Assembly: GCF_000195295.1 (NCBI RefSeq)
Contig: NC_015388.1
Span: forward strand, 1,054,001-1,118,000
Length of the DNA: 64,000 nucleotides
Reading direction: 5' to 3'
Source of the DNA: Desulfobacca acetoxidans DSM 11109
GTDB taxonomy: Bacteria; Desulfobacterota; Desulfobaccia; Desulfobaccales; Desulfobaccaceae
Below, piece by piece: positions 1 to 64,000 of this stretch. Numbering within the stretch: position 1 is the stretch's first letter; every line of letters begins with the position of its first letter. The position numbers and the translations under genes were made by a program. The notes under the pieces were generated by a model. The model saw only the letters and a program-made list of their open reading frames with translations. It ran no database searches and was not told the DNA's origin.

Positions 1-287
1 GCTTTGCCAACGCCAACCCTTGTTCCGATTAAAATACCGCCTTTAGGCACCATGTTTGAAGAAGAATTGACAAGTCCTTCCTCGGTAATACATCGCTGAT
101 AGCGGTCAAGGTAAATGTCGTCTTTTTGAATAACTGCAGAAGTAGTCCATGGTTGATCCCCATCCCAGAACTCAGGTTTTTTAGTTGATGGGGTTCCGCC
201 TCCAAACATTCTTGTGGCCAAATCTCCTAATTTGACCAGTTGCCATTCTTTTGGCAATTGAGAATAATTTTTAAGTTCCTCAACCAC
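1..287 (-). CDS. hsdS: Type I restriction specificity subunit HsdS, N-terminal part
   Basis: Target-recognition subunit of a type I restriction-modification enzyme, cut by the left window edge. The visible ~95 residues have the usual start of a first target-recognition domain: a W-x-L-V-K-L-G-D-L lead-in, then GGGTPSTKKPEFW and PWTTSAVI, as in HsdS proteins. The chosen GTG start (287-285) overlaps the stop of the preceding hsdM-like tail by 8 bases, the usual translational coupling of hsdM and hsdS. No strong Shine-Dalgarno is seen. The DNA target cannot be read from this fragment. Confidence 0.85.
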   Translation of the reverse strand, partial: MVEELKNYSQLPKEWQLVKLGDLATRMFGGGTPSTKKPEFWDGDQPWTTSAVIQKDDIYLDRYQRCITEEGLVNSSSNMVPKGGILIGTRVGVGK

Positions 288-408
288 TACGCCACGCCAC
301 AAATCCGAGCTTGACCAACACCTCATCTAATTGCCGATCAGCCTCAGCCCGCTCCTTATCAGCCTCTTCCGGGGGGTCCGGCGTTTTCCAGCTATTCTTG
401 ATCAGCAT
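280..408 (-). pseudogene. Second, detached hsdM 3' tail
   Basis: A 42-codon frame opens with an ATG inside the end of the fic gene and runs into the hsdS start. Its last ~26 residues match the C-terminus of the full HsdM at 1660-3228: both share ERAEADRQLDE and KLGF..WRSG (about 21 of 26 residues). Many codons differ synonymously, so it is not a fresh copy. It is most simply the tail of a second, diverged hsdM that once preceded this hsdS. It may survive only to couple translation into hsdS. Confidence 0.7.
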
Positions 409-1555
409 CTTTGAACAGGGATAAGTAGGGGGTGTAAATAAACCGGCGATGCCGCTTCTGGCCGGTCGTTTCTTCCATGAGCCCCAATTTTACCAACTGA
501 TTCACCACCCGGTTGGCATTGCCGTAAGTTAATGCGGTAGTAGCCATGGCAGCTTGCACCGAAATGACGGGTTGGTAATACAAGGCCTCCAGCAAAGCCA
601 GGGCCTTAGCGGCACTGCGTCCCAGAGAGTGGGTGACGAGATTTCGGTGGTCTTCCCGCAGATTGACGATTTTACGGGCAGTTTCCGTGGCCTCCTGGGC
701 CACTTCGTAGACCCCTTGGAGAAAAAACTTCAGCCAGCCTTCTAAGTCCCCCTTATCACGGGTGGCTTGCAATCTCTCATAATAAGCGCCCCGATGTCGT
801 TTAAAGTAATAGGACAAATAGAGCAGCGGGCGTTTTAAGACCCCCTCCTTACAGAGCAGGAAGGTGATCAGCAAACGTCCCATCCTGCCGTTGCCGTCGA
901 TGAAAGGATGGATGGTTTCGAACTGGGCGTGGATGAGTCCAACCTTGACAAGCATGGGCATCGGCGTGGAATCATAGAAAAAGTTTTCCAGGTTATGCAA
1001 AGCCTCTTGCATCTCCTGGACCGGGGGCGGCACAAAGCTGGCTGTAGTCAGGCCATTTAACCCTGGTATGCCAATCCAGTTTTGGCTGCGCCGAAATTCT
1101 CCCGGATTTCTTTCACCACCTCTTACACCTTCCAAAAGCTTCGCATGAATCTCCCTGATCAGACGAAGGGATAAAGGCAACTCCTGCAATCTTTCCAGAC
1201 CGAAATTCATAGCGGCAATATAATTCACGACTTCGGCCACATCTTGAGGGTGGTCCGGCTCCAAAGCCTGAAATTCAAATTCCAGGACGTCCAGTAACGA
1301 TGCCTGTGTCCCTTCTATCTGACTGGATAGCACCGCCTCTTTACGGACATACATGGCGACAAAGAGTTCCGGATTCGGTAAGGTTTCTGTGGCCCCGTCC
1401 AACCTCCCCAAGGCCCGGTCAGCTTTAGATAAGATCGCCCATAAATCAGGATCAATGCGAATAGGCGGCTGGGGGGGCAAACCTTTGGGAATAAAGGCAC
1501 GGTAGCCTCCCGATTGCAGAATATATTGACCGGTGCGTTGTGTCTGTTTTGGCAT
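392..1555 (-). CDS. Fic-domain AMP-transferase-like protein
   Basis: 387-residue Fic protein, the usual length for a Fic_N plus Fic plus winged-helix architecture. The catalytic motif HPFIDGNGRMGR (residues 216-227) is intact, so nucleotidyl transfer to a protein hydroxyl is expected. Residues 77-82 (SSQIEG) fit the N-terminal inhibitory S/T-x-x-x-E-G/N motif of self-inhibited class II Fic proteins. The C-terminal ~80 residues look like a winged-helix DNA-binding region. It lies between hsdM and hsdS on the same strand. Fic genes inside type I loci are known, but their role there is unsettled. The start codon is preceded by a small hairpin rather than a plain SD. Confidence 0.93.
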   Translation of the reverse strand: MPKQTQRTGQYILQSGGYRAFIPKGLPPQPPIRIDPDLWAILSKADRALGRLDGATETLPNPELFVAMYVRKEAVLSSQIEGTQASLLDVLEFEFQALEPDHPQDVAEVVNYIAAMNFGLERLQELPLSLRLIREIHAKLLEGVRGGERNPGEFRRSQNWIGIPGLNGLTTASFVPPPVQEMQEALHNLENFFYDSTPMPMLVKVGLIHAQFETIHPFIDGNGRMGRLLITFLLCKEGVLKRPLLYLSYYFKRHRGAYYERLQATRDKGDLEGWLKFFLQGVYEVAQEATETARKIVNLREDHRNLVTHSLGRSAAKALALLEALYYQPVISVQAAMATTALTYGNANRVVNQLVKLGLMEETTGQKRHRRFIYTPYLSLFKDADQE

Positions 1556-1560
1556 CTGTA

Positions 1561-1576
1561 TTATCGTTTCCGATAA
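1561..1576 (-). promoter_or_regulatory. GAAA-loop inverted repeat upstream of fic
   Basis: Perfect 6-bp inverted repeat (TTATCG/CGATAA) with a GAAA loop, ending 5 bases before the fic ATG. A further CGATAATA copy lies about 20 bases upstream on the fic strand (near 1588-1596). It could be an operator for the winged-helix domain of Fic or an mRNA hairpin over the ribosome site. Both are inference. Confidence 0.4.
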
Positions 1577-1659
1577 TTGAAATAATTTTATTATCGAAAA
1601 AGCCCACTAATCGACAATATAAATTTCTTTATTGCTCTTTACAACAATAAAGAGTGATC

Positions 1660-3228
1660 TTAGCCACTCCGCCAGCCTATAAACCCGAGCTTTTTCAAAA
1701 TCTCGTCCAACTGCCGGTCGGCCTCGGCCCGCTCTTCTTCGGCCTCGGCCAATAACACCACGGCCTCATCCAGGGGGAGCACTTCGCTCTCGACGCCGGT
1801 GGAGACATACCGGCTGGGGGAGAGGTTATAATCGTTCCGGGCTGCTTCAGCTTTGGTGATAACGGTAGCAAGGCTCTCTTTGGCTTGCCAATCTTGATAT
1901 ACCTGGGCGATCTGCTCCAGGTGGGCCTCTTCCAGATAGTTCTTAGGTCGGCCCTTGGCAAAGAGCTTGCTGGCATTGATCAACAAAATTTCGCCGGGAT
2001 GGCGCTTGCGGCAGTTGAGAACCATGACAATGCCCGGCGCCGTGGTGTTGTAGAACAAATTCTCAGGTAGGAGCAGCACCGCCTCTATGCGATCCTCTTC
2101 CACGAACTTCTTCCTGATGTCCCGCTCTTTGTTGGAGCCGGTGTTGCCACTGCCCCGGCTCACGGCCCCGGTATCCAAGACCACGGCCATCCGGCCCGAG
2201 TCCGACAGGATCGCCGTCATGTGCTGCACCCAGCCCCAGTCGGCGCTGGAAGAGGGTGGCACCCCACGCCCGAACCGTTCATAGGTGTCGTTCTCATAGG
2301 TGGCGGCACCGAACTTCTGGTTCCACATGGGATTGGCGGTCACCAGGGCGAAGTGCCGCAGCCGCCCGTCGCCCTCGGTAAAAGCCGGGCGGTGCATGGT
2401 GTCGCCCAGGGCGATGTCGGCCTCCATATCATGGATAAAGGCGTTCATGCGGGCCATGGCAAAAGTTACAGAGTTGATTTCCTGGCCATAAAGCTGCAGA
2501 GGGGCGATGGCGGGTGGGAGTTTGAGCCGCCCGTTGTGCTTCTCACCTTTGGTCTCCAAAAGCCGCAGGTGACACTTGATGAGCAGGCCCCCGGAACCGC
2601 AACAGGGGTCACAAACGGTCATGCCCGGCTGCGGTTCCAGGATGCGGGCCATGACGATGCCCACCTCCAGGGGCGTATAAAATTCCCCGGCGCTCTGGCC
2701 TTGACCCTCAGCGAATTTCCGCAGCAGGTATTCATAGGCCCGGCCCAGGATGTCGGGCTCCACATCCTCCAGCCCCAGGCGATAGTTAGGATTATTGAGC
2801 ACCTGCACCAGGGCCGCCAAGCGGCTGTCATCGACGATACGCTGCCCAGCGGCAGTGGCATTGAAGTCAGTAATATCGATCACGCCTGATAGCTTGGGAT
2901 TTTCCCGGGCCACAGCCCGCACCGCATCGGTAAGAGCCTGTCCCAAACCGGTTGTGATGGTGGCGATATGGGGCCAACGGGCTGCCTTGGGCATGTAAAA
3001 GCGCACCAGCTTATGGTCCTGGTCCACCAGAGTGGCGGCAATCTTACGGTCGCCAAAATCATGAGCCAGATGCTCAACTTCGTCGTCAAAGACATCAGAG
3101 AGCCGCTTCAAAAAGATGAACGGCAGGATATAGTCCTTGAACTTAGGGGCGTCCAACGGCCCCCGAATCTGACAGGCCGCCTCCCACAGCCAGGACTCCA
3201 GGGCCGGGGCATCCAATTTGTTGGCCAA
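1660..3228 (-). CDS. hsdM: Type I DNA adenine methyltransferase subunit HsdM
   Basis: N6-adenine methyltransferase subunit, 522 residues, normal for HsdM. An N-terminal helical HsdM domain (about 1-160) is followed by the methylase fold. The SAM-binding motif CDPCCGSGG is at about 206-214 and the catalytic motif IV reads NPMW (299-302) instead of the commoner NPPF/NPPW. The tail at 480-522 is a charged coiled coil typical of HsdM-HsdS contact. The start is probably TTG, preceded by AGAGGT. No hsdR is in the window; it may lie left of the edge beyond hsdS. The methylase may pair with an HsdS that originally belonged to another hsdM (see the detached tail). Confidence 0.95.
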   Translation of the reverse strand: MANKLDAPALESWLWEAACQIRGPLDAPKFKDYILPFIFLKRLSDVFDDEVEHLAHDFGDRKIAATLVDQDHKLVRFYMPKAARWPHIATITTGLGQALTDAVRAVARENPKLSGVIDITDFNATAAGQRIVDDSRLAALVQVLNNPNYRLGLEDVEPDILGRAYEYLLRKFAEGQGQSAGEFYTPLEVGIVMARILEPQPGMTVCDPCCGSGGLLIKCHLRLLETKGEKHNGRLKLPPAIAPLQLYGQEINSVTFAMARMNAFIHDMEADIALGDTMHRPAFTEGDGRLRHFALVTANPMWNQKFGAATYENDTYERFGRGVPPSSSADWGWVQHMTAILSDSGRMAVVLDTGAVSRGSGNTGSNKERDIRKKFVEEDRIEAVLLLPENLFYNTTAPGIVMVLNCRKRHPGEILLINASKLFAKGRPKNYLEEAHLEQIAQVYQDWQAKESLATVITKAEAARNDYNLSPSRYVSTGVESEVLPLDEAVVLLAEAEEERAEADRQLDEILKKLGFIGWRSG

Positions 3229-3507
3229 AGCGTGTTACCTCTGTGTTGTTATAAAGGCGCCGACGGCGCTGTCTCGGGAAACCAGCGCCCATTGGTTCTC
3301 ATTGCTGTTTTGCCGGGTTTTAATCCAATCTTATAACAGATGCAGGGCAAAGATAAATGAAAAAGCATCTTATTGATTATATCATGAAATATTATTGGCT
3401 TACCTTTGCTTCAATCTCCCCTTGGCAACTAAACATCGTTAGGGCAATGTGAATAACAAGAATCATTAGCAGTCTTATGAAGTTATATTTTTATGGGAGC
3501 TTTGAAA

Positions 3508-4743
3508 ATGAACTTCCTTTCAGGAACTTGGGTGGGAACCATATCGGGAACCAATGTTGGCAGTTTTATATTAAATTTAGAGGAACGGGACGGCCAACTT
3601 TCTGGATTGGTTCACCTAACAGATTTTAACAACGGCCTTTTTATTTATGACTGCGTTGGTCAAGTATATGAAAATCAACTGGATTTTGAAGTAAAGCCAC
3701 GAGGATTTCCTGAATTAGCCCGGGTTTCTCCGGGAAAAATGACAGGAACAATCCAGCCTGATGGGAGCATGACAGGAAGTTGGTCAACGGAACAGGGCAC
3801 AGCCGGGACCTTTCTGGCTTTCAAGCAAGAAATCCCGGCAGGTCAGATCGTAAGTGCCAAAATCTCCGACGCTCCTGCCATGGTGGCCTTCTTTGAAAAG
3901 CAAACTCATGTTCAATCATGTGTGGTGGATATTGACATCCTGCGAAGAATCCATCGTGAGCTTAGTAGCGGTAGCGATGAAGCTGCCCGCCTTGAATTAG
4001 CCCAACAAGCGCAACTATCAACTGCGCCGTCAGCGGCCAAAGTGCCCTCTCAAGGACTCGATTACCCAAATATCAGGGCTCTCTATTCCGTGACGATTGT
4101 TGCAAAAGGTCTTTATGGGGAGCAGATAATGTCGATCGATCCGGCGATTCTCGATGAGGGCCGTCTTCCCAAGCCATTGGCTTCCGTCGAATTTAACATT
4201 GGCAATTTTTATTCATGGAAACGCAACATGGTCGCACCAAACCGGGCAACGGTTCGATTAGATTTTACCAAGCCCCCCATTTTTGATTTTCCAAACCCAT
4301 CGATATTGCAAACTCAAAATGACAGTATCATTCAGGTAGCTGGCAATGATTCCATATGGGTGTCAGGTATATACGACAAGATGAAAGCAACACTTAGGCA
4401 TGGGCGGGTCAAGAGTTCGTGGCTCCATTCCCGTTATACCTATGATATTTTGCTTATTATTATAGGCCTTCCCGCAGCACTTGCTGCAGCAAGCCTCATA
4501 GGTGAATTAATAAATGGAATTGTATTGAAAAAACTGGCAGGATTTATCTTTACATTTTTATTTTCCTTATCAGTTTTCCGCATTGCTTTTAACACAGTTC
4601 GCTGGTTGTTACCTGTAATTGAGTTTTCTGGTTTGCCCCAACCTCTACATCGGCAGTTGAGATTGGGTTTGTCAACTATCGTTCTGGGTGTTATTAGTTC
4701 ATTGGGTGCCGCTTTAATTTGGATGGTGATGACCAAAGGTTAA
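3508..4743 (+). CDS. Unknown protein with C-terminal membrane segments
   Basis: 411 residues, not recognised. An upstream in-frame ATG at 3493 exists, but the ATG at 3508 has GGGAG eight bases before it and is preferred. Residues ~1-110 are rich in short beta-type G-T/G-S turns (GTWVGTISGTN, GTIQPDGSMTGSW). The middle is charged, and residues ~310-410 hold about three hydrophobic segments. No signal peptide is obvious, so the large N-terminal part may be cytoplasmic. It sits between the restriction locus and an IS element, so it may be accessory or defence-related; that is only context. Confidence 0.72.
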   Translation: MNFLSGTWVGTISGTNVGSFILNLEERDGQLSGLVHLTDFNNGLFIYDCVGQVYENQLDFEVKPRGFPELARVSPGKMTGTIQPDGSMTGSWSTEQGTAGTFLAFKQEIPAGQIVSAKISDAPAMVAFFEKQTHVQSCVVDIDILRRIHRELSSGSDEAARLELAQQAQLSTAPSAAKVPSQGLDYPNIRALYSVTIVAKGLYGEQIMSIDPAILDEGRLPKPLASVEFNIGNFYSWKRNMVAPNRATVRLDFTKPPIFDFPNPSILQTQNDSIIQVAGNDSIWVSGIYDKMKATLRHGRVKSSWLHSRYTYDILLIIIGLPAALAAASLIGELINGIVLKKLAGFIFTFLFSLSVFRIAFNTVRWLLPVIEFSGLPQPLHRQLRLGLSTIVLGVISSLGAALIWMVMTKG

Positions 4744-4922
4744 TTGCTATCAATATCAAGCAGAATAATATCAAGACTTATTGAATGCGACGATACAGGC
4801 GTAGTTTCATACGCAATGTTCAGGTTTGCTTTTTTCTTGCTCCAAATCCGTATACTCCCGGAGATTATCAGTCAAGACTATAAATTATAGTAATATCAGT
4901 CCATTGAGTTTTTTTGTCATCA

Positions 4923-6677
4923 CTACATCATTGGGTCTTGAAGATTTTGGTGATGAGGCGTGGGCACTCCTAGGGCTTTAAAGAGATCAAGTTGTTCCGG
5001 TGTGGGTGGAATAAGGCCTTCGAAATTTTTCCCATCAATTTCAGCCTGCACCGTCCTTTGTAAAGCGAGTTTTTCTAACGCCCTTTCCGGCGAAGTAAAT
5101 ATTTTGGCTTCAAGCAAACGACTCCGCATGAGGCGGTGCAGTTGCAAAGCCATGATGCAGAGGAATATATGAGCCCGGATGCGGCGGTCCACCCAATGGT
5201 ACACCGGGCGGATATCCAAGGAGCTTTTCAGGGTGCGGAAACACCGTTCGATATCCTGAAGTTCTTTGTATTGGTGGACGACCTCTGCTGGTGACAGCGT
5301 TTTGTTGGTGGTTTCCAAGAGGAGTTTGCCGTCGATGAGCAGTTCCCAGCGGCGATTTTCCTCATCCGGATCACAGGCCACCCGGCCCTGTTGGTCAAGC
5401 CTGAGTTGATAATAGCGGCTCAGTTGCCGTTTTTTCAGATAGTCGTGGAGATGAACCAGGGTTTCCGGATGAGTGAGAGTCTTCCCCGGCATGTGCAAGC
5501 CGGTTTCCTGGTTCTGCAAGCGAGCCAAGCGACCCCGGATATACTCCGTGGCTACGGCCAGTTTCCGCTGTCGGGTTTTTTTGGTCTGCCGGGCAATTTC
5601 GGCCTTATAGGCCACGACAAAGCGGCGGCCGTCAAGGGTGACTTCCCGGAAACATTCTTGCTCCTCCAGGGGGGTGCCATCACTCTTCCACCGTTTGATT
5701 TGTGCCTGAACATCCTGAGCCGTGGCCTGGATGGCCTGCCGGGAGATGAGATTATGCCTCAAAGGCCGGGCGACGATATAATCCAGCTGAGCTTCGCCCA
5801 GGACCGCCAGGTTGTCTTGGCTGAGCAGTCCCCGATCACTGACCACGACGCAGCGTTGCACCGGGAAGCGGGCTTTGACATCGAGAATAACTTTCCGGAA
5901 GATCGCTTTATCAGTGGTTTCTCCAGGAAACACCTGATGACAGAGAGGAATACCATCTTTGGTCATGACCAGTCCCAGCACTACCTGAGGGCAACCGGAA
6001 TGGTCCCGATCATAGCCGTAATTTTGCAACGTCGGTTTATCCGATTGGGAGGAGGGATTTCGGACCTTATCCGCTCGCTCAATCTCACAATAGCACGAGG
6101 TCAGGTCGTAAAAAACCAAGTCCAGGGGTGCGTCGAAGAGGGTCAGGATCGGCCAGGCCAGTTTGGGCTCCAATTCTGCTTTGTGTTCAATGAGAAAGTC
6201 CAAAGAGCGTAACAAGTGATTATAATCAACCTGCTGCCGGTCGATACCGGGAAGGTGCACCCCCTCGAGCCAATCCAAGAGGTGGAGTTTGGCCATGGGA
6301 TCTAAGAGACGCTTGGCTACCATAACTTTGAGGTTGGCAATGACATCGAACTCGAACTGCCTACCCTGGAGGAATTTTTTGAAAACCTGGGTCCAGTCCA
6401 TCTCCTCCCAGAGGCGGAAGATGGTATAAATAGAGCCGAAATCCAGGCTACCCGTAGGAGGGATGCTCTCTTGCGGCTTTGCTTCTTCGAGTTTAAAGAA
6501 TATTTTCAATCCTGCGATAATTTCTTGGATTTGTTCAGAGGAGTATTGCGAAGCCGAGCCGAAGTTAACCAGAATCCGCTGCCGAACTTTGCCCTCTTTA
6601 GTCCGGTAAGATTCGACGATGTGGAGGGACTGATAAATCTTATCGCCCCGTTTTCGAGTGGTCGTCCGCAAGTACAT
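4923..6677 (-). CDS. IS1634-type DDE transposase
   Basis: 584-residue IS4-superfamily transposase that moves its own element. The N-terminus (YLRTTTRKRGDKIYQSL, VESYRT) is typical of the IS1634 group. Catalytic acids are visible as D191 (VFYDLTS), D281 (VVSDRGL) and E477 in the Y-x6-ER-x5-LK signature YKELQDIERCFRTLK. The frame is intact, so the copy may be active. No partner orf is needed in this family. It separates the unknown membrane protein from tRNA-His. Confidence 0.95.
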   Translation of the reverse strand: MYLRTTTRKRGDKIYQSLHIVESYRTKEGKVRQRILVNFGSASQYSSEQIQEIIAGLKIFFKLEEAKPQESIPPTGSLDFGSIYTIFRLWEEMDWTQVFKKFLQGRQFEFDVIANLKVMVAKRLLDPMAKLHLLDWLEGVHLPGIDRQQVDYNHLLRSLDFLIEHKAELEPKLAWPILTLFDAPLDLVFYDLTSCYCEIERADKVRNPSSQSDKPTLQNYGYDRDHSGCPQVVLGLVMTKDGIPLCHQVFPGETTDKAIFRKVILDVKARFPVQRCVVVSDRGLLSQDNLAVLGEAQLDYIVARPLRHNLISRQAIQATAQDVQAQIKRWKSDGTPLEEQECFREVTLDGRRFVVAYKAEIARQTKKTRQRKLAVATEYIRGRLARLQNQETGLHMPGKTLTHPETLVHLHDYLKKRQLSRYYQLRLDQQGRVACDPDEENRRWELLIDGKLLLETTNKTLSPAEVVHQYKELQDIERCFRTLKSSLDIRPVYHWVDRRIRAHIFLCIMALQLHRLMRSRLLEAKIFTSPERALEKLALQRTVQAEIDGKNFEGLIPPTPEQLDLFKALGVPTPHHQNLQDPMM

Positions 6678-6683
6678 GACGCC

Positions 6684-6711
6684 ACTATAGCATGGTAGCT
6701 TAGTTTGTCAA
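6684..6711 (-). promoter_or_regulatory. Consensus-like transposase promoter, leaderless arrangement
   Basis: TTGACA (6711-6706) and TATAGT (6689-6684) on the minus strand are 16 bases apart. Only six bases (6683-6678) separate the -10 box from the transposase ATG, so transcription would start at or next to the A of ATG. Confidence 0.6.
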
Positions 6712-6720
6712 TATATAAAG

Positions 6721-6740
6721 ATATTATATATATATAATAT
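6721..6740. repeat. 20-bp perfect AT palindrome
   Basis: An uninterrupted palindrome of A and T only, at the outer side of the IS transposase promoter. It may be a preferred IS target or part of the IS end. Confidence 0.6.
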
Positions 6741-7338
6741 TATATGCCGACACTACAGGGTGGTGATTTTTCGTATCTAACCGATTGAATTTGTTCAGGG
6801 GCAACCTGGAATTTTGCGTTTTACTGATAATCTCCGGATACTCCAGTGGATAAAACCGATTTTCCAAAAAATTTCCGTGCCAGGTATTGATAGAGGGGGG
6901 GATAGGAGTCCCAGTCTCCGGGTTGGCGGTTTCGGGTAATAGCAGGGTGGGTAGGCGGAGGCAAGCAGGCGGCCCGCCTGGCTCCCTTCCCTCTCCCCCA
7001 AGGACGGTAGGCGGTAGGCGGCAAGTCCAGGGTAGTCCATTTACCCGCTGAGATAGCACGAGATAGGGAAGAGTCTGTGACAAAGGAACTGGTCCCTTCG
7101 ACGACTGGTTTTATGGATAAAAAAGCTACAGTACGAAATATCAGCGCCCAAGAGGAATGGCGTCAGGGGCGGACTGCCGCGCTTATTACAGCAAGCAAGG
7201 TTCACCAGAACATAGGCAGTCGAAAGGAGATAGCTTCTCGGTCCGTCCTACCAGAACTCTCCAACACACACATGATCAGGGTGGCCTGAGATGCTGAAAA
7301 AAACTTTTTTTGCCATGACAGGTTGGAAATGCGGTTGG
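6741..7338. other. Intergenic stretch without a supported gene
   Basis: About 600 bases between the IS and tRNA-His. Short frames exist on both strands but none has a convincing SD, domain or codon pattern. A G-rich, low-complexity part lies at ~6890-7030. It may be decayed island DNA. Confidence 0.5.
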
Positions 7339-7379
7339 AAACAAAAAACAAAGGGCTGGCCATAATCAGCCAACCCTTT
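7339..7379 (-). terminator. Rho-independent terminator of tRNA-His
   Basis: On the minus strand an 11-bp stem with one mismatch (arms 7379-7369 and 7360-7350) is followed by a T-rich run. It lies just downstream of the tRNA 3' end. Confidence 0.75.
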
Positions 7380-7387
7380 AAAATCCT

Positions 7388-7462
7388 TGGGGTGAGCGAC
7401 GGGATTTGAACCCGCGGCCACCGGGGCCACAACCCGGTGCTCTGCCACTGAGCTACGCCCAC
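7388..7462 (-). tRNA. tRNA-His (GTG)
   Basis: Full cloverleaf read on the minus strand: 7-bp acceptor stem GTGGGCG/CGCTCAC with one G-T pair, D arm (AGCTCAGTGGCAGAGC), anticodon loop TTGTGGC with anticodon GTG, T arm GCGGGTTCAAATCCCGT, and encoded CCA. The base before position 1 (complement of c7463) is G facing C73, the G-1:C73 identity pair of tRNA-His. It borders the island on its left. Confidence 0.96.
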
Positions 7463-7544
7463 CATCTAAATTTAAAATGTATCACAGTATGGCAGAGATG
7501 ACAAGCTCCTGACCGAAAATTGGCAGGAGGGAAAGCTGCCTCCT

Positions 7545-8213
7545 CTATGACAGACCAAGGTCTTGCTTAAATCGGTCCAAGCCGACTTCGTCGATAATTT
7601 TGCCGAGGCGCTTTTTCTTCCCGGCCTGGGCATACCATTCGATGACCTGGTCAACGAGTTGCAGAGCCTGTTGGTCGTCCAGGGCGTCGGCGATAACATC
7701 GGCCAGTCGGGGCTTGATGCCGGAGACAAAACCGCCGGCATAGACCCGCCAACCGTTTTTAAAACCTACCAGGCCGACATCTTTAATGGTGCTCTCGGCG
7801 CAGGAGTTGGGACAACCGGAGACTCCCATCTTAAATTTATACGGCAGTTCGAACCCATGATATTTGCTGTCTAATGCCAGTCCCACCTTGACGGCGTCCT
7901 GCAAGGCAATGCGACAGAAAGTGGTACCGGGACAGATCTTCACCGAACGGACGCACAGGCCGATAGCAGCACCGGGAGGCATCCCTAATTCTTGCCAGAC
8001 CTGGTCCAAGTCTGCTTCTTGGAGCCCCACCAGAGCCATACGCTGCGCCGAAGTTAATTTGATAGCCTTGACACCGTATTTTTCGGCGACATCCGCCAAT
8101 CGGCGTAACTGATTAAAGTCGGTGATAATTCCCCCCGGTATATGGGGGGCGATGGCGAACGAGGTCTTGTCTCGCTGTAAAATAGCCCCTTTTTTCAGGA
8201 TGTCTTCAGCCAT
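7545..8213 (-). CDS. Small siroheme sulfite/nitrite-reductase-like protein
   Basis: 222 residues, about the size of the low-spin 'assimilatory-type' sulfite reductase of Desulfovibrio. An N-terminal ferredoxin-like half (~1-75) is followed by the siroheme/4Fe-4S site: C94-x5-C100 (ICPGTTFC) and C134-x3-C138 (GCPNSC). It lacks the duplicated fold of full DsrA, DsrB or CysI. It probably binds one siroheme-[4Fe-4S] unit in the cytoplasm. Physiological substrate and partner are not shown by context. It is the second gene after the hibernation/cold-shock fusion, 55 bases downstream. Confidence 0.88.
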   Translation of the reverse strand: MAEDILKKGAILQRDKTSFAIAPHIPGGIITDFNQLRRLADVAEKYGVKAIKLTSAQRMALVGLQEADLDQVWQELGMPPGAAIGLCVRSVKICPGTTFCRIALQDAVKVGLALDSKYHGFELPYKFKMGVSGCPNSCAESTIKDVGLVGFKNGWRVYAGGFVSGIKPRLADVIADALDDQQALQLVDQVIEWYAQAGKKKRLGKIIDEVGLDRFKQDLGLS

Positions 8214-8268
8214 GGAACTCCTCCTTGTTCATGAATCACCTCGGGATAGGGTAATAGCTCTGTACTGC

Positions 8269-8802
8269 CTAATCCTGCAACCGCACCCAGACCGCCTGCG
8301 GACCCTTGAGACCCTCCTCCAAGGCCAGCTTGACTTTGTGGCCTACCTGGAGTTTGTCAAAATTGCCTTTTTTTAGCGCATGGGCATGAAAATAAACTTC
8401 CTCGCCGTCTGCGGTTTCGATAAAACCGAAGTCCTCATCCGGAAAGATCCGCGCTATTTTACCCAAGACGGTATTTTCCGGGTGGGTTTTGACCCGCTGC
8501 TGCCGGGTATCGGAAGTTTCCTGCAGCCGGCGATCCAGGACGTCGAACGCCTCAATGATAAGGGGCGACACCAGCTCCCCCTGACGGGTGACGGTCAGGG
8601 TGTTGCCCGGAACCGCAGCAATGATGCGGATTTCGAACTGGCCCTGTCGGTGGCGTCCACCCCCGATCAGTTCTACCCTGGCGTTGACGATGGGATCATT
8701 ATAACGTTTTTGCAGGCGGGTCAATTCTTCTTCGATTTTCTCTTTCCATTCCGGCAAGATTTCGATGTTTTGACCCTCAATAAAAATGTTTAACGGAAGC
8801 AT
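8269..8802 (-). CDS. Ribosome hibernation factor (HPF/RaiA-like) fused to a cold-shock domain
   Basis: 177 residues in two domains. Residues ~3-100 resemble the S30AE/HPF fold that binds the decoding region of idle ribosomes. Residues ~112-177 form a cold-shock OB fold with RNP1-like DFGFIET (124-130) and RNP2-like VYFHAHA (136-142). An AGGAGG SD precedes the ATG. The fusion suggests a ribosome- or RNA-binding stress protein. Such HPF-CSD fusions occur in other proteobacteria, but their action is poorly characterised. Confidence 0.88.
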   Translation of the reverse strand: MLPLNIFIEGQNIEILPEWKEKIEEELTRLQKRYNDPIVNARVELIGGGRHRQGQFEIRIIAAVPGNTLTVTRQGELVSPLIIEAFDVLDRRLQETSDTRQQRVKTHPENTVLGKIARIFPDEDFGFIETADGEEVYFHAHALKKGNFDKLQVGHKVKLALEEGLKGPQAVWVRLQD

Positions 8803-8921
8803 AGGCTAACCTCCTGCTATCATCAGGATGTTGATTTTTTAACAGATTTTTCAGAGTTTGTCGACGATAACCATTCATTTCGGCGGAAAAAGAGTTATCG
8901 AGCGCTTTCCGTCGCCGTTGT

Positions 8922-8960
8922 CTTATGGTAAATTTATCATAAGTGGATAATCTTACCACT
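8922..8960. promoter_or_regulatory. Inverted repeats upstream of amrS-like gene
   Basis: CTTATG (8922-8927) pairs with CATAAG (8938-8943), and AGTGG (8942-8946) with CCACT (8956-8960), just before the SD AGGGAGGAG of the radical SAM gene. They may be operator half-sites in this divergent promoter region. No known regulator motif was matched. Confidence 0.35.
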
Positions 8961-8976
8961 AAAGGGAGGAGCAGTC

Positions 8977-9990
8977 ATGCAGCAGGCCAGGTTCTATGAA
9001 GTAGAAGAAGATAACAAGGTAAGGTGTTATCTGTGTGCCCATGGATGCGTCATCGACCCAGGAAAACGAGGCATCTGTATGGTACGGGAAAACCGGGATG
9101 GCGTCCTATATTCTTTGGTGTACGGCAAAATTATCTCTCGTAATGTGGACCCCATTGAAAAAAAACCTTTATTTCATTTTCTGCCTGGAAGTCGATCTTT
9201 CTCCATTGCTACAGTAGGATGCAACCTGCAATGTCAGCACTGCCAGAATTATGAAATTTCTCAATGGCCGCGTTTGAGAAAAAATGGATTTCCTGGAGAC
9301 GATCTGACACCTTCCCAGATCGTAGCCGAAGCCAAGAGCAGCGGCTCCCTGAGCATTGCCTATACCTATACCGAACCGACGATTTTTGCGGAGTTTGCTT
9401 ATGATACAGCCGTGTTAGCCAAGGGCGAGGGCATCCGCAATGTCTTTGTCTCCAACGGCTTTATGAGCGAACGGTCCGCAACGACCATGGCCGAGGTGAT
9501 AGACGCAGACAATATCGATCTAAAAAGTTTTTCGGACTCGTTTTATCGGAAGATATGCAAGGCCAGATTGCAGCCGGTGCTGGATACTATTGAGCGTATG
9601 AAGCATCTCGGAGTTTGGGTGGAGGTAACCACCCTGATCATCCCGGGTCTGAACGACTCCGACCAGGAGCTTAAAGAAATAGCTGATTTCATCAAGGGGG
9701 TAGGGGTAGATATTCCCTGGCACGTCTCCGCCTTCTATCCCACCTATAAGATGCTTGATCGGCCCCGGACGCCGGTAGCAACCCTGCGCCGCGCCCGGCA
9801 GATCGGTTTGGAGGCGGGCCTGCGTTATGTCTATACCGGCAACATCCCAGGAGAAAATGGCGAGAAAACCTTCTGTTACGCCTGTGGCGCCATGGTCATC
9901 GACCGCTTCGGTTATGCCATCAACCAGAATCTCCTGAAAAATGGCGCCTGTCCTCAATGCGGGGCGCGTATCGACGGCGTCTGGAGTTAG
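8977..9990 (+). CDS. amrS: AmmeMemoRadiSam-type radical SAM enzyme
   Basis: 337 residues, full length for the family named after the AMMECR1-Memo-radical SAM set. The radical SAM cluster motif C82-x3-C86-x2-C89 (CNLQCQHC) is present. The N-terminus has a C-x2-C-x3-C zinc-like element (CYLCAHGC) and the C-terminus a zinc ribbon (CYACG...CPQCG). The SD GGGAGGAG is well placed. The Memo and AMMECR1 partner genes are not adjacent. The reaction is not known for most members. Confidence 0.9.
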   Translation: MQQARFYEVEEDNKVRCYLCAHGCVIDPGKRGICMVRENRDGVLYSLVYGKIISRNVDPIEKKPLFHFLPGSRSFSIATVGCNLQCQHCQNYEISQWPRLRKNGFPGDDLTPSQIVAEAKSSGSLSIAYTYTEPTIFAEFAYDTAVLAKGEGIRNVFVSNGFMSERSATTMAEVIDADNIDLKSFSDSFYRKICKARLQPVLDTIERMKHLGVWVEVTTLIIPGLNDSDQELKEIADFIKGVGVDIPWHVSAFYPTYKMLDRPRTPVATLRRARQIGLEAGLRYVYTGNIPGENGEKTFCYACGAMVIDRFGYAINQNLLKNGACPQCGARIDGVWS

Positions 9991-10053
9991 GCATCCTTGC
10001 GATTATAGGCAGACGGGAAAAAAATTTTTCCCACCCAGGCGCCGATTATTGTC

Positions 10054-10111
10054 TCCTGTGGGGTTTAGTAGGACATAAAGGCGAAAAAAAGCTTTTCGCA
10101 CCCACAGGAGG
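10054..10111 (+). promoter_or_regulatory. Leader hairpin covering the SD of the Spy-like gene
   Basis: A 9-bp inverted repeat TCCTGTGGG (10054-10062) / CCCACAGGA (10101-10109) encloses an inner hairpin GCGAAAA (10081-10087) / TTTTCGC (10093-10099). The 3' arm contains most of the AGGAGG Shine-Dalgarno (10106-10111) of the next gene, so folding would hide the ribosome site. Confidence 0.5.
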
Positions 10112-10120
10112 AAATCAGAA

Positions 10121-10564
10121 ATGACGATACATTGTCGTAAAAGATGGTTGTCTTTGATCTTAACCCTGGCCCTGAGCCTCGGTTTAGCTGGCATCGCCAC
10201 GGCTGGCCATTGGGGTATGGACGGATGCTGCGACATGGATATGGGCCACGGACGGGGAATGCACGGCATCCGGCTGACACCCGAACAGGCAGCCCAAGTG
10301 TTTGATCTACATCAGAAATTTATGAATGATACGGTCGACTTGCGCAAACAGATGATGATCAAGCGGGCAGAGCTGGGAGAGCTGTGGCGGGCCAAGGAAC
10401 CGGACAAGGCCAAGATTGCGGCCAAAGAAAAGGAGATCAGCGTCCTGCGCGACCAATTCCGGGAAAAGGCTATAGCACATAAGATCGAGATGAAGAAGAA
10501 TTGTCCTATGATGGGCCGCGGCATGGGGCCCGGCCCAGGCCAACCTCCCCAAGGTGGCAAGTAG
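10121..10564 (+). CDS. Spy/CpxP/ZraP-like periplasmic protein
   Basis: 147 residues with a clear signal peptide (hydrophobic LSLILTLALSLGLAG, cleavage near ATA-GH at ~28). The mature part starts with a His/Met/Cys/Asp-rich stretch (DGCCDMDMGHGRGMHG) suited to metal binding, then LTPEQ and a long amphipathic helix typical of Spy/ZraP proteins, then a Met/Gly/Pro tail. A role as periplasmic metal-stress chaperone or sensor is likely from the family. A rho-independent terminator follows, so it is probably monocistronic. Confidence 0.85.
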   Translation: MTIHCRKRWLSLILTLALSLGLAGIATAGHWGMDGCCDMDMGHGRGMHGIRLTPEQAAQVFDLHQKFMNDTVDLRKQMMIKRAELGELWRAKEPDKAKIAAKEKEISVLRDQFREKAIAHKIEMKKNCPMMGRGMGPGPGQPPQGGK

Positions 10565-10588
10565 TCTGCTGTAAACCCTCACCCCGCC

Positions 10589-10635
10589 CAGCCAGAGCCG
10601 GAGCGGCCTTTGGGTCATCCTGCTCTGGCTGTTTT
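10589..10635 (+). terminator. Terminator after the Spy-like gene
   Basis: 10-bp stem CAGCCAGAGC (10589-10598) / GCTCTGGCTG (10622-10631) followed by TTTTCTTC. Confidence 0.8.
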
Positions 10636-10998
10636 CTTCATCGGTTGCTTGGGAGGAATACAAGTGGGGCGAATACAAGATTTGCCCTTACGGCTGAGAC
10701 TGCCGGTGTTGCAGTGTTGCAGGGCGGAAAAGCGGAGCGCATCCCGTCTTCTAAAAAGCTCCGACACCAATTTGCATGATTCGCAGGTAACCCACAGGTA
10801 ATGGTAATTATCGAGAAATCGAGGTTTTTAAATGCAGGGTGGGCACCGCCCACCACTCCTTGATTTCTTCTCTCAGATAGCTGAAGTATTACGCATTATT
10901 TCAAAATTACCCGCAACCCCTGAATATGACTTATTATCATGGCTTGTGAGTAATTTTTAGAAATTGACAATTACCTCGCTTTTCTCCCTATCCCTGCA
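10636..10998. other. Repeat-bearing intergenic region
   Basis: Contains fragments of the dispersed families also seen near 21550, 21745 and 29440: a GGGGCGAATACAAG-type module (~10665-10690) and a GGGTGGGCA/GCCCACC hairpin module (~10834-10855), plus CTCAGATAGCTGAAGTATTAC (~10874-10893, repeated inverted at ~21706). No gene seen. Confidence 0.5.
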
Positions 10999-12618
10999 TT
11001 ATTTCGCCTGCATTTCTGCCAGCAGGCGCAGCACCCGTCCGGCAGCGCCGCTGGCCTGGCAGACGGTGTCAGTGATATCCTGGGGGCCCAAACAGGTCCC
11101 GGCCAGGAAGATGCCGGGTCGACTGGACTCCACCGGGTGCATGATGTGGTGTTTCGGTATATAAAAACCCTGTTCATCCCGTTTCGGGGCCTGATCCAAA
11201 AAAGGCGGCAGGGTCTTGGGACCCTCCAGACCGACCGCCAACACCGCCAGATCCACGGTGAGATACCCCAGCCGCCCGGTTTCCAGGTCTTCGTAAACAA
11301 TTACCGGTCGTTCCCCTTCATCCGGGCAGATGCGGCCGGGTAAGGCCTTGACAAAGCGTACCCCGGCAGCACGCGCCCGCAGGTAGAGCTCTTCGCAGCC
11401 TTTCCCCGAAGTGCGGATATCATTATAAAAAATTGTTACTTCGATCGTCGGATCATGCTCCAGGGCCAGCATGGCCTCTTTAATCGAGGCGGTGCAGCAG
11501 TAGCCGGAACAGTAGGGCAGAAACCGCCGGTCCCGGGACCCGACGCACTGGATAAAGGCCAGTTTCCGCACCGGTTGGCCCGAATGGGTTACCAGGCTGC
11601 CCGAAGTGGGCCCCGAGGCGCAGACCAGTCTTTCAAACTCCAGGTTGGTAAGCACCTGGGGCAACCGGCCATAGCCGTATTCGCTCTTCAGGCTCGGGTC
11701 GAAAGGAGCGGCTCCGGTTGCCAGGACGATGGCCCCCACCTGAAGATGCAGGGTGCGGGGGACGTCGTCCAGATTAATGGCCTGGCGGCCGCAGGTCTTG
11801 GCGCACTGCCGGCAGTCGATACAGTATTCTTTCTCGATGGTGGCTCGCAGAGGCACGGCTTGGGCAAAGATAATCCGGATGCAGGTGCGGGGTTTCATCC
11901 CCAGGTTCCATCGACTGGGCAGGATAACGGGGCAGACCTCGGCGCAACTGCCGCAGCCGACACATTTCGTCATGTCCACGTAGCGCGGTTTGAGGGTGAC
12001 CTTGACGTGAAAATTCCCCGGTTCGCCCGCGATCTGTTCGAGTACGGCGTAGGTGAGCAGCTCGATGTTGGGATGGGTCGCCACTTCCACCAGTTTTGGT
12101 CCCAGGATACAGATGGAACAGTCCAGGGTGGGGAAGGTCTTGTCCAGCTTCGCCATATTACCGCCGATGCTCAGGGATTCGTCCAGCAGATAAACCTTCA
12201 AACCGGCTTTGGCCAGATCTAGGGCTACCTCACATCCCCCCACTCCTCCCCCGACCACCAGAACCGACCGATGTACCTCTGCCGGTCGGGGAAGAAAAGA
12301 CGTCTTGGCCTCCAGGGCCAGGAGCAACTCAGCGGCGGCGCTCTCCACGTCCCGCCAGGCCCACAGATCAACCACCGGTGCCCGCAAGGTGGTCAAAAGC
12401 TTAAAAAATCGGGAGCTTAACTCCGGGCCGCAGGCCGCCAGGACATACTGCTCAGGCGCCTCCTCTAAGATCTGCTGGAGCCTGGCCAGACCGGTGGGAG
12501 TGCAGCACGGCTCCAACACCACCGCTTCGACCTGTTGGGTCGCCAACTCCGAGACGACCGCGTGTAGGTCCACCTTCAGATCAGGACAGTTACAGAGCAG
12601 GAGCTTTTTGCCAGCCAT
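10999..12618 (-). CDS. HdrA-like FAD and iron-sulfur protein
   Basis: 539 residues from the preferred ATG at 12618 (MAGKKLLLCNC); the longer frame to 12717 reads through repeat DNA. The N-terminal ~115 residues are a cysteine-containing HdrA-type domain. The FAD motif VVGGGVGG is at ~121-128, the HdrA-specific LDCSICILGPK at ~165-175, then two 4Fe-4S motifs (CVGCGSCAEVCP; CIDCRQCAKTC). HdrA proteins are flavin hubs for electron bifurcation or transfer between ferredoxin, NAD(P)H, hydrogenase or disulfide. Last of a three-gene run with an HdrA-MvhD fusion and a polyferredoxin. No HdrB/HdrC is nearby. Confidence 0.9.
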   Translation of the reverse strand: MAGKKLLLCNCPDLKVDLHAVVSELATQQVEAVVLEPCCTPTGLARLQQILEEAPEQYVLAACGPELSSRFFKLLTTLRAPVVDLWAWRDVESAAAELLLALEAKTSFLPRPAEVHRSVLVVGGGVGGCEVALDLAKAGLKVYLLDESLSIGGNMAKLDKTFPTLDCSICILGPKLVEVATHPNIELLTYAVLEQIAGEPGNFHVKVTLKPRYVDMTKCVGCGSCAEVCPVILPSRWNLGMKPRTCIRIIFAQAVPLRATIEKEYCIDCRQCAKTCGRQAINLDDVPRTLHLQVGAIVLATGAAPFDPSLKSEYGYGRLPQVLTNLEFERLVCASGPTSGSLVTHSGQPVRKLAFIQCVGSRDRRFLPYCSGYCCTASIKEAMLALEHDPTIEVTIFYNDIRTSGKGCEELYLRARAAGVRFVKALPGRICPDEGERPVIVYEDLETGRLGYLTVDLAVLAVGLEGPKTLPPFLDQAPKRDEQGFYIPKHHIMHPVESSRPGIFLAGTCLGPQDITDTVCQASGAAGRVLRLLAEMQAK

Positions 12619-12646
12619 AGGTGTGCAGTTTCCGGTTTTTCCCCTG

Positions 12647-12669
12647 GTTCCCAAGCTAGAGCTCGGAAC
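12647..12669. repeat. Short CCAAGCT hairpin repeat
   Basis: Imperfect 10-bp inverted repeat (GTTCCCAAGCT-aga-GCTCGGAAC). A related hairpin (GATCCCAAGC-cgga-GCTTGGGATC) lies at ~55478-55501, so this is a dispersed intergenic element. Confidence 0.5.
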
Positions 12670-12713
12670 TGAGATAGATGAGAGCTTCTCCCCTAATGCA
12701 ACGGCCTTGAGAG

Positions 12714-15056
12714 TCAAGGTGAAGGGGTTTTCGGTTCCTCCACCGCCTTCGAACCAAGTTCAGCCAATTTCCGGGTCATGTCTATGATCAACTGTTGGAA
12801 GGCCCGGCCTTCGGTAGCCGAAATCCAGGCTAGCTGCAAGCGCTCCGGATTAATGCCCTGGGCCTCCAGTTTTGCCTGCAAGCGCTCCATTCTGGTCTTG
12901 GCCCGTAGGTTGCCGCTGATGTAGTGACAGTCCCCGGGGGGGTGACAGCCGGTAACCAAAACCAAACCGGCGCCTTTGGCAAAGGCATGCTGCACGAACT
13001 TAGGGTGCACCCGGCCGGCGCACATGGTGCGGATCAGGCGCACCGCGGCGGGGTATTGCAGACGGGAGACGCCAGCGAAATCGGCTCCGGCATAAGAACA
13101 CCAGTTACAGGCAAAAGCCAGGATTTTTTGCTCCGGGGATTCGGCCAGGGCTTCATCAATCTGGGCCAGGATCATCTCATCGGTAAATCCGTAGGCGGTT
13201 ACCGCTTCCGCCGGACAGGCGCCGGCGCAGACCCCACAGCCTTTGCAGGCCGCCACAATAACCCGGGCCTTGGTCTCCCCCTCCCGGTCATAAAGCTCAA
13301 TTGCCTGAAAGGGGCACTGCTGAAAACAACGCTTGCAGCCGGTACATTTTTCCGGGTCAATTTCGCAGACGATACCGTCGAGGGTGATAGTATCGCGACT
13401 AAAGAGGCCCACTAGCTTGGCGGCGGCGCCGCTGGCCTGGGCCATAGAAGCGGCGATATCTTTAGGTCCCTGGCAGGTTCCGGCCAGGTAGACGCCGTCC
13501 AGGATGGTATCCAGAGGCCTGAGTTTGGGATGAGCTTCCAGAAAGAAACCGTCCTCGCCCACCGGCAGTTTCAAAACGTCCCGCAAAGGCTGGCCATCTC
13601 CCGGCATCATCCCTACAGCCAGCACGACCAGGTCTACCAGGTCTTCGGTCTCGATCCGGAATAGTTCATTTTCTGCTGTAATAGCGACCCTATCGCCCGA
13701 CGCCGCCAGTTCCCGTACCGGTCCCCGGAGAAACAAGACACCCGCCTCCCGGGCCTGGGTGTATAATGCCTCCCATTCTCTCCGGATGGTGCGGATGTCC
13801 CGGTAGTAAAGGCGAATCCGGGCTTCAGGGAATCTTTTCTTGAGCTCCAGGGACTGTTTCAAGGCGGTGGGGCAGCAGATGCGGGAGCAGTAGCGGTTGC
13901 CGTCTTCTTCTCGGGAGCCGACGCACAGGATAAAGGCAATATCCCGAGGTGCTGGACCTGGGAAAATGCCGCTGTCTGGCGCGGCGCCGGACTCGATGGC
14001 TGCCAGACGTGCTTCCAGTTGCAGCGAGGTCAGCACCTGGGGAAGACTGGCCCAGACCTCGTAGCGGCTGCCAACCGGATCAAAGGGGGTAAAACCGGTG
14101 GCCACGATGAGGCTGCCGACGGTGAAGGTATACAGTGTCGGACCGGACTCGAGAGTGATGGCCTCCTGGGGGCACACTTCGAGGCAGGCTCCACATCGGG
14201 TGCACTGTTCCGAATCGATGACATATCCGGTCGGAAAGGCGTGCGGCGAAGGCAGGTAGATGGCCGCGTGGTCATTGATCTGGACAGGACAGACGGCGGC
14301 GCATTGACCACACAGATTGCAGGTGGCGCCCACCATTCGAGGTTTTTGCGTGATCTCAAGCTGATAACTTCCCAAATGCCCGGTCATGGCGGCTACTTCA
14401 CTGCCGACCAGGATTTCAATCTGAGGGTGGAGACTGGCTGCGGCCATGAGAGGATTGATGAGGGTGAAGGCCTTCTGGCCGTAAGGAAAAGTGCGGTGCA
14501 GGCGGTTGGCCCACCCGCCCAGAATTGGGGCTTTTTCCACCAGGACGACTTTATGGCCGGACTCGGCGATGTCCAGGGCCGCCCGCAATCCGGCCGGTCC
14601 GCCGCCGATCACCAGGGCCTGGCGAGTTACGGGGACTTGCCGATCAGACAATGGTTGAGCCAGACGTGCCTTGGCCAATCCCATGCGGATCAATTCGAGG
14701 GCTTTGGCTTCAGCCGGCTGTGGCTCGCGGGAGTGGACCCAGGAACAGTGCTCCCTGAGGTTGACGATCTCGAGGAGATAGGGATTTAATCCGGCCCCGG
14801 CTAGCATCCGCCGGAAGGTCATCTCGTGCATCTTGGGAGAGCAGGCCGCGATAACGATCCGGTTAAGGTTCCGTTCGGCGATGTCCTGCAGGATTTCCTG
14901 TTGCCCCGCCTCGGAGCAACTGTATAGTTGATGTCGGCAGACGGCTACATCCGGCAGGTTTTGTACCTGGGCCGCCAAGGTACCGGGGCGCACTACGCCG
15001 GCAATATTGAGGCCACAGTGGCAGATATAGCATCCGAGTCGCAGGGGTTCCGTCAT
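12714..15056 (-). CDS. HdrA-MvhD fusion protein
   Basis: 780 residues from the ATG at 15056 (MTEPLRLGCYICHCG); the 18 residues further upstream in frame come from repeat DNA. Order: HdrA N-domain with CYICHCG, FAD motif GGGPAG (~151-156), two 4Fe-4S motifs (~246-256, ~285-295), HdrA C-part, two more 4Fe-4S motifs (CTGCKRCFQQCP, CKGCGVCAGACP), and an MvhD/FlpD domain (~660-770; FACNWCSYAGAD, GCHPPGDCHY). QmoB of sulfate reducers shares this fusion. Unlike its neighbour it lacks the LDCSICIL cysteines after the FAD motif (FPYGQKAF there). Probably the central flavo-iron-sulfur subunit of a cytoplasmic electron-transfer complex. Confidence 0.92.
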   Translation of the reverse strand: MTEPLRLGCYICHCGLNIAGVVRPGTLAAQVQNLPDVAVCRHQLYSCSEAGQQEILQDIAERNLNRIVIAACSPKMHEMTFRRMLAGAGLNPYLLEIVNLREHCSWVHSREPQPAEAKALELIRMGLAKARLAQPLSDRQVPVTRQALVIGGGPAGLRAALDIAESGHKVVLVEKAPILGGWANRLHRTFPYGQKAFTLINPLMAAASLHPQIEILVGSEVAAMTGHLGSYQLEITQKPRMVGATCNLCGQCAAVCPVQINDHAAIYLPSPHAFPTGYVIDSEQCTRCGACLEVCPQEAITLESGPTLYTFTVGSLIVATGFTPFDPVGSRYEVWASLPQVLTSLQLEARLAAIESGAAPDSGIFPGPAPRDIAFILCVGSREEDGNRYCSRICCPTALKQSLELKKRFPEARIRLYYRDIRTIRREWEALYTQAREAGVLFLRGPVRELAASGDRVAITAENELFRIETEDLVDLVVLAVGMMPGDGQPLRDVLKLPVGEDGFFLEAHPKLRPLDTILDGVYLAGTCQGPKDIAASMAQASGAAAKLVGLFSRDTITLDGIVCEIDPEKCTGCKRCFQQCPFQAIELYDREGETKARVIVAACKGCGVCAGACPAEAVTAYGFTDEMILAQIDEALAESPEQKILAFACNWCSYAGADFAGVSRLQYPAAVRLIRTMCAGRVHPKFVQHAFAKGAGLVLVTGCHPPGDCHYISGNLRAKTRMERLQAKLEAQGINPERLQLAWISATEGRAFQQLIIDMTRKLAELGSKAVEEPKTPSP

Positions 15057-15074
15057 GGCACTACAACAACACGA

Positions 15075-15170
15075 GTTTGCACGCATAAATTGGCATGTTC
15101 TGAGGAACACAACGAAATACGAAAGAATGATTGGTGGCGCAGGCCTCCTGGCCTGTGCACCAGCGTGTTG
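15075..15170 (-). repeat. Dispersed 'cctcctggcctgtgc' repeat
   Basis: Contains GGCATGTTCTGAGGAACACAACGAAATACGAAAG followed closely by GGCGCAGGCCTCCTGGCCTGTGCACC (both positions 15092-15161 region). The same string order recurs at ~29485-29541 and ~55520-55620. It separates the polyferredoxin gene from the HdrA-MvhD gene. Confidence 0.65.
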
Positions 15171-15232
15171 GCTGGAAAGCCTGCACCACCTTCTTTCATC
15201 AAAGGTTCGCCCATCTTCCGCTCACATTCGAT

Positions 15233-16084
15233 TTACAAGGCACCGCCACTTGTCAACCTGGCCACCGCTTCGTCCCAGACATGGGAAAATTCCCCCGGCA
15301 GGGCCACCACTTCCTCGCGGATGATGGTGATGGCGCCCTCATCACAGATGTTCCGGCAGACCCCGCAAAGGCTGCAGGTCTCATTCTGGAGATATACCCG
15401 CTCCCCTTCCCGGACAATAGCCTTGACCGGACAGAGATCGATACACTTGGTGCAAGATACCGGACAGAGTTCATCCCGGATGATTACCCGGCCAATAAAT
15501 TTCGGGCTGATTTCAATAGCCTGAGTACGGCAGAGCAGCAGGCACTGGCTGCAGCGCAGACAGAGCTCGGGTTGGGGAAAGACATGGCTGCGGTCTTCGG
15601 CCAACTGTATGACCTGACGGGGACAGGCGTCCAGGCAGACCCGGCAGTTTTTGGGGCAATCGGTTAAAGTATTGGGAATCAGGCGGCGCTCCTGACGGCA
15701 CCAATGGACTTCGCCTTCCGGCAGTGGCGGACAGGGCTCCGGGCATTTAGCGGTATCGATAGTGATAGAGGGATAAAAATCTGCCATCCCCTGGTGGTCG
15801 GCCAGTATTGTCTTGGGTTGACCGTTATAAAACAGGGTCACTGCTCCGGTAGGGCAGAAATGCGAGCAGACCTCGCAGAGTACGCAGATCCGGGGGTCGA
15901 TGGTGATATCCAGGTCAACTTCGCCGGAAATGATGCTCACCGCCTGCCGAGGGCAGACCGTGGAGCAGACCTCACATTTGAGGCAGCGCGTTTTATCCAC
16001 CACCAGGCTGACCTGTTCCGCGTAGAGGGACAGGGTGAGTTCCAGTCTTTGGCCGGTCTCCCGTTTTTTGATCGGATAACGCAT
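15233..16084 (-). CDS. Polyferredoxin
   Basis: 283 residues built of ferredoxin repeats. Standard C-x2-C-x2-C-x3-C motifs occur as CLKCEVCSTVC (34-44), CVLCEVCSHFC, CLRCSQCLLLC and CSLCGVCRNIC, with C-x3-C-x2-C-x3-C variants CPKNCRVCLDAC and CPVSCTKCIDLC, so at least six [4Fe-4S] clusters are expected. No signal peptide. First gene of the HdrA module; it probably acts as electron wire or donor for the two HdrA proteins, as MvhB-like polyferredoxins do. Confidence 0.9.
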   Translation of the reverse strand: MRYPIKKRETGQRLELTLSLYAEQVSLVVDKTRCLKCEVCSTVCPRQAVSIISGEVDLDITIDPRICVLCEVCSHFCPTGAVTLFYNGQPKTILADHQGMADFYPSITIDTAKCPEPCPPLPEGEVHWCRQERRLIPNTLTDCPKNCRVCLDACPRQVIQLAEDRSHVFPQPELCLRCSQCLLLCRTQAIEISPKFIGRVIIRDELCPVSCTKCIDLCPVKAIVREGERVYLQNETCSLCGVCRNICDEGAITIIREEVVALPGEFSHVWDEAVARLTSGGAL

Positions 16085-16374
16085 GCCGTCCTACATTTCC
16101 TCTTTATACAGGTCAGATACTACCATTCACTATATCACCGACCCTGAGTGAACACAAGGAACATCGGTTGCGGGCAGGATGTCTTTTTAATTTTTTTAAA
16201 GGATTTAGGTCGGTTAGAAAATAAGTTTTGAGGTCGAAGTTCCGAGGATCGAATTGAACAGAGATTCTTGAATTAACTGAGTAAATTTTGGTTCATTCGA
16301 CGAAGGCGTACTTTATTCCGCCAAAAACCTTATTTTTGTAAAGGAGTCAGTCGTTTCTTCCGGACCGTGCTCGG
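16085..16374. other. Intergenic region
   Basis: No gene, tRNA or clear terminator seen. AT-rich runs near 16180-16215 could hold the promoter of the polyferredoxin operon. Confidence 0.4.
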
Positions 16375-17793
16375 CTATGCTTCCGGTGCCAGTATTTCTG
16401 CCAGTACCGCAACTACGAGTGGTTCGTCTTCCGGCAAGATGGTCCGCAGGTCCAACAGCAACCGTTGTTGTTCCAGGCGGGCGATGATCGGCGGCTGTGC
16501 CTGCCGCAGGGCTTGTTCCAGGCGGTGGGGTGGCCAGTCCGGGTGTTCCAGGCTCAGGGCGCGGCTGGGAAGTTCCACCTGCGGCAGGGCGCCGCCGCCG
16601 ACGCGGGCGATGCTGGGCCAGAGGTTCACCCGGAACGGTGGCGGCAACCGGCGGCGCAGGCGCCGGGCCAGATTGAGTGCCTGGCGGTTTATGGCCGCTA
16701 GAGGTTTGGTAATCATCCGCAGAGTGGGGATTGCTTGTACCGCCTCCTGTTCGTCCCGGTAAAGCCGCAGGGTCGCCTCCAGACCGGCCAGGGTCAATTT
16801 ATCGGGCCGCAGGGCGCGGGTAAGGGGATTGCGTTTTAACTGCTCCACGTATTGCCTGTTTCCCAAGGCGATGCCAGCCTGGGGGCCGCCCAATAGCTTA
16901 TCGCCGCTGAACACCACCAGGTTAACCTTTTGACCCAGGGCTTCAAGCACCGACGGCTCTCTGTCGATGCCATGGCGGCTCAGATCCAGGAAACAGCCGC
17001 TGCCCAGGTCCTCCGCCACCGGAAGATGGTATTTTTCCCCCAGGGCCACTAGGTCGGCCAGAGGCACTTCTTTGGTAAATCCGGTAATACGAAAGTTGCT
17101 GGTATGGACCTTGAGCAGCAGAGCGGTTTCGGAAGAGATGGCCTGTTCGTAATCGAACAGGTGGGTCTTGTTGGTGGTCCCCACTTCCCGCAGGATAGCG
17201 CCGCTGGCCCGCATCACATCGGGCATGCGGAAGGAACCGCCGATTTCCACCAATTGGCCCCGCGAGACGATTACTTCCCGACCCTGGGCCAGGGTATTAA
17301 GCATCAGCAGCACGGCCCCGGCGTTGTTATTGACGATCAGGGCGGCCTCGGCGCCGGTCAACTCCCGAAGCAATTTTTCCAGGTGATCATGACGGGATCC
17401 CCGGCGCCCTTCCTTTAGGTGATACTCCAGATTGGAATAATGACCGGCGACCTCCAGCATCTGCTGGATCGCTGCCCCGGGCAGCGGTGAACGACCCAGA
17501 TTTGTGTGGATAATAACGCCGGTGGCATTAACGACGCGCCTCAGGCAAGGTCGCTGCAACTCCTCGACGACATCTTCTACCCGTTTGATAAGCTCGGTTT
17601 CCGATAGCCTGGCTGGTAGCACTGCGGCTGGGCTTTCTAAAAGCTGCTGCCGATAGTCGGTCAGGACCCGACGGATGGCTTTAGTCAGTAACGGCCGTGG
17701 GAACGCCTGCGGGTAGGGATGTTCCTGAAAATAAAGCAGCAGTTCCTCCACCGCCGGTAATTGGCGCAATAATCGCTGACGTTGTTCATCCAT
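16375..17793 (-). CDS. selA: L-seryl-tRNA(Sec) selenium transferase
   Basis: 472 residues, full length. Converts Ser-tRNA(Sec) to Sec-tRNA(Sec) with selenophosphate. Family blocks are present: N-terminal LPAVEELL, VNATGVIIHTNLGRSPL (~88-104), EGRRGSRHDHLE, and the PLP lysine K299 in FSGDKLLGGPQAG. It shows that the host makes selenocysteine, which matters for the in-frame UGA gene at 39475-39663. No selB or selD is in the window; selB often follows selA but here the next gene downstream is the unrelated polyferredoxin. Confidence 0.96.
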   Translation of the reverse strand: MDEQRQRLLRQLPAVEELLLYFQEHPYPQAFPRPLLTKAIRRVLTDYRQQLLESPAAVLPARLSETELIKRVEDVVEELQRPCLRRVVNATGVIIHTNLGRSPLPGAAIQQMLEVAGHYSNLEYHLKEGRRGSRHDHLEKLLRELTGAEAALIVNNNAGAVLLMLNTLAQGREVIVSRGQLVEIGGSFRMPDVMRASGAILREVGTTNKTHLFDYEQAISSETALLLKVHTSNFRITGFTKEVPLADLVALGEKYHLPVAEDLGSGCFLDLSRHGIDREPSVLEALGQKVNLVVFSGDKLLGGPQAGIALGNRQYVEQLKRNPLTRALRPDKLTLAGLEATLRLYRDEQEAVQAIPTLRMITKPLAAINRQALNLARRLRRRLPPPFRVNLWPSIARVGGGALPQVELPSRALSLEHPDWPPHRLEQALRQAQPPIIARLEQQRLLLDLRTILPEDEPLVVAVLAEILAPEA

Positions 17794-18059
17794 GCTGACA
17801 CATTCCTGTTATAGTAGTTGCCGAAAGCATTGCCATATTATTTTCCCCATCCCGATCCGAGCCCTCAAGGGGGAGTAGAGATTAAGGGAAGGATACATTA
17901 AAAACTTGAGTTTCACACCTAATAACGGCTCGGTGATACATAAAAAAACTTTGCTAATATGAAATAAATAGAAAAGGTTTCCGGATTGTGGCAATATAAC
18001 AATGCGAATAGATTAGATAAACCACAAAAGGGGAAGGTGCACCGGGGCTTTAACATCAA

Positions 18060-18464
18060 TCAGTCGATCGCCAACAAGATATTCTTTACTGATGGCAAAG
18101 GTGATGAAAGACCTTTTGTGAGCCAAATTCTCTTTACCAGGGGGATATCAACCGTCAGCAGAAAAAAGGCGGTGATCCAATCCTCCAGGCTGCGCACTCC
18201 TGCCCGGACAGATGTGAACATACCTGCATCGTGGTTCGGGTTAAAGACAATTTTTACCCCAAGCTTATTAAGGATTGGCTCAAGCTCCGTAGACCAGTGG
18301 CCGGTGACTACCCGGATATCCTCGACACCAGAGGTGTGAAACCGTGGGATTGCTTCCCCTAGGAAGGTCGACTGGCCCAAGGGCAGCAACGGCTTGAAGC
18401 CACCGAGGCGAGAGGAATACCCGCCGGCCAGGATCAGGGCTGCGATGCCGTCCCCGAAGTTCAT
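18060..18464 (-). pseudogene. Truncated MocA/MobA-like cytidylyltransferase
   Basis: 134 residues, against about 190-200 for the family. The start is typical: ALILAGGYSSRLGGFKPLLPLG (nucleotide-binding LAGGxSxRxG) and later VVTGH and FFLLTVDIPLV. After the DIPLV block the frame loses similarity and stops, so the C-terminal third is missing. Enzymes of this type load CMP or GMP onto molybdopterin. Next to an xdhC fragment, its usual partner. Confidence 0.75.
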
Positions 18465-18484
18465 CGGTTTTTCCCGGACCTTAC

Positions 18485-18736
18485 CTAAATGAGCTCCGCG
18501 GCGATGCTCACGGCAATCTCTTCCGGGGTTTCAGCGCCGATGGCAAGACCGCTAGGCGAAAAGATCCGGTAAAAGTCCTTTTGGGGAAAACCTTCTTTGG
18601 TCAGGGCCGCATAGATGGCCTCCCGTTTGCGGCGGCTGGCAAACATGCCGATATAGCCGGCTGGAGCCGCCAGCGCCTGGCGCAACACCGATTGGTCGTA
18701 GGCATGGTTCCGAGTAACCAGCACCAAGTAGCGGAT
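18485..18736 (-). pseudogene. C-terminal fragment of XdhC
   Basis: About 83 residues matching the end of XdhC (YLVLVTRNHAYD, YIGMFASRRKR, SGLAIGAETPEEIAVSI). An in-frame stop lies just upstream of the match, and the N-terminal ~200 residues are absent. XdhC inserts the molybdenum cofactor into xanthine-dehydrogenase-type enzymes. The break point coincides with the start of an amidohydrolase fragment on the other strand. Confidence 0.8.
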
Positions 18737-18847
18737 TTATTGGTGGTTGATGGTAATCCCCTGGACTTAAGATTGCTGGAAAGCCCGGAACGCCTCCTAA
18801 GTCTCATTATGAAGGAAGGGAAAATTTTAAAAAATCAGCTCGCTTGA
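18728..18847 (+). pseudogene. C-terminal fragment of an amidohydrolase
   Basis: About 39 residues (VADLLVVDGNPL, LESPERLLSLIMKEGKI, ending KNQLA) have the signature end of imidazolonepropionase-like amidohydrolases, where ADLLVVDGNPL precedes a V-x-K-G-K strand. No other part of the gene is present. It abuts the xdhC fragment back to back, so a deletion or inversion joined two gene ends. Confidence 0.72.
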
Positions 18848-19004
18848 AATAAAATAGGAGCAGCGGAATCTCGATTCTTTGGATACTATGGTAGACGCTC
18901 TTAAAACTTTTGTGGTTACCAGTTCCTTACCCCCCTTGCCTGGGGCAAAGCTCTCGGCTGACTGAATTGTTACCAGACCGGAAACCGGCAAAAAGGAAGC
19001 GTTT

Positions 19005-19649
19005 ATGCAATCAGATCATTTGGATAGATTTTACCGCACCACTTTGGCGGCCCTGTCTCCCATTGTCGATACCCTGCGGTTGATGTGCGGCGCCATCCGC
19101 CATGCCTTTAACCGCAGCAGCCTGGCCGAGTTGGAGGAAGTGGAGCGGCTGCGAGATAACCTTACTCTGGATATTGACGAATTTTTTAATAAAGTGGAAC
19201 AACTACAGCAGGATAAGATCAATAAGGGCAATTTGCGGCTTATCCAACTTGCGGGGGTGCTTACTCACCTGGAGCATATCGGGGCCGAGATCAGCAATAT
19301 GGCAGGTCCGGTGCAACGCAAGATCAGAGAGGCAGTGATGATTTCCGATCAGGATTTCTATCATCTGAACGATCTTTTTACCCGCGTCAAAGGTCTTTTG
19401 CGCGGTCTGGCAGATCTGTTTCATGCCGAAAACCAGCCGCTCAAGAGATATCTGTTTAATGAGGCCAACAATCTTATCGAAGGGTGCTTCCAGCGGGAAA
19501 CAGAGCACGAAACCCGGATGACCCAAAGTTTCGGCCAACCCCATGCCTTCGCTATTTATCTGGCTATCTTGGAGCAGCAGAAACGTATCCTCCAGCATCT
19601 TATTGATATCATCGGTATTGTAGATAAACGGTTTGAGAGTCGGGATTAG
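19005..19649 (+). CDS. PhoU-like helical protein
   Basis: 214 residues, all helical, with repeated heptad-like patterns (ELEEVERLRDNLTLDIDEFFNKVEQL; HLEHIGAEISNMAG). This resembles PhoU/DUF47-type proteins linked to phosphate or Na/Pi transport. No transporter is adjacent. The SD AAAGGAAG precedes the ATG. It is followed after 14 bases by a kinase gene, so the two are probably co-transcribed. Confidence 0.65.
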   Translation: MQSDHLDRFYRTTLAALSPIVDTLRLMCGAIRHAFNRSSLAELEEVERLRDNLTLDIDEFFNKVEQLQQDKINKGNLRLIQLAGVLTHLEHIGAEISNMAGPVQRKIREAVMISDQDFYHLNDLFTRVKGLLRGLADLFHAENQPLKRYLFNEANNLIEGCFQRETEHETRMTQSFGQPHAFAIYLAILEQQKRILQHLIDIIGIVDKRFESRD

Positions 19650-19663
19650 AAGAGGGAGAAGGG

Positions 19664-20767
19664 ATGAGTGTGGATCCGGTTCTGGCTGCTGCCGAGCGCT
19701 TTTCGCCAGAGGGCGGGATTGTTGCGGTCCAGGAATATGGCGGGGGCAATGTCAATGATACCTTTCTGGTAACGCTAGGGGAGGCGGCCGATTCGCGATT
19801 CATCTTGCAGAGGCTCAACCGGCGGGTCTTTCCGCAACCGGAACTGGTTATGGGCAACCTCAGAACCTTTACCCGCCATCTGCAGCGAAGCGAGCAGCAG
19901 GAGCTTCACAGTTCCGACCGGCGCTGGGAAACCCCCGAGGTGCGGTTCACCCAGGACGGCAGCGACTATTGGATTGACCCTCAGGGCTCGTTCTGGCGCA
20001 GCCTCAGCTTTATCGAGCAGGCCAGATCCCTAGACTCCATTAATGGTTTAGACCATGCCGCGGAAGTGGGTTACGCCCTGGGCCGCTTTCACCGACTGTT
20101 GAGCGACCTTCCTCCCGATCTCCTTTCAGACACACTGCCCGGGTTTCACCTTACACCGGGATACGTGCGGCAATATGACCAGGTTTTGGAGGAGTGCCGC
20201 CAGCCGAGATCGCCGGAAGTCGATTTTGCCCTGAAGTTTATCGACAGGCGGCGGGCTGGGGTCTCTGTCCTGGAGCAGGCCCGAAACGACGGTACGCTCA
20301 CCCAAAGGATTATCCATGGTGATCCCAAGGTCAACAATGTCCTGTTGGATAATCTTACCAACTTGGCCGTGGCCATGATTGATCTGGATACGGTCAAACC
20401 CGGCCTGGTGCAGTATGATATCGGCGACTGCCTGCGCTCCGGCTGCAATCCGCTGGGCGAGGAAACCGCCGCCTGGGAGACGGTCCGTTTTGAGGCCGAT
20501 CTGTGCCAGGCCATACTGCGAGGGTATCTTTCCCAGGCCCGTGATTTCATGAGGCCATCTGATTACAATTATCTCTACGATGCCGTGCGACTCATCGCCT
20601 TCGAGCTAGGCCTCAGGTTTTTCACCGACTATCTGGCCGGCGACCTCTATTTCAAGGCCCGAGATCCGGAGCACAACCTGGCCCGCGGCTTGGTGCAGTT
20701 CAAACTGACCGAGAGCATCGAATCTCAGGCCGGGACAATTCAAACCATCATCAGAGACCTCAGATAA
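19664..20767 (+). CDS. Aminoglycoside-phosphotransferase-fold small-molecule kinase
   Basis: 367 residues. The kinase signature HGDPKVNN (218-225) is the catalytic Brenner motif and IDLDT (239-243) supplies the Mg-binding Asp. An N-terminal GGGNVNDTF glycine-rich loop and a C-terminal helical part follow the N-acetylhexosamine kinase (NahK) type. The substrate is probably a sugar or amino alcohol, not an antibiotic. Strong SD AGGGAGAAGGG. Second in a pair with the PhoU-like gene. Confidence 0.8.
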   Translation: MSVDPVLAAAERFSPEGGIVAVQEYGGGNVNDTFLVTLGEAADSRFILQRLNRRVFPQPELVMGNLRTFTRHLQRSEQQELHSSDRRWETPEVRFTQDGSDYWIDPQGSFWRSLSFIEQARSLDSINGLDHAAEVGYALGRFHRLLSDLPPDLLSDTLPGFHLTPGYVRQYDQVLEECRQPRSPEVDFALKFIDRRRAGVSVLEQARNDGTLTQRIIHGDPKVNNVLLDNLTNLAVAMIDLDTVKPGLVQYDIGDCLRSGCNPLGEETAAWETVRFEADLCQAILRGYLSQARDFMRPSDYNYLYDAVRLIAFELGLRFFTDYLAGDLYFKARDPEHNLARGLVQFKLTESIESQAGTIQTIIRDLR

Positions 20768-20866
20768 AGAGAGAAAATTATCCTTTTTTTCTCTTCCCCT
20801 TGCCACAAAGAATAATCATTCCTATCTTTAATCTACAGTTAAATCTTTACCCATAAGGAGTTGTCC

Positions 20867-21121
20867 ATGTCTGAAACCGGTATTCCCCTTTCTTTTGCTG
20901 ATTTTAAAGCAAATCTCGATACCTCGGTTCTGGGCCGCTTGGTGGCGGAACTTCGTCTGGCCGCCGATAACTGTCCTCAGTGCCAGGGTTCCCGGGAATA
21001 TGTCTTTGCCTCTCGAGGGCGGGAAAATATGGTCCCCTGCGTCCGCTGCGAACCGGTTTATGCCTTGCTGGCCACCCTGGAGCCGATCCTCGAATTCATC
21101 CGCGATGAATCTCCTTATTAA
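20867..21121 (+). CDS. Small protein with two CxxC motifs
   Basis: 84 residues from the ATG at 20867 (SD AAGGAG). CPQC and CVRC are 22 residues apart, forming a possible zinc ribbon. A short helical region (LSFADFKANLDTSVLGRLVAELRL) precedes it. No family recognised; it may be a small regulatory or RNA-associated protein. Confidence 0.6.
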   Translation: MSETGIPLSFADFKANLDTSVLGRLVAELRLAADNCPQCQGSREYVFASRGRENMVPCVRCEPVYALLATLEPILEFIRDESPY

Positions 21122-21204
21122 ATCAGTTGGGTGGGCTAACCCCCTTTATTCAGGAGGGTTAGAAAAACCTCAATGAGCTATTGAAATATCATAGATTAAA
21201 AGAG

Positions 21205-21630
21205 CTTGTATAAAAACAGTGAGCCGTGAGCCGTGAGCAGCAAAAACATTATTGTGAGCAGCCGCCACGATTCTGTTTTTATGCTTCGTTGTGTTCGGCA
21301 GAACATGTGAACTTGTATAAAAACAGTGGGCCGTGAGCCGTGAGCAGCAAAAACATTATTTTGAGCAGCCGCCACGATTCTGTTTTTATACTTCGTTGTG
21401 TTCGGCAGAACATGTGCACTTATATAAAAACAGTGAGCCGTGAGCCGTGAGCAGCAACAACATTATTTTGAGCAGCCGCCACGATTCTGTTTTTATGCTT
21501 CGTTGTGTTCGGCAGAACATGTGCACTTATATAAAAACAGAATGTATTTGTAGGGTGGGCAATGCCCACCCTACGCCTCTACGCCTCTGTTTTTATGCTT
21601 CGTTGTGTTCTTGAGAACATGTGAACTTAT
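21205..21630 (+). repeat. Tandem array of 107-bp repeats
   Basis: Three units of exactly 107 bases start at 21205, 21312 and 21419, nearly identical. A fourth, rearranged unit of 100 bases starts at 21526, and a fifth truncated one at 21626. Each unit carries an inverted repeat TATAAAAACAG/CTGTTTTTAT, a GTGAGCCGTGAGCCGTGAGCAG stretch (about 21220-21241), and CTTCGTTGTGTTC...GAACATGTG. Unit 4 replaces its middle with a GTAGGGTGGGCA/TGCCCACCCTAC hairpin. An inverted copy lies at ~29690-29815. Confidence 0.9.
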
Positions 21631-21739
21631 CAAAAAAACAGAATGTTCTTGGCACGGGCTAGAAAGCCTGTGCCACCGGTCAGGTGCTATTCAAATGAAT
21701 GTAATACTTCAGCTATCTGAGATAATAGAACAGGAACAT

Positions 21740-21915
21740 GGTTGGCGGTGCCCACCCTACAGCACCAAAGCATCGACAGACCCGTCTGTAGGGGCGAATC
21801 TTGTATTTGCCCCAAGCAACTGTTCCACCAGTCGATCTCTGCAATCTCCCTACAGCAATAAAGCATTGACAGACCCGTCTGTAGGGGTGAATCTTGTATT
21901 CGCCCCAAGCAACTT
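21740..21915 (+). repeat. Two direct copies of a GACAGACCCGTCTGTAGGGG module
   Basis: A module with GACAGACCCGTCTGTAGGGG, GAATCTTGTATT and GCCCCAAGCAAC occurs at ~21774-21821 and again at ~21866-21912 (period about 92). Internal palindromes GACAGACcCGTCTGT and GGGGCGAAT/ATTCGCCCC make hairpins. The stretch 21122-21935 holds only repeats, no gene. Confidence 0.8.
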
Positions 21916-21935
21916 CTGAAAAAAAGGGTAATGTT

Positions 21936-22463
21936 ATGACCGAAAGACAGGGTGTTATCACCATCCATGGCAATCCCCTGACCTTGCTCGGAGATGAGAT
22001 TAAAGTCGGCTCTCCGGCGCCGGACTGTGAGTTGTTGGACAACGACTTGCATCCCGTCAAACTTTCTTCTTATCGAGACAAGGTCCTGGTCTTGGCCTCG
22101 GTGCCATCCCTGGATACCCCCGTGTGCGATTTCGAATCACGGCGTTTTAACGATGAAGCGGCAGGACTGGGTGAGGCGGTCCAGGTGGTGGTCGTGAGCA
22201 TGGACCTGCCCTTTGCGCAGAAACGCTGGTGTGGCGCGGCGGGGGCGGCCAGGCTGCAGACTTTATCGGACCACCGCCAGGCTGATTTTGGCGCCGCCTA
22301 TGGTGTTCTCATTAAAGAACTGCGTCTGTTGGCTCGGGCCGTTTTTATTGTCGACCGGGAGGGAATTGTGCAGTATGTTCAACTAGTCCCGGAGGTCGCG
22401 GCCGAGCCGGATTATGAAGCGGTCCTGCGGGCCTTAAACAGCATCATTACTGAGAATCAATAA
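21936..22463 (+). CDS. tpx: Thiol peroxidase (Tpx-type peroxiredoxin)
   Basis: 175 residues from the ATG at 21936 (SD AAAGGG); the in-frame upstream part is repeat DNA. Reduces hydroperoxides with thioredoxin. Peroxidatic C64 sits in PSLDTPVCDFESRRFN and resolving C99 in KRWCGA, the atypical 2-Cys Tpx layout. Start TERQGVITIHGNPLTLLG is typical. Probably monocistronic. Confidence 0.93.
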   Translation: MTERQGVITIHGNPLTLLGDEIKVGSPAPDCELLDNDLHPVKLSSYRDKVLVLASVPSLDTPVCDFESRRFNDEAAGLGEAVQVVVVSMDLPFAQKRWCGAAGAARLQTLSDHRQADFGAAYGVLIKELRLLARAVFIVDREGIVQYVQLVPEVAAEPDYEAVLRALNSIITENQ

Positions 22464-22517
22464 GCCGGGATATACTGTGATCAGATCGGGGTGTCGATCT
22501 GAACCGGAAGAATCTCC

Positions 22518-22546
22518 TTGACAACGCGGTTGCCGCCTGTTAAAAA
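22518..22546 (+). promoter_or_regulatory. Candidate promoter of the aroF leader
   Basis: TTGACA (22518-22523), 17 bases, TAAAAA (22541-22546). The leader-peptide ATG lies six bases after the -10 box, so the transcript would start at or beside the ATG. Confidence 0.55.
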
Positions 22547-22552
22547 GTGACC

Positions 22553-22618
22553 ATGAATATGTCAGCGATATTACATTTTTGGTACTGGTGGTTTCCTCGT
22601 GGGACCCCGGCGCCCTGA
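22553..22618 (+). CDS. Aromatic-amino-acid leader peptide of aroF
   Basis: A 21-codon frame, ATG to TGA, with the run Phe-Trp-Tyr-Trp-Trp-Phe (FWYWWF) at codons 9-14. Six consecutive aromatic codons in a short peptide directly upstream of DAHP synthase are the hallmark of transcription attenuation by charged tRNA level. The stop codon lies in the loop of the first downstream hairpin, as in trp and phe leaders. No clear SD; initiation may be leaderless. Confidence 0.85.
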   Translation: MNMSAILHFWYWWFPRGTPAP

Positions 22619-22668
22619 TTAACTTGAACCGCCCGCCGTGGGGTCCCAGTGGGAACCCGCGGCTTTTT
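22600..22668 (+). promoter_or_regulatory. Attenuator: mutually exclusive antiterminator and terminator
   Basis: Antiterminator: TGGGACCCC (22600-22608) pairs with GGGGTCCCA (22640-22648), extendable by GGCG/CGCC. Terminator: GCCGTGGG (22635-22642) pairs with CCCGCGGC (22656-22663, one G-U pair) and is followed by TTTTT (22664-22668). They share 22635-22642, so only one can form. A ribosome stalled on the FWYWWF codons (22577-22594) leaves 22600-22608 free and favours read-through; one reaching the stop at 22616 covers it and favours termination. Confidence 0.8.
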
Positions 22669-22679
22669 ATTTATTATAG

Positions 22680-22717
22680 AGAGGCTGTGGGTTATGCTCA
22701 CGGCCTCTTGGTTTTTT
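22680..22717 (+). terminator. Second terminator-like hairpin before aroF
   Basis: 10-bp stem AGAGGCTGTG (22680-22689) / CACGGCCTCT (22699-22708) with one G-U pair, followed by TGGTTTTTT. It lies between the attenuator and the aroF SD. It may be a second control point; how it is bypassed is not apparent. Confidence 0.65.
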
Positions 22718-22736
22718 AGGCGGGCAGGAGGGAAGA

Positions 22737-23747
22737 ATGCTTATCGTCATGGATAAAACCGCCAGCGAAGCCGAGATTGCTGCGGTGGTGGCCAAGATCG
22801 AGGCCTTAGGATACACTGCCCAAACCATACCGGGCGGTGAGCGGATGGCCATCGGCATCCTGCGCAACCCCGGTCCGGTGGATCCGGCCCTGTTCATCGA
22901 CCTGCCGGGTGTAATTGAGGCTATCCCGGTTTCCCGGTCCTATAAGCTGGTGAGTCGCGAAATGAAACGGGAAAACAGCATCATTGTTCTGCCTCAAGGG
23001 GTCAAGATCGGCGGGGGCCATTTTGTGGTCATGGCCGGTCCCTGTGCCGTGGAGAGCGAGCTGCAGGCATTTACTATTGCCCGCGCCGTTAAGGCGGCGG
23101 GAGCCCAGGTCTTTCGGGGGGGTGCCTTTAAACCCCGCACCTCGCCCTACAGTTATCAGGGTTTGGAGGAGGAGGGATTGAAAATTTTGGCCAGGGTTCG
23201 GGACGAAATCGGCCTGCCCGTCATCACCGAGGCTATCGACCACTACTCCCTGGATCTGGTGGAACAATACGCCGATATCATCCAGATCGGTGCCCGCAAT
23301 ATGCAAAACTTCTCTCTATTGCGCCGGGCTGGACAGGCTCGTAAGCCGGTGCTGCTCAAGCGCGGCATGTCTGCTACGCTGGATGAGTTTTTCATGGCGG
23401 CGGAATATATCCTGGCCGAAGGCAATACCCAGGTCATCCTCTGTGAGCGAGGTATCAGGGGTATCGGTGCCCACGCCCGCAATACCCTGGACCTGGCCGC
23501 CATTCCCTACGTCAAGAAGGAGAGCCATCTGCCCATCATCGCCGATCCGAGCCACGCCGCCGGCCGCCGCCTGCTGGTGCCGCCCCTGGCCCGGGGGGCA
23601 GTCGCCGTGGGGGCTGACGGCCTTATTATTGAAGTGCACCACGATCCGACCCATGCCCTCTCCGACGGGCCGCAGTCGCTCTATCCCGAGCAATTTGCCG
23701 CCCTGATGCGGGATATCCAGACCCTGCGGCCGGGGCAGTGGCTATGA
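22737..23747 (+). CDS. aroF: 3-Deoxy-7-phosphoheptulonate synthase (DAHP synthase)
   Basis: 336 residues. Condenses phosphoenolpyruvate and erythrose 4-phosphate in the first step of the shikimate pathway. The N-terminal ~70 residues are the ferredoxin-like regulatory domain of AroA-I-beta enzymes (as in Thermotoga), followed by the TIM barrel with GPCAVES, GGAFKPRTSPYSYQG, QIGARNMQN, LLKRGM and IADPSHAAGRR. SD GGAGGG. Regulated by the attenuator just upstream; feedback by aromatic amino acids through the N-domain is likely. The stop overlaps the aroB start by four bases. Confidence 0.96.
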   Translation: MLIVMDKTASEAEIAAVVAKIEALGYTAQTIPGGERMAIGILRNPGPVDPALFIDLPGVIEAIPVSRSYKLVSREMKRENSIIVLPQGVKIGGGHFVVMAGPCAVESELQAFTIARAVKAAGAQVFRGGAFKPRTSPYSYQGLEEEGLKILARVRDEIGLPVITEAIDHYSLDLVEQYADIIQIGARNMQNFSLLRRAGQARKPVLLKRGMSATLDEFFMAAEYILAEGNTQVILCERGIRGIGAHARNTLDLAAIPYVKKESHLPIIADPSHAAGRRLLVPPLARGAVAVGADGLIIEVHHDPTHALSDGPQSLYPEQFAALMRDIQTLRPGQWL

Positions 23748-24835
23748 AAGAGATATTCGTCCAGCTTCCGGGGCAGGATCGCTCTTATCGGATTCTGTTA
23801 GAAGCGGGTCTACGCTTCCGTTTGGACGACTATCTCACCCAGGTCTGCCCGAATCCACGGGTCTGGGTGGTGAGCGATGCCCTGGTAGCGCGACTCTACG
23901 GCTCTGGAACAGTAGCTCTTCTCAAGAACCGGGGCATTCAGGCATCGTTGCTAACGGTGCCCCGGGGAGAGAAGAGCAAGTCCTGGCCTGTCCTATCCCG
24001 CCTGGTCTGCCAACTTTTGGAGCAAGGCGCCGACCGCCAAAGCCTGCTCGTGGCCCTGGGTGGCGGCGTCATCGGGGACCTGACCGGTTTTTTGGCTTCC
24101 ATCTTTATGCGCGGGATCCCGTTTGTCCAGGTGCCCACGACACTGCTGGCGATGGTGGATGCAGGCATCGGCGGTAAAACCGCTATTAATCTCCCGGCCG
24201 GGAAGAATCTCATCGGGACCTTCCATCAACCCCGGCTGGTCCTCATCGACCCGGAGTTTCTCCTGACTCTTCCGGCCAGAGAGAGGCGCAACGGCTTGGC
24301 CGAAGTTATCAAGGCCGGTTTCATTCACGACCTGGATCTCCTGGTAATGCTTTCCGGACCGGGCCAGACTCTCTGGCGCGACCGGCAGCTCCGAAATCGG
24401 GACCTGCTCGCCGAGATCATCGGTCGGGCCGTTGCAATCAAGGCCCGGGTTGTTGCGGAGGATGAGAAGGAAGGGGACCGGCGTCGGATTCTCAATTTTG
24501 GCCATACCGTGGGACACGCCCTGGAGAAAGCTTCAGGTTTTAAGATCAAGCACGGGGAGGCCGTGGCGATGGGTATGGCTGCGGCCCTGGATTTTTCGGT
24601 GGAGCTCACCGGTCTAAGCCCGGCCGAGGCAAGCCAGGGTAAGGAACTGCTCCGATCCCAGGGCCTTCCTCTCCGGCCGCCATCCCTGTCCCGAGAGGAG
24701 GTACTGGGGGCTTTGCAGATGGATAAAAAGCGCCAAGCCGATCACCTGGTGTTCATCCTGCTGCGCCATTTAGGCGAGGCGGTGATTTACCCTAAAGCGC
24801 CCCTGACTATGATCTCCGACTGGCTCAGAGCCTAG
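23744..24835 (+). CDS. aroB: 3-Dehydroquinate synthase
   Basis: 363 residues from the ATG at 23744, whose ATGA overlaps the aroF stop. Converts DAHP to 3-dehydroquinate with NAD and a divalent metal. Family blocks: PRGEKSKSW, GGGVIGDLTGFLASIFMRGI, VPTTLLAMVDAGIGGKTAIN, the metal-ligand RNGLAEVIKAG, and NFGHTVGHALE followed by KHGEAVAMGM. Forms an operon with aroF, so the leader controls the first two shikimate steps. Confidence 0.96.
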   Translation: MKEIFVQLPGQDRSYRILLEAGLRFRLDDYLTQVCPNPRVWVVSDALVARLYGSGTVALLKNRGIQASLLTVPRGEKSKSWPVLSRLVCQLLEQGADRQSLLVALGGGVIGDLTGFLASIFMRGIPFVQVPTTLLAMVDAGIGGKTAINLPAGKNLIGTFHQPRLVLIDPEFLLTLPARERRNGLAEVIKAGFIHDLDLLVMLSGPGQTLWRDRQLRNRDLLAEIIGRAVAIKARVVAEDEKEGDRRRILNFGHTVGHALEKASGFKIKHGEAVAMGMAAALDFSVELTGLSPAEASQGKELLRSQGLPLRPPSLSREEVLGALQMDKKRQADHLVFILLRHLGEAVIYPKAPLTMISDWLRA

Positions 24836-24902
24836 TAAATGGAGAGTATGAAAAAAGAGAGGGCAATGATTGAATCAATAGTGGCAGCCACCTTCCTTAG
24901 GT

Positions 24903-26717
24903 TTAGCCGCTGCGTTCTATCTGATCATAGTAATAACTGATAATATCTCTCTTGGTAATAAGGCCGATGATGGTATCGGGTCTGTCTTCACTCACTACCG
25001 GCAGTTCATCCACATTGATCAGGGCCATCTTATCCATGGCCTCTTGCAGGGACTCATGCAGAAAGACCCGCACGACATTAGGGGTGGCCACATCTTTAGC
25101 TACGATCAACCCGTGAATATTATCTTCCAGGATATACTCCCGGATATCATTAATGGAGATAATGCCCTTCATTTTCCCTTTCTTGTCAACCACGGGAAAA
25201 TGATAATCCTGGGAGGTAGTTACTATCTTAACAAGTTCTGGAAACGGCATATTTTCCGGGATAATAGTGAGGGGCCGCTTAATGATGGCTTTTTCCACCT
25301 GCAACTCCTCCAGCACGCCGCGGGCGAACTCGCCGATATGGGCCGGGGAGGCTAGGCGGGAGACTGCCTGATTTTCATACAGGCTTGTTTTACCGAGAAA
25401 GATATAAGAAATTGCCGAAACCAGCATCAGGGGCGCCAGGAGGGTGTAATTGCCGCACATTTCGCAAGCCATGATAATGGAGGAGATGGGGGCCTTGGCG
25501 ATCCCGGCAAAAAAACCACCGATGCCTACCACCACAAAAGCCGCCGGATGTATCACCCAGGCAGGGGCCAGGAAATGTCCCAAAAAACCGAAGCCGCCTC
25601 CCAACATGGCGCCTATGAAAACCGATGGAGCAAAGACGCCGCCGCTGCCCCCGGAACTGATGGTGCAGGAAGTGGCCAGGATCTTCATGAACACCAGGAG
25701 CCACATGGTTCCCCAAAATATCTTGCCCTCCATAGCCGCCTGAATCCAACCGTAACCCCCGTCCAAGATCTGGGGGGTAAGCAGTGCAATGAGGCCGACT
25801 AAAAATCCACCTACCGCCGGACGTACTATCTTGGGAATCTGCAGCCGTTTGAAAAAAAAGTCCCGAGAGCCATAAAAAACCTTGATATAGACAAACCCGA
25901 CTGCCGCACAGACCAACCCGAATAAGGCATATGGAATCAATTCGATGAGGTGAAAATCCACCGTTCCCGGAAAGAAAAGCGCCTGACGGCCGTAATATTG
26001 GTCAAAAATGGAAGAGGCGATAATAGCCGAAACGATGCAGGGGAGGATGGCTTCGAATTCAAATTCAGTGTCTTTATATAATACCTCGGGTGCAAAGAGG
26101 GCCGCGCCCAGGGGTGCATGGAAGATAGCCCCAATGCCGCCGGAAGCCCCGGCCAACACCAGGATACGACGGTCCCGGGCTTTCAGGCGTAACACTGAGG
26201 CCAGAAAAGAGCCGAAGCCGGCCCCGATCTGGGCGATGGGACCTTCCTTGCCCGCCGAACCGCCGCTGCCGATAGTGATGGACGATGCCAAAATTTTTAT
26301 CAAGGGAATGCGTTTTCTGATATACCCCTCGCGTCGGTGAAAGGCTTCAATCATGGCGTCGGTGCCATGGCCCTCCGCCTCCGGCGCTATCGTAAAGACT
26401 AATAAACCGGACGCCAGCCCGCCCAGAGTGGGAATAAGCAGAAACAGCAGGGAGCGCACCGAGGCCAACGAGGATACCTGTTCAGGCGCTGAGCCTCTGG
26501 CCGGCTCCAAAAACGCAGTGGGCAGGTGCAAGAAATGAGTGAGCGTCCAGCGGAGTGTTTCTTCAAAGAGGATAGCCCCTAATCCCGCGATGACACCTAC
26601 CAGGATACTCAGCAGGGGCCAGCGCAACTGCCCCGTCCAATCAAATCTTTTCAACTTCCGTAGTTTTTTTAGCAAATCAAAACACCTACTTCCCAGAAGG
26701 TAGCTGTTTAAGCGCAA
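24903..26717 (-). CDS. ClC-type chloride channel/antiporter with CBS domains
   Basis: 604 residues. About ten or more membrane helices form a ClC core with the anion-filter segment GSGGSAGKEGP (150-160) and a second GSGGVFAPS block. Residues ~470-600 hold two CBS domains that usually bind adenine nucleotides. The start is uncertain: TTG at 26717 is the longest option and no ATG occurs before the first helix. It transports chloride or another anion in exchange for protons. Single gene, convergent with aroB. Confidence 0.92.
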   Translation of the reverse strand: MRLNSYLLGSRCFDLLKKLRKLKRFDWTGQLRWPLLSILVGVIAGLGAILFEETLRWTLTHFLHLPTAFLEPARGSAPEQVSSLASVRSLLFLLIPTLGGLASGLLVFTIAPEAEGHGTDAMIEAFHRREGYIRKRIPLIKILASSITIGSGGSAGKEGPIAQIGAGFGSFLASVLRLKARDRRILVLAGASGGIGAIFHAPLGAALFAPEVLYKDTEFEFEAILPCIVSAIIASSIFDQYYGRQALFFPGTVDFHLIELIPYALFGLVCAAVGFVYIKVFYGSRDFFFKRLQIPKIVRPAVGGFLVGLIALLTPQILDGGYGWIQAAMEGKIFWGTMWLLVFMKILATSCTISSGGSGGVFAPSVFIGAMLGGGFGFLGHFLAPAWVIHPAAFVVVGIGGFFAGIAKAPISSIIMACEMCGNYTLLAPLMLVSAISYIFLGKTSLYENQAVSRLASPAHIGEFARGVLEELQVEKAIIKRPLTIIPENMPFPELVKIVTTSQDYHFPVVDKKGKMKGIISINDIREYILEDNIHGLIVAKDVATPNVVRVFLHESLQEAMDKMALINVDELPVVSEDRPDTIIGLITKRDIISYYYDQIERSG

Positions 26718-26881
26718 AGGGGCCTGTCCCCTTTAGGCATGGAATAAGAGTTATCCGTTATGTCGGGATGTTATAATCTATCTAAAATATTCCTGGTCCG
26801 AAACAGGAAGAAATACCGCAATTTTTTGTAAGTATATCTTTTAAGGATGATTGAGTACGATTTTCATGGTAAAAGAAAGGT

Positions 26882-28198
26882 ATGGAAAAGAAACCGCGGT
26901 CTGAGAGTACGAAGCGCCTGGCAGACCCTTTCAACCGTTTCTTCCCAGGTGACAATTTCGTGAGAGAAAATTTCAAGTTGGATCGGACTGCAATGCCTCC
27001 TGAGTTGCAGCTTGTCCTTGCCTGTCTGCGGAAAGCGCCGCATGAACAGGAAGTGCAGCAGATCGAAAGATTGAGCCGGGGGAAAATCGCCTGGCCCGAT
27101 TTTCTGAGGTGGGTGGACCGTCACCGGGTAGCCCCTTTGGTTTACGAGAACCTCCGGCGCTATGGCGGAAACGGTGTGCCGGGAGCCGTCAGGAATGCTC
27201 TCCGCTCCCGCTTCGAATCCAACGCCCAGCGAAGCCTCATCAATGCCGCGGAATTGCTGCGCCTTCACACCCTCTTACGGGAGAACAACATTCCCTGCAT
27301 TCCTCTCAAGGGAAGCCTGTTGGCCCTGCAGGTTTACGGCAACCTGGCCCTGCGCCATGCCGGGGATATAGACCTGCTGGTCGATAGAAACCACGTCGAC
27401 CGGGCCGATCTGCTTCTGCGTCAAGATTATTCCAGACTATCGCCGGGTCCTTACCTGACCCCTTTTCAGAAAAGAGCGTTCTGTCGCTTACAGGAACATT
27501 TAGTTTATACCCATGAGAGCAAAAAGGTAAAATTAGAACTCCACAGTCGCCTGTTCTATAACCGACCTTATTGTGCCACGGATTTTACCCGACTCCTGGA
27601 GCGGCTGCAATCCATAACCGTGGCGAACTCTTCGCTGCTGGCGATGCCCTTAGAGGATACCGTCCTCTATCTGGCTGATCATGGAGGGCAGCATAATTGG
27701 AGCCGTCTGTTTTGGCTGAATGACCTGGCCGAAATCATCCGCTGGAATTGGCTGCCTGATTGGGACGCATTGCTGGCGGGCGCTCTCGAAAAAGGCGTAA
27801 CCCGGCCTTTGGTGCAGGGGGTAGTTCTGGCACATCATCTCTTGCAGGCGCCTCTCCCGGAGGCAATCCAGGCCCATGCCGCGCAGGACCGCATGGTGAA
27901 CTATCTGGTTGATGCCGCCTTAAGACGGATCTGCACGCTCGAACAACAGAAACCACCGATAACCGAAATTCTCTACGGCAATATAATTCATAGGTCCAGG
28001 TTGTATTCTGAGGTTAAATATAAGATTAAAGTTATGCAGCGAGTTTTATTGTACAGCCGGGACTGGGGAACTATTCGACTGCCCGATATCGCCTTTCCCA
28101 CCTTCTTTATGATGCGGCCCTTCCTGTGGCTGTACCGGAAACTAGGCCGCTATCGGGAAAAATCAGGCCGCAGGCGGACTGAAGGGAGGAATACCTGA
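26882..28198 (+). CDS. Lasso-cluster nucleotidyltransferase-like protein
   Basis: 438 residues with the PF14907-type nucleotidyltransferase core: LKGSLLALQVY (142-152), then R-H-A-GDIDLLV (158-167), giving the paired Asp of the polymerase-beta fold. Such proteins are recurrent members of lasso-peptide clusters, where they are linked to tailoring of the phosphorylated peptide. Located 296 bases upstream of the precursors on the same strand, so it probably belongs to the cluster. The SD (GAAAGG) is very close to the ATG; a later start at codon 38 is possible. Confidence 0.82.
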   Translation: MEKKPRSESTKRLADPFNRFFPGDNFVRENFKLDRTAMPPELQLVLACLRKAPHEQEVQQIERLSRGKIAWPDFLRWVDRHRVAPLVYENLRRYGGNGVPGAVRNALRSRFESNAQRSLINAAELLRLHTLLRENNIPCIPLKGSLLALQVYGNLALRHAGDIDLLVDRNHVDRADLLLRQDYSRLSPGPYLTPFQKRAFCRLQEHLVYTHESKKVKLELHSRLFYNRPYCATDFTRLLERLQSITVANSSLLAMPLEDTVLYLADHGGQHNWSRLFWLNDLAEIIRWNWLPDWDALLAGALEKGVTRPLVQGVVLAHHLLQAPLPEAIQAHAAQDRMVNYLVDAALRRICTLEQQKPPITEILYGNIIHRSRLYSEVKYKIKVMQRVLLYSRDWGTIRLPDIAFPTFFMMRPFLWLYRKLGRYREKSGRRRTEGRNT

Positions 28199-28494
28199 TC
28201 CCTGGGGCATTCAACTGTCCTTTAAGATTGACAACAAAGCCCTTCTGAATGAAACTGTTATAATAACGCATATTGCGGCGTATGCCATCCAGGAGCCCGC
28301 CGGGACTTTTCTTATTTTAACAACAGCTTCCTCACCGGGGTCATTTCATAGTCCCGTTATTTAAATGGTCCGGTTACTGAAAATTTAATTGATTTTTTTG
28401 ATAGCGCGATGTATAAGTTTATGAACCTAGGGAAAATTTAAGTAGACCGGTATGACTATTTCTTTTTTAGCTAGACGAACAGGGAGGTTTTCAT
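28199..28494. other. Intergenic leader before the lasso precursors
   Basis: Almost 300 bases, AT-rich towards the right. No convincing -35/-10 pair was found. The SD AGGGAGG of the first precursor is at 28481-28487. Confidence 0.4.
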
Positions 28495-28692
28495 ATGGAC
28501 CGCATGAATCGCTCAGGCAACAGGTTGAATAACCCCGCCTTGGATAATCAATCACCCGGACCTAAGGGCGGTTGCGCTTCGTCTCCCCGCAGCCCCTGGA
28601 AGGCTCCTCACCTAGTGGATATCTCCTTACTGAATGAGACATCAGCTCATACAGGGATGGTTTATGACGGGGAAATTGGGGCGGGATCATAA
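28495..28692 (+). CDS. Lasso peptide precursor 1
   Basis: 65 residues. A 50-residue leader ends SPWKAPHLVDISLLNETS, with the W-x-x-P-x-L motif recognised by B1 proteins and Thr at -2, both standard for lasso precursors. Predicted core: AHTGMVYDGEIGAGS. Ala1 and Asp8 would form an 8-residue macrolactam ring and the tail ends in Ser, the residue phosphorylated by HprK-like lasso kinases. Strong SD AGGGAGG. First of three tandem precursors. Confidence 0.85.
   Translation: MDRMNRSGNRLNNPALDNQSPGPKGGCASSPRSPWKAPHLVDISLLNETSAHTGMVYDGEIGAGS
28592..28690 (+). repeat. 99-bp duplicated leader-core block (copy 1)
   Basis: Identical to 28938-29036 at 98 of 99 bases; the only difference is G28679 versus C29025, changing Gly to Ala in the tail. 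It covers the end of the leader and the core, so a recent duplication made the second precursor. Confidence 0.9.
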
Positions 28693-28839
28693 TATTATGT
28701 TATATTTATGATATTCACCGGTTCCCTGACTTAAGGGTGCTAATTGTTCGGTCCAGAGAGCAACCTGGGGAGTTTTTAATTACAAGTCCGGCCAAGATGT
28801 AACCGTAATTTTTCCCATGCTCAAAAGGGGGGTCCCAAA

Positions 28840-29044
28840 ATGGGATGCCCCCATCCCTTGGCAAATAGATTGAACTTACCCCCCCGAAAGCAACCCATCC
28901 TGCCCCCCTCAAGCCAGTTCCTCCCTGCCGTCTAGCGGCCCCTGGAAGGCTCCTCACCTAGTGGATATCTCCTTACTGAATGAGACATCAGCTCATACAG
29001 GGATGGTTTATGACGGGGAAATTGCGGCGGGATCATTATCTTAG
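28840..29044 (+). pseudogene. Lasso peptide precursor 2, one base out of frame
   Basis: An ATG at 28840 opens a frame aligning with the other leaders (R10-L-N-L-P-P) but stops at 28933. The leader end and core (SGPWKAPHL..., AHTGMVYDGEIAAGSLS) continue in the next frame to the stop at 29042-29044. Removing one C from the C7 run at 28879-28885 restores one frame with a leader of exactly 50 residues, like its neighbours. It may be a slipped-strand (phase-variable) or decayed copy, or an assembly error in a homopolymer. Confidence 0.75.
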
Positions 29045-29063
29045 CAAATAGAGTGGACTTAAA

Positions 29064-29264
29064 ATGGAACGCCGACATCATTTAGAAAGCAGGTTGAATC
29101 TACCTCCTAAAATGAATCTATCCCGCCGTTCTCCAGGCAATGGCACCCCGCCGCCTAGCAGTCCCTGGCAGGCTCCTCACCTGATGGAACTCTCCTTATT
29201 GCATGAAACCTCAGCCGGGACAGGTGGAGCAACAGACATGTTAGCCGGTTATGGCCCATCTTAA
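29064..29264 (+). CDS. Lasso peptide precursor 3
   Basis: 66 residues with a 50-residue leader ending SPWQAPHLMELSLLHETS; the W-x-x-P-x-L motif and Thr(-2) are conserved. Predicted core: AGTGGATDMLAGYGPS. It shares Ala1, Thr3-Gly4, Asp8 and a C-terminal Ser with precursor 1, but the other ring residues and the tail differ, so the product would be a different lasso peptide. The SD is weak (GAGTGGAC), suggesting lower or coupled expression. Confidence 0.85.
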   Translation: MERRHHLESRLNLPPKMNLSRRSPGNGTPPPSSPWQAPHLMELSLLHETSAGTGGATDMLAGYGPS

Positions 29265-29822
29265 CAATCTACCAAACGATTGCTTGCTATCCTCCCACGA
29301 GCACTCAGCTTGTACCGATTTTCGAGCTGGTGGCAATCTGCCATCATGCGTAAGTCCTACCAGCAAGGGCGGATCTTGTATTCCCTGTACCTCTTCCCCA
29401 AATTCTCGCGGATATTCTTTTGGGTAAATTATACCTGTAGGGGCGAATCTTGTATTCGCCCCCCCATATAAAGTCATCATCCTCTCAGGAACACAACGAA
29501 ATATGAAAGAATGGTGGCCTAAGCCTCCTGGCCTGCACACTCATCTTTCATATAAAATTTTTTCTCATCGACCATGTTAAACAAAAGCGGCGGCCATGGG
29601 CCGCCCTATCCCATTATCGATAATTTATCGGCAATTAACTCATAGGGCGGGCCGCGCCCGCCGTCTTTGAGATTACTGTTTTCATACAAATTGGCATGTT
29701 CTGATAATCACGACGAAGCATGAAAACCGAACCTTGGCGGCTGCTCCCAATAATGCTTTTTCGGCTCACGGCTCACTTATCACTGCCCACCGCCCACTGT
29801 TTTCATACAAGTGCAATGGTCT
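29265..29822. repeat. Repeat-filled gap between precursors and cyclase gene
   Basis: Holds a GTAGGGGCGAATCTTGTATT-CGCCCC hairpin (~29440-29463), a copy of the AACACAACGAAATATGAAAG / GCCTCCTGGCCTG element (~29487-29537), a GGCGGCCATGGGCCGCC hairpin (~29589-29606), and at ~29690-29815 an inverted, diverged copy of the 107-bp unit found in tandem at 21205. No gene. The precursors and the cyclase gene converge on this gap. Confidence 0.75.
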
Positions 29823-31751
29823 TCAGAACCGCTGGAGGAAGATCCCGACCCCCAACCCCCGTAGGAGAATGGTTCCGGCCTCACTTGAATTCTTGCGGGT
29901 GGTCCCCTGCTGAATCGAGCGGAGCACCCGCCGCATCTTCGGCAGGTCGAGGATCGCCGGGGCCAGGTTATGCCTTTCCAGGTCTTGCAGCGCCTCTTCG
30001 ATGTCCGTGGCCTGATCCCGCAGGCGGCGGCAGATATCAGCCGCCTGCAGCCCCCGGCGGCGGTTGAGGCGTACCAGATCCGGCAGCAGATCGCGGAAGG
30101 CCCGCCGCAGCACTGCCCGATTACTGCCCTCGGCGGAATGGTAAATATCAGGTATGCCCAGGCAGAATTCGAGCAGACGCTTGTCCAAAGTCGGATCGCG
30201 CGTCTCCAGGCCAAAAGCGCCGCTGCTTTCGCCCCATAAGCCCCCCCCCGGCCACCGGCCGGGCTGGATGATCCGGTACCTGGTGGCTAAGGGGTTGTAG
30301 TCTGTATTAAAATAGGGATCATGACCCTGGGCCCGCATGAGGCGATCCAGATGCAGGGACTGCGCCCAGCGGGGATGGATGGCCGAGTAGGGCAGGAACA
30401 CCGGGCCATTGGGGCAGAGGCCGTATTCCAGGCGACTGAGGATTGGAAGGACCAAAGGGCCCGCCAGGAAGCGTTTGACCCCGGCGAAAAGGGAGAGACC
30501 CTGGCGCTGTTGCAGATCCAGGAATTTCTGCCTGAACCGGCTGAGCTGTCCGGACCCCAGATACGGCCAGAGGTTCACCGCTCCCCCGGTCCAGGAGACG
30601 GTGGCGTTGCCTCCCTGGCCGGTCAAGAGCACCCGGAAGCCATGCTCCCTGACCCTATCGAGGAGCGCTATAATCCAGAAATAATTGCCGGCGGCATGGC
30701 CCGGTTCATCGTGAACCTGCAGCATACGGTCGATGCCTGCCAACGGAGAAACCTCTGCCGCCCTGATCCTGGTAAGGTCAATATTACCGGCCTGGTCGGC
30801 AGTGGCCTGGGCGAAGGCCGACTCATCGCCGAAGCGGTGTTTGAGGGTATAAGGACTGGTGTCCTCCAGGGGGACAGAGGTGAAGGCGGACAATCTTTGC
30901 CCCTGTTGGGCCAGCGCCCGGGCCGCCAGGGCGCAGACCGAACCCGAATCCAAGCCGCCGCTCAAGGTGGCGCTTATCGCCGTAGTCGACCGCAGACGGG
31001 CTCGCACCGCCCGATCATAGTGCTCCAGGAAGGCCTCCAGATAGTCTTCCTCTCGGGGGAAGTAAACCCGAGGGGCGTTTTCGGCAAACCAGTAGCGCTT
31101 GATCTTTACTTCGCCGGCTTCGATGATCAGATAATGGGCCGGAGGCAGGCGGTAGATCCCGGCATGGGCGGTGAGAATGCCATCGCCCGGCCAACTGGTG
31201 AGGGTCTGGGCCAGTCGCAGCAGGTTCGGCACCCGAGGCACTTCCGGGAGCGCCAGCAGGGCCTTGCGGCTGGAAGCGAAGGCGAAAAATCCCGGCCCCT
31301 GGATATAACAGATTCCAGTATTGCCATGATGATCCCGGGCCAGGAATAAACGGCGATTCTTCAGGTCCCAGAGGGCAAAGTGCCAATCGCCCAACAGGTG
31401 ATGGATGCACTCCTCCCCCCAGCGCTCGTAAGCCCGATGGATGAGCCGGGTGTCGGACAAAACCCGGCCTTCCGGGGCTGACAGGCCCAGTTCCGCAATC
31501 AGGTCTTCCCGATTATCCAGAAAGGCCCCGGCGGTCAACACCCAACCGCGTTCCGGGTCATGATACGGGAAAGATTTTTCGGTCTCTTCCGGGGTGCAAA
31601 AACAGAACTGGCAGCCCAATCCAACCGGGCCATCGCTCCACTCGGTGGAGCCATCCACCCCCCAATAGGCCATGGCCTGCTGCATGACCGCCAGTTTCGT
31701 CTTAGCCACCGGGGCGCCGTCTAATCTCAGATATCCTAATATGCCATTCAT
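29823..31751 (-). CDS. Lasso peptide cyclase (asparagine-synthase-like, protein C)
   Basis: 642 residues. The N-terminal glutaminase-like domain starts MNGILGYL, with Asn in place of the catalytic Cys2, so it should not hydrolyse glutamine. The synthetase domain carries the ATP PP-loop SGGLDSGS (264-271). In lasso systems this enzyme adenylates the ring Asp/Glu and joins it to the new N-terminus, here predicted Ala1-Asp8. It converges on the precursor genes across the repeat gap and follows the methyltransferase by 236 bases. Confidence 0.92.
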   Translation of the reverse strand: MNGILGYLRLDGAPVAKTKLAVMQQAMAYWGVDGSTEWSDGPVGLGCQFCFCTPEETEKSFPYHDPERGWVLTAGAFLDNREDLIAELGLSAPEGRVLSDTRLIHRAYERWGEECIHHLLGDWHFALWDLKNRRLFLARDHHGNTGICYIQGPGFFAFASSRKALLALPEVPRVPNLLRLAQTLTSWPGDGILTAHAGIYRLPPAHYLIIEAGEVKIKRYWFAENAPRVYFPREEDYLEAFLEHYDRAVRARLRSTTAISATLSGGLDSGSVCALAARALAQQGQRLSAFTSVPLEDTSPYTLKHRFGDESAFAQATADQAGNIDLTRIRAAEVSPLAGIDRMLQVHDEPGHAAGNYFWIIALLDRVREHGFRVLLTGQGGNATVSWTGGAVNLWPYLGSGQLSRFRQKFLDLQQRQGLSLFAGVKRFLAGPLVLPILSRLEYGLCPNGPVFLPYSAIHPRWAQSLHLDRLMRAQGHDPYFNTDYNPLATRYRIIQPGRWPGGGLWGESSGAFGLETRDPTLDKRLLEFCLGIPDIYHSAEGSNRAVLRRAFRDLLPDLVRLNRRRGLQAADICRRLRDQATDIEEALQDLERHNLAPAILDLPKMRRVLRSIQQGTTRKNSSEAGTILLRGLGVGIFLQRF

Positions 31752-31867
31752 GCTAAATAGTAATTTCCTGTCGCATGGTAAGAGAATAGCAACAATTCAA
31801 CTAGCCAAGTGAAGGTTTAAAAAGCCGCCCCACCATCTCCCCAAACGGCTTAGGATTTCCTACAGGT

Positions 31868-31916
31868 GGAAGTTCGGTACAGGAGGAAGTTCGGTAACGC
31901 CGACCTCCAGGTCGGC
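31868..31916. repeat. Direct repeat and GCCGACCT hairpin
   Basis: GGAAGTTCGGTA occurs twice (31868-31879, 31885-31896), followed by a perfect 8-bp hairpin GCCGACCT-cc-AGGTCGGC (31899-31916). It lies between the methyltransferase and cyclase genes and could affect read-through. Confidence 0.55.
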
Positions 31917-31987
31917 AGCTCAGAAACTGTTACCGAAAATATTCCAATGCGCCGGGCGGGATAGCGAAGCGCCTCCCACCTTCCGGG

Positions 31988-33082
31988 TTATTGTTTCTCA
32001 GGCCAGATCATGATACTTGCCTGATCGTGTTCCGCATTGAGACAGACGAGATCGCCCTGCCGGACCGGCAGTTCCTCCGGAAAGAGGTGAATCACCGGCC
32101 ACCAACATGACTTAAGCGGCGGACGGTTCTCAAAAGTGAGATCATCGCCAAAATTCAGCCGATTCCATTGCATGAACCCCTGGGCCAGGCCGTTTTGGGT
32201 TACGGCAACCTCCAACCGGCGGTGCTCTCGATCAGGATAGCGAACGGCTCGCAAGTCAAAGCGGAAGATTTCCAACGGCTCGCTCAAGGCCTCAAAAAGG
32301 CCGCCGCCTTCGCCAGTCGTTATCACCGGCGGGGCTAGGGTATTAAATGGGGAGAGATCAAAGCCCATAAATGTGCCCATACGAAAAGACCGCGTTTCTA
32401 AACCGCCCACCAGCATCCCGCCGGCGGCAATGGTTTCGGGCAGGACGCGAGCCTCAGGTGTGAGTAGATGTTTGCGGGCATGGCTGTAGAGGGGCAACAC
32501 GAGCTCGCCCAGAAGATAATTATCCACGATTTCGGCCACCAGGAGATCGGCCCGCCGCGGCAGGTCGGTGCCTACGGTAAGTCTGCTGAGCTCTTTGGAG
32601 ACCACGGTCACGCGGTCAGCCAGGCCGTTGCGGACGATAATGGTGTGCGCCCGTTCGGCGACCAATGGCTCTTTTTCGCAGGTGATGACCTGTGCCGCTC
32701 CCGCCCTGGCCGCCAGCATGGCCAACAGTCCCGTGCCCGCTCCGATTTCCAGTACCAACATGCCCGGCTGCACGAAGCGGTTCAAGGCCCTGGCGTAGGT
32801 TTCGTTTCGCAGGGTGTCGTTCACAATGTTGAAATGCCACCCTGGCGCTGATTTTCGTACGGCGTGATGGGTCAGGTAACGAATTCTCGGATCATCCGGC
32901 GCCAGCCTTCGGGCCTGGAGAGCCAAATCCGGCGAGAGATAGCACTGCTTCTTGGTCCGTCTCAATAAGAGAGCCAGACGGGCCAACCGTTCGGGAAAGT
33001 CGGGCTTGTCTTCAATGGCCCGAATCATTCTGGCGATATCATCCGGAAACTTACTCAGCTCCATCTTACCGCAATTGTACAT
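31988..33082 (-). CDS. PRMT-like SAM-dependent methyltransferase
   Basis: 364 residues. SAM motif I is LEIGAGTGLL (111-120), an acidic post-I residue is in TCEKEP, and EIVDNYLLGE (184-193) matches the double-Glu loop of protein arginine methyltransferases. A C-terminal beta region follows. The predicted lasso cores contain no Arg, so it may act on another group of the peptide, on a cluster protein, or be unrelated. It is co-directional with the lasso genes and flanked by them. A start seven codons later is possible. Confidence 0.75.
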   Translation of the reverse strand: MYNCGKMELSKFPDDIARMIRAIEDKPDFPERLARLALLLRRTKKQCYLSPDLALQARRLAPDDPRIRYLTHHAVRKSAPGWHFNIVNDTLRNETYARALNRFVQPGMLVLEIGAGTGLLAMLAARAGAAQVITCEKEPLVAERAHTIIVRNGLADRVTVVSKELSRLTVGTDLPRRADLLVAEIVDNYLLGELVLPLYSHARKHLLTPEARVLPETIAAGGMLVGGLETRSFRMGTFMGFDLSPFNTLAPPVITTGEGGGLFEALSEPLEIFRFDLRAVRYPDREHRRLEVAVTQNGLAQGFMQWNRLNFGDDLTFENRPPLKSCWWPVIHLFPEELPVRQGDLVCLNAEHDQASIMIWPEKQ

Positions 33083-33128
33083 AAACCGCTGGTCTCACGT
33101 CATTCAGATTCCGTACGAAAAATTTTAT

Positions 33129-33534
33129 TGTAGGGGGGAATCTGGTATTCGCCCCGAGATGCAGGTATTAGCCCCGTAGGAGCAGGCGAACACGAGGTTT
33201 GCCCCTACATTTCGGCTATCACACGAATCTCCGACAGGCGAAGAATATATATTGTAGGGGCGAATCTGGTATTCGCCCCGAGATGCAGGTATTAGCCCCG
33301 TAGGAGCAGGCGAACACGAGGTTTGCCCCTACATTTCGGCTATCACACGAATCTCCGACAGGCGAAGAATATATATTGTAGGGGCGAATCTGGTATTCGC
33401 CCCGAGATGCATGTATTAGCCCCGTAGGAGCAGGCGAACACGAGGTTTGCCCCTACATTTCAGCTATCACACGAATCTCCGACAGGCGAAGAATATATAT
33501 TGTAGGGGCGAATCTGGTATTCGCCCCGAGATGC
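33129..33534. repeat. Tandem array of 124-bp repeats
   Basis: Units start at 33129, 33253, 33377 and 33501 (period exactly 124), three full and a 34-base fourth, almost identical. Each begins TGTAGGGGCGAAT and carries TTTGCCCCTACA about 75 bases on, so each can form a large hairpin with nested stems. It splits the lasso operon between B2 and the methyltransferase. Confidence 0.93.
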
Positions 33535-33555
33535 TTTTTGGAAGGCTATCTGTCA

Positions 33556-34002
33556 TCATTTCCCGTCCTCGGCGAAGGTGGCGATGATGGTGAAACCTGC
33601 CATTCCACGCCGCCCGGTGAGAATCCGCTCTCCACACCGCAGCCAGGCGTGTGCCTGGAGTTGGGCCTCGCCTTCTTTGGCCAGGCCCAGATACAGCGTG
33701 CTGGACACCCCGCGGCGTTTGAGCATGGCCTTCCCGGCGATAGCCTGGGCCAGGCAACGGCAGTCCCAGGGCAGGTGGCGGCTGGCGGTGGCCACCGCCC
33801 AGGAGATGCGATCCAGCAGCGCCACGGGTGCCATTCCCGACTCCTCCGGCGAGGTGGCCATGTGTCGGCCCAAAACCGGGGCAATCCGCCGAAAGGGCAG
33901 GATCAGGATGGCCAGCCGGGCGATCCCCAGCCAGAAGGCCGCCTCGAGCAGGCTACCACGCTCCGACGCAGACAGGGCCAGGAACTTACCGAGTCGGCTC
34001 AT
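33556..34002 (-). CDS. Lasso leader peptidase domain B2 (transglutaminase-like)
   Basis: 148 residues from the ATG at 34002 (SD AAGG), overlapping the B1 gene. The Cys-protease core has PWDCRCLAQA (catalytic Cys ~81/83) and QAHAWLRCG (His ~118), the order found in lasso B2 proteins. A hydrophobic stretch (LAILILPF) lies near residue 32. It cuts the leader after Thr-Ser so that Ala1 becomes free for ring closure. Confidence 0.9.
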   Translation of the reverse strand: MSRLGKFLALSASERGSLLEAAFWLGIARLAILILPFRRIAPVLGRHMATSPEESGMAPVALLDRISWAVATASRHLPWDCRCLAQAIAGKAMLKRRGVSSTLYLGLAKEGEAQLQAHAWLRCGERILTGRRGMAGFTIIATFAEDGK

Positions 34003-34285
34003 CAAATACCTTGATCAGGTTGTCCTGGGCCAGTTCGTTTAAGAAGACCAACACATCGTGTTGGCACTGCGAAGCTTCGACCTCAAATTCCTGCAGCAGG
34101 ATGGCGCATAGGTCGGAGACCGGGCGGGCCTGTTCCAAAAGAACCCAGATACGGCTGCCGACAGGGTCCAGGCCGTAGTATTTGCCGTTGGCCACACTCA
34201 TGAGGGCGGTCTCGCCGTCCAGATCACAGGAGACCAGGTCATCAGACCTTTGAATGGTCTGGTTCAAACCGATGGATTGATTCAT
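33986..34285 (-). CDS. Lasso leader-binding protein B1 (PqqD-like)
   Basis: 99 residues with a PqqD/RRE fold pattern: beta strands (LVSCDLDGETALMSVANGKYYGLDPVGSRIW shown by positions ~17-47) and three helices. It binds the leader, with W-x-x-P-x-L as the likely docking motif, and presents it to B2 and C. The SD AAGGAG is 11 bases from the ATG. Its 3' end overlaps B2, so the pair is translationally coupled. Confidence 0.9.
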   Translation of the reverse strand: MNQSIGLNQTIQRSDDLVSCDLDGETALMSVANGKYYGLDPVGSRIWVLLEQARPVSDLCAILLQEFEVEASQCQHDVLVFLNELAQDNLIKVFDEPTR

Positions 34286-34321
34286 GCGGATTGTTACTCC
34301 TTGCCGGGAACTATTGGCCCA

Positions 34322-35179
34322 TTAAAAAACCGGCTCCCCGTTTGCAGTCAGGTAGCCGAACTGTTGCATAACTTCCCGATGGTCCCGGATGATCCGGGCC
34401 GCCTGGGCCGGCGTCAATTCCCGGCGCCAGGCCCCCCAGCCGTCTTCCCGAAAGAACCTTTCAGTTTCGGGCGGTCTTTCCCGGAAGCCGCATTCCTGCT
34501 CCTGGCGCTGGAGTTCCCGAAAATCACTGAACTCCACGGCCTTTCGCACCCGCGCCGGATCATCGGGCAGTCCGGCAAACTGCGCCGCCTCAGCAAAGGT
34601 TTTCTGAGGCTGCTGTTTCATATCCTCATAGCGCAGCACCTTCACCGGAATGGGCGCCGCCAGCCAGCTCAGAACATGGGCGCTCCAGGTAAGCAGACGT
34701 TGGCGCAATTGGTCGGCCAGTCGGCCGTTACCGGCGGCCAGGGCGAATCCCTCATCGCCCATGCGGTCGATAACGGTATCGAGGTCGCGGCTGGCATGAT
34801 TGGCAAACGCGACGGCCACATCAAGGGGATTGCGGATAAGGTAAATGGCTCGACTCCCGGTGGCCGCGAGCAGGGGGCGGCCGTCGGCGGCGTAGGTATA
34901 GGCATCGTGCACCTTTAAGAAAAGGACTTCCTTGGCCTCGGCGGCCAGGCGCTCATAAACCTCGGGGCGCAGCCGGTCGATCTCCGCGGCAGTAAGGTCC
35001 GAGGCTTCGATGCCCGTCATCTCATCGAATAAGGTTCGGGCGCTGGCTATCGGTCCGCCATCCAGGTCGTTAATGTTTGCCGGGGCTTCACCGCCGCGCC
35101 TCAGATTCGTCAGAAAGATGCGCAGCCAGGTGTTGCCGGATTTGGGATAGGAGGCCAGCCAGATGATGCCGCTCTTCAT
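34322..35179 (-). CDS. Sulfotransferase in the lasso cluster
   Basis: 285 residues from the ATG at 35179, which overlaps the kinase stop as ATGA. The 5'-phosphosulfate loop YPKSGNTW (11-18) and the 3'-phosphate motif RNPLDVAVAFANH identify a PAPS-dependent sulfotransferase of the Sulfotransfer_1 type. Translational coupling to the HprK-like kinase and B1 implies a role in tailoring. Possible acceptors are Ser, Thr or Tyr of the cores; this is inference. The longer frame upstream lies inside the kinase gene and is unlikely. Confidence 0.9.
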   Translation of the reverse strand: MKSGIIWLASYPKSGNTWLRIFLTNLRRGGEAPANINDLDGGPIASARTLFDEMTGIEASDLTAAEIDRLRPEVYERLAAEAKEVLFLKVHDAYTYAADGRPLLAATGSRAIYLIRNPLDVAVAFANHASRDLDTVIDRMGDEGFALAAGNGRLADQLRQRLLTWSAHVLSWLAAPIPVKVLRYEDMKQQPQKTFAEAAQFAGLPDDPARVRKAVEFSDFRELQRQEQECGFRERPPETERFFREDGWGAWRRELTPAQAARIIRDHREVMQQFGYLTANGEPVF

Positions 35180-36111
35180 GCCCAATCCTCCTCTACCAGA
35201 TCGGCCAGCTCTGTCAGGCGAAAGGGAGTCCGGGGTCGGACCAGGCGGCTTACCCGGCAATGTTGCGCCGCCTGGCCGCACTGTTCAAAATGGCGTTTTT
35301 TTCCTAAGGTCCCGGCCAGGAACTGCGGGCGGTAGGTGTGGCGCATGAGGACGGTAAGTTTGTCCAAGCCCTGGAGAGGAATGAGTTCAAGCTCTTGGGA
35401 GTTGCTCTCCGCCAGTTCGTAAACCCGTTGGAGCGGCGAAGGGTTCCGGGAAAAACCATCCTTCAGGGGGAGGCCGTATTTCTCCAAGCCGGCTCTCACC
35501 AAGGGTAAACCTCTGGGGTCTCTCCCTAGTTTTTTTAAGGCGTCAGCCCAGAGTTTGAGTTGCGGATAGGCCGATATGACCAACGGAGTCCCTGATGAGG
35601 CAAAAGAGATTACGCAGACATCGTCGGCCATAATCCGGTAGCCCCGCTGATGCAGGGCTTCGGCCAGGGTGGATTTGCCGCAACCGGAGAGCCCCACAAA
35701 GACGGCGGCGCCGCCGTTGACCTCAACGGCGCAGCCATGCAGCGGCAACAGACCTCGCTGCTGCAGGAGCGCGGCCAAGGCGGAACCCAACAGAAAGAGA
35801 CGCACCTCGTTGTCCTGGGCCCCGGCGGCGCGTTCGATGATGATCTGCTTCCCCGCAGTTACGAGATATTTGGCGATAGTATTGAGTTTGAGGAGAAAGG
35901 CCTCGGAATTAACCTGGAAACAGACTCCCTGTCGTTGGACCGACTCCAGGCCGTCAGGAACCGTACCGTAGCGAATAGTGACTTCGGCGGCTCCTTCGGC
36001 CGGCAGGAGCTCCGGGCAGGGCAGGGCGCTGGCAATCGTCAGGCCAAAGGCCCGGTAATAGTAGGGCGTCGGGCAGTTGTCACCGGAGCGCGACAGATTG
36101 GAGGATACCAT
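35176..36111 (-). CDS. HPr-kinase-like lasso peptide kinase
   Basis: 311 residues. Walker A GLSGCGKST (140-148) follows the LHGCAVEVNG strand and is followed by RGYRIMADDVCVI, the arrangement of HPr kinase-like proteins. Homologues in paeninodin-type clusters phosphorylate the C-terminal Ser of the lasso precursor; both intact precursors here end in Ser. First gene of the minus-strand operon behind a near-consensus promoter. Confidence 0.87.
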   Translation of the reverse strand: MVSSNLSRSGDNCPTPYYYRAFGLTIASALPCPELLPAEGAAEVTIRYGTVPDGLESVQRQGVCFQVNSEAFLLKLNTIAKYLVTAGKQIIIERAAGAQDNEVRLFLLGSALAALLQQRGLLPLHGCAVEVNGGAAVFVGLSGCGKSTLAEALHQRGYRIMADDVCVISFASSGTPLVISAYPQLKLWADALKKLGRDPRGLPLVRAGLEKYGLPLKDGFSRNPSPLQRVYELAESNSQELELIPLQGLDKLTVLMRHTYRPQFLAGTLGKKRHFEQCGQAAQHCRVSRLVRPRTPFRLTELADLVEEDWA

Positions 36112-36183
36112 AGCAGTGCGACCTTGGGAGGAATGGTCCCCTCGGTGAGAATTGCGTTAAAAGAATTCGGTGTCGGTGAACTA

Positions 36184-36212
36184 ATTATAAAAAAGTTGCC
36201 TAGTTAAGTCAA
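36184..36212 (-). promoter_or_regulatory. Promoter of the lasso modification operon
   Basis: TTGACT (36212-36207) and TATAAT (36189-36184) with a 17-base spacer on the minus strand, about 70 bases before the kinase start. The remainder of 36112-36413 shows no gene. Confidence 0.65.
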
Positions 36213-36413
36213 TGGAAGGCTTGACGCCAAAGATTGGCTTGGGCTGTCTCCCCCTTGGTCGTCAGGGTAGACAGTATTAGAGACGATTCGCTCGTTTAAT
36301 CAATGGTTAGATTGCGGTGGAAGGTGCCAAATTTTATTCTGTTCAGAACAGACAGTGCCAGGAATTTTTGGCGGAGATGGAGGCCACGAAGCTGACTTTA
36401 CCGCACGCGGGCA

Positions 36414-37622
36414 TCAAACCCGGTTATCCACCAGGTACCCGGCATCGGCCAAGGTCTCTCTGATCTCCTGACAGTGTTGTGGGCCTTTGGTTTCGAGGGC
36501 CAGGTAGACCCGGGTGTCTTTCAAAGGCAGGTCCAGACCCAACCGGTCATGATCCAGGTGCAGGATATTTGCCCCTGCCTGACCCAACAGAGTTGTCAAT
36601 CTGCCCAAGGATCCAGGACTGTCGGGGAGGATTACCCGAACTGTCAACAGGCGGTGGGAGTTGATCAGGCCGCGCTGCACCACCCGCTCCAGGAGGGGGA
36701 TGTCAATATTGCCGCCACTGATGAGCAGCACCAGGCGGCGGCCCAGATTCCGGTCCTTGAGGACCTGAGTTAGGGCCGCGGCCGGGACGGCGCCGGCGCC
36801 TTCGCATAGGATTTTCTTTTTTTCAAGAAGCAGCAGCACCGCGTCGGCAATCTCGGATTCGCTGACTAAAACCAAGTCGTCGAGGTATTCCTGCAGGATT
36901 GGGAAGGTCTGCTGGCCCAGGCAGGTGACGTTAATACCGTCGGCCAGTGTTGCCGAACTAGGCACCGGTACCGGCCGGCCTGTTTCCCGAGCCGCCTGAG
37001 CTGACGGCGTCAGTCGGGCCTGGACCCCGATAATCCGGACCGATGGCTTGATAGACTTGAGCGCCAAGGCCACGCCGGCAGCCAGGCCGCCACCCCCCAC
37101 CGGTATCAATATCGTCTCCACCTCCGGCAGATCGGCCATGATCTCCAGCCCGAGGGTTCCCTGTCCGGCAATGATCTGGGGATCATCGTACGGGTGGATG
37201 AAGGTAAGACCGGTATCGGCCAATTCTTGGGCCTTAGCCAGAGCCTCCGTTAGGTCCTGGCCATGCCGCAGCACCAGGCCGCCGTAGCCTTCGGTGGCCA
37301 GTTGTTTGGACAGCGAAGCCCACTGGGGCATGACAACGGTGGCCGGGATGCCCGCCAGCGAAGCGGCGTAGGCCACCCCCTGGGCATGATTGCCGGCCGA
37401 GGCCGCCACTACCCCGGTCGTCCGGGAGGCGTTAGGCAAGAGTTTGATCTTGTTAAGCGAACCCCGCAGTTTAAAGGATCCGGTGGTCTGCAGGTTTTCT
37501 AATTTGAGAAATACCCGGACGCCGTACATCCGACTCAATGTCTGTGAAAAAACCAATGGCGTCCTAATTATCAGGCCCGAAAGGCGTTCCTGGGCAGCTT
37601 GAATATCCGACAGGCTTATCAT
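36414..37622 (-). CDS. ilvA: Threonine ammonia-lyase
   Basis: 402 residues. PLP enzyme that deaminates threonine to 2-oxobutanoate. The PLP lysine is in TGSFKLRGSLNK (~46-57); the phosphate-binding GGGGLAAG loop and SGGNID are present. A C-terminal ACT domain (~325-402: TVRVILPDSPGSLGRLTTLLG) suggests allosteric control. This short, single-ACT form occurs in both catabolic and biosynthetic enzymes. Followed upstream by a small Cys-rich gene on the same strand. Confidence 0.92.
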   Translation of the reverse strand: MISLSDIQAAQERLSGLIIRTPLVFSQTLSRMYGVRVFLKLENLQTTGSFKLRGSLNKIKLLPNASRTTGVVAASAGNHAQGVAYAASLAGIPATVVMPQWASLSKQLATEGYGGLVLRHGQDLTEALAKAQELADTGLTFIHPYDDPQIIAGQGTLGLEIMADLPEVETILIPVGGGGLAAGVALALKSIKPSVRIIGVQARLTPSAQAARETGRPVPVPSSATLADGINVTCLGQQTFPILQEYLDDLVLVSESEIADAVLLLLEKKKILCEGAGAVPAAALTQVLKDRNLGRRLVLLISGGNIDIPLLERVVQRGLINSHRLLTVRVILPDSPGSLGRLTTLLGQAGANILHLDHDRLGLDLPLKDTRVYLALETKGPQHCQEIRETLADAGYLVDNRV

Positions 37623-37643
37623 AGGGGTTTCCTGGATAGGAAA

Positions 37644-38081
37644 TCAGATATTTTGGGCTTTTCGCCAACCGGCGGCCTTGAGGTCATGGACCCGTTCCAA
37701 CATGGTGGTCTTCAAGGCATTAATGTAGGCTAACCGATCCTGGTTCAATAAGGGGGCAAGTTCGGCATGCAGGATGGCACGCTCCTCCAGATCATGGGGG
37801 GTCATGCCGTTCCAACTGCAATACCCCTGGTCGAAGATGAAATCCGGCGTTACCTCATCCAATAAGCCTTTGTGCCACATCAGAAATCTGGCTCCTTCGA
37901 TGTCGAACTCGAGGACCCAGCCATTATCTTCGGTCATGCAGTCGCCGTCCCAGGAGGCCTGGCTGCGACAGCTCGGACAGTATAGATTTACCAGGATACT
38001 TTTCGGCAGGATATTATCGCGATGCATAAACTGGGCCTCTTCCCGGCCACAGACGCAGGTGCGGCGGATGGTCAGACACAT
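37644..38081 (-). CDS. Unknown small protein with CxC/CxxC motifs
   Basis: 145 residues from the ATG at 38081 (SD AAGGAG); longer frames lack an SD. CVCG near residue 10 and CPSC near residue 37 could bind zinc. A charged helix (DLEERAILHAELAPLLNQDRLAYINALKTTMLERV by position ~95-130) follows. Not recognised. Lies 21 bases upstream of ilvA. Confidence 0.65.
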   Translation of the reverse strand: MCLTIRRTCVCGREEAQFMHRDNILPKSILVNLYCPSCRSQASWDGDCMTEDNGWVLEFDIEGARFLMWHKGLLDEVTPDFIFDQGYCSWNGMTPHDLEERAILHAELAPLLNQDRLAYINALKTTMLERVHDLKAAGWRKAQNI

Positions 38082-38246
38082 GTCAAGCACTCCTTTACAG
38101 TTGCAGCTCATTATTTTCTTGCTTATAACATAGTTCGTTATCATTATAATTGCAATCGGGGCAAACGCCATTGCGGCGGATTTTGGGCCCGGTTTTGATA
38201 TCACTGCTGTTATCCGGCTGCCCTGACGTGCTGGAAAGGACCCATT

Positions 38247-39230
38247 ATGACTGATGCACCCCATGGCTCACACCATTGGCAGATTGCCGCCTTCCCATTA
38301 ATGGTTTACTGGCGGCAGGACTATCGCGCTCTGTCTTTTTACTTCCCGGATCTGCAGTTCGGCCGTCTGGAAGAAAGACCTGAGGCATTAGGATTTTCCT
38401 CGATGCTGCAGCTTCCCCGGCAGGGAGCTCTAAGAGGGCTGGGAAGGGCCTATCATACCGGCGAGTTGAGGCAATGGCAGGCGTATCTTGATTTCCTCGC
38501 CTCTCATGATAAAGAGGAAGACTATCTCAAGGAGGCCATCCGCGGGCAATTGGCCCCGGTGTTGCCCAAGACCACTGATCCGGCCATCCTCTGGCCCCTG
38601 GCGCATCAATTGGAACAGATGTTGGCCGAAAAAGAGGCTGGCATGTATCTGGTGGGGAAGCAACAACAGGCCTTGGCGGCTGTACTGGGGCCTGATTTAG
38701 ATGAGGAGGGAGAATTAGCGGGTGCGGCGATTTCCTACAATCCATCCCTGCGCGGCGGTTTGCCAGACCCGGAGTTGGCGAGGGTGCGGCTCAAGTTCTG
38801 GCAGGCCATTCTGACTCCCTGTCTCAAATCGCCTTGGGCGGCTCTGGTTTTAGAAACCGCCGCCAGCGACAGCTCACCCCGCTGCCTCTGGGAAGAGGCC
38901 GCAGCTGCAGGGGGTGGAGTCTATCACCTGAAGCTGGAGTTGCCGGATTGGCACCTGAATACGGCGGCGGCCGAAAGCGATAGTCCTCACTCAAAGCTCC
39001 AACTTGAATTCCGCCAGGCGTTAGAGGACCTGCTGACAGGCCTATCGGTGGACCAGGAGGTTGTAAGGGAGGCCGGGCAGGCTGTTCAACGCCTAGTGCA
39101 GGAACGGCTGTGGCCGGCCTCGGGCCTCCCGCCCAAGGCCGCAGTTTGGCTGGAGCTCTTCGGTTGGCAAGGCCGGGCGCCGGAATCGGAGTTGCTTACA
39201 GGTCCTATGATGTTGTGGTCTCGAGCCTGA
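38247..39230 (+). CDS. Unknown 327-residue protein
   Basis: Not recognised. Soluble, rich in Leu and Trp, mostly helical in appearance, no signal peptide or membrane segment. SD GGAAAGGA is well placed. The 3' end overlaps the end of rpoZ on the other strand by 26 bases. The gene is divergent from the Cys-rich small gene. Confidence 0.7.
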
Positions 39231-39453
39231 GAAGTGATTTTTTCTCCACGCGAGGTTTGCCAGGCTTAACCGAAGTAACTTTCCCCTCGGCAATTTCTCG
39301 CAAGGCGACCACGATTTCCTTGTTCTTGACCCGCTCCTCTAAGAGCACCGGGGCGCCTTTATTCAATTGCCGCACCCGCTTGGCGGCCAGATGCACGAGA
39401 GCAAAACGGTTGTCAACTTTTTCCAGGCAATCTTCAATGGTGACTCGGGCCAT
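39205..39453 (-). CDS. rpoZ: RNA polymerase omega subunit
   Basis: 82 residues, the usual size. Starts [30 protein letters not shown], here given as positions 1-30, with the conserved NRF.LV..AAKR core, then [15 protein letters not shown]. Assists assembly of the beta' subunit and binds ppGpp in proteobacteria. SD GGAGGG. Sits 21 bases after the UGA-containing Cys-rich gene. Confidence 0.95.
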
Positions 39454-39474
39454 ACTAACCCTCCAGGGATATTA

Positions 39475-39663
39475 CTACGGTTTTAATTCACAACTGGCAG
39501 CGGGCGCCAACTCGCAGGATTGTCTCTTACTCTTCACCTGTTCTACTATCTGGCGAACTTCTTCTTCAGAGTATTTATAGCCGCAAACCTTGCAGCGTAT
39601 CTTAAGACCTTTTCAACTGGTGCAGATAAGGATTTCACCCGTTTGACAATGCAGACACTTCAT
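39475..39663 (-). CDS. Cys-rich small protein with in-frame UGA (possible selenoprotein)
   Basis: 62 codons, read through one TGA (codon 17, 39615-39613). With the UGA as Sec or Cys the pattern is C3-x2-C6, C14-x2-U17, C24-x2-C27, then a helix (SEEEVRQIVEQVKSK). Thus the UGA falls exactly at the second position of a C-x-x-C motif. A strong SD (AGGAGG, then AAGGAA) precedes the ATG, and the downstream codons stay protein-like, ending at TAG. A SECIS-like hairpin follows the UGA. The alternative is a zinc-ribbon gene broken by a Cys-to-stop mutation. Confidence 0.6.
39577..39600 (-). promoter_or_regulatory. SECIS-like hairpin after the UGA
   Basis: On the minus strand ATA-(C bulge)-GCTGCAA, loop GGT, TTGCGGC-TAT: ten base pairs with one G-U and one bulged base. 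The GGU loop begins 24 bases after the UGA, within the 16-37 range described for bacterial SECIS elements, which also favour G at the start of the loop. Confidence 0.55.
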
Positions 39664-39678
39664 ATTTCCTTATTCCTC

Positions 39679-40458
39679 CTAAAAATAGGCCGATAATCTC
39701 GGCAAGGTCGGATCTACCTGACCAGACTCCCGCAACAGGGCGTTGAGGTAGAGCCAGGCAAAGCTGATGAGAAATTCCGGGGCGTATTTTGCCGCGCCTT
39801 GGGCTTCGTAGGCAACTTCGAGACCTGCCGCAGTGCAGCCCACCCTCAGTTCCAGATCAGGCAATACCTGCCAGGTTGCCGTCCAACCGGCGGCATCGCC
39901 CTCATAAACGCCGCTATCCAGCCGCATCAGGGCCGTGGCGGCTACCTCAGGAGAAATCCGTTGGACGATATCTTTCCTGCCCTGAAGGGTGAACCGCTGT
40001 AGATCCCCGCCGTGGCGGGACTCAATGTCTGCCAGCGAATACCAGTGGTTGCTAAGTGTCCGGAGGTTCAAAGGATAAACCCCTTTACCATAGCGCGCCA
40101 GCAGCGCCAGGAAGTCCCAAGCGAAGACGTAGGCGTCTTCCGTAGGCAGGACCAGGCTTTTCCGGGGATAGAATATCCGGAGATCAGAGCCGAATTCAGG
40201 GTCAAGATTATAAAAGAAAAAGAGCTCCAGGGGACGAAAAGGGCGCAGCCGTAAGCCCCAGAGGATAGTATCGTAGGGAAGTTCCGACACCAGCTCTCCT
40301 CCGAGACAATGGGCTAACAGGTCCGGCGCCAACCCGGCTAGCAGCTCTAAATCGGCGCGATATTTTTTCCGGATATAACCACGTAATTGCCCTTCCCAGC
40401 CCCAACCATTCTCAAAATGGCCCAAGGTGACCAAATCATACGGGAAATCTGTGGCCAT
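39679..40458 (-). CDS. Unknown 259-residue protein
   Basis: Not recognised with confidence. Soluble, no signal peptide; a WGLRLRPFRPLELFFFYNLDPEFGSDLRIFYP block (~67-98) and an ASP/aromatic-rich middle are the most distinctive parts. Five bases after the thioesterase stop and just before the Cys-rich gene and rpoZ, so probably in one operon with them. Confidence 0.65.
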   Translation of the reverse strand: MATDFPYDLVTLGHFENGWGWEGQLRGYIRKKYRADLELLAGLAPDLLAHCLGGELVSELPYDTILWGLRLRPFRPLELFFFYNLDPEFGSDLRIFYPRKSLVLPTEDAYVFAWDFLALLARYGKGVYPLNLRTLSNHWYSLADIESRHGGDLQRFTLQGRKDIVQRISPEVAATALMRLDSGVYEGDAAGWTATWQVLPDLELRVGCTAAGLEVAYEAQGAAKYAPEFLISFAWLYLNALLRESGQVDPTLPRLSAYF

Positions 40459-40463
40459 GCCGT

Positions 40464-40862
40464 TTAATCGGTCGCCTTGGATACCAGTTTTTTCATAAAC
40501 TTATCGGCATTGATGATGAACCGTTCGTGTGTGGCCTCGCCGATCTTCTCCTTTTCGTCAAAAGCCTCCAGCTTAAAGGTTAGTTTCTTGCCCTCGATGC
40601 CGATGAGTTCGGTAACCACCCGCACTTCCATGCCCAAGGGTGTCGGGGCCGTGTGTTTCAGGTTCATGCCGATACCGACCGACTGTTCTCCCGACTGAAG
40701 ATGCTTGGCCATCAAGTCGGCGCTGACCCCTTCCATCAGCCCCACCAGAAAAGGGGTGGCAAAGGCGTCGGGTAGGTCGGGAAAAAACCTCCGGGCCGAG
40801 TGCTCCGGACCGGTCTTCTGCCGCAGTTCATTAATCATACCTACTTTAAAGGGCGATTCCAT
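40464..40862 (-). CDS. Hotdog-fold thioesterase (FlK-like)
   Basis: 132 residues from the ATG at 40862 with SD AGAGGAG. The single hotdog domain resembles fluoroacetyl-CoA thioesterase FlK and related short acyl-CoA thioesterases (TPFLVGLMEGVSADLM, SVGIGMNLKHTAPTPLGMEV by positions ~35-80). Substrate unknown; hydrolysis of a short acyl-CoA in the cytoplasm is likely. Confidence 0.82.
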   Translation of the reverse strand: MESPFKVGMINELRQKTGPEHSARRFFPDLPDAFATPFLVGLMEGVSADLMAKHLQSGEQSVGIGMNLKHTAPTPLGMEVRVVTELIGIEGKKLTFKLEAFDEKEKIGEATHERFIINADKFMKKLVSKATD

Positions 40863-40926
40863 GCCGTTCTCCTCTGGCGCTGCATCGGCCGACACCCTGG
40901 ATGCGTTTACTAAAAGGTTTTCCTTG

Positions 40927-41529
40927 CTAAACTACCGGGAAAACCTTTACTTTGCCGAATTGCTCCCCTTGTCCGAAACGCCGCCCGAGCTCTCTCGCTT
41001 CTGCCAGGACCTCCGGCCGCTTCCGGATGGCCCCTTTTTCGTCCACCTGCTTTACCAGAACTTCGGCGGCATAGCGGATATTGATGGCATCGAAGAAATA
41101 ATGGGTGACTAGTCTGGCGCCTACAAAGACATGCTTGCCTTTAGTGGCCGCAGTGGCCAGCAACACCCCTTGCCGGTTTTCCCCTGGGAATTCCTGTTTC
41201 AGAACATAGCGCCGGGCCCAAAAGGCCTGGGTGCGGTCAATCATGGCCTTGGCCTGGGCAGTCAGGCCATAGAAAAAAATAGGGGAGGCCAGGGCTACTA
41301 CATCTGCGGACAACAGCTTGGGGTAAAGCTCCTGCATGTCATCTTTGATGGGACAATCGCCGTCTTTAAAACACTTGTATATTTCCAGGCAGGGAGAAAT
41401 TTTCAAAGACCGCAACGCCACTTTTTCAATTTCGCCCCCGCCCTCCTGGGCCCCCTGTAGGAAGGCGTCCAACAATACCTCGGAATTGCCGCCGACCCGA
41501 GGACTGCCCCAGATCCCCAGAATTTTCAT
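40927..41529 (-). CDS. Flavodoxin-fold FMN/iron-sulfur reductase
   Basis: 200 residues. The FMN phosphate loop GSPRVGGNSE (9-18) and SPIFFYGLTAQAKAMIDR are typical of NADPH-dependent FMN reductases. C-x5-C-x5-C (CLEIYKCFKDGDC, ~47-59) resembles the compact cluster motif of archaeal and bacterial iron-sulfur flavoproteins. Role probably in redox detoxification or electron transfer. Confidence 0.85.
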   Translation of the reverse strand: MKILGIWGSPRVGGNSEVLLDAFLQGAQEGGGEIEKVALRSLKISPCLEIYKCFKDGDCPIKDDMQELYPKLLSADVVALASPIFFYGLTAQAKAMIDRTQAFWARRYVLKQEFPGENRQGVLLATAATKGKHVFVGARLVTHYFFDAINIRYAAEVLVKQVDEKGAIRKRPEVLAEARELGRRFGQGEQFGKVKVFPVV

Positions 41530-41670
41530 TAAGCGCTCCTTTTTCCGGCACTCCCATTAGTATCGCCGCGCTTTTATCAGGTTAATAGATCGCTACCATT
41601 TTGTCAAGTTTTTGTTTGCAGGTATTATATTGATATTATTATTTTTATTAGAGAAACCGGGCTGTCGGGT

Positions 41671-42468
41671 TCAGGCCATTTCGCTGCCTCGCGACCGAAC
41701 GCCCATGGCCACGCCGCGTTTGGATTGGCGGATAAATTCCAGAAGATGGGCGACCTCCGGCGTCAGCGGGACCTCAGCCTCTACCTGCTGCATTGCCATC
41801 TGGAGGTTGACCCGTTGGCGGAAGAGGAGGTTAAAAGCAGCCTTTAAGGTCCGAATCTGTTCCTGGTTGAAGCCGGCCCGTCGCAGACCCACTAAATTTA
41901 GGGCTCGTACGGTGTGTTCCCAGTCAACGATGCAGAACGGCGGCACGTCCCGGGAAGCCCGCGCCCCGCCCCGCATCATGGCCAGTCGACCTACTCGGCA
42001 GAATTGGTGGATGACGCAGTTGCCGGAGATAAGGGCCCGGTCACCCACCTCCACATAGCCGCCGATCAAAGCCCCGTTGATGACAACGACATTATTGCCC
42101 AGGGAAGAGTTATGGGCCATATGGGACAAGGCCATGATGAAGTTATGGTCTCCGACTCGGGTGGCGCTGCCCGGTTTGGTACCCCGGTGGATGGTGGCAT
42201 ACTCCCGGATGATATTGTGATTGCCGATGATTGTGTAGCTTTTTTCTCCTTGGAAGGCATAGTCCTGGGGTTCATGGCCGATGATGGCGCCAAAGGAGAT
42301 GGTGTTATGGTTGCCGATGGTGGTGTAGGGGCCGATATAGGCGTGGGCTTGAATTGTACACCCTGACCCGATGCTTGAAGGCCCTTCGATAATGACGCCG
42401 GGGCCGATGTTGACCTCCGAGCCCAGTTCAACGTCATCGGCGATTCTTGCCGTGGGATCAATCTTCAA
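41671..42468 (-). CDS. lpxA: UDP-N-acetylglucosamine O-acyltransferase
   Basis: 265 residues. First step of lipid A synthesis: transfers a 3-hydroxyacyl chain from ACP to UDP-GlcNAc. The left-handed beta-helix hexapeptides (IADDVELGSEVNIGPGVIIEG across ~9-29) and the catalytic His in the HMAHNSSLG block are present. The start is TTG with SD GGAGG and overlaps the glycosyltransferase stop by 11 bases. Last gene of the lipopolysaccharide run. Confidence 0.94.
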   Translation of the reverse strand: MKIDPTARIADDVELGSEVNIGPGVIIEGPSSIGSGCTIQAHAYIGPYTTIGNHNTISFGAIIGHEPQDYAFQGEKSYTIIGNHNIIREYATIHRGTKPGSATRVGDHNFIMALSHMAHNSSLGNNVVVINGALIGGYVEVGDRALISGNCVIHQFCRVGRLAMMRGGARASRDVPPFCIVDWEHTVRALNLVGLRRAGFNQEQIRTLKAAFNLLFRQRVNLQMAMQQVEAEVPLTPEVAHLLEFIRQSKRGVAMGVRSRGSEMA

Positions 42469-43240
42469 GGGGCTGACCTCCGTCTTTAGCCCGCTGTTCG
42501 TGCAGCTCTCGAAATTTATAATATTTCAGGAAATTATAAGTGCTGTAGAGAAAAGCCAGGGTATAGCCGGCCCTGCCTTCCAAAAATCCTTTCTTAAGGG
42601 CATAGAGACTTAGAAAGGTGAAAAAAGGCCGCCAGACAAGCTCCCCGAAGTGGGGCTTTTTATCCTGCTTGAGCAGCTCCTGGGCCGCCAGGGTGGAGTA
42701 ACGGTCCATGCGCAGGACAAAATCGCTGATGGTCCGATAGGTGTAGTGCAGCATCGGTTCCCGCAGGGTCCCCACGGAACCGTTAATCTCTACGCTCTCG
42801 TGGACCTCGCGTTCGATAAAACGGCCGTTGGCCTTGCGAAACAAGCGGATGGAATAGTCCGGATACCAGCCCAGATGTCGGATAAAACGTCCGCAGAAAT
42901 GGTTTCGGCGTGGGACCCGATAGCCATCGGCCGGGCCGTCACCCTTCAAGATCTCCTGAATCTCCCGGCGCAGGGCCGGGGTAATCCTTTCGTCGGCGTC
43001 CAGGACAAAAATCCATTCCATTCGGGCCTCATCAATGGCCTGATTCTTGTTTTTGCCAAACCCGTGCCAGGGTACGGAGTAGACCCGGTCGGTAAACTGT
43101 TTGGCCCAGAGGACCGTTCGGTCGGTGCTATCGGAATCCAGTACCACGATCTCATTCGCCCAACTCGCCGACTCCAGGCAGTCAACGATGTTGGCCTCCT
43201 CGTTATGGGTGATTACGGTCACTGACAGGCGAGACTTCAT
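42458..43240 (-). CDS. Family 2 glycosyltransferase (WaaE/KdtX-like)
   Basis: 260 residues. GT-A fold with SVTVITHNEEANI (6-18), the DXD-like LDSDSTDRT and VLDADERI. The C-terminal part (RNHFCGRFIRHLGWYPD, RRPFFTFLSLY-like) matches LPS core glucosyltransferases such as WaaE. Probably adds a sugar to the inner-core heptose at the cytoplasmic membrane. Coupled to lpxA. Confidence 0.88.
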   Translation of the reverse strand: MKSRLSVTVITHNEEANIVDCLESASWANEIVVLDSDSTDRTVLWAKQFTDRVYSVPWHGFGKNKNQAIDEARMEWIFVLDADERITPALRREIQEILKGDGPADGYRVPRRNHFCGRFIRHLGWYPDYSIRLFRKANGRFIEREVHESVEINGSVGTLREPMLHYTYRTISDFVLRMDRYSTLAAQELLKQDKKPHFGELVWRPFFTFLSLYALKKGFLEGRAGYTLAFLYSTYNFLKYYKFRELHEQRAKDGGQPLED

Positions 43241-43246
43241 GGACGC

Positions 43247-43417
43247 CTACTCGAGTCTTTTCGCCTTCTCAATGATCATAATGGGAATGTCATCTTTGAT
43301 TTCATATAGGAGCTTGCAACGCGGGCAGATCAACCCATCGCCTTGAGGAGTCAACTGCACTTCACCCTTGCATTGCGGACAGGCCAGGATTTCTAAGAGC
43401 TCTTTACTGATAGACAT
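43247..43417 (-). CDS. Trm112-family zinc protein
   Basis: 56 residues: MSISKELLEILACPQCKGEV start (1-20), C13-x2-C16 and C32-x2-C35, then LLYEIKDDIPIMI. This is the standard Trm112/YcaR-like small zinc protein, often beside lipid A genes (E. coli ycaR lies between lpxK and kdsB). It lies 6 bases upstream of the glycosyltransferase gene. Confidence 0.9.
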   Translation of the reverse strand: MSISKELLEILACPQCKGEVQLTPQGDGLICPRCKLLYEIKDDIPIMIIEKAKRLE

Positions 43418-43543
43418 AATCACTCCGTTAGCATTATACGGTTGACATATAACTAAGGTTTCGGGTTTCTAGTTTCTAAATCCATCGGAGCAACCGTGGT
43501 GGGAGGTTGCCTTACATCTTATAACCGGAAACCAGAAACCTTT

Positions 43544-44650
43544 TCAAATACGCTGAACGATGATCTCAAATTGCCCGTCCCCAGTCCTGTGAGGTGGTAA
43601 TCGCCTGTGGGTCTGCCTTCCTGCGGTCTCTAAAACCTGCTCCACTACCGGCAGTACGTCTGCCACAGCAATGCCATTCATACACTCGGGCTGCGGGCAG
43701 CGGCGGCGAAAACAGGGAGAGCAGCGTATGCCGGTACGAATCACCTGGTGAGGTCCAAAAGGGCCGGTGCGCCAGGGGGCCGTCGGGCCAAAGAGCGCCA
43801 CGAGCGGGGCGCCCACTGCGGCAGCCAGGTGCATGGGGCCGGTATCGGTGGTCACGACCGCATCTGCTTGATACATGAGCCGGGCGAGTTCTTTTACCGT
43901 TGTCCGTCCGCTCAGGTCGAGGACGGCGCGGTGCAGGCGCGACCGGATGCGACCGATAAGAGGGCGGTCGTTGCTGCTGCCGGTAAAGACTATTTGGGCG
44001 CCGGTTTTTCGGGCAAGTTCATCCGCCAGTCGGGCAAAAGATTCTTCCGGCCAGAGCTTGGTCTCCCAGCGGGCGCCGGGGTGCAGAATCACCAGTGGGT
44101 GGGAAAGCGTTCGCCAGGGCGGTTCTCTCAGCCCGCCGCCCCCTAGCGGCAGGGCCAGGCGAAATGTAGCCGGTCCTTGAGGGGCGCCCAGATAATGCGC
44201 CGTCCTTAGATAGCGTTGAACGGCGTGTTCGTCAGGGTCATAGGGAGGGAGCCGTTCGGTCAGCGCCAGGTAACTGAATTCCCGGGTGCGATCAAAACCG
44301 ATCTTCCGGGAGCTGCGGGCCAGGGTGGTCCACATGGCACTTTTAAACAGGCCTTGCAAATCGAGCACCAGGTCAAAGGGATGTTGCCGAATGGCGGCGA
44401 CCAGACTCCCAAATTCCCGTCCTGCCTGTGCTAGGTCGCCGCTTCGCCTGGCGGCCACCCAGGTGCGCCGACGCGATACTAGGATATTATCTAAAGCCGG
44501 ATGCCCCGCCAGCACCGGCGCGGCCGCCTCTTCTACCAGCCAGGTGATCTCGGCTTGCGGATGAGCCTCCCGGATGGCCTCCAGCGTGGGCAGCGTCTGG
44601 ATGACATCTCCCAGGGCGCTCAATTTTATCAGCAGAATTCGCTCAGCCAA
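43544..44650 (-). CDS. ADP-heptose:LPS heptosyltransferase (WaaC-like)
   Basis: 368 residues, GT-B/GT9 family. ILLIKLSALGDVIQTLP at the start, LHPGARWETKLWPEESFA in the middle and TDTGPMHLAAAVGAPLVALFGPT near the end are the heptosyltransferase blocks. Start is TTG with SD AGGA; a stop lies just upstream in frame. Transfers heptose to the Kdo inner core. Confidence 0.9.
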   Translation of the reverse strand: MAERILLIKLSALGDVIQTLPTLEAIREAHPQAEITWLVEEAAAPVLAGHPALDNILVSRRRTWVAARRSGDLAQAGREFGSLVAAIRQHPFDLVLDLQGLFKSAMWTTLARSSRKIGFDRTREFSYLALTERLPPYDPDEHAVQRYLRTAHYLGAPQGPATFRLALPLGGGGLREPPWRTLSHPLVILHPGARWETKLWPEESFARLADELARKTGAQIVFTGSSNDRPLIGRIRSRLHRAVLDLSGRTTVKELARLMYQADAVVTTDTGPMHLAAAVGAPLVALFGPTAPWRTGPFGPHQVIRTGIRCSPCFRRRCPQPECMNGIAVADVLPVVEQVLETAGRQTHRRLPPHRTGDGQFEIIVQRI

Positions 44651-44689
44651 GCGAGGTCCTCATACCAATTGCCAAGCAAAAAGATATTA

Positions 44690-44722
44690 CATGGTAGGGG
44701 CGAACCTTGTGTTCGCCCACAC
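44690..44722. repeat. GTAGGGGCGAACCTTGTGTT module
   Basis: Single copy of the dispersed GTAGGGGCGAA...TTCGCCC hairpin element between the heptosyltransferase and gmhB genes. Confidence 0.6.
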
Positions 44723-44725
44723 AAG

Positions 44726-45286
44726 CTAGCCATGTCGGGCCGCGTCCCGCAAGATCCATTCTACCGCCTCCGTCAGATCGGCGGCGATATAATCCGGTTC
44801 GGCCCGCCGCTCACCCTGGTAGTTTTCCAGCTCTCCCCGGCCATAGCCGGTGAGGACCAGAATCCCCTGGGCCCCGACGTTGGCCGCTAACTGGATATCA
44901 TTATACCGGTCGCCCACCACATAGGATCGCCCGAGATCAATACCTAATTCCTGAGCTGCCTGGAGGAGCAGACCCGGCCGGGGTTTACGGCAAGGACAGC
45001 CTTCGTCGGGGGCGTGCTGGCAGACGTAGATAGCGTCTACCGCCGCTCCCTGTTGTCTCAGGAGTTCGATCATCAGGTCATGAACCTGGTCAATCAGGGA
45101 GGCGGGGAAATATTTTCGAGCTACACCGGATTGGTTTGTTGCTACTACTACTTTTAAACCCTGCTGATTCAGCCGGGAGATGGCGGCGGCGCTGCCCGGC
45201 AGGAGCCGGAACCGGCTTAAATGGTTAATATAGCCCATTTCCTCATTAATCACGCCGTCTCGATCAAGAAAAACCGCCCGCTGCAT
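44726..45286 (-). CDS. gmhB: Heptose 1,7-bisphosphate 7-phosphatase
   Basis: 186 residues, HAD family. FLDRDGVINEE (5-15) is the nucleophile motif, VVATNQSGVARKYF motif II, VVGDRYNDIQLAANVGAQGILV motif IV; a zinc-like C-x-H...C-x-C loop (CQHAPDEGCPCRKP) is present. Makes ADP-heptose precursor. Starts directly after the waaF stop. Confidence 0.94.
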   Translation of the reverse strand: MQRAVFLDRDGVINEEMGYINHLSRFRLLPGSAAAISRLNQQGLKVVVATNQSGVARKYFPASLIDQVHDLMIELLRQQGAAVDAIYVCQHAPDEGCPCRKPRPGLLLQAAQELGIDLGRSYVVGDRYNDIQLAANVGAQGILVLTGYGRGELENYQGERRAEPDYIAADLTEAVEWILRDAARHG

Positions 45287-46435
45287 CTAATACCTCGTCA
45301 ACCAGAACCGGGCCTGCTCCAACACCTCATCCACAGTGATCAAATCCCAGCACTGGCCGCCCTCGGGACACTGGCGCTGCCGACAGGGACTGCAGGGAAG
45401 GTAGTGGTGTACTACCGAGGCCAGAGGAGTAAAGGGGCCGGTGGCCACCGGATCGGTGGAGCCGAACAGGGCTACCAGAGGCGTCCAGAGCGCGGCCGCG
45501 GCGTGCATCAGGCCGGAATCATTGCTGATCAAAAGATCAGACTGACTGATGAGAGCGAAGGCAGTGCGCAGATCAGTCCTGCCGACCAGATTAACCGGAG
45601 GCAAATCCATGGCCTCGGCCACCTTGGCTGCTGCGGCCTGATCACCGGTACTGCCGAGGAGCACGATGAAGGCGCCAAGTTCCTGCTGCAACCGGTCTGC
45701 CACCGCAGCAAAGCGCTCCGGTCGCCATTGTTTCGCAGGACCATAAGCTGCTCCAGGGCTGAGGGCGACGATTTTCTGCCGGGGGCGCCAACCGTAAACC
45801 GTTAACTGCTGGAGACCCGCCTCCATCTCATCCGGACTCAGGATTAGCTTCGGAAAGCCATCGTAGTTGATCTGATTGAAGGCTCGCAGGATGCCGTGGT
45901 GCCGGTACACCTGATGAAATCCATCCATGAGGTTAGGCCCTTGAACCGCTTGGGTGAGGAGAAAACCCCGACCATCGGTATCGTAGCCCGCCCGTTGCGG
46001 CGTTCCTGTTGCCCAGGCCGTCAGGGCGGATTCAACCGAGTTGGGAAAGATGATCGACAGGTCGAAGCGCTGCTGGCGGAGCCGAAACAGCGATTTCAGC
46101 CAGTCCGTCAGATTGGCGCCGGGTGGCTTGGGAAGATAGGGGATAAGCTCATCCACTACCGGCTGCTGGTAGAAAACCGGGGCGACGCGTGGCAGGGCCC
46201 AGACTGTGACCCGCGCCGCAGGGAAAAAGTTCTTGATATTGTTGAGAGCCGGGAGGGTTAAAATAGCGTCGCCGACCCAGTTGACGGCGCGCACCAGGAT
46301 ATTTTTTATCTGATGCCGATGGTATGGCCGTCGAGTTTTCACAGTCAACCGGCTCAGGGCGGATCGCACCGCCAGAGGCAGCGGCGAGTGGTGGTTGCCG
46401 ACGGAAACGGGTTGTTTAACCAAAATTTTTTTCAT
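45287..46435 (-). CDS. waaF: LPS heptosyltransferase II
   Basis: 382 residues from the ATG at 46435. GT9 family: NILVRAVNWVGDAILTLPAL, LSPGAAYGPAKQWRPERFA and NDSGLMHAAAALWTPLVALFGSTD are diagnostic of WaaF. The protein has about 45 extra N-terminal residues before the usual start, rich in basic residues; a shorter form is possible but no better start is seen. Confidence 0.92.
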   Translation of the reverse strand: MKKILVKQPVSVGNHHSPLPLAVRSALSRLTVKTRRPYHRHQIKNILVRAVNWVGDAILTLPALNNIKNFFPAARVTVWALPRVAPVFYQQPVVDELIPYLPKPPGANLTDWLKSLFRLRQQRFDLSIIFPNSVESALTAWATGTPQRAGYDTDGRGFLLTQAVQGPNLMDGFHQVYRHHGILRAFNQINYDGFPKLILSPDEMEAGLQQLTVYGWRPRQKIVALSPGAAYGPAKQWRPERFAAVADRLQQELGAFIVLLGSTGDQAAAAKVAEAMDLPPVNLVGRTDLRTAFALISQSDLLISNDSGLMHAAAALWTPLVALFGSTDPVATGPFTPLASVVHHYLPCSPCRQRQCPEGGQCWDLITVDEVLEQARFWLTRY

Positions 46436-46494
46436 ACTTGCCAAATCTTAGAGTTTCGAGAAAAGATCATTATATTCACATCTATTCGATAACT

Positions 46495-47625
46495 CTAAAA
46501 AATAATTTTGTATGCTTGAAACTTGAGACTATCGACGGCACACCCCGGGGGCATCAAGGCCTCCGGCCAGGGATCTAATAGTTCCACCCGCAGGGACACC
46601 ACGATTAACGGCAGCGACGCAGACCAGCGTTCGGCCAACCGGGCCCAGTCTTTTTCAGTGGTGATCAGAGCCTGAACTTTCAAGCGGCGGGCTGCTTCGA
46701 TCAACGACGCCAGTTCCTTGGTTGAAAAAACATGGTGGTCCGGATAGATAAAATAACGATGCAGATGGACACCTAATTCCTGCAGACTGGCCGCAAAACT
46801 TTCGGGGCGGGCCAGGCCTGCAAACGCAGCCAAATGCCAGGTCGCCAATTCAGCGAGAGGTAATTCTACGGCCCCGGGATAACGGACAGCGGCGGCGGGC
46901 CGAAACACCGCCCGCAAAACGTCCGCCTGAGGGAAGGCGGTTTTCAACTCTTCCCAGAAACGCTGATGGCGATCAACCTGGTATCGGGTCAACAGCAGGA
47001 TCAGGCGTCGATTCAGGACGTCTCGCGGTTCCCGCAGAGGCCCGCGCGGCAATAACCAGCCGTTACCAAAAGGGCGTTCGGCGTCCAACAGCACTACATC
47101 CAGGTCGCGATGCAGTTGGAAATGTTGGAAGCCGTCATCCAAAACAATGAGGTCGGGATGAAACGCCTCCCAGGCTAGCATGCCGGCCTGAAAACGGTCC
47201 ACCCCGGTTACGACTGCTACTTCCTTGAGCTTGCGGGCAAGCATATAGGCTTCGTCGCCGGTTTGGGGCGGCTGCAGGAATACTTGATTCCCATCGCTGA
47301 TCACTTTCGGAGCGGTTTCCTGGCCTCCGTAGCCCCGGCAGACGATTGCCACCCGGCAGCCTGCGGCTCGCAATCTTTCGGCCATAAAGGCCGTGACCGG
47401 CGTTTTGCCGACGCCGCCCGCCACCAGATTGCCGATGCTCAACACCGGGCACGGCAGGCGTTTAACCTTGAGCCAGCCGCGGTCATAGATCAGGCGTCGT
47501 CCGCCAGCGCCCAGGCCATACAGCCATGACAAGGCCGCAGCGCCGGTGCGCAACGCCCAACCCGGCGCTGCTTTACCCGGCTCCTCCTGCAGGCTCTGAA
47601 AGGCGCTCTGCCACCAATGGTACAT
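46495..47625 (-). CDS. lpxK: Tetraacyldisaccharide 4'-kinase
   Basis: 376 residues. Phosphorylates the lipid A precursor at the 4' position. An N-terminal membrane-associated helix, the Walker A SIGNLVAGGVGKTPVT, RGYGG, and DDGFQHFQLHRDLDVVLLD are conserved LpxK blocks. Six bases after the msbA stop, so co-transcribed. Confidence 0.94.
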   Translation of the reverse strand: MYHWWQSAFQSLQEEPGKAAPGWALRTGAAALSWLYGLGAGGRRLIYDRGWLKVKRLPCPVLSIGNLVAGGVGKTPVTAFMAERLRAAGCRVAIVCRGYGGQETAPKVISDGNQVFLQPPQTGDEAYMLARKLKEVAVVTGVDRFQAGMLAWEAFHPDLIVLDDGFQHFQLHRDLDVVLLDAERPFGNGWLLPRGPLREPRDVLNRRLILLLTRYQVDRHQRFWEELKTAFPQADVLRAVFRPAAAVRYPGAVELPLAELATWHLAAFAGLARPESFAASLQELGVHLHRYFIYPDHHVFSTKELASLIEAARRLKVQALITTEKDWARLAERWSASLPLIVVSLRVELLDPWPEALMPPGCAVDSLKFQAYKIIF

Positions 47626-47631
47626 ACCGGA

Positions 47632-49416
47632 TTACACCAAACCGCTGGCCTGTAACTCGGGAACCCCGGTGGCGGGTTCCTCCTCCTCGGACCCGAATTG
47701 CAGGAAGTATAATTTGGCGTATACCCCGCCCTTGGCCAACAGCTCGGCATGCCGCCCGGCTTCGACGATCCTACCGTTGTCCAACACCACAATGCGATCC
47801 GCATCCCGGATGGTTGACAGTCGGTGGGCAATGACCAGAGTTGTCCGGCCTTGAATCAGGTTGTCCAGGGCCTTTTGGACCTCCCGCTCGGCTTCGGAAT
47901 CCAGGGCCGAAGTCGCTTCATCTAGAATAAGAATGGGGGGGTCTTTAAGCAAGGCGCGGGCGATGGCCACCCGCTGACGTTCACCGCCGGAGAGCATTAC
48001 CCCCTGTTCGCCGATGATCGTGTCCAGCCTCTGGGGCAGGTTTTGAATAAAGTCCCAGGCAAAGGCCGCCTGGGCCGCCTGAATGATTTCCGCCTCGCCT
48101 GCCTCGGGACGACCATAGGCGATATTGTTGCGTACGGTGTCATTAAAGAGAAACGTCTGCTGCGTTACAACACCGATCTGACCCCGCAGCGATCTTAGAG
48201 TCACCTCTCGGATGTCATGATTATCAATGGTGATAGCTCCCCGGGTGACTTCGTAAAAGCGCGGTACCAGATTTACCAAGGTAGTCTTGCCAGCCCCGCT
48301 GGGACCCACCAGGGCTACCACCTCACCTTTTTTTACGGTCAGATTGATATTCTGTAGAGCGAGTCGGTCTTCGTAAGTGAAATCAACCTGCGCGAAGCGG
48401 ATTTCCCTGGCTATCGGGGGCAGGGTCACGGCGTTCGGGCGATCTCGAATCTCCGGTTCCAGGTCCAAGATCTCATACACCCTTCTGGCCGCCGCCATGC
48501 CCTCCTGCAAAGAATTATTGATGTTGCTCAAACTCTTGATGGGTTGATACAACATCAGCAGGGCCGCCAGAAAGGAAAAAAAAGTACCTGGAGTGGAAGT
48601 TCCCTGGATTACCTGATAGCCGCCATAGGCCATGATGGCGGCGATGCCAAATCCTCCCAAAAGCTCCATCACCGGCGACGAAATGGCCTTGGTGGAGACA
48701 TTTTTCATCAGCAGACGGAAGAATTTTAGATTTTCCTGATAGAATCGCTCAATTTCATAGTCCTCGCGACCGAAAGCCTTGACAATATTGCTGCCCACGA
48801 GGGTTTCTTGCAGGTGGGTGTTCAGGCGACTCATCGAGACCTGACTCGAAGTGGAGATTCGCCGCAGACGTCTGCCGAATTTGATGATGGGCAGAACTGC
48901 AGCCGGAAAGACTATCATGGCGATCAAGGCCAGCCTCCACTCCCGATAAAAAATCACTCCTACCAGACCTATGATGGTAAAGACGTCTTTGAGGAAATTA
49001 GTGACCACCCGGGAAACTGAGCTCTGCAACAGGTTGACGTCAAAGGTTACCCGGGAAACCAACAGGCCGGTAGCGGTGCGATCAAAAAAGAGCTGCGGCA
49101 GGGCCATATATTGCCGGTAGAGGGCGTCGCGCAGGTTGGTAATAATCATACCGCCGACATAACTCATCAGGTATTCGTGGGTGTAGGAGAACAGACCCTT
49201 GAGGAAATACAGGATAATTACCCCACCGGAAAGCCAGATTACCATGTCGAGACGTTTGCCGAAAAAGATGTCATCCATCGCCGGTTTGATCAGAAAGGCA
49301 ATCAGGGCGGTGATCCCGGAGACGCCCAACATTGCCAACATGGCGATAAGCAGCCGCCACCAGAATGGTTTCACCTGCTGTAACAGACGGAAATATAATT
49401 GCCGGAATTGGGACAT
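47632..49416 (-). CDS. msbA: Lipid A export ABC transporter MsbA
   Basis: 594 residues, half-transporter with six membrane helices (~20-310) and an ATPase domain with Walker A GPSGAGKTT, signature LSGGERQRVAIARALLKDP and Walker B ILILDEATSALD. Flips lipid A-core across the inner membrane. First gene of the lpxK-waaF-gmhB-waaC run. It is not a lasso exporter by position. Confidence 0.93.
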   Translation of the reverse strand: MSQFRQLYFRLLQQVKPFWWRLLIAMLAMLGVSGITALIAFLIKPAMDDIFFGKRLDMVIWLSGGVIILYFLKGLFSYTHEYLMSYVGGMIITNLRDALYRQYMALPQLFFDRTATGLLVSRVTFDVNLLQSSVSRVVTNFLKDVFTIIGLVGVIFYREWRLALIAMIVFPAAVLPIIKFGRRLRRISTSSQVSMSRLNTHLQETLVGSNIVKAFGREDYEIERFYQENLKFFRLLMKNVSTKAISSPVMELLGGFGIAAIMAYGGYQVIQGTSTPGTFFSFLAALLMLYQPIKSLSNINNSLQEGMAAARRVYEILDLEPEIRDRPNAVTLPPIAREIRFAQVDFTYEDRLALQNINLTVKKGEVVALVGPSGAGKTTLVNLVPRFYEVTRGAITIDNHDIREVTLRSLRGQIGVVTQQTFLFNDTVRNNIAYGRPEAGEAEIIQAAQAAFAWDFIQNLPQRLDTIIGEQGVMLSGGERQRVAIARALLKDPPILILDEATSALDSEAEREVQKALDNLIQGRTTLVIAHRLSTIRDADRIVVLDNGRIVEAGRHAELLAKGGVYAKLYFLQFGSEEEEPATGVPELQASGLV

Positions 49417-49897
49417 AACTGAGAAAAGCCGACCAGAGAATTTGAAGATTTATTTGAGCTTTACCCTACTGTATAACTCAAAGGAGAGGAGTGATTCAAG
49501 CAAAATACCACATTACATGTGATCGGGTTTGGGGCCACAGATAGTCTGCTTGATTTTCTCCGGTTTCTCAAGCCTTCCCTGGCTGCAGACAATGGCTTTT
49601 TATCGCTGGCGCAGCATTTCTTGCCTGTGCTTACGTGTCCGGCAGACGGGAACTGCAGATCTGGAGAGCGGTAAAGGGTGTCGCCTTTCCCCACCCCGGA
49701 TTAATTTCATTTGACCAACCCCGGGATTTGGGGTACACATTATAATAAGGGAAATGAATTTCCTTAAGTATGGATGTAACCGCAACTGCGTACAATGAGG
49801 CCATGAAGGTGTCCGGAACGCCACCGGGACCCCGTTGATGGCCTTTTTGTTGACTACCTGGCAGTGCCAGAGCCGCAGCAGATTTTAGGGAGGACTT
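49417..49897. other. Intergenic region upstream of fmdE
   Basis: No gene seen. It contains the palindrome GGAAAT-ga-ATTTCC (49750-49763) and a terminator-like hairpin at 49799-49849. The left half should hold the msbA operon promoter. Confidence 0.45.
49799..49849 (+). terminator. Terminator-like hairpin in the fmdE leader
   Basis: GGCCAT (49799-49804) pairs with ATGGCC (49838-49843), with further inner pairing (GGTGTCC/GGACCCC), followed by TTTTTG. It ends 49 bases before the fmdE start, so it may act as an attenuator. Confidence 0.5.
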
Positions 49898-50608
49898 ATG
49901 CACGAACACGCCCATGGCCGCAGGGCCATCGAGACTATGATCCGCAGCCAGGACTTGGGAGGGTTGCTGCGCCTGGTCGAGACTTTTCACGGCCATCTGT
50001 GCCCCTTTATTTCTTTAGGGGTTAAGGCCGGGCAATACGCTATGAGCGAATTGGACCGTCCCAATACCGGCATGGAAGAGATTGTCGCCATAGTAGAATG
50101 TAATAACTGTTTCACCGATGGCATACAGGTGGTTACCGGCTGCACCTTTGGCAATAATGCCTTGATTTTCAAAGACCTGGGGAAGACTGCGGTAACTGTT
50201 GCTCGCCGGGATGATGGCCGGGCGGTGCGCCTTCTGGTCCGACCCGACTACCGGGAGAAGATGTTTGCCCGATATCCGAACACTAAGCCGCTGTTTCAAA
50301 AAATCATCGGGCAGCGCCAGGGGTCTGCGGAGGAGCGGCACCGCTTTGAACACATGTGGGAGGCTATTGCCCGCCGGGAGCTGAAGACGCCTCTGGAAGA
50401 ACAATTTGTCATTCAATCTCTGAGCATTACCCTGCCGGAGTACGCCCGCCTCGTTGATTCCCTGATCTGCTCCGTCTGTGGCGAATCAGTGATGGCTACC
50501 CGCACAGTAGGTCCGGTGGAGCAGCCGCTCTGCCTGGAATGCGCCCGCCGGGAACATTATCTGCTTACCGGCCAGGGCATCTCTTGTGTCAGCCGGGAAC
50601 AGACGTGA
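49898..50608 (+). CDS. FmdE-family protein with C-terminal zinc finger
   Basis: 236 residues. N-terminal FmdE domain with FHGHLCPFISLGVKAGQYA and ECNNCFTDGIQVVTGCTFGN, the conserved metal/ligand blocks; a C-terminal treble-clef C-x2-C...C-x2-C (CSVCGES, CLECAR). Family named from subunit E of formylmethanofuran dehydrogenase and often linked to molybdenum enzymes; exact role unknown. SD AGGGAGGAC. Overlaps tatC by four bases (GTGA). Confidence 0.9.
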   Translation: MHEHAHGRRAIETMIRSQDLGGLLRLVETFHGHLCPFISLGVKAGQYAMSELDRPNTGMEEIVAIVECNNCFTDGIQVVTGCTFGNNALIFKDLGKTAVTVARRDDGRAVRLLVRPDYREKMFARYPNTKPLFQKIIGQRQGSAEERHRFEHMWEAIARRELKTPLEEQFVIQSLSITLPEYARLVDSLICSVCGESVMATRTVGPVEQPLCLECARREHYLLTGQGISCVSREQT

Positions 50609-51477
50609 GTGAACCTGAGATGCCATTCCTGGATCACCTCCAGGAACTACGGCGCCGACTGATCGTTTCCCTCATTGCTCTATTTATCGGCACTGCCCTG
50701 GGCTGGTCCTTCTCCCTGTCGGCCCTCACCGTGGTCCAACGGCCGCTGGCTCAACCCTCTCTGATCAAGCGGCTCCACTATAATCTGGTGATCCGCATTC
50801 AGCAGGATTTTCCGTCTCTGGCGGAACAGTTTCACTTAGAGCTGCCAGACCTGGCCAGCTCCCCCCGTAAACTCAATTATATGGCTCCCCTCGAGCCGTT
50901 TTTTGTCCAGATGAAGCTTTCTCTGATCTTGGGCCTCATTCTGGCCTTGCCGGTGATCCTCTACCAGACCTGGCTGTTTATTGCGCCAGGACTTTACGCC
51001 CACGAGAAAAAATACGTTTACCTCTTCGTTCCCGTAGGCACCCTGGCCTTCATTTCAGGGGATATTTTCTTCCTTTACATCGTCTGGCCCCTCATTGTGG
51101 CCTTTTCCCTGGGCTACGAGAGCGCGACACTGTATCCCCTGCTCAACCTGACCCAGTATGTCAACTTCTGCCTGCGTCTGCTCGTGCTCTTTGGCCTGAT
51201 CTTTGAACTGCCGCTTATCCTCTTGATACTGGCCCGACTCGGGGTAGTCCGGTTGGAGTTTCTGCTCAAACAGCGGCGTCTGGCCGTTCTGCTGAGCCTG
51301 ATCGTCGCTGCCTTTCATGCGGATGTCATCACCATGGCCATGGTGGCCCTGCCTCTCTACGGTATGTATGAAATAAGCATTCTGGTGATCCGATTCTGCG
51401 GCGGTTCGAGGAGCAGACAGACGGAGGCGCCGCCTGATACTCCCCTGCCGCCCTCGGCAGGACAGGCAGCAGGATAG
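50605..51477 (+). CDS. tatC: Sec-independent translocase subunit TatC
   Basis: 290 residues from GTG at 50605, giving the typical start SEPEMPFLDHLQELRRRL. Six membrane helices with YMAPLEPFFVQMKLSL and the conserved APGLYAHEKKY loop. TatC binds twin-arginine signals of folded, cofactor-bearing proteins. Coupling to an FmdE protein fits export of molybdo- or iron-sulfur enzymes. TatA/B are not adjacent. Confidence 0.94.
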   Translation: MSEPEMPFLDHLQELRRRLIVSLIALFIGTALGWSFSLSALTVVQRPLAQPSLIKRLHYNLVIRIQQDFPSLAEQFHLELPDLASSPRKLNYMAPLEPFFVQMKLSLILGLILALPVILYQTWLFIAPGLYAHEKKYVYLFVPVGTLAFISGDIFFLYIVWPLIVAFSLGYESATLYPLLNLTQYVNFCLRLLVLFGLIFELPLILLILARLGVVRLEFLLKQRRLAVLLSLIVAAFHADVITMAMVALPLYGMYEISILVIRFCGGSRSRQTEAPPDTPLPPSAGQAAG

Positions 51478-51743
51478 GGAATTTCAACTTGACACAGTAG
51501 ATATTATCTGTTTTAATAACTTGCAATTGATGTAAATATACCTACCTTAAAAAGTCTTTTCGGTTGTTCGAAAATAGCCATGAAGGCTTCTAATCCTCTC
51601 CGAGAGGGAGAAGGGCCTGAGTGGTTTTTTTTTACCCCTCTGGCTTCGGTTTCATTTCTACTACTGGCAGATATGATTCGGATCATGGCTGGACCTTCCG
51701 GCCGATGAACAGGATGCCTTATCTCAGAAAAAGGAGTTTCGCA

Positions 51744-51965
51744 GTGGGGAAAAAAATCGCCAAAATCAAGTTGGAACTGTACGGAGACAGATTTGTCCAG
51801 ATGTTGGGGGACAATAAAAATAGTGAATTTCGCGAAGCTATCGTGCACGTCCAACCGGGGGAGACCAAAGAAGAGGCCTGGGCCCGGCATTTATTCGATA
51901 ACCCGCTCGATGTCAATGCCATCGTGAAGATATTTATTGTGCCCAGCAGTATAAACTCCGGATAG
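51744..51965 (+). CDS. Small unknown protein
   Basis: 73 residues from GTG at 51744 with SD AAAGGAG. Basic start (GKKIAKIKLELYGDRFV), then HVQPGETKEEAWARHLFDNP and a hydrophobic C-terminus. A longer frame from 51621 lacks an SD. Not recognised. Confidence 0.55.
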   Translation: MGKKIAKIKLELYGDRFVQMLGDNKNSEFREAIVHVQPGETKEEAWARHLFDNPLDVNAIVKIFIVPSSINSG

Positions 51966-52650
51966 CCGCCCCAACGGCAGATGCCTCGGTAGAGATTGAA
52001 AATACGTCCACAGATGTTCAAGGGGGGCGTTACCGAGGTAATCTGCCAAAACAGGGAAGGTCACGATCGCCTGATTTGGTCTTCGGACCAGATGCAGCCC
52101 TAGTCTCAAACTGCGCCCGAGCAGGTCATATTTTTCTGCATTATCCTTTCCTTATGTGGTAATTAATTTCAGGCTGGGGGGTAATTTTGGACGTACTACT
52201 CCCTTTTGTCTCCGGCTACCTTGATTTGAGATACGTCGTTAACCTGGGCTTGATTGTCAATTTTGGAGAGCTGTCTCCAAGAGATGACGGAAGGGACACC
52301 CTGAGGCCAAGTGCACCCAGATGCGTCGGCAGGTTTCCCGCATGCGGGCGCCGATCTTGAGTAGCTGGAGCCTGATAGTATTAAATGACTGTAGGGCATA
52401 GAGGGAAAAGAATGAAAGAAACCGGATCACCAAAGATGATGACATCCCGCAAGGAGAAGGTGGCCACTCCTGACAAACCCTGCCAGTCGGTGCTCGTTCC
52501 AAATCCTGAGGTGTTAGAAAAACCCCTACGGCGGCGGTTCTGGCCCGGGCCTCGACAAAATCCGCCTTCGCGGCTGCGCCTTGTCGATCATGGCTTTGCA
52601 GGTTGCCCGCCACAGGTGGCCGGGATAGGCTGCTTTGAAAGAGGCGTTTG
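51966..52650. other. Region of decayed mobile DNA
   Basis: No intact gene. It holds a probable transposase N-terminal fragment at ~52412-52540; the remainder has no supported frame. Confidence 0.5.
52412..52540 (+). pseudogene. Possible N-terminal fragment of an IS transposase
   Basis: Starts MKETGSPKMMTSRKEK and contains PNPEVLEKPLRRRF, which resembles the N-terminus of helix-turn-helix transposase orfs where RRRF precedes TAEYK. Similarity ends at RRRF, so the rest is frameshifted or lost. Confidence 0.4.
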
Positions 52651-53031
52651 TCATGACTGGCGGTGGCGTTCGCCCCCTATCATGCTATTTTCTGCCGCGC
52701 AGCGGCTACGGTCGGGGGCCTTGTCAATATTATTTTTCTTGAGCCAATTAATCAGGGTAGCGTTGGAAACATTATAGCGCATTGCAATGAATTTCAGCCG
52801 GGAACCATTTTTCAACAACGCCTCGATCTCCGGTTGGAATTGATCCGGTTTGCTTTGGCCCGGCCCCTTGGGGCGGCCCAGTTTGACGCCGCTGACCTTT
52901 TCTTCCAGCCATTCCACCGGCCCGAGTTTCCGGTTGTTGGCGAAACTCAAGATGGCGGCCTTGTTCTTTTCCAGGTCTTGGTCCTGAGCGCTGACTCGCA
53001 GGTAGCCGATGACTTTGGGATGGCCGGCCAT
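52651..53031 (-). CDS. Serine recombinase with internal deletion
   Basis: 126 residues, against about 190-200 for small resolvases. Residues 1-45 are the resolvase start (VIGYLRVSAQDQDLEKNK, catalytic Ser at ~14, WLEEKVSG). The chain then jumps to the C-terminal DNA-binding part (KLGRPKGPGQ, helix-turn-helix to ~105). The middle of the catalytic domain, with most conserved Arg, is missing without a frameshift. It probably cannot recombine but may still bind DNA. Follows the 61-residue gene directly. Confidence 0.75.
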   Translation of the reverse strand: MAGHPKVIGYLRVSAQDQDLEKNKAAILSFANNRKLGPVEWLEEKVSGVKLGRPKGPGQSKPDQFQPEIEALLKNGSRLKFIAMRYNVSNATLINWLKKNNIDKAPDRSRCAAENSMIGGERHRQS

Positions 53032-53032
53032 A

Positions 53033-53218
53033 TCACTTCCGGTTTTTATAGAGGTTCAATCCCAGCTTGATGCCGTCATGCCCCGGAATGGGCATGTTGC
53101 CTTCGGTTGAGGCAATAATGGTAGTCTTGCCGCTCTTGCTGGGACCATGTTCCTCATCCAGTTTGCAAGTAATAATTAGTGTGGAACCTTTTACTTCGAT
53201 GTTCACGTTTTTTGCCAT
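53033..53218 (-). CDS. Small unknown protein
   Basis: 61 residues with SD AAGGAACTAAGG. Beta-rich start (VNIEVKGSTLIITCKLDEEHG), then SKSGKTTIIASTEGN and PGHDGIKLGLNLYKNRK. The GKT is not part of a P-loop context. Similar short proteins occur on mobile elements. Ends one base before the resolvase start, so the pair is one unit. Confidence 0.6.
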   Translation of the reverse strand: MAKNVNIEVKGSTLIITCKLDEEHGPSKSGKTTIIASTEGNMPIPGHDGIKLGLNLYKNRK

Positions 53219-53413
53219 AGCCTTAGTTCCTTGTTGTCCTGGTTCCGGGGTAATGACGCGCTGGCCAGTCTTTTTTACTATTGGTTGTGTTTTTAGGCCT
53301 TCGGAGCGCTGGTTTGATGAAAACCAAAAAAAACACTTAAATTATACTATGACAAAATATGAAATACATACTAATTCATCAAGCTTAACGTTCCAATAAA
53401 ATGATCGTTTATT

Positions 53414-53660
53414 TTATACGTTTGGGCCAAAAAACCCGTTGACAAATTGGCAACGCCCTTTCTGCACCGCCTCCTCCCGCGGCTTACCCGGTTTAAACTT
53501 CACCGTCTTGCTGGCGGCGATCTGGATCATTTTCCCGGTGTGGGTGTGGCCGTTCGCTCCGCTCGTTCATTTACCGAAAATACGCCAGACCGCAATAAGG
53601 TCAGCCGGCCATCAGTCTGAAAACTGGCAGTTATCACTGAGATAAGAGCAGGATAACTAC
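53414..53660 (-). pseudogene. Frameshifted HU/IHF-like gene remnant
   Basis: Two frames together spell an HU-type protein: GVFSVNERAERT in one, then HTGKMIQIAASKTVKFKPGKPREEAV in the next (switch near 53553), ending at TAA 53416-53414. The FSV.ER..R and TGK.I.IAASK..KFKPGK..K.AV blocks are diagnostic. The N-terminal dimer helices are poorly preserved and no start is seen. Confidence 0.7.
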
Positions 53661-53681
53661 AAGTCCGGAATGCAGATTATG

Positions 53682-54224
53682 CTAACCAGAGACCGGAAAT
53701 AATTCCTGCAATACTGCGGCATACGCCTCAAAGGCCTGCTGTCCGAAAAGCACGAACCGCACTAACTCAATCTCCGGATGCTCCTCCATAAAGGCCTTTA
53801 CGGCGCCCAGGGCAACCTGAGCGGCCTTGCCTAGCGGATACCCATAGACACCTGTGGAAATCGACGGAAAGGCCAGGCTCTTAATGCCTCTGGCCGAGGC
53901 CAGCTTCAGACACTCGCGGTAGCAGGAGGCCAGCAGTTCGGGCTCTCCCGCCAGACCGTTTTTATAAATCGGACCTACGGTATGAATAACATTCGTGGCC
54001 TTCAAATCGCCACCGGTAGTGATCACCGCCTGCCCAGTAGGGCAATAACCGATCTTTCGCGCCTCTTCCTGAATCTTGGGTCCACCAGCCCGGTTGATGG
54101 CGCCGTCCACCCCGCCGCCTACTCGGAGTTGCTCATTAGCGGCGTTGACGATGGCCTCGGTGTCCTGCCGGGTAATATCACCCTCCACAAGTTCCAACAT
54201 GCCCCGATTGATTTTTACCTGCAT
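53682..54224 (-). CDS. Macrodomain ADP-ribose hydrolase-like protein
   Basis: 180 residues, a stand-alone MacroD/YmdB-type domain. EGDITRQDTEAIVNAAN (~14-30), GGGVDGAINRAGG and FPSISTGVYGYP form the ADP-ribose pocket; the catalytic-type Asn and Asp are present. Likely removes ADP-ribose or O-acetyl-ADP-ribose. Next to the mobile-element remnants. Confidence 0.92.
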   Translation of the reverse strand: MQVKINRGMLELVEGDITRQDTEAIVNAANEQLRVGGGVDGAINRAGGPKIQEEARKIGYCPTGQAVITTGGDLKATNVIHTVGPIYKNGLAGEPELLASCYRECLKLASARGIKSLAFPSISTGVYGYPLGKAAQVALGAVKAFMEEHPEIELVRFVLFGQQAFEAYAAVLQELFPVSG

Positions 54225-54694
54225 AGTGCCTCCAATACGGTAACCAGCGTTCAGTGTAAAGAAGCGAGATCATGGCTCCTAATCAGTCATTAACAATCAC
54301 AAGATTGACGAAATGCAATTGTTAGCTTATATTTCAAGGAGTAGAATCAGAGAGTTTTGAATACCGAGTTTTGATAAGAGATAATATTATCCATACCTTA
54401 GCCTGACAAAGAATCTTATTCGATGAGGACGTTAAGATCACTACACGGTATCCGGGAAAGTAAGAACAATTATTTTGCCAGGGTCTTTAAAATCTCCTTA
54501 CTGTGAAAATCTCCCGGTTGACAGGGGTATGGTGTAGTGCGCCCTGACGATATAATTTCATTTCCGGGGGTGGCCAAGATCGGCCATGCTGGTTTTTGAT
54601 TATAATCTCGAAACTAAAAACTCGAAACTCGAAACCATCGGTCAGCAGATGTGCAGCAACATAATCTAAAAAAGTATTTGGGGGGGTAAACATC
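54225..54694. other. Intergenic region upstream of cooC
   Basis: No gene seen. A direct repeat CTCGAAACT with CTAAAAACTCGAAACTCG lies at ~54606-54640, similar to GTTTCTAGTTTCT-type repeats at ~43465-43540. Confidence 0.45.
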
Positions 54695-55450
54695 TTGTCT
54701 TTTCTCATTGCAATGGCCGGGAAAGGCGGTACCGGCAAGACCACCCTGGCCGGATTGGCAGTTCGGTACCTGATAGAGCATGGCAAAAAACCCATTTTGG
54801 CGGTTGACGCCGACGCTAACAGCAATTTCAACGAAGTTCTGGGCGTTACCGTCGAAACCACCGTCGGGCAGGCCCGCGAGGAAGTGAAGAAGGGCGGCGG
54901 CAGAGTCGATATGACTAAAGACCAACTGGTGGAATTCCGCATCAATCAATGTCTGGTGGAATCAACCGGCTTCGATCTGATCTGCATGGGCCAACCGGAG
55001 GGTGCCGGCTGCTACTGCGCCGCCAACCATCTGATCACCTATTATATGGATGTCTTGTCTAAAAACTATCCCTATATTGTCATGGATAACGAAGCCGGGA
55101 TGGAGCACCTGAGTCGGTTGACCACCAAGGACGTGGATCTCCTGCTGATTGTCAGCGATCCCTCGTTCCGGGGCGTACAGGCCGCCCGCAGGGTCTTTGA
55201 GGTGGCCAAAAGTCTGAAGATCGTCGTCGGCCAGGCTGCTTTGATCATCAACCGTTTGACCAACGGCATTCCGCCGCGCAGCCAGCAGGAGATCGACAGT
55301 TGGGGCCTGCCCCTGGCCGGAACCGTTCCTGAGGACCCCTTAGTGGCCGAATTCGACGGCCTGGGGCGTCCGACCATTGAGTTGCCCCCGGATTCCGTTT
55401 CAATTAAAGCTATGAACCAGATCTTTGACAGGCTGATAATCTCAGCCTGA
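54695..55450 (+). CDS. cooC: CooC-type nickel-insertion ATPase
   Basis: 251 residues, MinD/ParA-like. Deviant Walker A GKGGTGKTT (9-17), C106-x-C108 (GCYCAAN) for nickel binding at the dimer interface, and VMDNEAGMEHLSR are CooC hallmarks. Activates the nickel cluster of anaerobic CO dehydrogenase or the CODH/acetyl-CoA synthase. Start is TTG after GGGGGG, since it gives the expected SFLIAMAGKGG. No CODH genes are in the window. Confidence 0.92.
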   Translation: MSFLIAMAGKGGTGKTTLAGLAVRYLIEHGKKPILAVDADANSNFNEVLGVTVETTVGQAREEVKKGGGRVDMTKDQLVEFRINQCLVESTGFDLICMGQPEGAGCYCAANHLITYYMDVLSKNYPYIVMDNEAGMEHLSRLTTKDVDLLLIVSDPSFRGVQAARRVFEVAKSLKIVVGQAALIINRLTNGIPPRSQQEIDSWGLPLAGTVPEDPLVAEFDGLGRPTIELPPDSVSIKAMNQIFDRLIISA

Positions 55451-55753
55451 CACGATGGTATCCGATAACTTCATGCGATCCCAAGCCGGAGCTTGGGATC
55501 GAGATGTTTATATAAGTCCTCATGTTCTCAAGAACACAACGAAACTTGAAAGAATTATTGGTAGCATAGGCCTCCTGGCCTGTGCATAGTAATCGGTAGC
55601 ATAGGCCTCCTGGCCTGTTGCATCTCAACCCGGCAAACCAAGACCCTAGCAGGCCGGATTGGTATTTGACAGACTATTTCGATCTCTGGCAGGAGAGTGG
55701 GATCGGTAGGTTGACCGCTGACCATTGATCACTGCCCACTGACTGCCGGTCAC
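55451..55753. repeat. Dispersed repeats downstream of cooC
   Basis: Contains the hairpin GATCCCAAGC-cgga-GCTTGGGATC (~55478-55501), AACACAACGAAACTTGAAAG (~55534) and two direct copies of GGTAGCATAGGCCTCCTGGCCTGT (55560-55585 and 55596-55620 approximately). Also a GACCGCTGACCATTGATCACTG low-complexity part. No gene. Confidence 0.7.
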
Positions 55754-56278
55754 CTACCTCAGCGCCAGATAATCCCTCAAGGCGTCCCGGGTACTCGTAA
55801 AAGCAATCTTTTCCCAGGGGATCTCTGCCGGCTGGAAGACCCTGGCCTCCAATGTCTCGTCACCACCTCCAGGCTGCCCCGATATAACCTCAGCGACGTA
55901 GGCGACAATAACGGTGGTGCGGCCGGTATACGAATAGACATTGAGCAGCCGGGTGATCCGAACGTTCAGCCAAACCTCTTCCTGCACTTCTCGGACTATT
56001 GCGTCCTCTACCCTTTCTCCCACATCCACAAATCCGCCGGGCGCCACCCACAGACCGTAGCCGGGCTCGATACCACGGCGGGCCAGGACCAGACCACCCT
56101 CCCAGGGAATGATGGCGATACCGGCCAGTTTGGGGTCCAGATAAAAGACAAACCCACAATCGCCACATACCAGCCGCGGCGGCTCTTTTGGGTGAACGAT
56201 CTTCTTTTCCAGGCGTCCCCCGCATTGAGGACAGAATTTATAGAGTTCGTTTCTAAATGGCATAACCGATATCACCAT
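55754..56278 (-). CDS. NUDIX hydrolase with zinc ribbon
   Basis: 174 residues. Zinc ribbon CPQCGG...CGDCG (~16-43) then a NUDIX domain with box GGFVDVGERVEDAIVREVQEE. The NudC-like zinc ribbon suggests a nucleoside-diphosphate-linked substrate such as NADH. The ATG overlaps the protease stop by 7 bases; a start five codons later is possible. Confidence 0.9.
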   Translation of the reverse strand: MVISVMPFRNELYKFCPQCGGRLEKKIVHPKEPPRLVCGDCGFVFYLDPKLAGIAIIPWEGGLVLARRGIEPGYGLWVAPGGFVDVGERVEDAIVREVQEEVWLNVRITRLLNVYSYTGRTTVIVAYVAEVISGQPGGGDETLEARVFQPAEIPWEKIAFTSTRDALRDYLALR

Positions 56279-57168
56279 TGAACCTGGAACGGCGCTGGCA
56301 TAAAGGTCAGTATAAATACGGCTATAGTAAGAATACCGATGTTACGGCGCTTATGGTCCAGGGGAATCCAATACTGTAGCGGTGTCGGATGCCTGAACCC
56401 CATAAAATATACGATCACCGCCCAGAGCAGCCAACCATACCAGGCGGCCAGGCCGCACACAATAAGAAAGATAAAAAAGATCTTGGCGATCTGCTCAGAG
56501 TGTTCGCCAAACAGGGCGTATGAAACATGACCGCCATCCAATTGCCCGATAGGCAAGAGGTTTAAGTTGGTTACAAACAAACCGATCCAACCGGCAAACG
56601 CCATCGGGTGCATAATAATGTGGTGGTTGTCCGGCAGAGACCCGAGCGTCAGCCAACAGATAAATTTGAATAGTAATGGTTCACCCAGAATAATGCCGTC
56701 CACATCCATCGCCAATTCCGGAGCTATCTTGATATCCGATAGCTGCAAACCGAAAATCAACAACGGCAGGGTTATCACTATCCCACTGAGTGGCCCGGAC
56801 GCCCCAATGTCCATGAGGGCCGGTTTATGGAGGATAGGAGATCGGATGCGGATAAAGGCCCCCAATGTCCCGATCAGAAAGGGAATCGGCGGAGCCGGCA
56901 GAAAATATGGCAGAGAGACGTCCAATTGGTGGTAACGCGCCATCAGGTAATGGCCCATCTCATGACACAAGAGGATTAAAAGCAGCGTCAACGAGAAAGG
57001 TAATCCTTTGTAAAGCTGCCAGGGCGCTTCCCAGGGGATGACCCCCTGCTGCATGGCGCCAGCCGTGAGCGTCGTCAGAACAGTAGCCAAAAACAGAATG
57101 ATATGGATCCGGGGAATACGATGCGGAAAGTCATCCTGCTGGCAAGGCTCCTCCGGCAACTGTTCCAT
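56272..57168 (-). CDS. Site-2-protease-family zinc metalloprotease
   Basis: 298 residues from ATG 57168; the upstream in-frame part is low-complexity G-rich repeat. M50 family membrane protease with HEMGH (zinc site, in LLCHEMGHYLMARY) and LDGGH as third ligand motif, and about six membrane helices. Cuts membrane-bound substrates; the target is unknown. Coupled to the NUDIX gene. Confidence 0.9.
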   Translation of the reverse strand: MEQLPEEPCQQDDFPHRIPRIHIILFLATVLTTLTAGAMQQGVIPWEAPWQLYKGLPFSLTLLLILLCHEMGHYLMARYHQLDVSLPYFLPAPPIPFLIGTLGAFIRIRSPILHKPALMDIGASGPLSGIVITLPLLIFGLQLSDIKIAPELAMDVDGIILGEPLLFKFICWLTLGSLPDNHHIIMHPMAFAGWIGLFVTNLNLLPIGQLDGGHVSYALFGEHSEQIAKIFFIFLIVCGLAAWYGWLLWAVIVYFMGFRHPTPLQYWIPLDHKRRNIGILTIAVFILTFMPAPFQVQW

Positions 57169-57208
57169 GTACCCCAACCCCTGACCTCCGACCCCTGACC
57201 TCTGTCCC

Positions 57209-57937
57209 TCAACCACAGTTAACGGCCTCTTTCAATCGTCGAACCTCTTCCTGAGTCAATTCCCGCCAGGTTCCAAGGGCGAGGCGTCCCAAGCGCAATG
57301 GACCGTAGGCGATGCGTTTTAATTTCAATACCGGACAGCCGACTGCGGCGCACAATCTTTTCACCAGATGGTATCTTCCTTCCCGGATAGTCAACTCGAG
57401 GACGCTCCGTTCCGATGAGGTCTTGACCAGGCGCACCTGTTCGGGAATGGTTAAGCGGCCATCCAGGGTTATGCCTTCCCGAAGGCGCCGCCTGGCTGCA
57501 GGCGAGAATTGGCCGGCCACCGTCGCCCTATAGGTTTTGGCTACTTTATAGCGAGGGTGCATCAGCCGATGGGCCAGTTCACCGTCATTGGTGAGCAGGA
57601 GCAAGCCGGTGGCATCATAGTCCAACCGACCGACCGGATAGAGGCGTTCCTCCTGATCCGGCAATAGATCGATGACTTTCCTGCGGCCCTGCGGGTCGGC
57701 CATGGTGGTTACACAACCGTAAGGTTTATTGAGCACGATCGTCCGGCAATGCGGTGGAGGCAGAACTTTGCGGCCATCGACCATAACTTCGGCTTTTTCC
57801 GAATCGATGAGCTGACCCAGGGTAGTGACAATCCTGCCGTCGACGCTCACTCTTCCGGCGCGGATCAGTTCCTCCCCCTGCCGCCGGGAAGCAACCCCCG
57901 CTCGCGCCAGATATTTTTGCAGCCGCTCTTTAGTCAT
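57209..57937 (-). CDS. Ribosomal large-subunit pseudouridine synthase (RluB/RsuA type)
   Basis: 242 residues from ATG 57937. N-terminal S4 RNA-binding domain (ERLQKYLARAGVASRR), then the synthase core with the catalytic Asp in GRLDYDATGLLLLTNDGEL. Modifies a uridine in rRNA; RluB (23S) is the likelier type. Longer starts to 58018 add residues without similarity. Confidence 0.92.
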   Translation of the reverse strand: MTKERLQKYLARAGVASRRQGEELIRAGRVSVDGRIVTTLGQLIDSEKAEVMVDGRKVLPPPHCRTIVLNKPYGCVTTMADPQGRRKVIDLLPDQEERLYPVGRLDYDATGLLLLTNDGELAHRLMHPRYKVAKTYRATVAGQFSPAARRRLREGITLDGRLTIPEQVRLVKTSSERSVLELTIREGRYHLVKRLCAAVGCPVLKLKRIAYGPLRLGRLALGTWRELTQEEVRRLKEAVNCG

Positions 57938-58144
57938 GCCGCTCTGCGAACTTCCTGCCAGGCGTCCAGCGGATGATGCAGATATAATTGCATTTTTGAG
58001 GACCGCGACAGGTGACATGAAACGATAATCACCTAAACCCCGACGTTTGATCTTTAGGCCGCAGCAAGATTGATAAGCAGTCCAAGCTAACCCGCTGGCC
58101 CGAGTCGTGGGAAATATCTGAGACCTGGACCCAGAATCATTTTC

Positions 58145-59128
58145 TCAAATTTTGATTGCCTCGCGCACTTCGGCCATGGTGGCCCGAGCCACGGTTCTGG
58201 CCCGCTCATTGCCATCAGCGATGATAGCCCGAACTTCCTCCGGATGATCCAGATAATAGTGCTGCCTTGCTTGAATCGGCTCCAGGGCCTGCACCAGGGC
58301 GTCGGCCAACATCTTTTTGCACTCCACACATCCCAATCTGGCCGCCCGACAATCAACCACGATCTGCGCCAAGATATCCGTAGAAAGGTAGAGCTTATGA
58401 TAGGGGAAGGCCAGACAGCGATCGGGGTCGCCCGGATCTTTGCGCCGCGGACGCTGCGTGTCCGTTATCATGCCGCTCACCTGCTTCCGGATGGCCTCGG
58501 GTGTGTCGCTGAGATAGATGCAGTTCTGATAACTCTTGCTCATCTTGCGGCCATCGGTGCCGCACAACTTGGGAATTTCGGTCAACAGGGCCTCAGGTTC
58601 TGGAAAAATTTTACCGTAAAGAAAGTTGCAGCGCCGGGCAATCTCCCTGGTCAACTCCACATGAGGCAGTTGATCGACCCCCACCGGCACGCCGTTGGCT
58701 TTATACATCAGGATATCCGCTGCCTGCAGCACCGGGTAGCCCAAGAAACCAAAGGTACGCAGGTCCTTATGAGACAGCTCCTGCAACTGTTCCTTGTACG
58801 TGGGGTTGCGTTCCAGCCAGGTAATAGGGGTAATCATGCTAAACAATAAAAAGAGCTCAGCATGTTCTGGAAGGGCTGATTGGACAAAAAGAGTCGATTT
58901 TTGCGGATCAAGGCCGACACTCAGCCAATCTATAAACATGAACCAGATATTTTCCCGGATACCTTCGGTCTGCTCGTAGTCCGTAGTCAGGGCATGCCAG
59001 TCGGCTACAAAATAGAAACACTGGTATTCATCCTGCAGTTTGACCCAATTCAGTAAGGCCCCGTGCAGATTGCCCATGTGCAACCTGCCAGTGGGACGCA
59101 TACCGCTTAAGATGCGCTTCTTCTCCAT
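58145..59128 (-). CDS. trpS: Tryptophanyl-tRNA synthetase
   Basis: 327 residues, normal for the bacterial class I enzyme. HIGH-like RPTGRLHMGNLHG (11-23), KMSKS at ~196, and the C-terminal helical anticodon region. No T-box or leader peptide was seen in the 103 bases upstream. Confidence 0.96.
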   Translation of the reverse strand: MEKKRILSGMRPTGRLHMGNLHGALLNWVKLQDEYQCFYFVADWHALTTDYEQTEGIRENIWFMFIDWLSVGLDPQKSTLFVQSALPEHAELFLLFSMITPITWLERNPTYKEQLQELSHKDLRTFGFLGYPVLQAADILMYKANGVPVGVDQLPHVELTREIARRCNFLYGKIFPEPEALLTEIPKLCGTDGRKMSKSYQNCIYLSDTPEAIRKQVSGMITDTQRPRRKDPGDPDRCLAFPYHKLYLSTDILAQIVVDCRAARLGCVECKKMLADALVQALEPIQARQHYYLDHPEEVRAIIADGNERARTVARATMAEVREAIKI

Positions 59129-59231
59129 ATAAAAAAATCCTCGATTAACGGTAGAACTTAGACAGACTTACAGCCTGCAGCAGCCAGTTATTCCCAAGAA
59201 TAGTCTCATCATAGAACCGGCCTGATTCTTG

Positions 59232-59756
59232 TCACTCTCCTAAGACATTCTCCCCCAAAGGCTGCGAGCCCCAGAAATCGCGGTCGCGCGGAAAGACCAT
59301 TTCCGCGGCTTTTTCCGCCATAAAACTCACAGTTTTGAGACACTGTTTGAGACGGTCCCTGGTAAACCATTGGCCGCGCCAGGGTTGGGTGATCTCCCGG
59401 CACAAGGTGGTCCCGAATCGCTCCTGGAACACATTGGACAGCCGATTATAGATACGATAGAGGCCGGGATTACCATAAAGCTGAGCCCGCTTTTCCTCCA
59501 GCGTGCCGTCGGGAGGTTGACGGCGTCCATACACCAGTCCGAGGGCGGCGATGGCACCGTTGAGAGAGCCGCAGGTACCGCCGAACAACCCTCCCCCAGA
59601 CCCGAAGCCGGTAACCACGCACATTACTTCCGGTGACAGATCACCTTCGAGTTCGGCCAATACCGCAGTAAAGACACTTTCGGCACAGTTTAGACCGCTT
59701 TTGAAATTATCTACCGCCCGCTGTCTGACGCGAGCGATGATCTCTTCTTGCTGCAT
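59232..59756 (-). CDS. C_GCAxxG_C_C-family redox protein
   Basis: 174 residues from ATG 59756. NCAESV (Cys ~22), FGGTCGSLNGAIAALGLVYG as the central motif (GTCGSLNG replacing GCAxxG), and later LCREIT and KQC cysteines follow this family, thought to be redox or metal active. No partner gene is obvious. Confidence 0.85.
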   Translation of the reverse strand: MQQEEIIARVRQRAVDNFKSGLNCAESVFTAVLAELEGDLSPEVMCVVTGFGSGGGLFGGTCGSLNGAIAALGLVYGRRQPPDGTLEEKRAQLYGNPGLYRIYNRLSNVFQERFGTTLCREITQPWRGQWFTRDRLKQCLKTVSFMAEKAAEMVFPRDRDFWGSQPLGENVLGE

Positions 59757-59775
59757 ACGCAACCCCCAGATTGGA

Positions 59776-60345
59776 TCATTCAGTGGCCAAGGTTAAGAAA
59801 TCTTCGGTTTCCCCCGCAATCTCCTCCAGGGGCCGGGTTGTATCCAGGATCAATACCGGCGTCTCCTCGAGGTCGGTTATCGGCTCGAAGACTTTCTGCT
59901 GCTCCACCAGAATTTCCTGGCGACCGTCGGAGATGGCCTGCGCGTCCGCGGCGCGGCGGGCCAGACGGCGCAAGGTTTCTTCAACCGGGCAGGTGCATAA
60001 AATAAAGAAGACTTCTGCCTTACTAGCCGCCGCCAATCTCCGGGCCTGCTGGCGGTCCACAGACCGCATAAAAGAACCCTCCAGGATGACGCTGCCGCCG
60101 GTCTGCAACCGTTCTTGGGCCTGACGAAACATCTCCTGGTAGGTGTGGCCGGAGAACTCAGCGGCGTAAATACCCTGACCATAGGATGTCTCCACTCGCC
60201 TGGTGGGGGAAATGCCGGCGAGAGTTTTCCGCACCAAATCGCTGTGAATCACCGGCCATCCCCACCTCTGGCCGAGAGCCTTGGCCAGAGTGGTTTTTCC
60301 CGAGGCAATCAGTCCAAAAATAACTATCAGGAGAGTCCGTTTCAT
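59776..60345 (-). CDS. P-loop kinase-like ATPase
   Basis: 189 residues with Walker A FGLIASGKTT (10-19), the HSD..RK block and a LID-like RR region. This matches the C-terminal half of the fused 'aminoglycoside phosphotransferase/ATP-binding' proteins. Overlaps the upstream gene by four bases, so the halves are probably made together. Confidence 0.85.
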   Translation of the reverse strand: MKRTLLIVIFGLIASGKTTLAKALGQRWGWPVIHSDLVRKTLAGISPTRRVETSYGQGIYAAEFSGHTYQEMFRQAQERLQTGGSVILEGSFMRSVDRQQARRLAAASKAEVFFILCTCPVEETLRRLARRAADAQAISDGRQEILVEQQKVFEPITDLEETPVLILDTTRPLEEIAGETEDFLTLATE

Positions 60346-61346
60346 GCTGCCTCTTTCCGACTATAGCTCCAGGCCAGGTCAAAATAAGCCTGAGCCGTTT
60401 GCCGGGCCTGTTGCTGAGCCTCGGGTGCCAGTTCGGGTTCGACCGATGCCAGGGCGTTTATTTTCCCGCGCACTACTGCTCGGTAACATTTATAGAAAGT
60501 GACCAGTCGAAAGATTTCGGAGTCATGAGAAACCGATGCAAATCTGTTGATGAAGTAGTCGCTTAAATCAGAGTAGTTATGGAAATCAAGGTCCATTGCC
60601 AGAAAACTGATATCCGCGGCCACATCACCGTAGCGGAAGCGCGGATTGAACTCGATACAATCAAAGACATACACCCCATTAGTGATACAGATATTTTTCA
60701 TATGCAGATCGCCGTGGCAATCCCTGATCTTGCCCGCCTTAATCCGCTGAGTAAACAGACTGGCATACCGCTGCATAAAATTTTCCGAGAAGTTTACCAT
60801 ATCCTGAAATGCGGCGGCTGACAAGGCGGTGCCTACGAATGACCGTATCTGAGAGAAGTTCTCCATATGATTATAACGGATAACCGTTAGATCGCCAAAT
60901 TTGTTCACCCGGGGGCCGGTAGCAGCCTGCGGATAAAACGCCGCCAATCGCTCTATCAGGTTGTCAATCATGACGGTCGTCAATGCCCTGCGGGCGGCCA
61001 ACTCATCCATCATCTTATCCTGGGGCAGGCGCACCATTTGGAGAGCGTATTCCACCGCCCGACCCGAGCCTCCCACCTGCAGCCTTCCCTGATGAACGAC
61101 CAACGGCAACACCGCCAGATAGATCTCCGGGGCCAGGCGGCGGTTCAGGTGTAATTCCTGCTCCAGAAAATAATGCCGTTTCTTGAGAGTCGAAAAATCT
61201 AGAAAACCGAAATTAACCGGTTTTTTTATTTTGTAGGCATGACGTTCGGTGAGAAATATATAAGAAATATAGGTTTGGAGGAACTCCACCCGGGATGCTG
61301 CGTCCGGATAAACCCCTGGATCTCGCAAGGCGGCAATAATATCCAT
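60342..61346 (-). CDS. Aminoglycoside-phosphotransferase-like protein, N-half of a split pair
   Basis: 334 residues from ATG 61346. Contains SRVEFLQTYISYIFLTERHAYKIKKPVNFGFLDFS (by position ~16-50), the kinase motif CHGDLHMKNI and VFDCIEFNPRFR. In many bacteria this is fused to the P-loop ATPase encoded next. Substrate unknown. No SD; promoter elements sit just before the ATG. Confidence 0.85.
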   Translation of the reverse strand: MDIIAALRDPGVYPDAASRVEFLQTYISYIFLTERHAYKIKKPVNFGFLDFSTLKKRHYFLEQELHLNRRLAPEIYLAVLPLVVHQGRLQVGGSGRAVEYALQMVRLPQDKMMDELAARRALTTVMIDNLIERLAAFYPQAATGPRVNKFGDLTVIRYNHMENFSQIRSFVGTALSAAAFQDMVNFSENFMQRYASLFTQRIKAGKIRDCHGDLHMKNICITNGVYVFDCIEFNPRFRYGDVAADISFLAMDLDFHNYSDLSDYFINRFASVSHDSEIFRLVTFYKCYRAVVRGKINALASVEPELAPEAQQQARQTAQAYFDLAWSYSRKEAA

Positions 61347-61356
61347 GACTAAAAGG

Positions 61357-61384
61357 AATATAGCAAGAATCTCTGGTTTTTCAA
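61357..61384 (-). promoter_or_regulatory. Promoter close to the split-kinase start
   Basis: TTGAAA (61384-61379), 16 bases, TATATT (61362-61357). The ATG is 10 bases after the -10 box, leaving a 5' leader of only about 3-4 bases and no SD. Confidence 0.5.
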
Positions 61385-61676
61385 GGTTTTTTTGCTGAGG
61401 CCCGGTAATGCCGGTATCTGCGGTTCCAAGATGTCTGCTGATTATATTTGACAATTCGGTGCAATTATGGTATGGGAAGGCAATTTGTAAGCGTTGGGTC
61501 ATCAGTTCCCGGCCGTTTGCTGATGATTAATTGTGACTGGTGAGTCCAGAGAACATGCTGCCATGCTAGAAATAACCCCCCCCAATTCTCGGATCACACA
61601 CACAACTGATACCTTAACGCCTTACGATCATTAATCTTGGCTAGTTCGTGGTGGTAAGATGCAATATAAACTGGTG

Positions 61677-61711
61677 AAAAGGGAAAGGCGGCAGCGTCTT
61701 TCCCTTTTTTT
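61677..61711 (+). terminator. Terminator-like hairpin in the cold-shock gene leader
   Basis: AAAAGGGAAAG (61677-61687) / CTTTCCCTTTT (61698-61708), 11-bp stem with a T run, about 70 bases before the cold-shock ATG. It could end an upstream transcript or attenuate the gene at normal temperature. Confidence 0.65.
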
Positions 61712-61781
61712 CAGCCGATGGCCCTTATCCTTGCCCCTAGCCAAACGTTTTAACCTGGTATTGGTGTTATAAGGAGGAGCA

Positions 61782-61985
61782 ATGAAGTACAGAGGCAAAG
61801 TTAAGTTTTTTAACGAAAGCAAAGGCTGGGGGTTTATCAAACAGGACGATGGGCCGGAGGTCTTTGTACACTACTCCAACATTCAATCCAAAGGATTTCG
61901 CACGCTGAAGGAAAATGAAGAGGTCGAGTTTGAACTAAGCGAAGGTGCCAAAGGGCCACAGGCAATTAATGTTGTTAAATTGTAA
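61782..61985 (+). CDS. Cold-shock protein
   Basis: 67 residues, a single cold-shock OB fold: [20 protein letters not shown] (5-24) with RNP1 KGWGFI and RNP2 VFVHYS. Binds single-stranded RNA/DNA and melts structures. Strong SD AAGGAGGAG. Flanked by an upstream hairpin and its own terminator. Confidence 0.95.
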
Positions 61986-62010
61986 CTGCTAACATTTGTC
62001 TTGCGGAAAA

Positions 62011-62035
62011 GGGCGCTGGCCGGCGCCCTTTTTTT
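62011..62035 (+). terminator. Terminator of the cold-shock gene
   Basis: GGGCGC (62011-62016) / GCGCCC (62023-62028), 6-base loop, followed by seven T. Confidence 0.9.
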
Positions 62036-62044
62036 GTCGGCCGC

Positions 62045-62833
62045 TTACCAGGGCCAGTGAGCGGCAAGATAGGTGAGCGATGGCTGCAGGCTGTTTTCGT
62101 GATGCGGCTCCAGTGTAATAATCGGCCGTTGCCGGGCATTGGTAAAATATGCCAGGATACCGGGAAACGGAACGATCCCCGCTCCTAAGGCCAGGTGGTC
62201 ATCGTTAACGCCATGATTGTCATGCAGGTGAAGCTGTCCTACCAGCGGTCCCAGGGTTTCTAACCACCCCTGGAAGTCCCCCCCGCCAAAGGCCTGCAGG
62301 TGCCCTACATCCAAACAGAATCCGACCTTGACTCCCCGGAGCCGCGTTAGCAACTCCTTGATAAGCTGCGGTTCCGTTTCATAGACATTCTCTAGGGTCA
62401 AAAGCGTTCCCTGGCGAGCCGCCTGATCGGCCAGAGGCGCCCACGTGCCAATACTGTGGTCCAGCCAGCGGTCTTCCAGCCCTTGATAATGACGGCTCTC
62501 ATAACCGATATGACAGACAATGCTGCGTGCCTGAAATATATCCAGTTGATCGAAAGCATCCTGGAGCCGGGAACGGCTGGCAGCCAGAATCTTGGCATCG
62601 AGCGCCCCCGGTACCAGATCCTGAAACGGGGCGTGCAAGGTGATGCTCAAACCGGCCTTATGAAACATATCCGCAACCTTGGCAAAATCCCGTTGAGAAA
62701 AACAGTCCAGGCTGCTGGCGTCCAGACCGATTTCCGGATTCAGACCCTGCTCGAGAAACAGAGGTAGATAGCGCTCCCATAACATGCTGAAAGGAGCGTT
62801 TACCTGCACCTGGGCTTTGACTATCCCAATCAT
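62045..62833 (-). CDS. Sugar phosphate isomerase/epimerase-like TIM-barrel protein
   Basis: 262 residues, AP endonuclease 2/xylose isomerase-like barrel. SITLHAPFQDL, TLTLENVYETEPQLI, FCLDVGHLQAFG and LHLHDNHGVNDDHLALGAG carry the metal-binding Glu, Asp, His residues. Reaction unknown. Confidence 0.85.
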   Translation of the reverse strand: MIGIVKAQVQVNAPFSMLWERYLPLFLEQGLNPEIGLDASSLDCFSQRDFAKVADMFHKAGLSITLHAPFQDLVPGALDAKILAASRSRLQDAFDQLDIFQARSIVCHIGYESRHYQGLEDRWLDHSIGTWAPLADQAARQGTLLTLENVYETEPQLIKELLTRLRGVKVGFCLDVGHLQAFGGGDFQGWLETLGPLVGQLHLHDNHGVNDDHLALGAGIVPFPGILAYFTNARQRPIITLEPHHENSLQPSLTYLAAHWPW

Positions 62834-62860
62834 CTCTGCACCTTGCCCGCTAGACCCGCC

Positions 62861-63268
62861 CTAGTGGGCATGTTGACAGAGTTCTATCAGCACCCCGTGC
62901 GTGGCCTTAGGATGAATGAAAGCGATTTTGGCCCCATGGGCGCCCTCCCGGGGTTTCTCGTCGATCAATTTGACGCCGGCGGCCTTGAGTTCCTCCAAGG
63001 CTGATTCTAAATCCTCTACCTCAAAAGCGACGTGATGGATTCCCTCACCGTTTTTCTCAATGTATTTGGCTACCGCACTCTCGGGGCTGGTAGCCAGCAA
63101 CAACTCAATATTGGTCTCTCCGACTTTAAAGAAGCTGACTTTCACCTTCTGAGATTCTACCACCTCCTCATGGTGACCTTCTAATTGCAGGTTTTCTCCG
63201 TAAAGCTTCTTAACCGGCTCCAGTTCTTTGACCGCGATGCCCAGATGGGAGATACATTTAATTTTCAT
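62861..63268 (-). CDS. mce: Methylmalonyl-CoA epimerase
   Basis: 135 residues, VOC fold. [11 protein letters not shown] (with metal His), [22 protein letters not shown] and IELCQHAH give the metal ligands. Interconverts (R)- and (S)-methylmalonyl-CoA in propionate metabolism. SD GGAGG. The mutase genes are not in the window. Confidence 0.92.
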
Positions 63269-63610
63269 GAGTCCAATCCTCCGTTAAAAGTTTAAGTTCT
63301 CGGTTTGTGCGTTTAGGGGAAAGGTGGGATTCCCTGTCCCTCAGGCTATTCTTGAAGTCGCCAGGTGTAGTTCAAGTTTTTAGGCTAGCATGATTTCGGC
63401 CAAAAACTTCCAACTATTGCCCAAATACCTATTTTTTTTCACCTTTGTAATACTTTTTGTGGTAAAATGAGTTATGTTCGGTTGTTTGGGCGAGGTCTGT
63501 CTCTGACTGCCAACCTGCGATGAAATTATACACATTTGGTTGTAAGGTTTCAGCATTAAAAAGCGGCCCGGATAAGTAGCCCTCCCCGGAAAACCGTTAT
63601 TTTCTTTTTC
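63269..63610. other. Intergenic region before mfd
   Basis: Divergent promoter region of mce and mfd. Nothing recognisable beyond T-rich stretches at ~63430-63465. Confidence 0.4.
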
Positions 63611-64000
63611 ATGCCCGATAATACGGTACGATTATATCAACTGCTGATGGCGGTTGAACCACGGCAGACGCCGCTGGAGCTTTATGGCCTGTCCCCGGCG
63701 GCCGCAAGCCTGACACTGGTCCGGCTCTGGCGCGAACTTCATCGCCCGATCTTGCTGGTAACTCCTTCGACCGGACAACAGGTCAGTTTCTATGGTGACT
63801 TGAAGTTCTTTCTGTCCGGCTGTCAGGAGGTTGTTTCCTCCGACGCCAGCACCTCGCCGCTCTATATCTTCCCGGAACATGAAAACTTGCCGTTTGTCGA
63901 ACTGACGCCGGATTGCAAAACTGCCAGTCACCGTCTAGCAGCCGCTTATGCTCTGTCAGCCCGAATCAATATGCCAATCATCACCGCAACCCCGGCGGCT
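63611..64000 (+). CDS. mfd: Transcription-repair coupling factor Mfd, N-terminal part
   Basis: 130 residues up to the right edge. Pattern of the UvrB-homology module: PILLVTPSTGQQVSFYGDLKFFL, then LYIFPEHENLPFVELTP and RLAAAYALS, where Mfd has its PaddLPyE-like strand. No strong SD before the ATG at 63611. Mfd removes stalled RNA polymerase and recruits UvrA. Confidence 0.8.
   Translation, partial: MPDNTVRLYQLLMAVEPRQTPLELYGLSPAAASLTLVRLWRELHRPILLVTPSTGQQVSFYGDLKFFLSGCQEVVSSDASTSPLYIFPEHENLPFVELTPDCKTASHRLAAAYALSARINMPIITATPAA

Follow-up and report, generated by a model that had tools for sequence, protein, structure and literature searches.

Whether the lasso peptide cluster of the sulfate reducer Desulfobacca acetoxidans DSM 11109 encodes one pathway including all the tailoring enzymes found in it, and whether its sulfotransferase could actually work in this host, is the question raised by this locus. 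The cluster is located at positions 26882-36111 of the window (the whole 64,000-nucleotide stretch of DNA analysed) and contains B1, B2, C, two intact precursors plus a broken third one, and four extra enzymes that we call K, N, S and M. The cluster itself is already known from earlier genome mining. According to PMC4289311, mining papers from 2012 to 2014 list a D. acetoxidans lasso cluster (Desac_0932, in Maksimov 2012, Hegemann 2013 and Letzel 2014), and two of the studies disagree about its precursor assignment. Since B2 is the only PF13471 protein of the genome, Desac_0932 is the cluster analysed here. This 2014 paper remarks on HPr kinase and sulfotransferase genes in some lasso clusters, as found here, and is silent on donor supply, cofactor site, methyltransferase and broken precursor, all treated below. 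The features, with positions in the window, are:

26882-28198, forward strand: N, PF14907 (NTP_transf_5) nucleotidyltransferase, putatively of the PsmN type, 438 aa, PF14907 E 3.5e-65
28495-28692, forward strand: precursor A1, 65 aa ORF, leader/core motif scan, ribosome binding site AGGGAGG
28645-28689, forward strand: predicted A1 core AHTGMVYDGEIGAGS, Asp8 ring, C-terminal Ser
28840-29044, forward strand: broken third precursor, leader and core in different frames
29064-29264, forward strand: precursor A2, 66 aa ORF, leader/core motif scan
29214-29261, forward strand: predicted A2 core AGTGGATDMLAGYGPS, Asp8 ring, C-terminal Ser
29589-29605, reverse strand: terminator-like hairpin downstream of C, predicted from the consensus only
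29823-31751, reverse strand: C, lasso cyclase resembling asparagine synthase, 642 aa, with an SGGLDS motif
31988-33082, reverse strand: M, PRMT-fold (PRMT/PrmA-like) methyltransferase, 364 aa
33126-33534, forward strand: tandem array of a dispersed repeat (124 bp x 3.3) between B2 and M
33556-34005, reverse strand: B2, transglutaminase-like lasso leader peptidase, 149 aa, lasso_biosyn_B2 110.8 bits (cut-off 33)
33986-34285, reverse strand: B1, precursor recognition element of the PqqD type, 99 aa, lasso_PqqD_Bac 85.5 bits (cut-off 80)
34322-35179, reverse strand: S, Sulfotransfer_1, 285 aa, E 2e-21
35176-36111, reverse strand: K, HprK-related lasso kinase, 311 aa, overlapping S by ATGA
36184-36212, reverse strand: sigma-70-like promoter (TTGACT-17-TATAAT) located 73 bp upstream of K, predicted from the consensus only

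An earlier note made from the letters alone had described these genes as a lasso cluster, and the open reading frames and profile matches recovered every part it named; the ATGA overlap of kinase and sulfotransferase is real, and the B1, B2 and C matches together with the precursor motifs bear out the lasso reading. Our preferred explanation, in which we have fairly good confidence, is that of a two-peptide lasso cluster with a pathway that would comprise B1, B2 and C plus K, N, S and M. PqqD-type B1, transglutaminase-type B2 and asparagine-synthase-type C are found together, and both precursors carry the leader motif, Thr(-2) and an Asp at core position 8 (range 7-9). Among the points against this explanation, C scores 362 bits with lass_lactam_cya, under the NCBIfam cut-off of 525, and N and the precursors are encoded on the strand opposite to the other cluster genes. 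The cyclase also lacks Cys2, having M-N-G instead. A1 and A2 are homologous (BLOSUM62 local score 126 across 64 aa) and share the W-x-x-P-x-L motif and Thr(-2), as the earlier note had it, as well as Asp8 and the C-terminal Ser; neither core contains Arg or Lys. The broken third precursor was overlooked in the first reading, and 100 of its 103 nucleotides at 28938-29040 (97%) match the 3' end of A1. Judging by the relatives of these proteins, B1 would present the precursor, B2 would cleave behind the Thr(-2)-Ser(-1) pair, and C would join Ala1 to Asp8.

The first two tailoring enzymes have counterparts in other lasso clusters. The catalytic residues of K (His125, Lys146, Asp163 and Asp164) are the His-Lys-Asp-Asp set of the lasso kinases PadeK, ThcoK and SyanK, which act on a C-terminal Ser according to PMC9266682 and PMC8498205. 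Since both cores also end in Ser, the C-terminal phosphorylation proposed before gains support, and K would probably phosphorylate this residue prior to folding. The paeninodin, ThcoK and SyanK clusters share with this one the HprK-like kinase, its four residues and the C-terminal Ser substrates, whereas D. acetoxidans adds N, S and M and no D exporter was found. A point against the preferred explanation is that in several clusters of the phylum with a K gene the predicted precursors lack a terminal Ser, so the kinase site may vary. As for N, it is a PF14907 protein with the D-x-D motif intact (D-I-D), in a lasso cluster with a kinase, as expected for a candidate PsmN-type enzyme. In pseudomycoidin, as described in PMC8498205, a kinase and a PF14907 nucleotidyltransferase carry out phosphorylation and then the addition of a sugar to the phosphate. 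By analogy N is probably the phosphate-glycosylating partner of K, and would put a sugar on the Ser phosphate, also prior to folding. This parallel was not drawn upon in the first reading. The pseudomycoidin cluster (psm, with PsmK and PsmN, from Bacillus pseudomycoides) has B1, B2, C, the HprK-like kinase, the nucleotidyltransferase and the C-terminal Ser in common with ours, but it is described with the kinase and nucleotidyltransferase as tailoring genes, while the D. acetoxidans cluster adds the sulfotransferase and the PRMT-fold enzyme and has another gene order, two precursors and a sulfate-reducing host.

Actually, the gene set N, K, B1, B2 and C recurs in lasso loci across the phylum, with PF14907-type N found in nine related loci. 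A homologous cluster in genome G153 includes N, B2, B1, S, two K genes, C and a related precursor with the core ATSGLATDSATPAGSK. Sulfotransferase, nucleotidyltransferase and methyltransferase all recur in lasso loci of other genomes, in agreement with the earlier view of these extra enzymes as cluster genes. The subfamily of S was found in only 3 of 395 genomes of the phylum, all of them with B2 (chance 2e-4), and in all three the S gene overlaps a K gene, which argues for S as a member of the cluster. In one of them (G078) B2 is not on the contig that carries the K-S pair, and this counts against the preferred explanation. The longest ORF of S begins at GTG 35281, with ATG 35179 a better start. 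An alphaproteobacterial relative of S has a porin, an aminotransferase and an acyl-CoA dehydrogenase as neighbours, and a lasso pathway role was rejected for the alphaproteobacterial relatives.

The fold and active site of S are those of a PF00685 enzyme up to one sub-site. The closest solved structures by both sequence and fold are Teg12 and StaL, bound to PAP. Teg12, Teg14 and StaL sulfonate a peptide antibiotic scaffold and are about 26% identical to S, which differs from them in its altered 3'-phosphate site. The 5'-phosphosulfate loop (YPKSGNTW) and the catalytic residues K13, K89 and H91 are retained, as is R116 of the 3'-motif; the 3'-phosphate Ser, shared by every close relative and by 66 of the 70 sequences aligned, is Ala124, and the RxG motif, found in all close relatives, is R244-E245-D246 in S alone. 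R-E-D is unlikely to stem from a paired sequencing error, given the deep coverage (37x 454 and 313x Illumina, PMC3156406) and the intact frame on either side.

The supply of the donor also appears unusual. Sulfate reducers produce APS via ATP sulfurylase, and this enzyme is present in the D. acetoxidans genome, in which the search for APS kinase gave no PF01583 match. Among 14 diverse control genomes, the same profile detected APS kinases in 11, and it gave a match in 46 of the 48 good genomes that have a sulfotransferase. A test with CysQ proved uninformative, as this family had matches in all 14 controls. Both the missing APS kinase match and the lost 3'-phosphate residues make plain PAPS-dependent sulfation doubtful, and the earlier claim of a sulfated product, which presumed a normal donor, finds no support in that form. 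Thus, S would not be working as an ordinary PAPS enzyme in this organism. That it is nevertheless one, fed by an APS kinase that escapes PF01583, possibly the adjacent HprK-like kinase, seems to us rather unlikely: the fold, the PAP-bound nearest structures and the retention of R116 and R244 favour it, but the performance of the profile in other genomes and the loss of the Ser and Gly of the 3'-site do not, and the adjacent kinase carries lasso-kinase residues next to two Ser-terminated cores.

The same missing APS kinase match could mean that S is inactive or decaying, donorless since the cluster was acquired by this genome. We regard this as a tentative possibility, consistent with the loss of two conserved cofactor residues, with S missing in all 28 remaining genomes of its order and with the already broken precursor copy nearby. 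However, the ORF of S is full-length and coupled to K, its catalytic residues are retained, its changes are clustered in one sub-site, its GC3 resembles that of the adjacent genes and its terminal branch (0.38, against 0.70 and 0.64) is the shortest among the three lasso S proteins.

This short branch would also fit a sharper form of the preferred explanation, namely that the sulfonate donor used by S in nature is APS instead of PAPS. With the Ser lost and RxG changed to R-E-D, phosphate contacts disappear and acidic residues are gained, like in a switch from NADP to NAD. Of the 62 columns that are invariant among its relatives, S departs from only 4, and S124A and G246D are two of these changes (p ~0.02, a weak value for a test chosen after the changes were seen). 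Five sulfotransferases accept APS, and mutants of the 3'-binding motif of AST IV (S140I, S140E and R132N) use it better, the best combination being R132E/S139G/S140I (PMC10638397). The presence of ATP sulfurylase without a PF01583 match points in the same direction. On the other hand, R116 is retained, the argument comes from one sequence, with S in no other member of the order, and the sulfotransferases of two genomes without a full-length APS kinase match still have the Ser. We propose natural APS use with low confidence, and consider about equally improbable the complete picture of an APS-adapted PF00685 enzyme passing the sulfonate of respiratory APS to a lasso peptide already phosphorylated or phosphoglycosylated, in a sulfate reducer without APS kinase. 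If active, S might sulfonate a hydroxyl of Tyr, Ser, Thr or the sugar. The hydroxyls conserved at core positions 3 and 7 were rejected as an indication of the site; they are uninformative because they are also present in the precursor of locus L045, in whose cluster no S was found.

The methyltransferase presents a different problem. A profile of M and its relatives matches the structures of PRMT7, PRMT9 and PRMT8 (E ~1e-60), with which it has the fold and the double-E spacing (E184, E193) in common; M by itself gives only a weak match to PRMT_C (E 0.03). Unlike them, it lacks the THW loop, with SCWW in its place, and several lasso-linked relatives of M also lack the double E. Of the PRMT-like methylation proposed before, the fold and the recurrence in lasso loci stand, while Arg methylation of the product is excluded since the cores contain no Arg, and M would methylate another target. 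Proteins similar to M at 180 bits or more were found in 8 genomes, in 5 of them within a B1/C/K locus. For relatives of M, a fusion to a PqqD-like (RRE) domain was discarded as weak (PqqD E 0.008 in L049, hhalign E 0.04 for L045), and nothing of the kind was found for the M of the window. It could be argued that M is an unrelated housekeeping methyltransferase lying between C and B2 by chance, as the repeat array separates it from B2, its identity to other lasso-linked M proteins is just 23-27% and relatives occur away from lasso genes in two genomes. This we think improbable: M-type genes adjoin K, C or B1 in lasso-type loci of four other genomes, and G078 has, after B2, the remnant of an M-like N terminus. 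The PRMT-fold enzyme seems to represent a tailoring family that recurs in lasso loci; a limited literature search found no description of it.

The repeat array between B2 and M also counts against the preferred explanation, as K to C may not share a single transcript. The absence of a dedicated exporter, already noted before, holds for the window: when three ABC proteins that resemble exporters, taken from related loci, were used as queries, MsbA (47632-49416) was the sole hit, and it was rejected as lasso exporter because it is the housekeeping equivalog.

Altogether, we favour S and M as further enzymes of the same pathway rather than passengers. If S uses APS, it would be a natural exception to the rule that biological sulfonation requires PAPS, it would fit the engineering work of 2023 and it could serve directly as a tool to sulfonate with APS. 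Even if S is dead, a sulfotransferase gene in a cluster does not equal a sulfated product until donor supply and cofactor site have been checked.

The window (G000:C1:1054001-1118000) comes from the single 3,282,536-bp contig of Desulfobacca acetoxidans DSM 11109, an acetate-degrading sulfate reducer (PMC3156406). Every gene that the earlier note had named in the lasso cluster was recovered, and its interpretation (a product that may be both phosphorylated and sulfated, possibly methylated) is supported in part. It had also seen no dedicated exporter; when three exporter-like ABC proteins taken from related loci served as queries, MsbA was indeed the only match in the window. The features are:

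Plus strand: nucleotidyltransferase N (PF14907) and the intact precursors A1 and A2
Minus strand: HprK-related kinase K, sulfotransferase S, PqqD-type recognition element B1, leader peptidase B2, PRMT-fold methyltransferase M and cyclase C
73 bp upstream of K: sigma-70-like promoter, 11 of 12 positions (consensus match only)
3' of C: terminator-like hairpin (consensus match only)

The K and S genes overlap by ATGA and the B1 gene overlaps that of B2. Between A1 and A2 lies a third precursor, a broken one whose leader (from ATG 28840) is out of frame with its core. Over its final 103 bp it shares 97% identity with A1, which points to a recent duplication or conversion. The window also contains 9 copies (0 expected) of the dispersed repeat GTAGGGGCGAATCTTGTATTCGCCC, at sites including 33126-33534 and 29437-29461 and partly arranged as a 124-bp tandem array within the cluster, and another tandem repeat at 21205-21540 (107 bp x 3.1, 96% matches).

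The cluster is already known and not a new find. Desac_0932 was listed before with credit to two earlier mining studies, with disagreement between studies about its precursor assignment, and HPr kinase and sulfotransferase were noted in some lasso clusters (PMC4289311). Precedent exists for K, N and S alike in lasso clusters; literature searches found no sulfated lasso peptide. B2 scored above the curated cut-off in 25 of 395 phylum genomes, and both K and N were frequent where the surroundings were read. Among phylum genomes the S subfamily (>300 bits) appears only in G000 (D. acetoxidans), G153 and G078, all with B2, and no other genome of the 29 in the order of G000 has S. The three proteins form a supported clade (99/99) and the K/S overlap is found in 3/3. 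Locus L047 of G153 carries N, B2, B1, S, K, K and C. Its precursor has the W-x-x-P-x-L motif and a core, ATSGLATDSATPAGSK, close to that of A2, AGTGGATDMLAGYGPS; the two tandem HprK-like kinase genes (11097-12835) adjoin the sulfotransferase. In G078 the K-S contig is distinct from the B2 contig. Six other K-bearing lasso loci have predicted precursors ending in residues other than Ser (L046 Lys, L049 Thr, L050 Asn or Gln, L051 Arg, L053 and L056 Gly), so their kinases may have a different target.

The solved structures closest to S are those of the glycopeptide-antibiotic sulfotransferases Teg12, Teg14 and StaL, and its AlphaFold model (pLDDT 78.5) best matched PAP-bound Teg12. The 5'-phosphosulfate loop (YPKSGNTW), R116, K89 and H91 are kept. 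In SULT2A the cofactor is contacted by an Arg and a Ser of the 3'-binding motif, the Ser sitting between catalytic Lys and 3'-phosphate, and by an Arg-Lys loop (PMC8134075). Where all close relatives, and 66 of the 70 sequences aligned, have this Ser, S has Ala124; in its C-terminal loop, R244-E245-D246 stands in place of the RxG motif. Under leave-one-out testing, S departed from 4 of the 62 columns that do not vary among its relatives (other sequences depart from 1-8), and two of these 4 changes are S124A and G246D (p ~0.02, in a test chosen after the changes were seen). Given these two columns, and an end branch that is the shortest within its clade, S is by sequence not generally decayed, the change being concentrated in the 3'-phosphate site.

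A genome search found no match to the APS kinase family (PF01583) in G000, where S is the only PF00685 protein. The same search gave matches in 11 of the 14 control genomes, and also in 46 of 48 genomes of good quality that have a sulfotransferase (short and weak matches only in G082 and G168). The other good-quality exception is G074, a genome with no APS kinase match whose sulfotransferase match, on C18 (L123, L129), is interrupted by two stop codons. ATP sulfurylase was found in G000, therefore APS is made. Five sulfotransferases accept APS with an efficiency roughly 2-5 times below PAPS, and mutations of the 3'-binding motif, including the Ser equivalent to Ala124, improve use of APS (PMC10638397). 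Together, the missing APS kinase match, altered 3'-site, ATP sulfurylase and these published results make APS as donor of S a specific and testable reading, albeit a rather doubtful one since S may be a dead enzyme or may be supplied through an unrecognised PAPS route.

M (METHYLTRANSFERASE), taken together with its relatives, matches PRMT7, PRMT9 and PRMT8 structures (E ~1e-60). The double-E spacing is kept in M, but SCWW replaces the THW loop of PRMTs; three lasso-linked relatives (L049, L087, L089) are also without the double E, and a non-lasso one (L086) retains both motifs. An Arg methyltransferase acting on the product was ruled out, because neither core contains Arg or Lys; by analogy with known lasso methyltransferases, our guess is that the substrate would be a carboxylate. 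M-type enzymes lie inside B1/C/K loci of G319, G006, G121 and G221, and G078 has an M-like N-terminal remnant after B2. The lasso-type loci L087 (G121) and L089 (G221) have B1, C, M, K and N with no adjoining B2, a B1-B2 pair being elsewhere in each genome; L087 also holds two genes for PhyH-type dioxygenases and, at 10284-10445, an ORF that resembles a precursor. Two points are new here: the donor site of S is altered in a genome that has no APS kinase match, and the PRMT-fold enzyme recurs.
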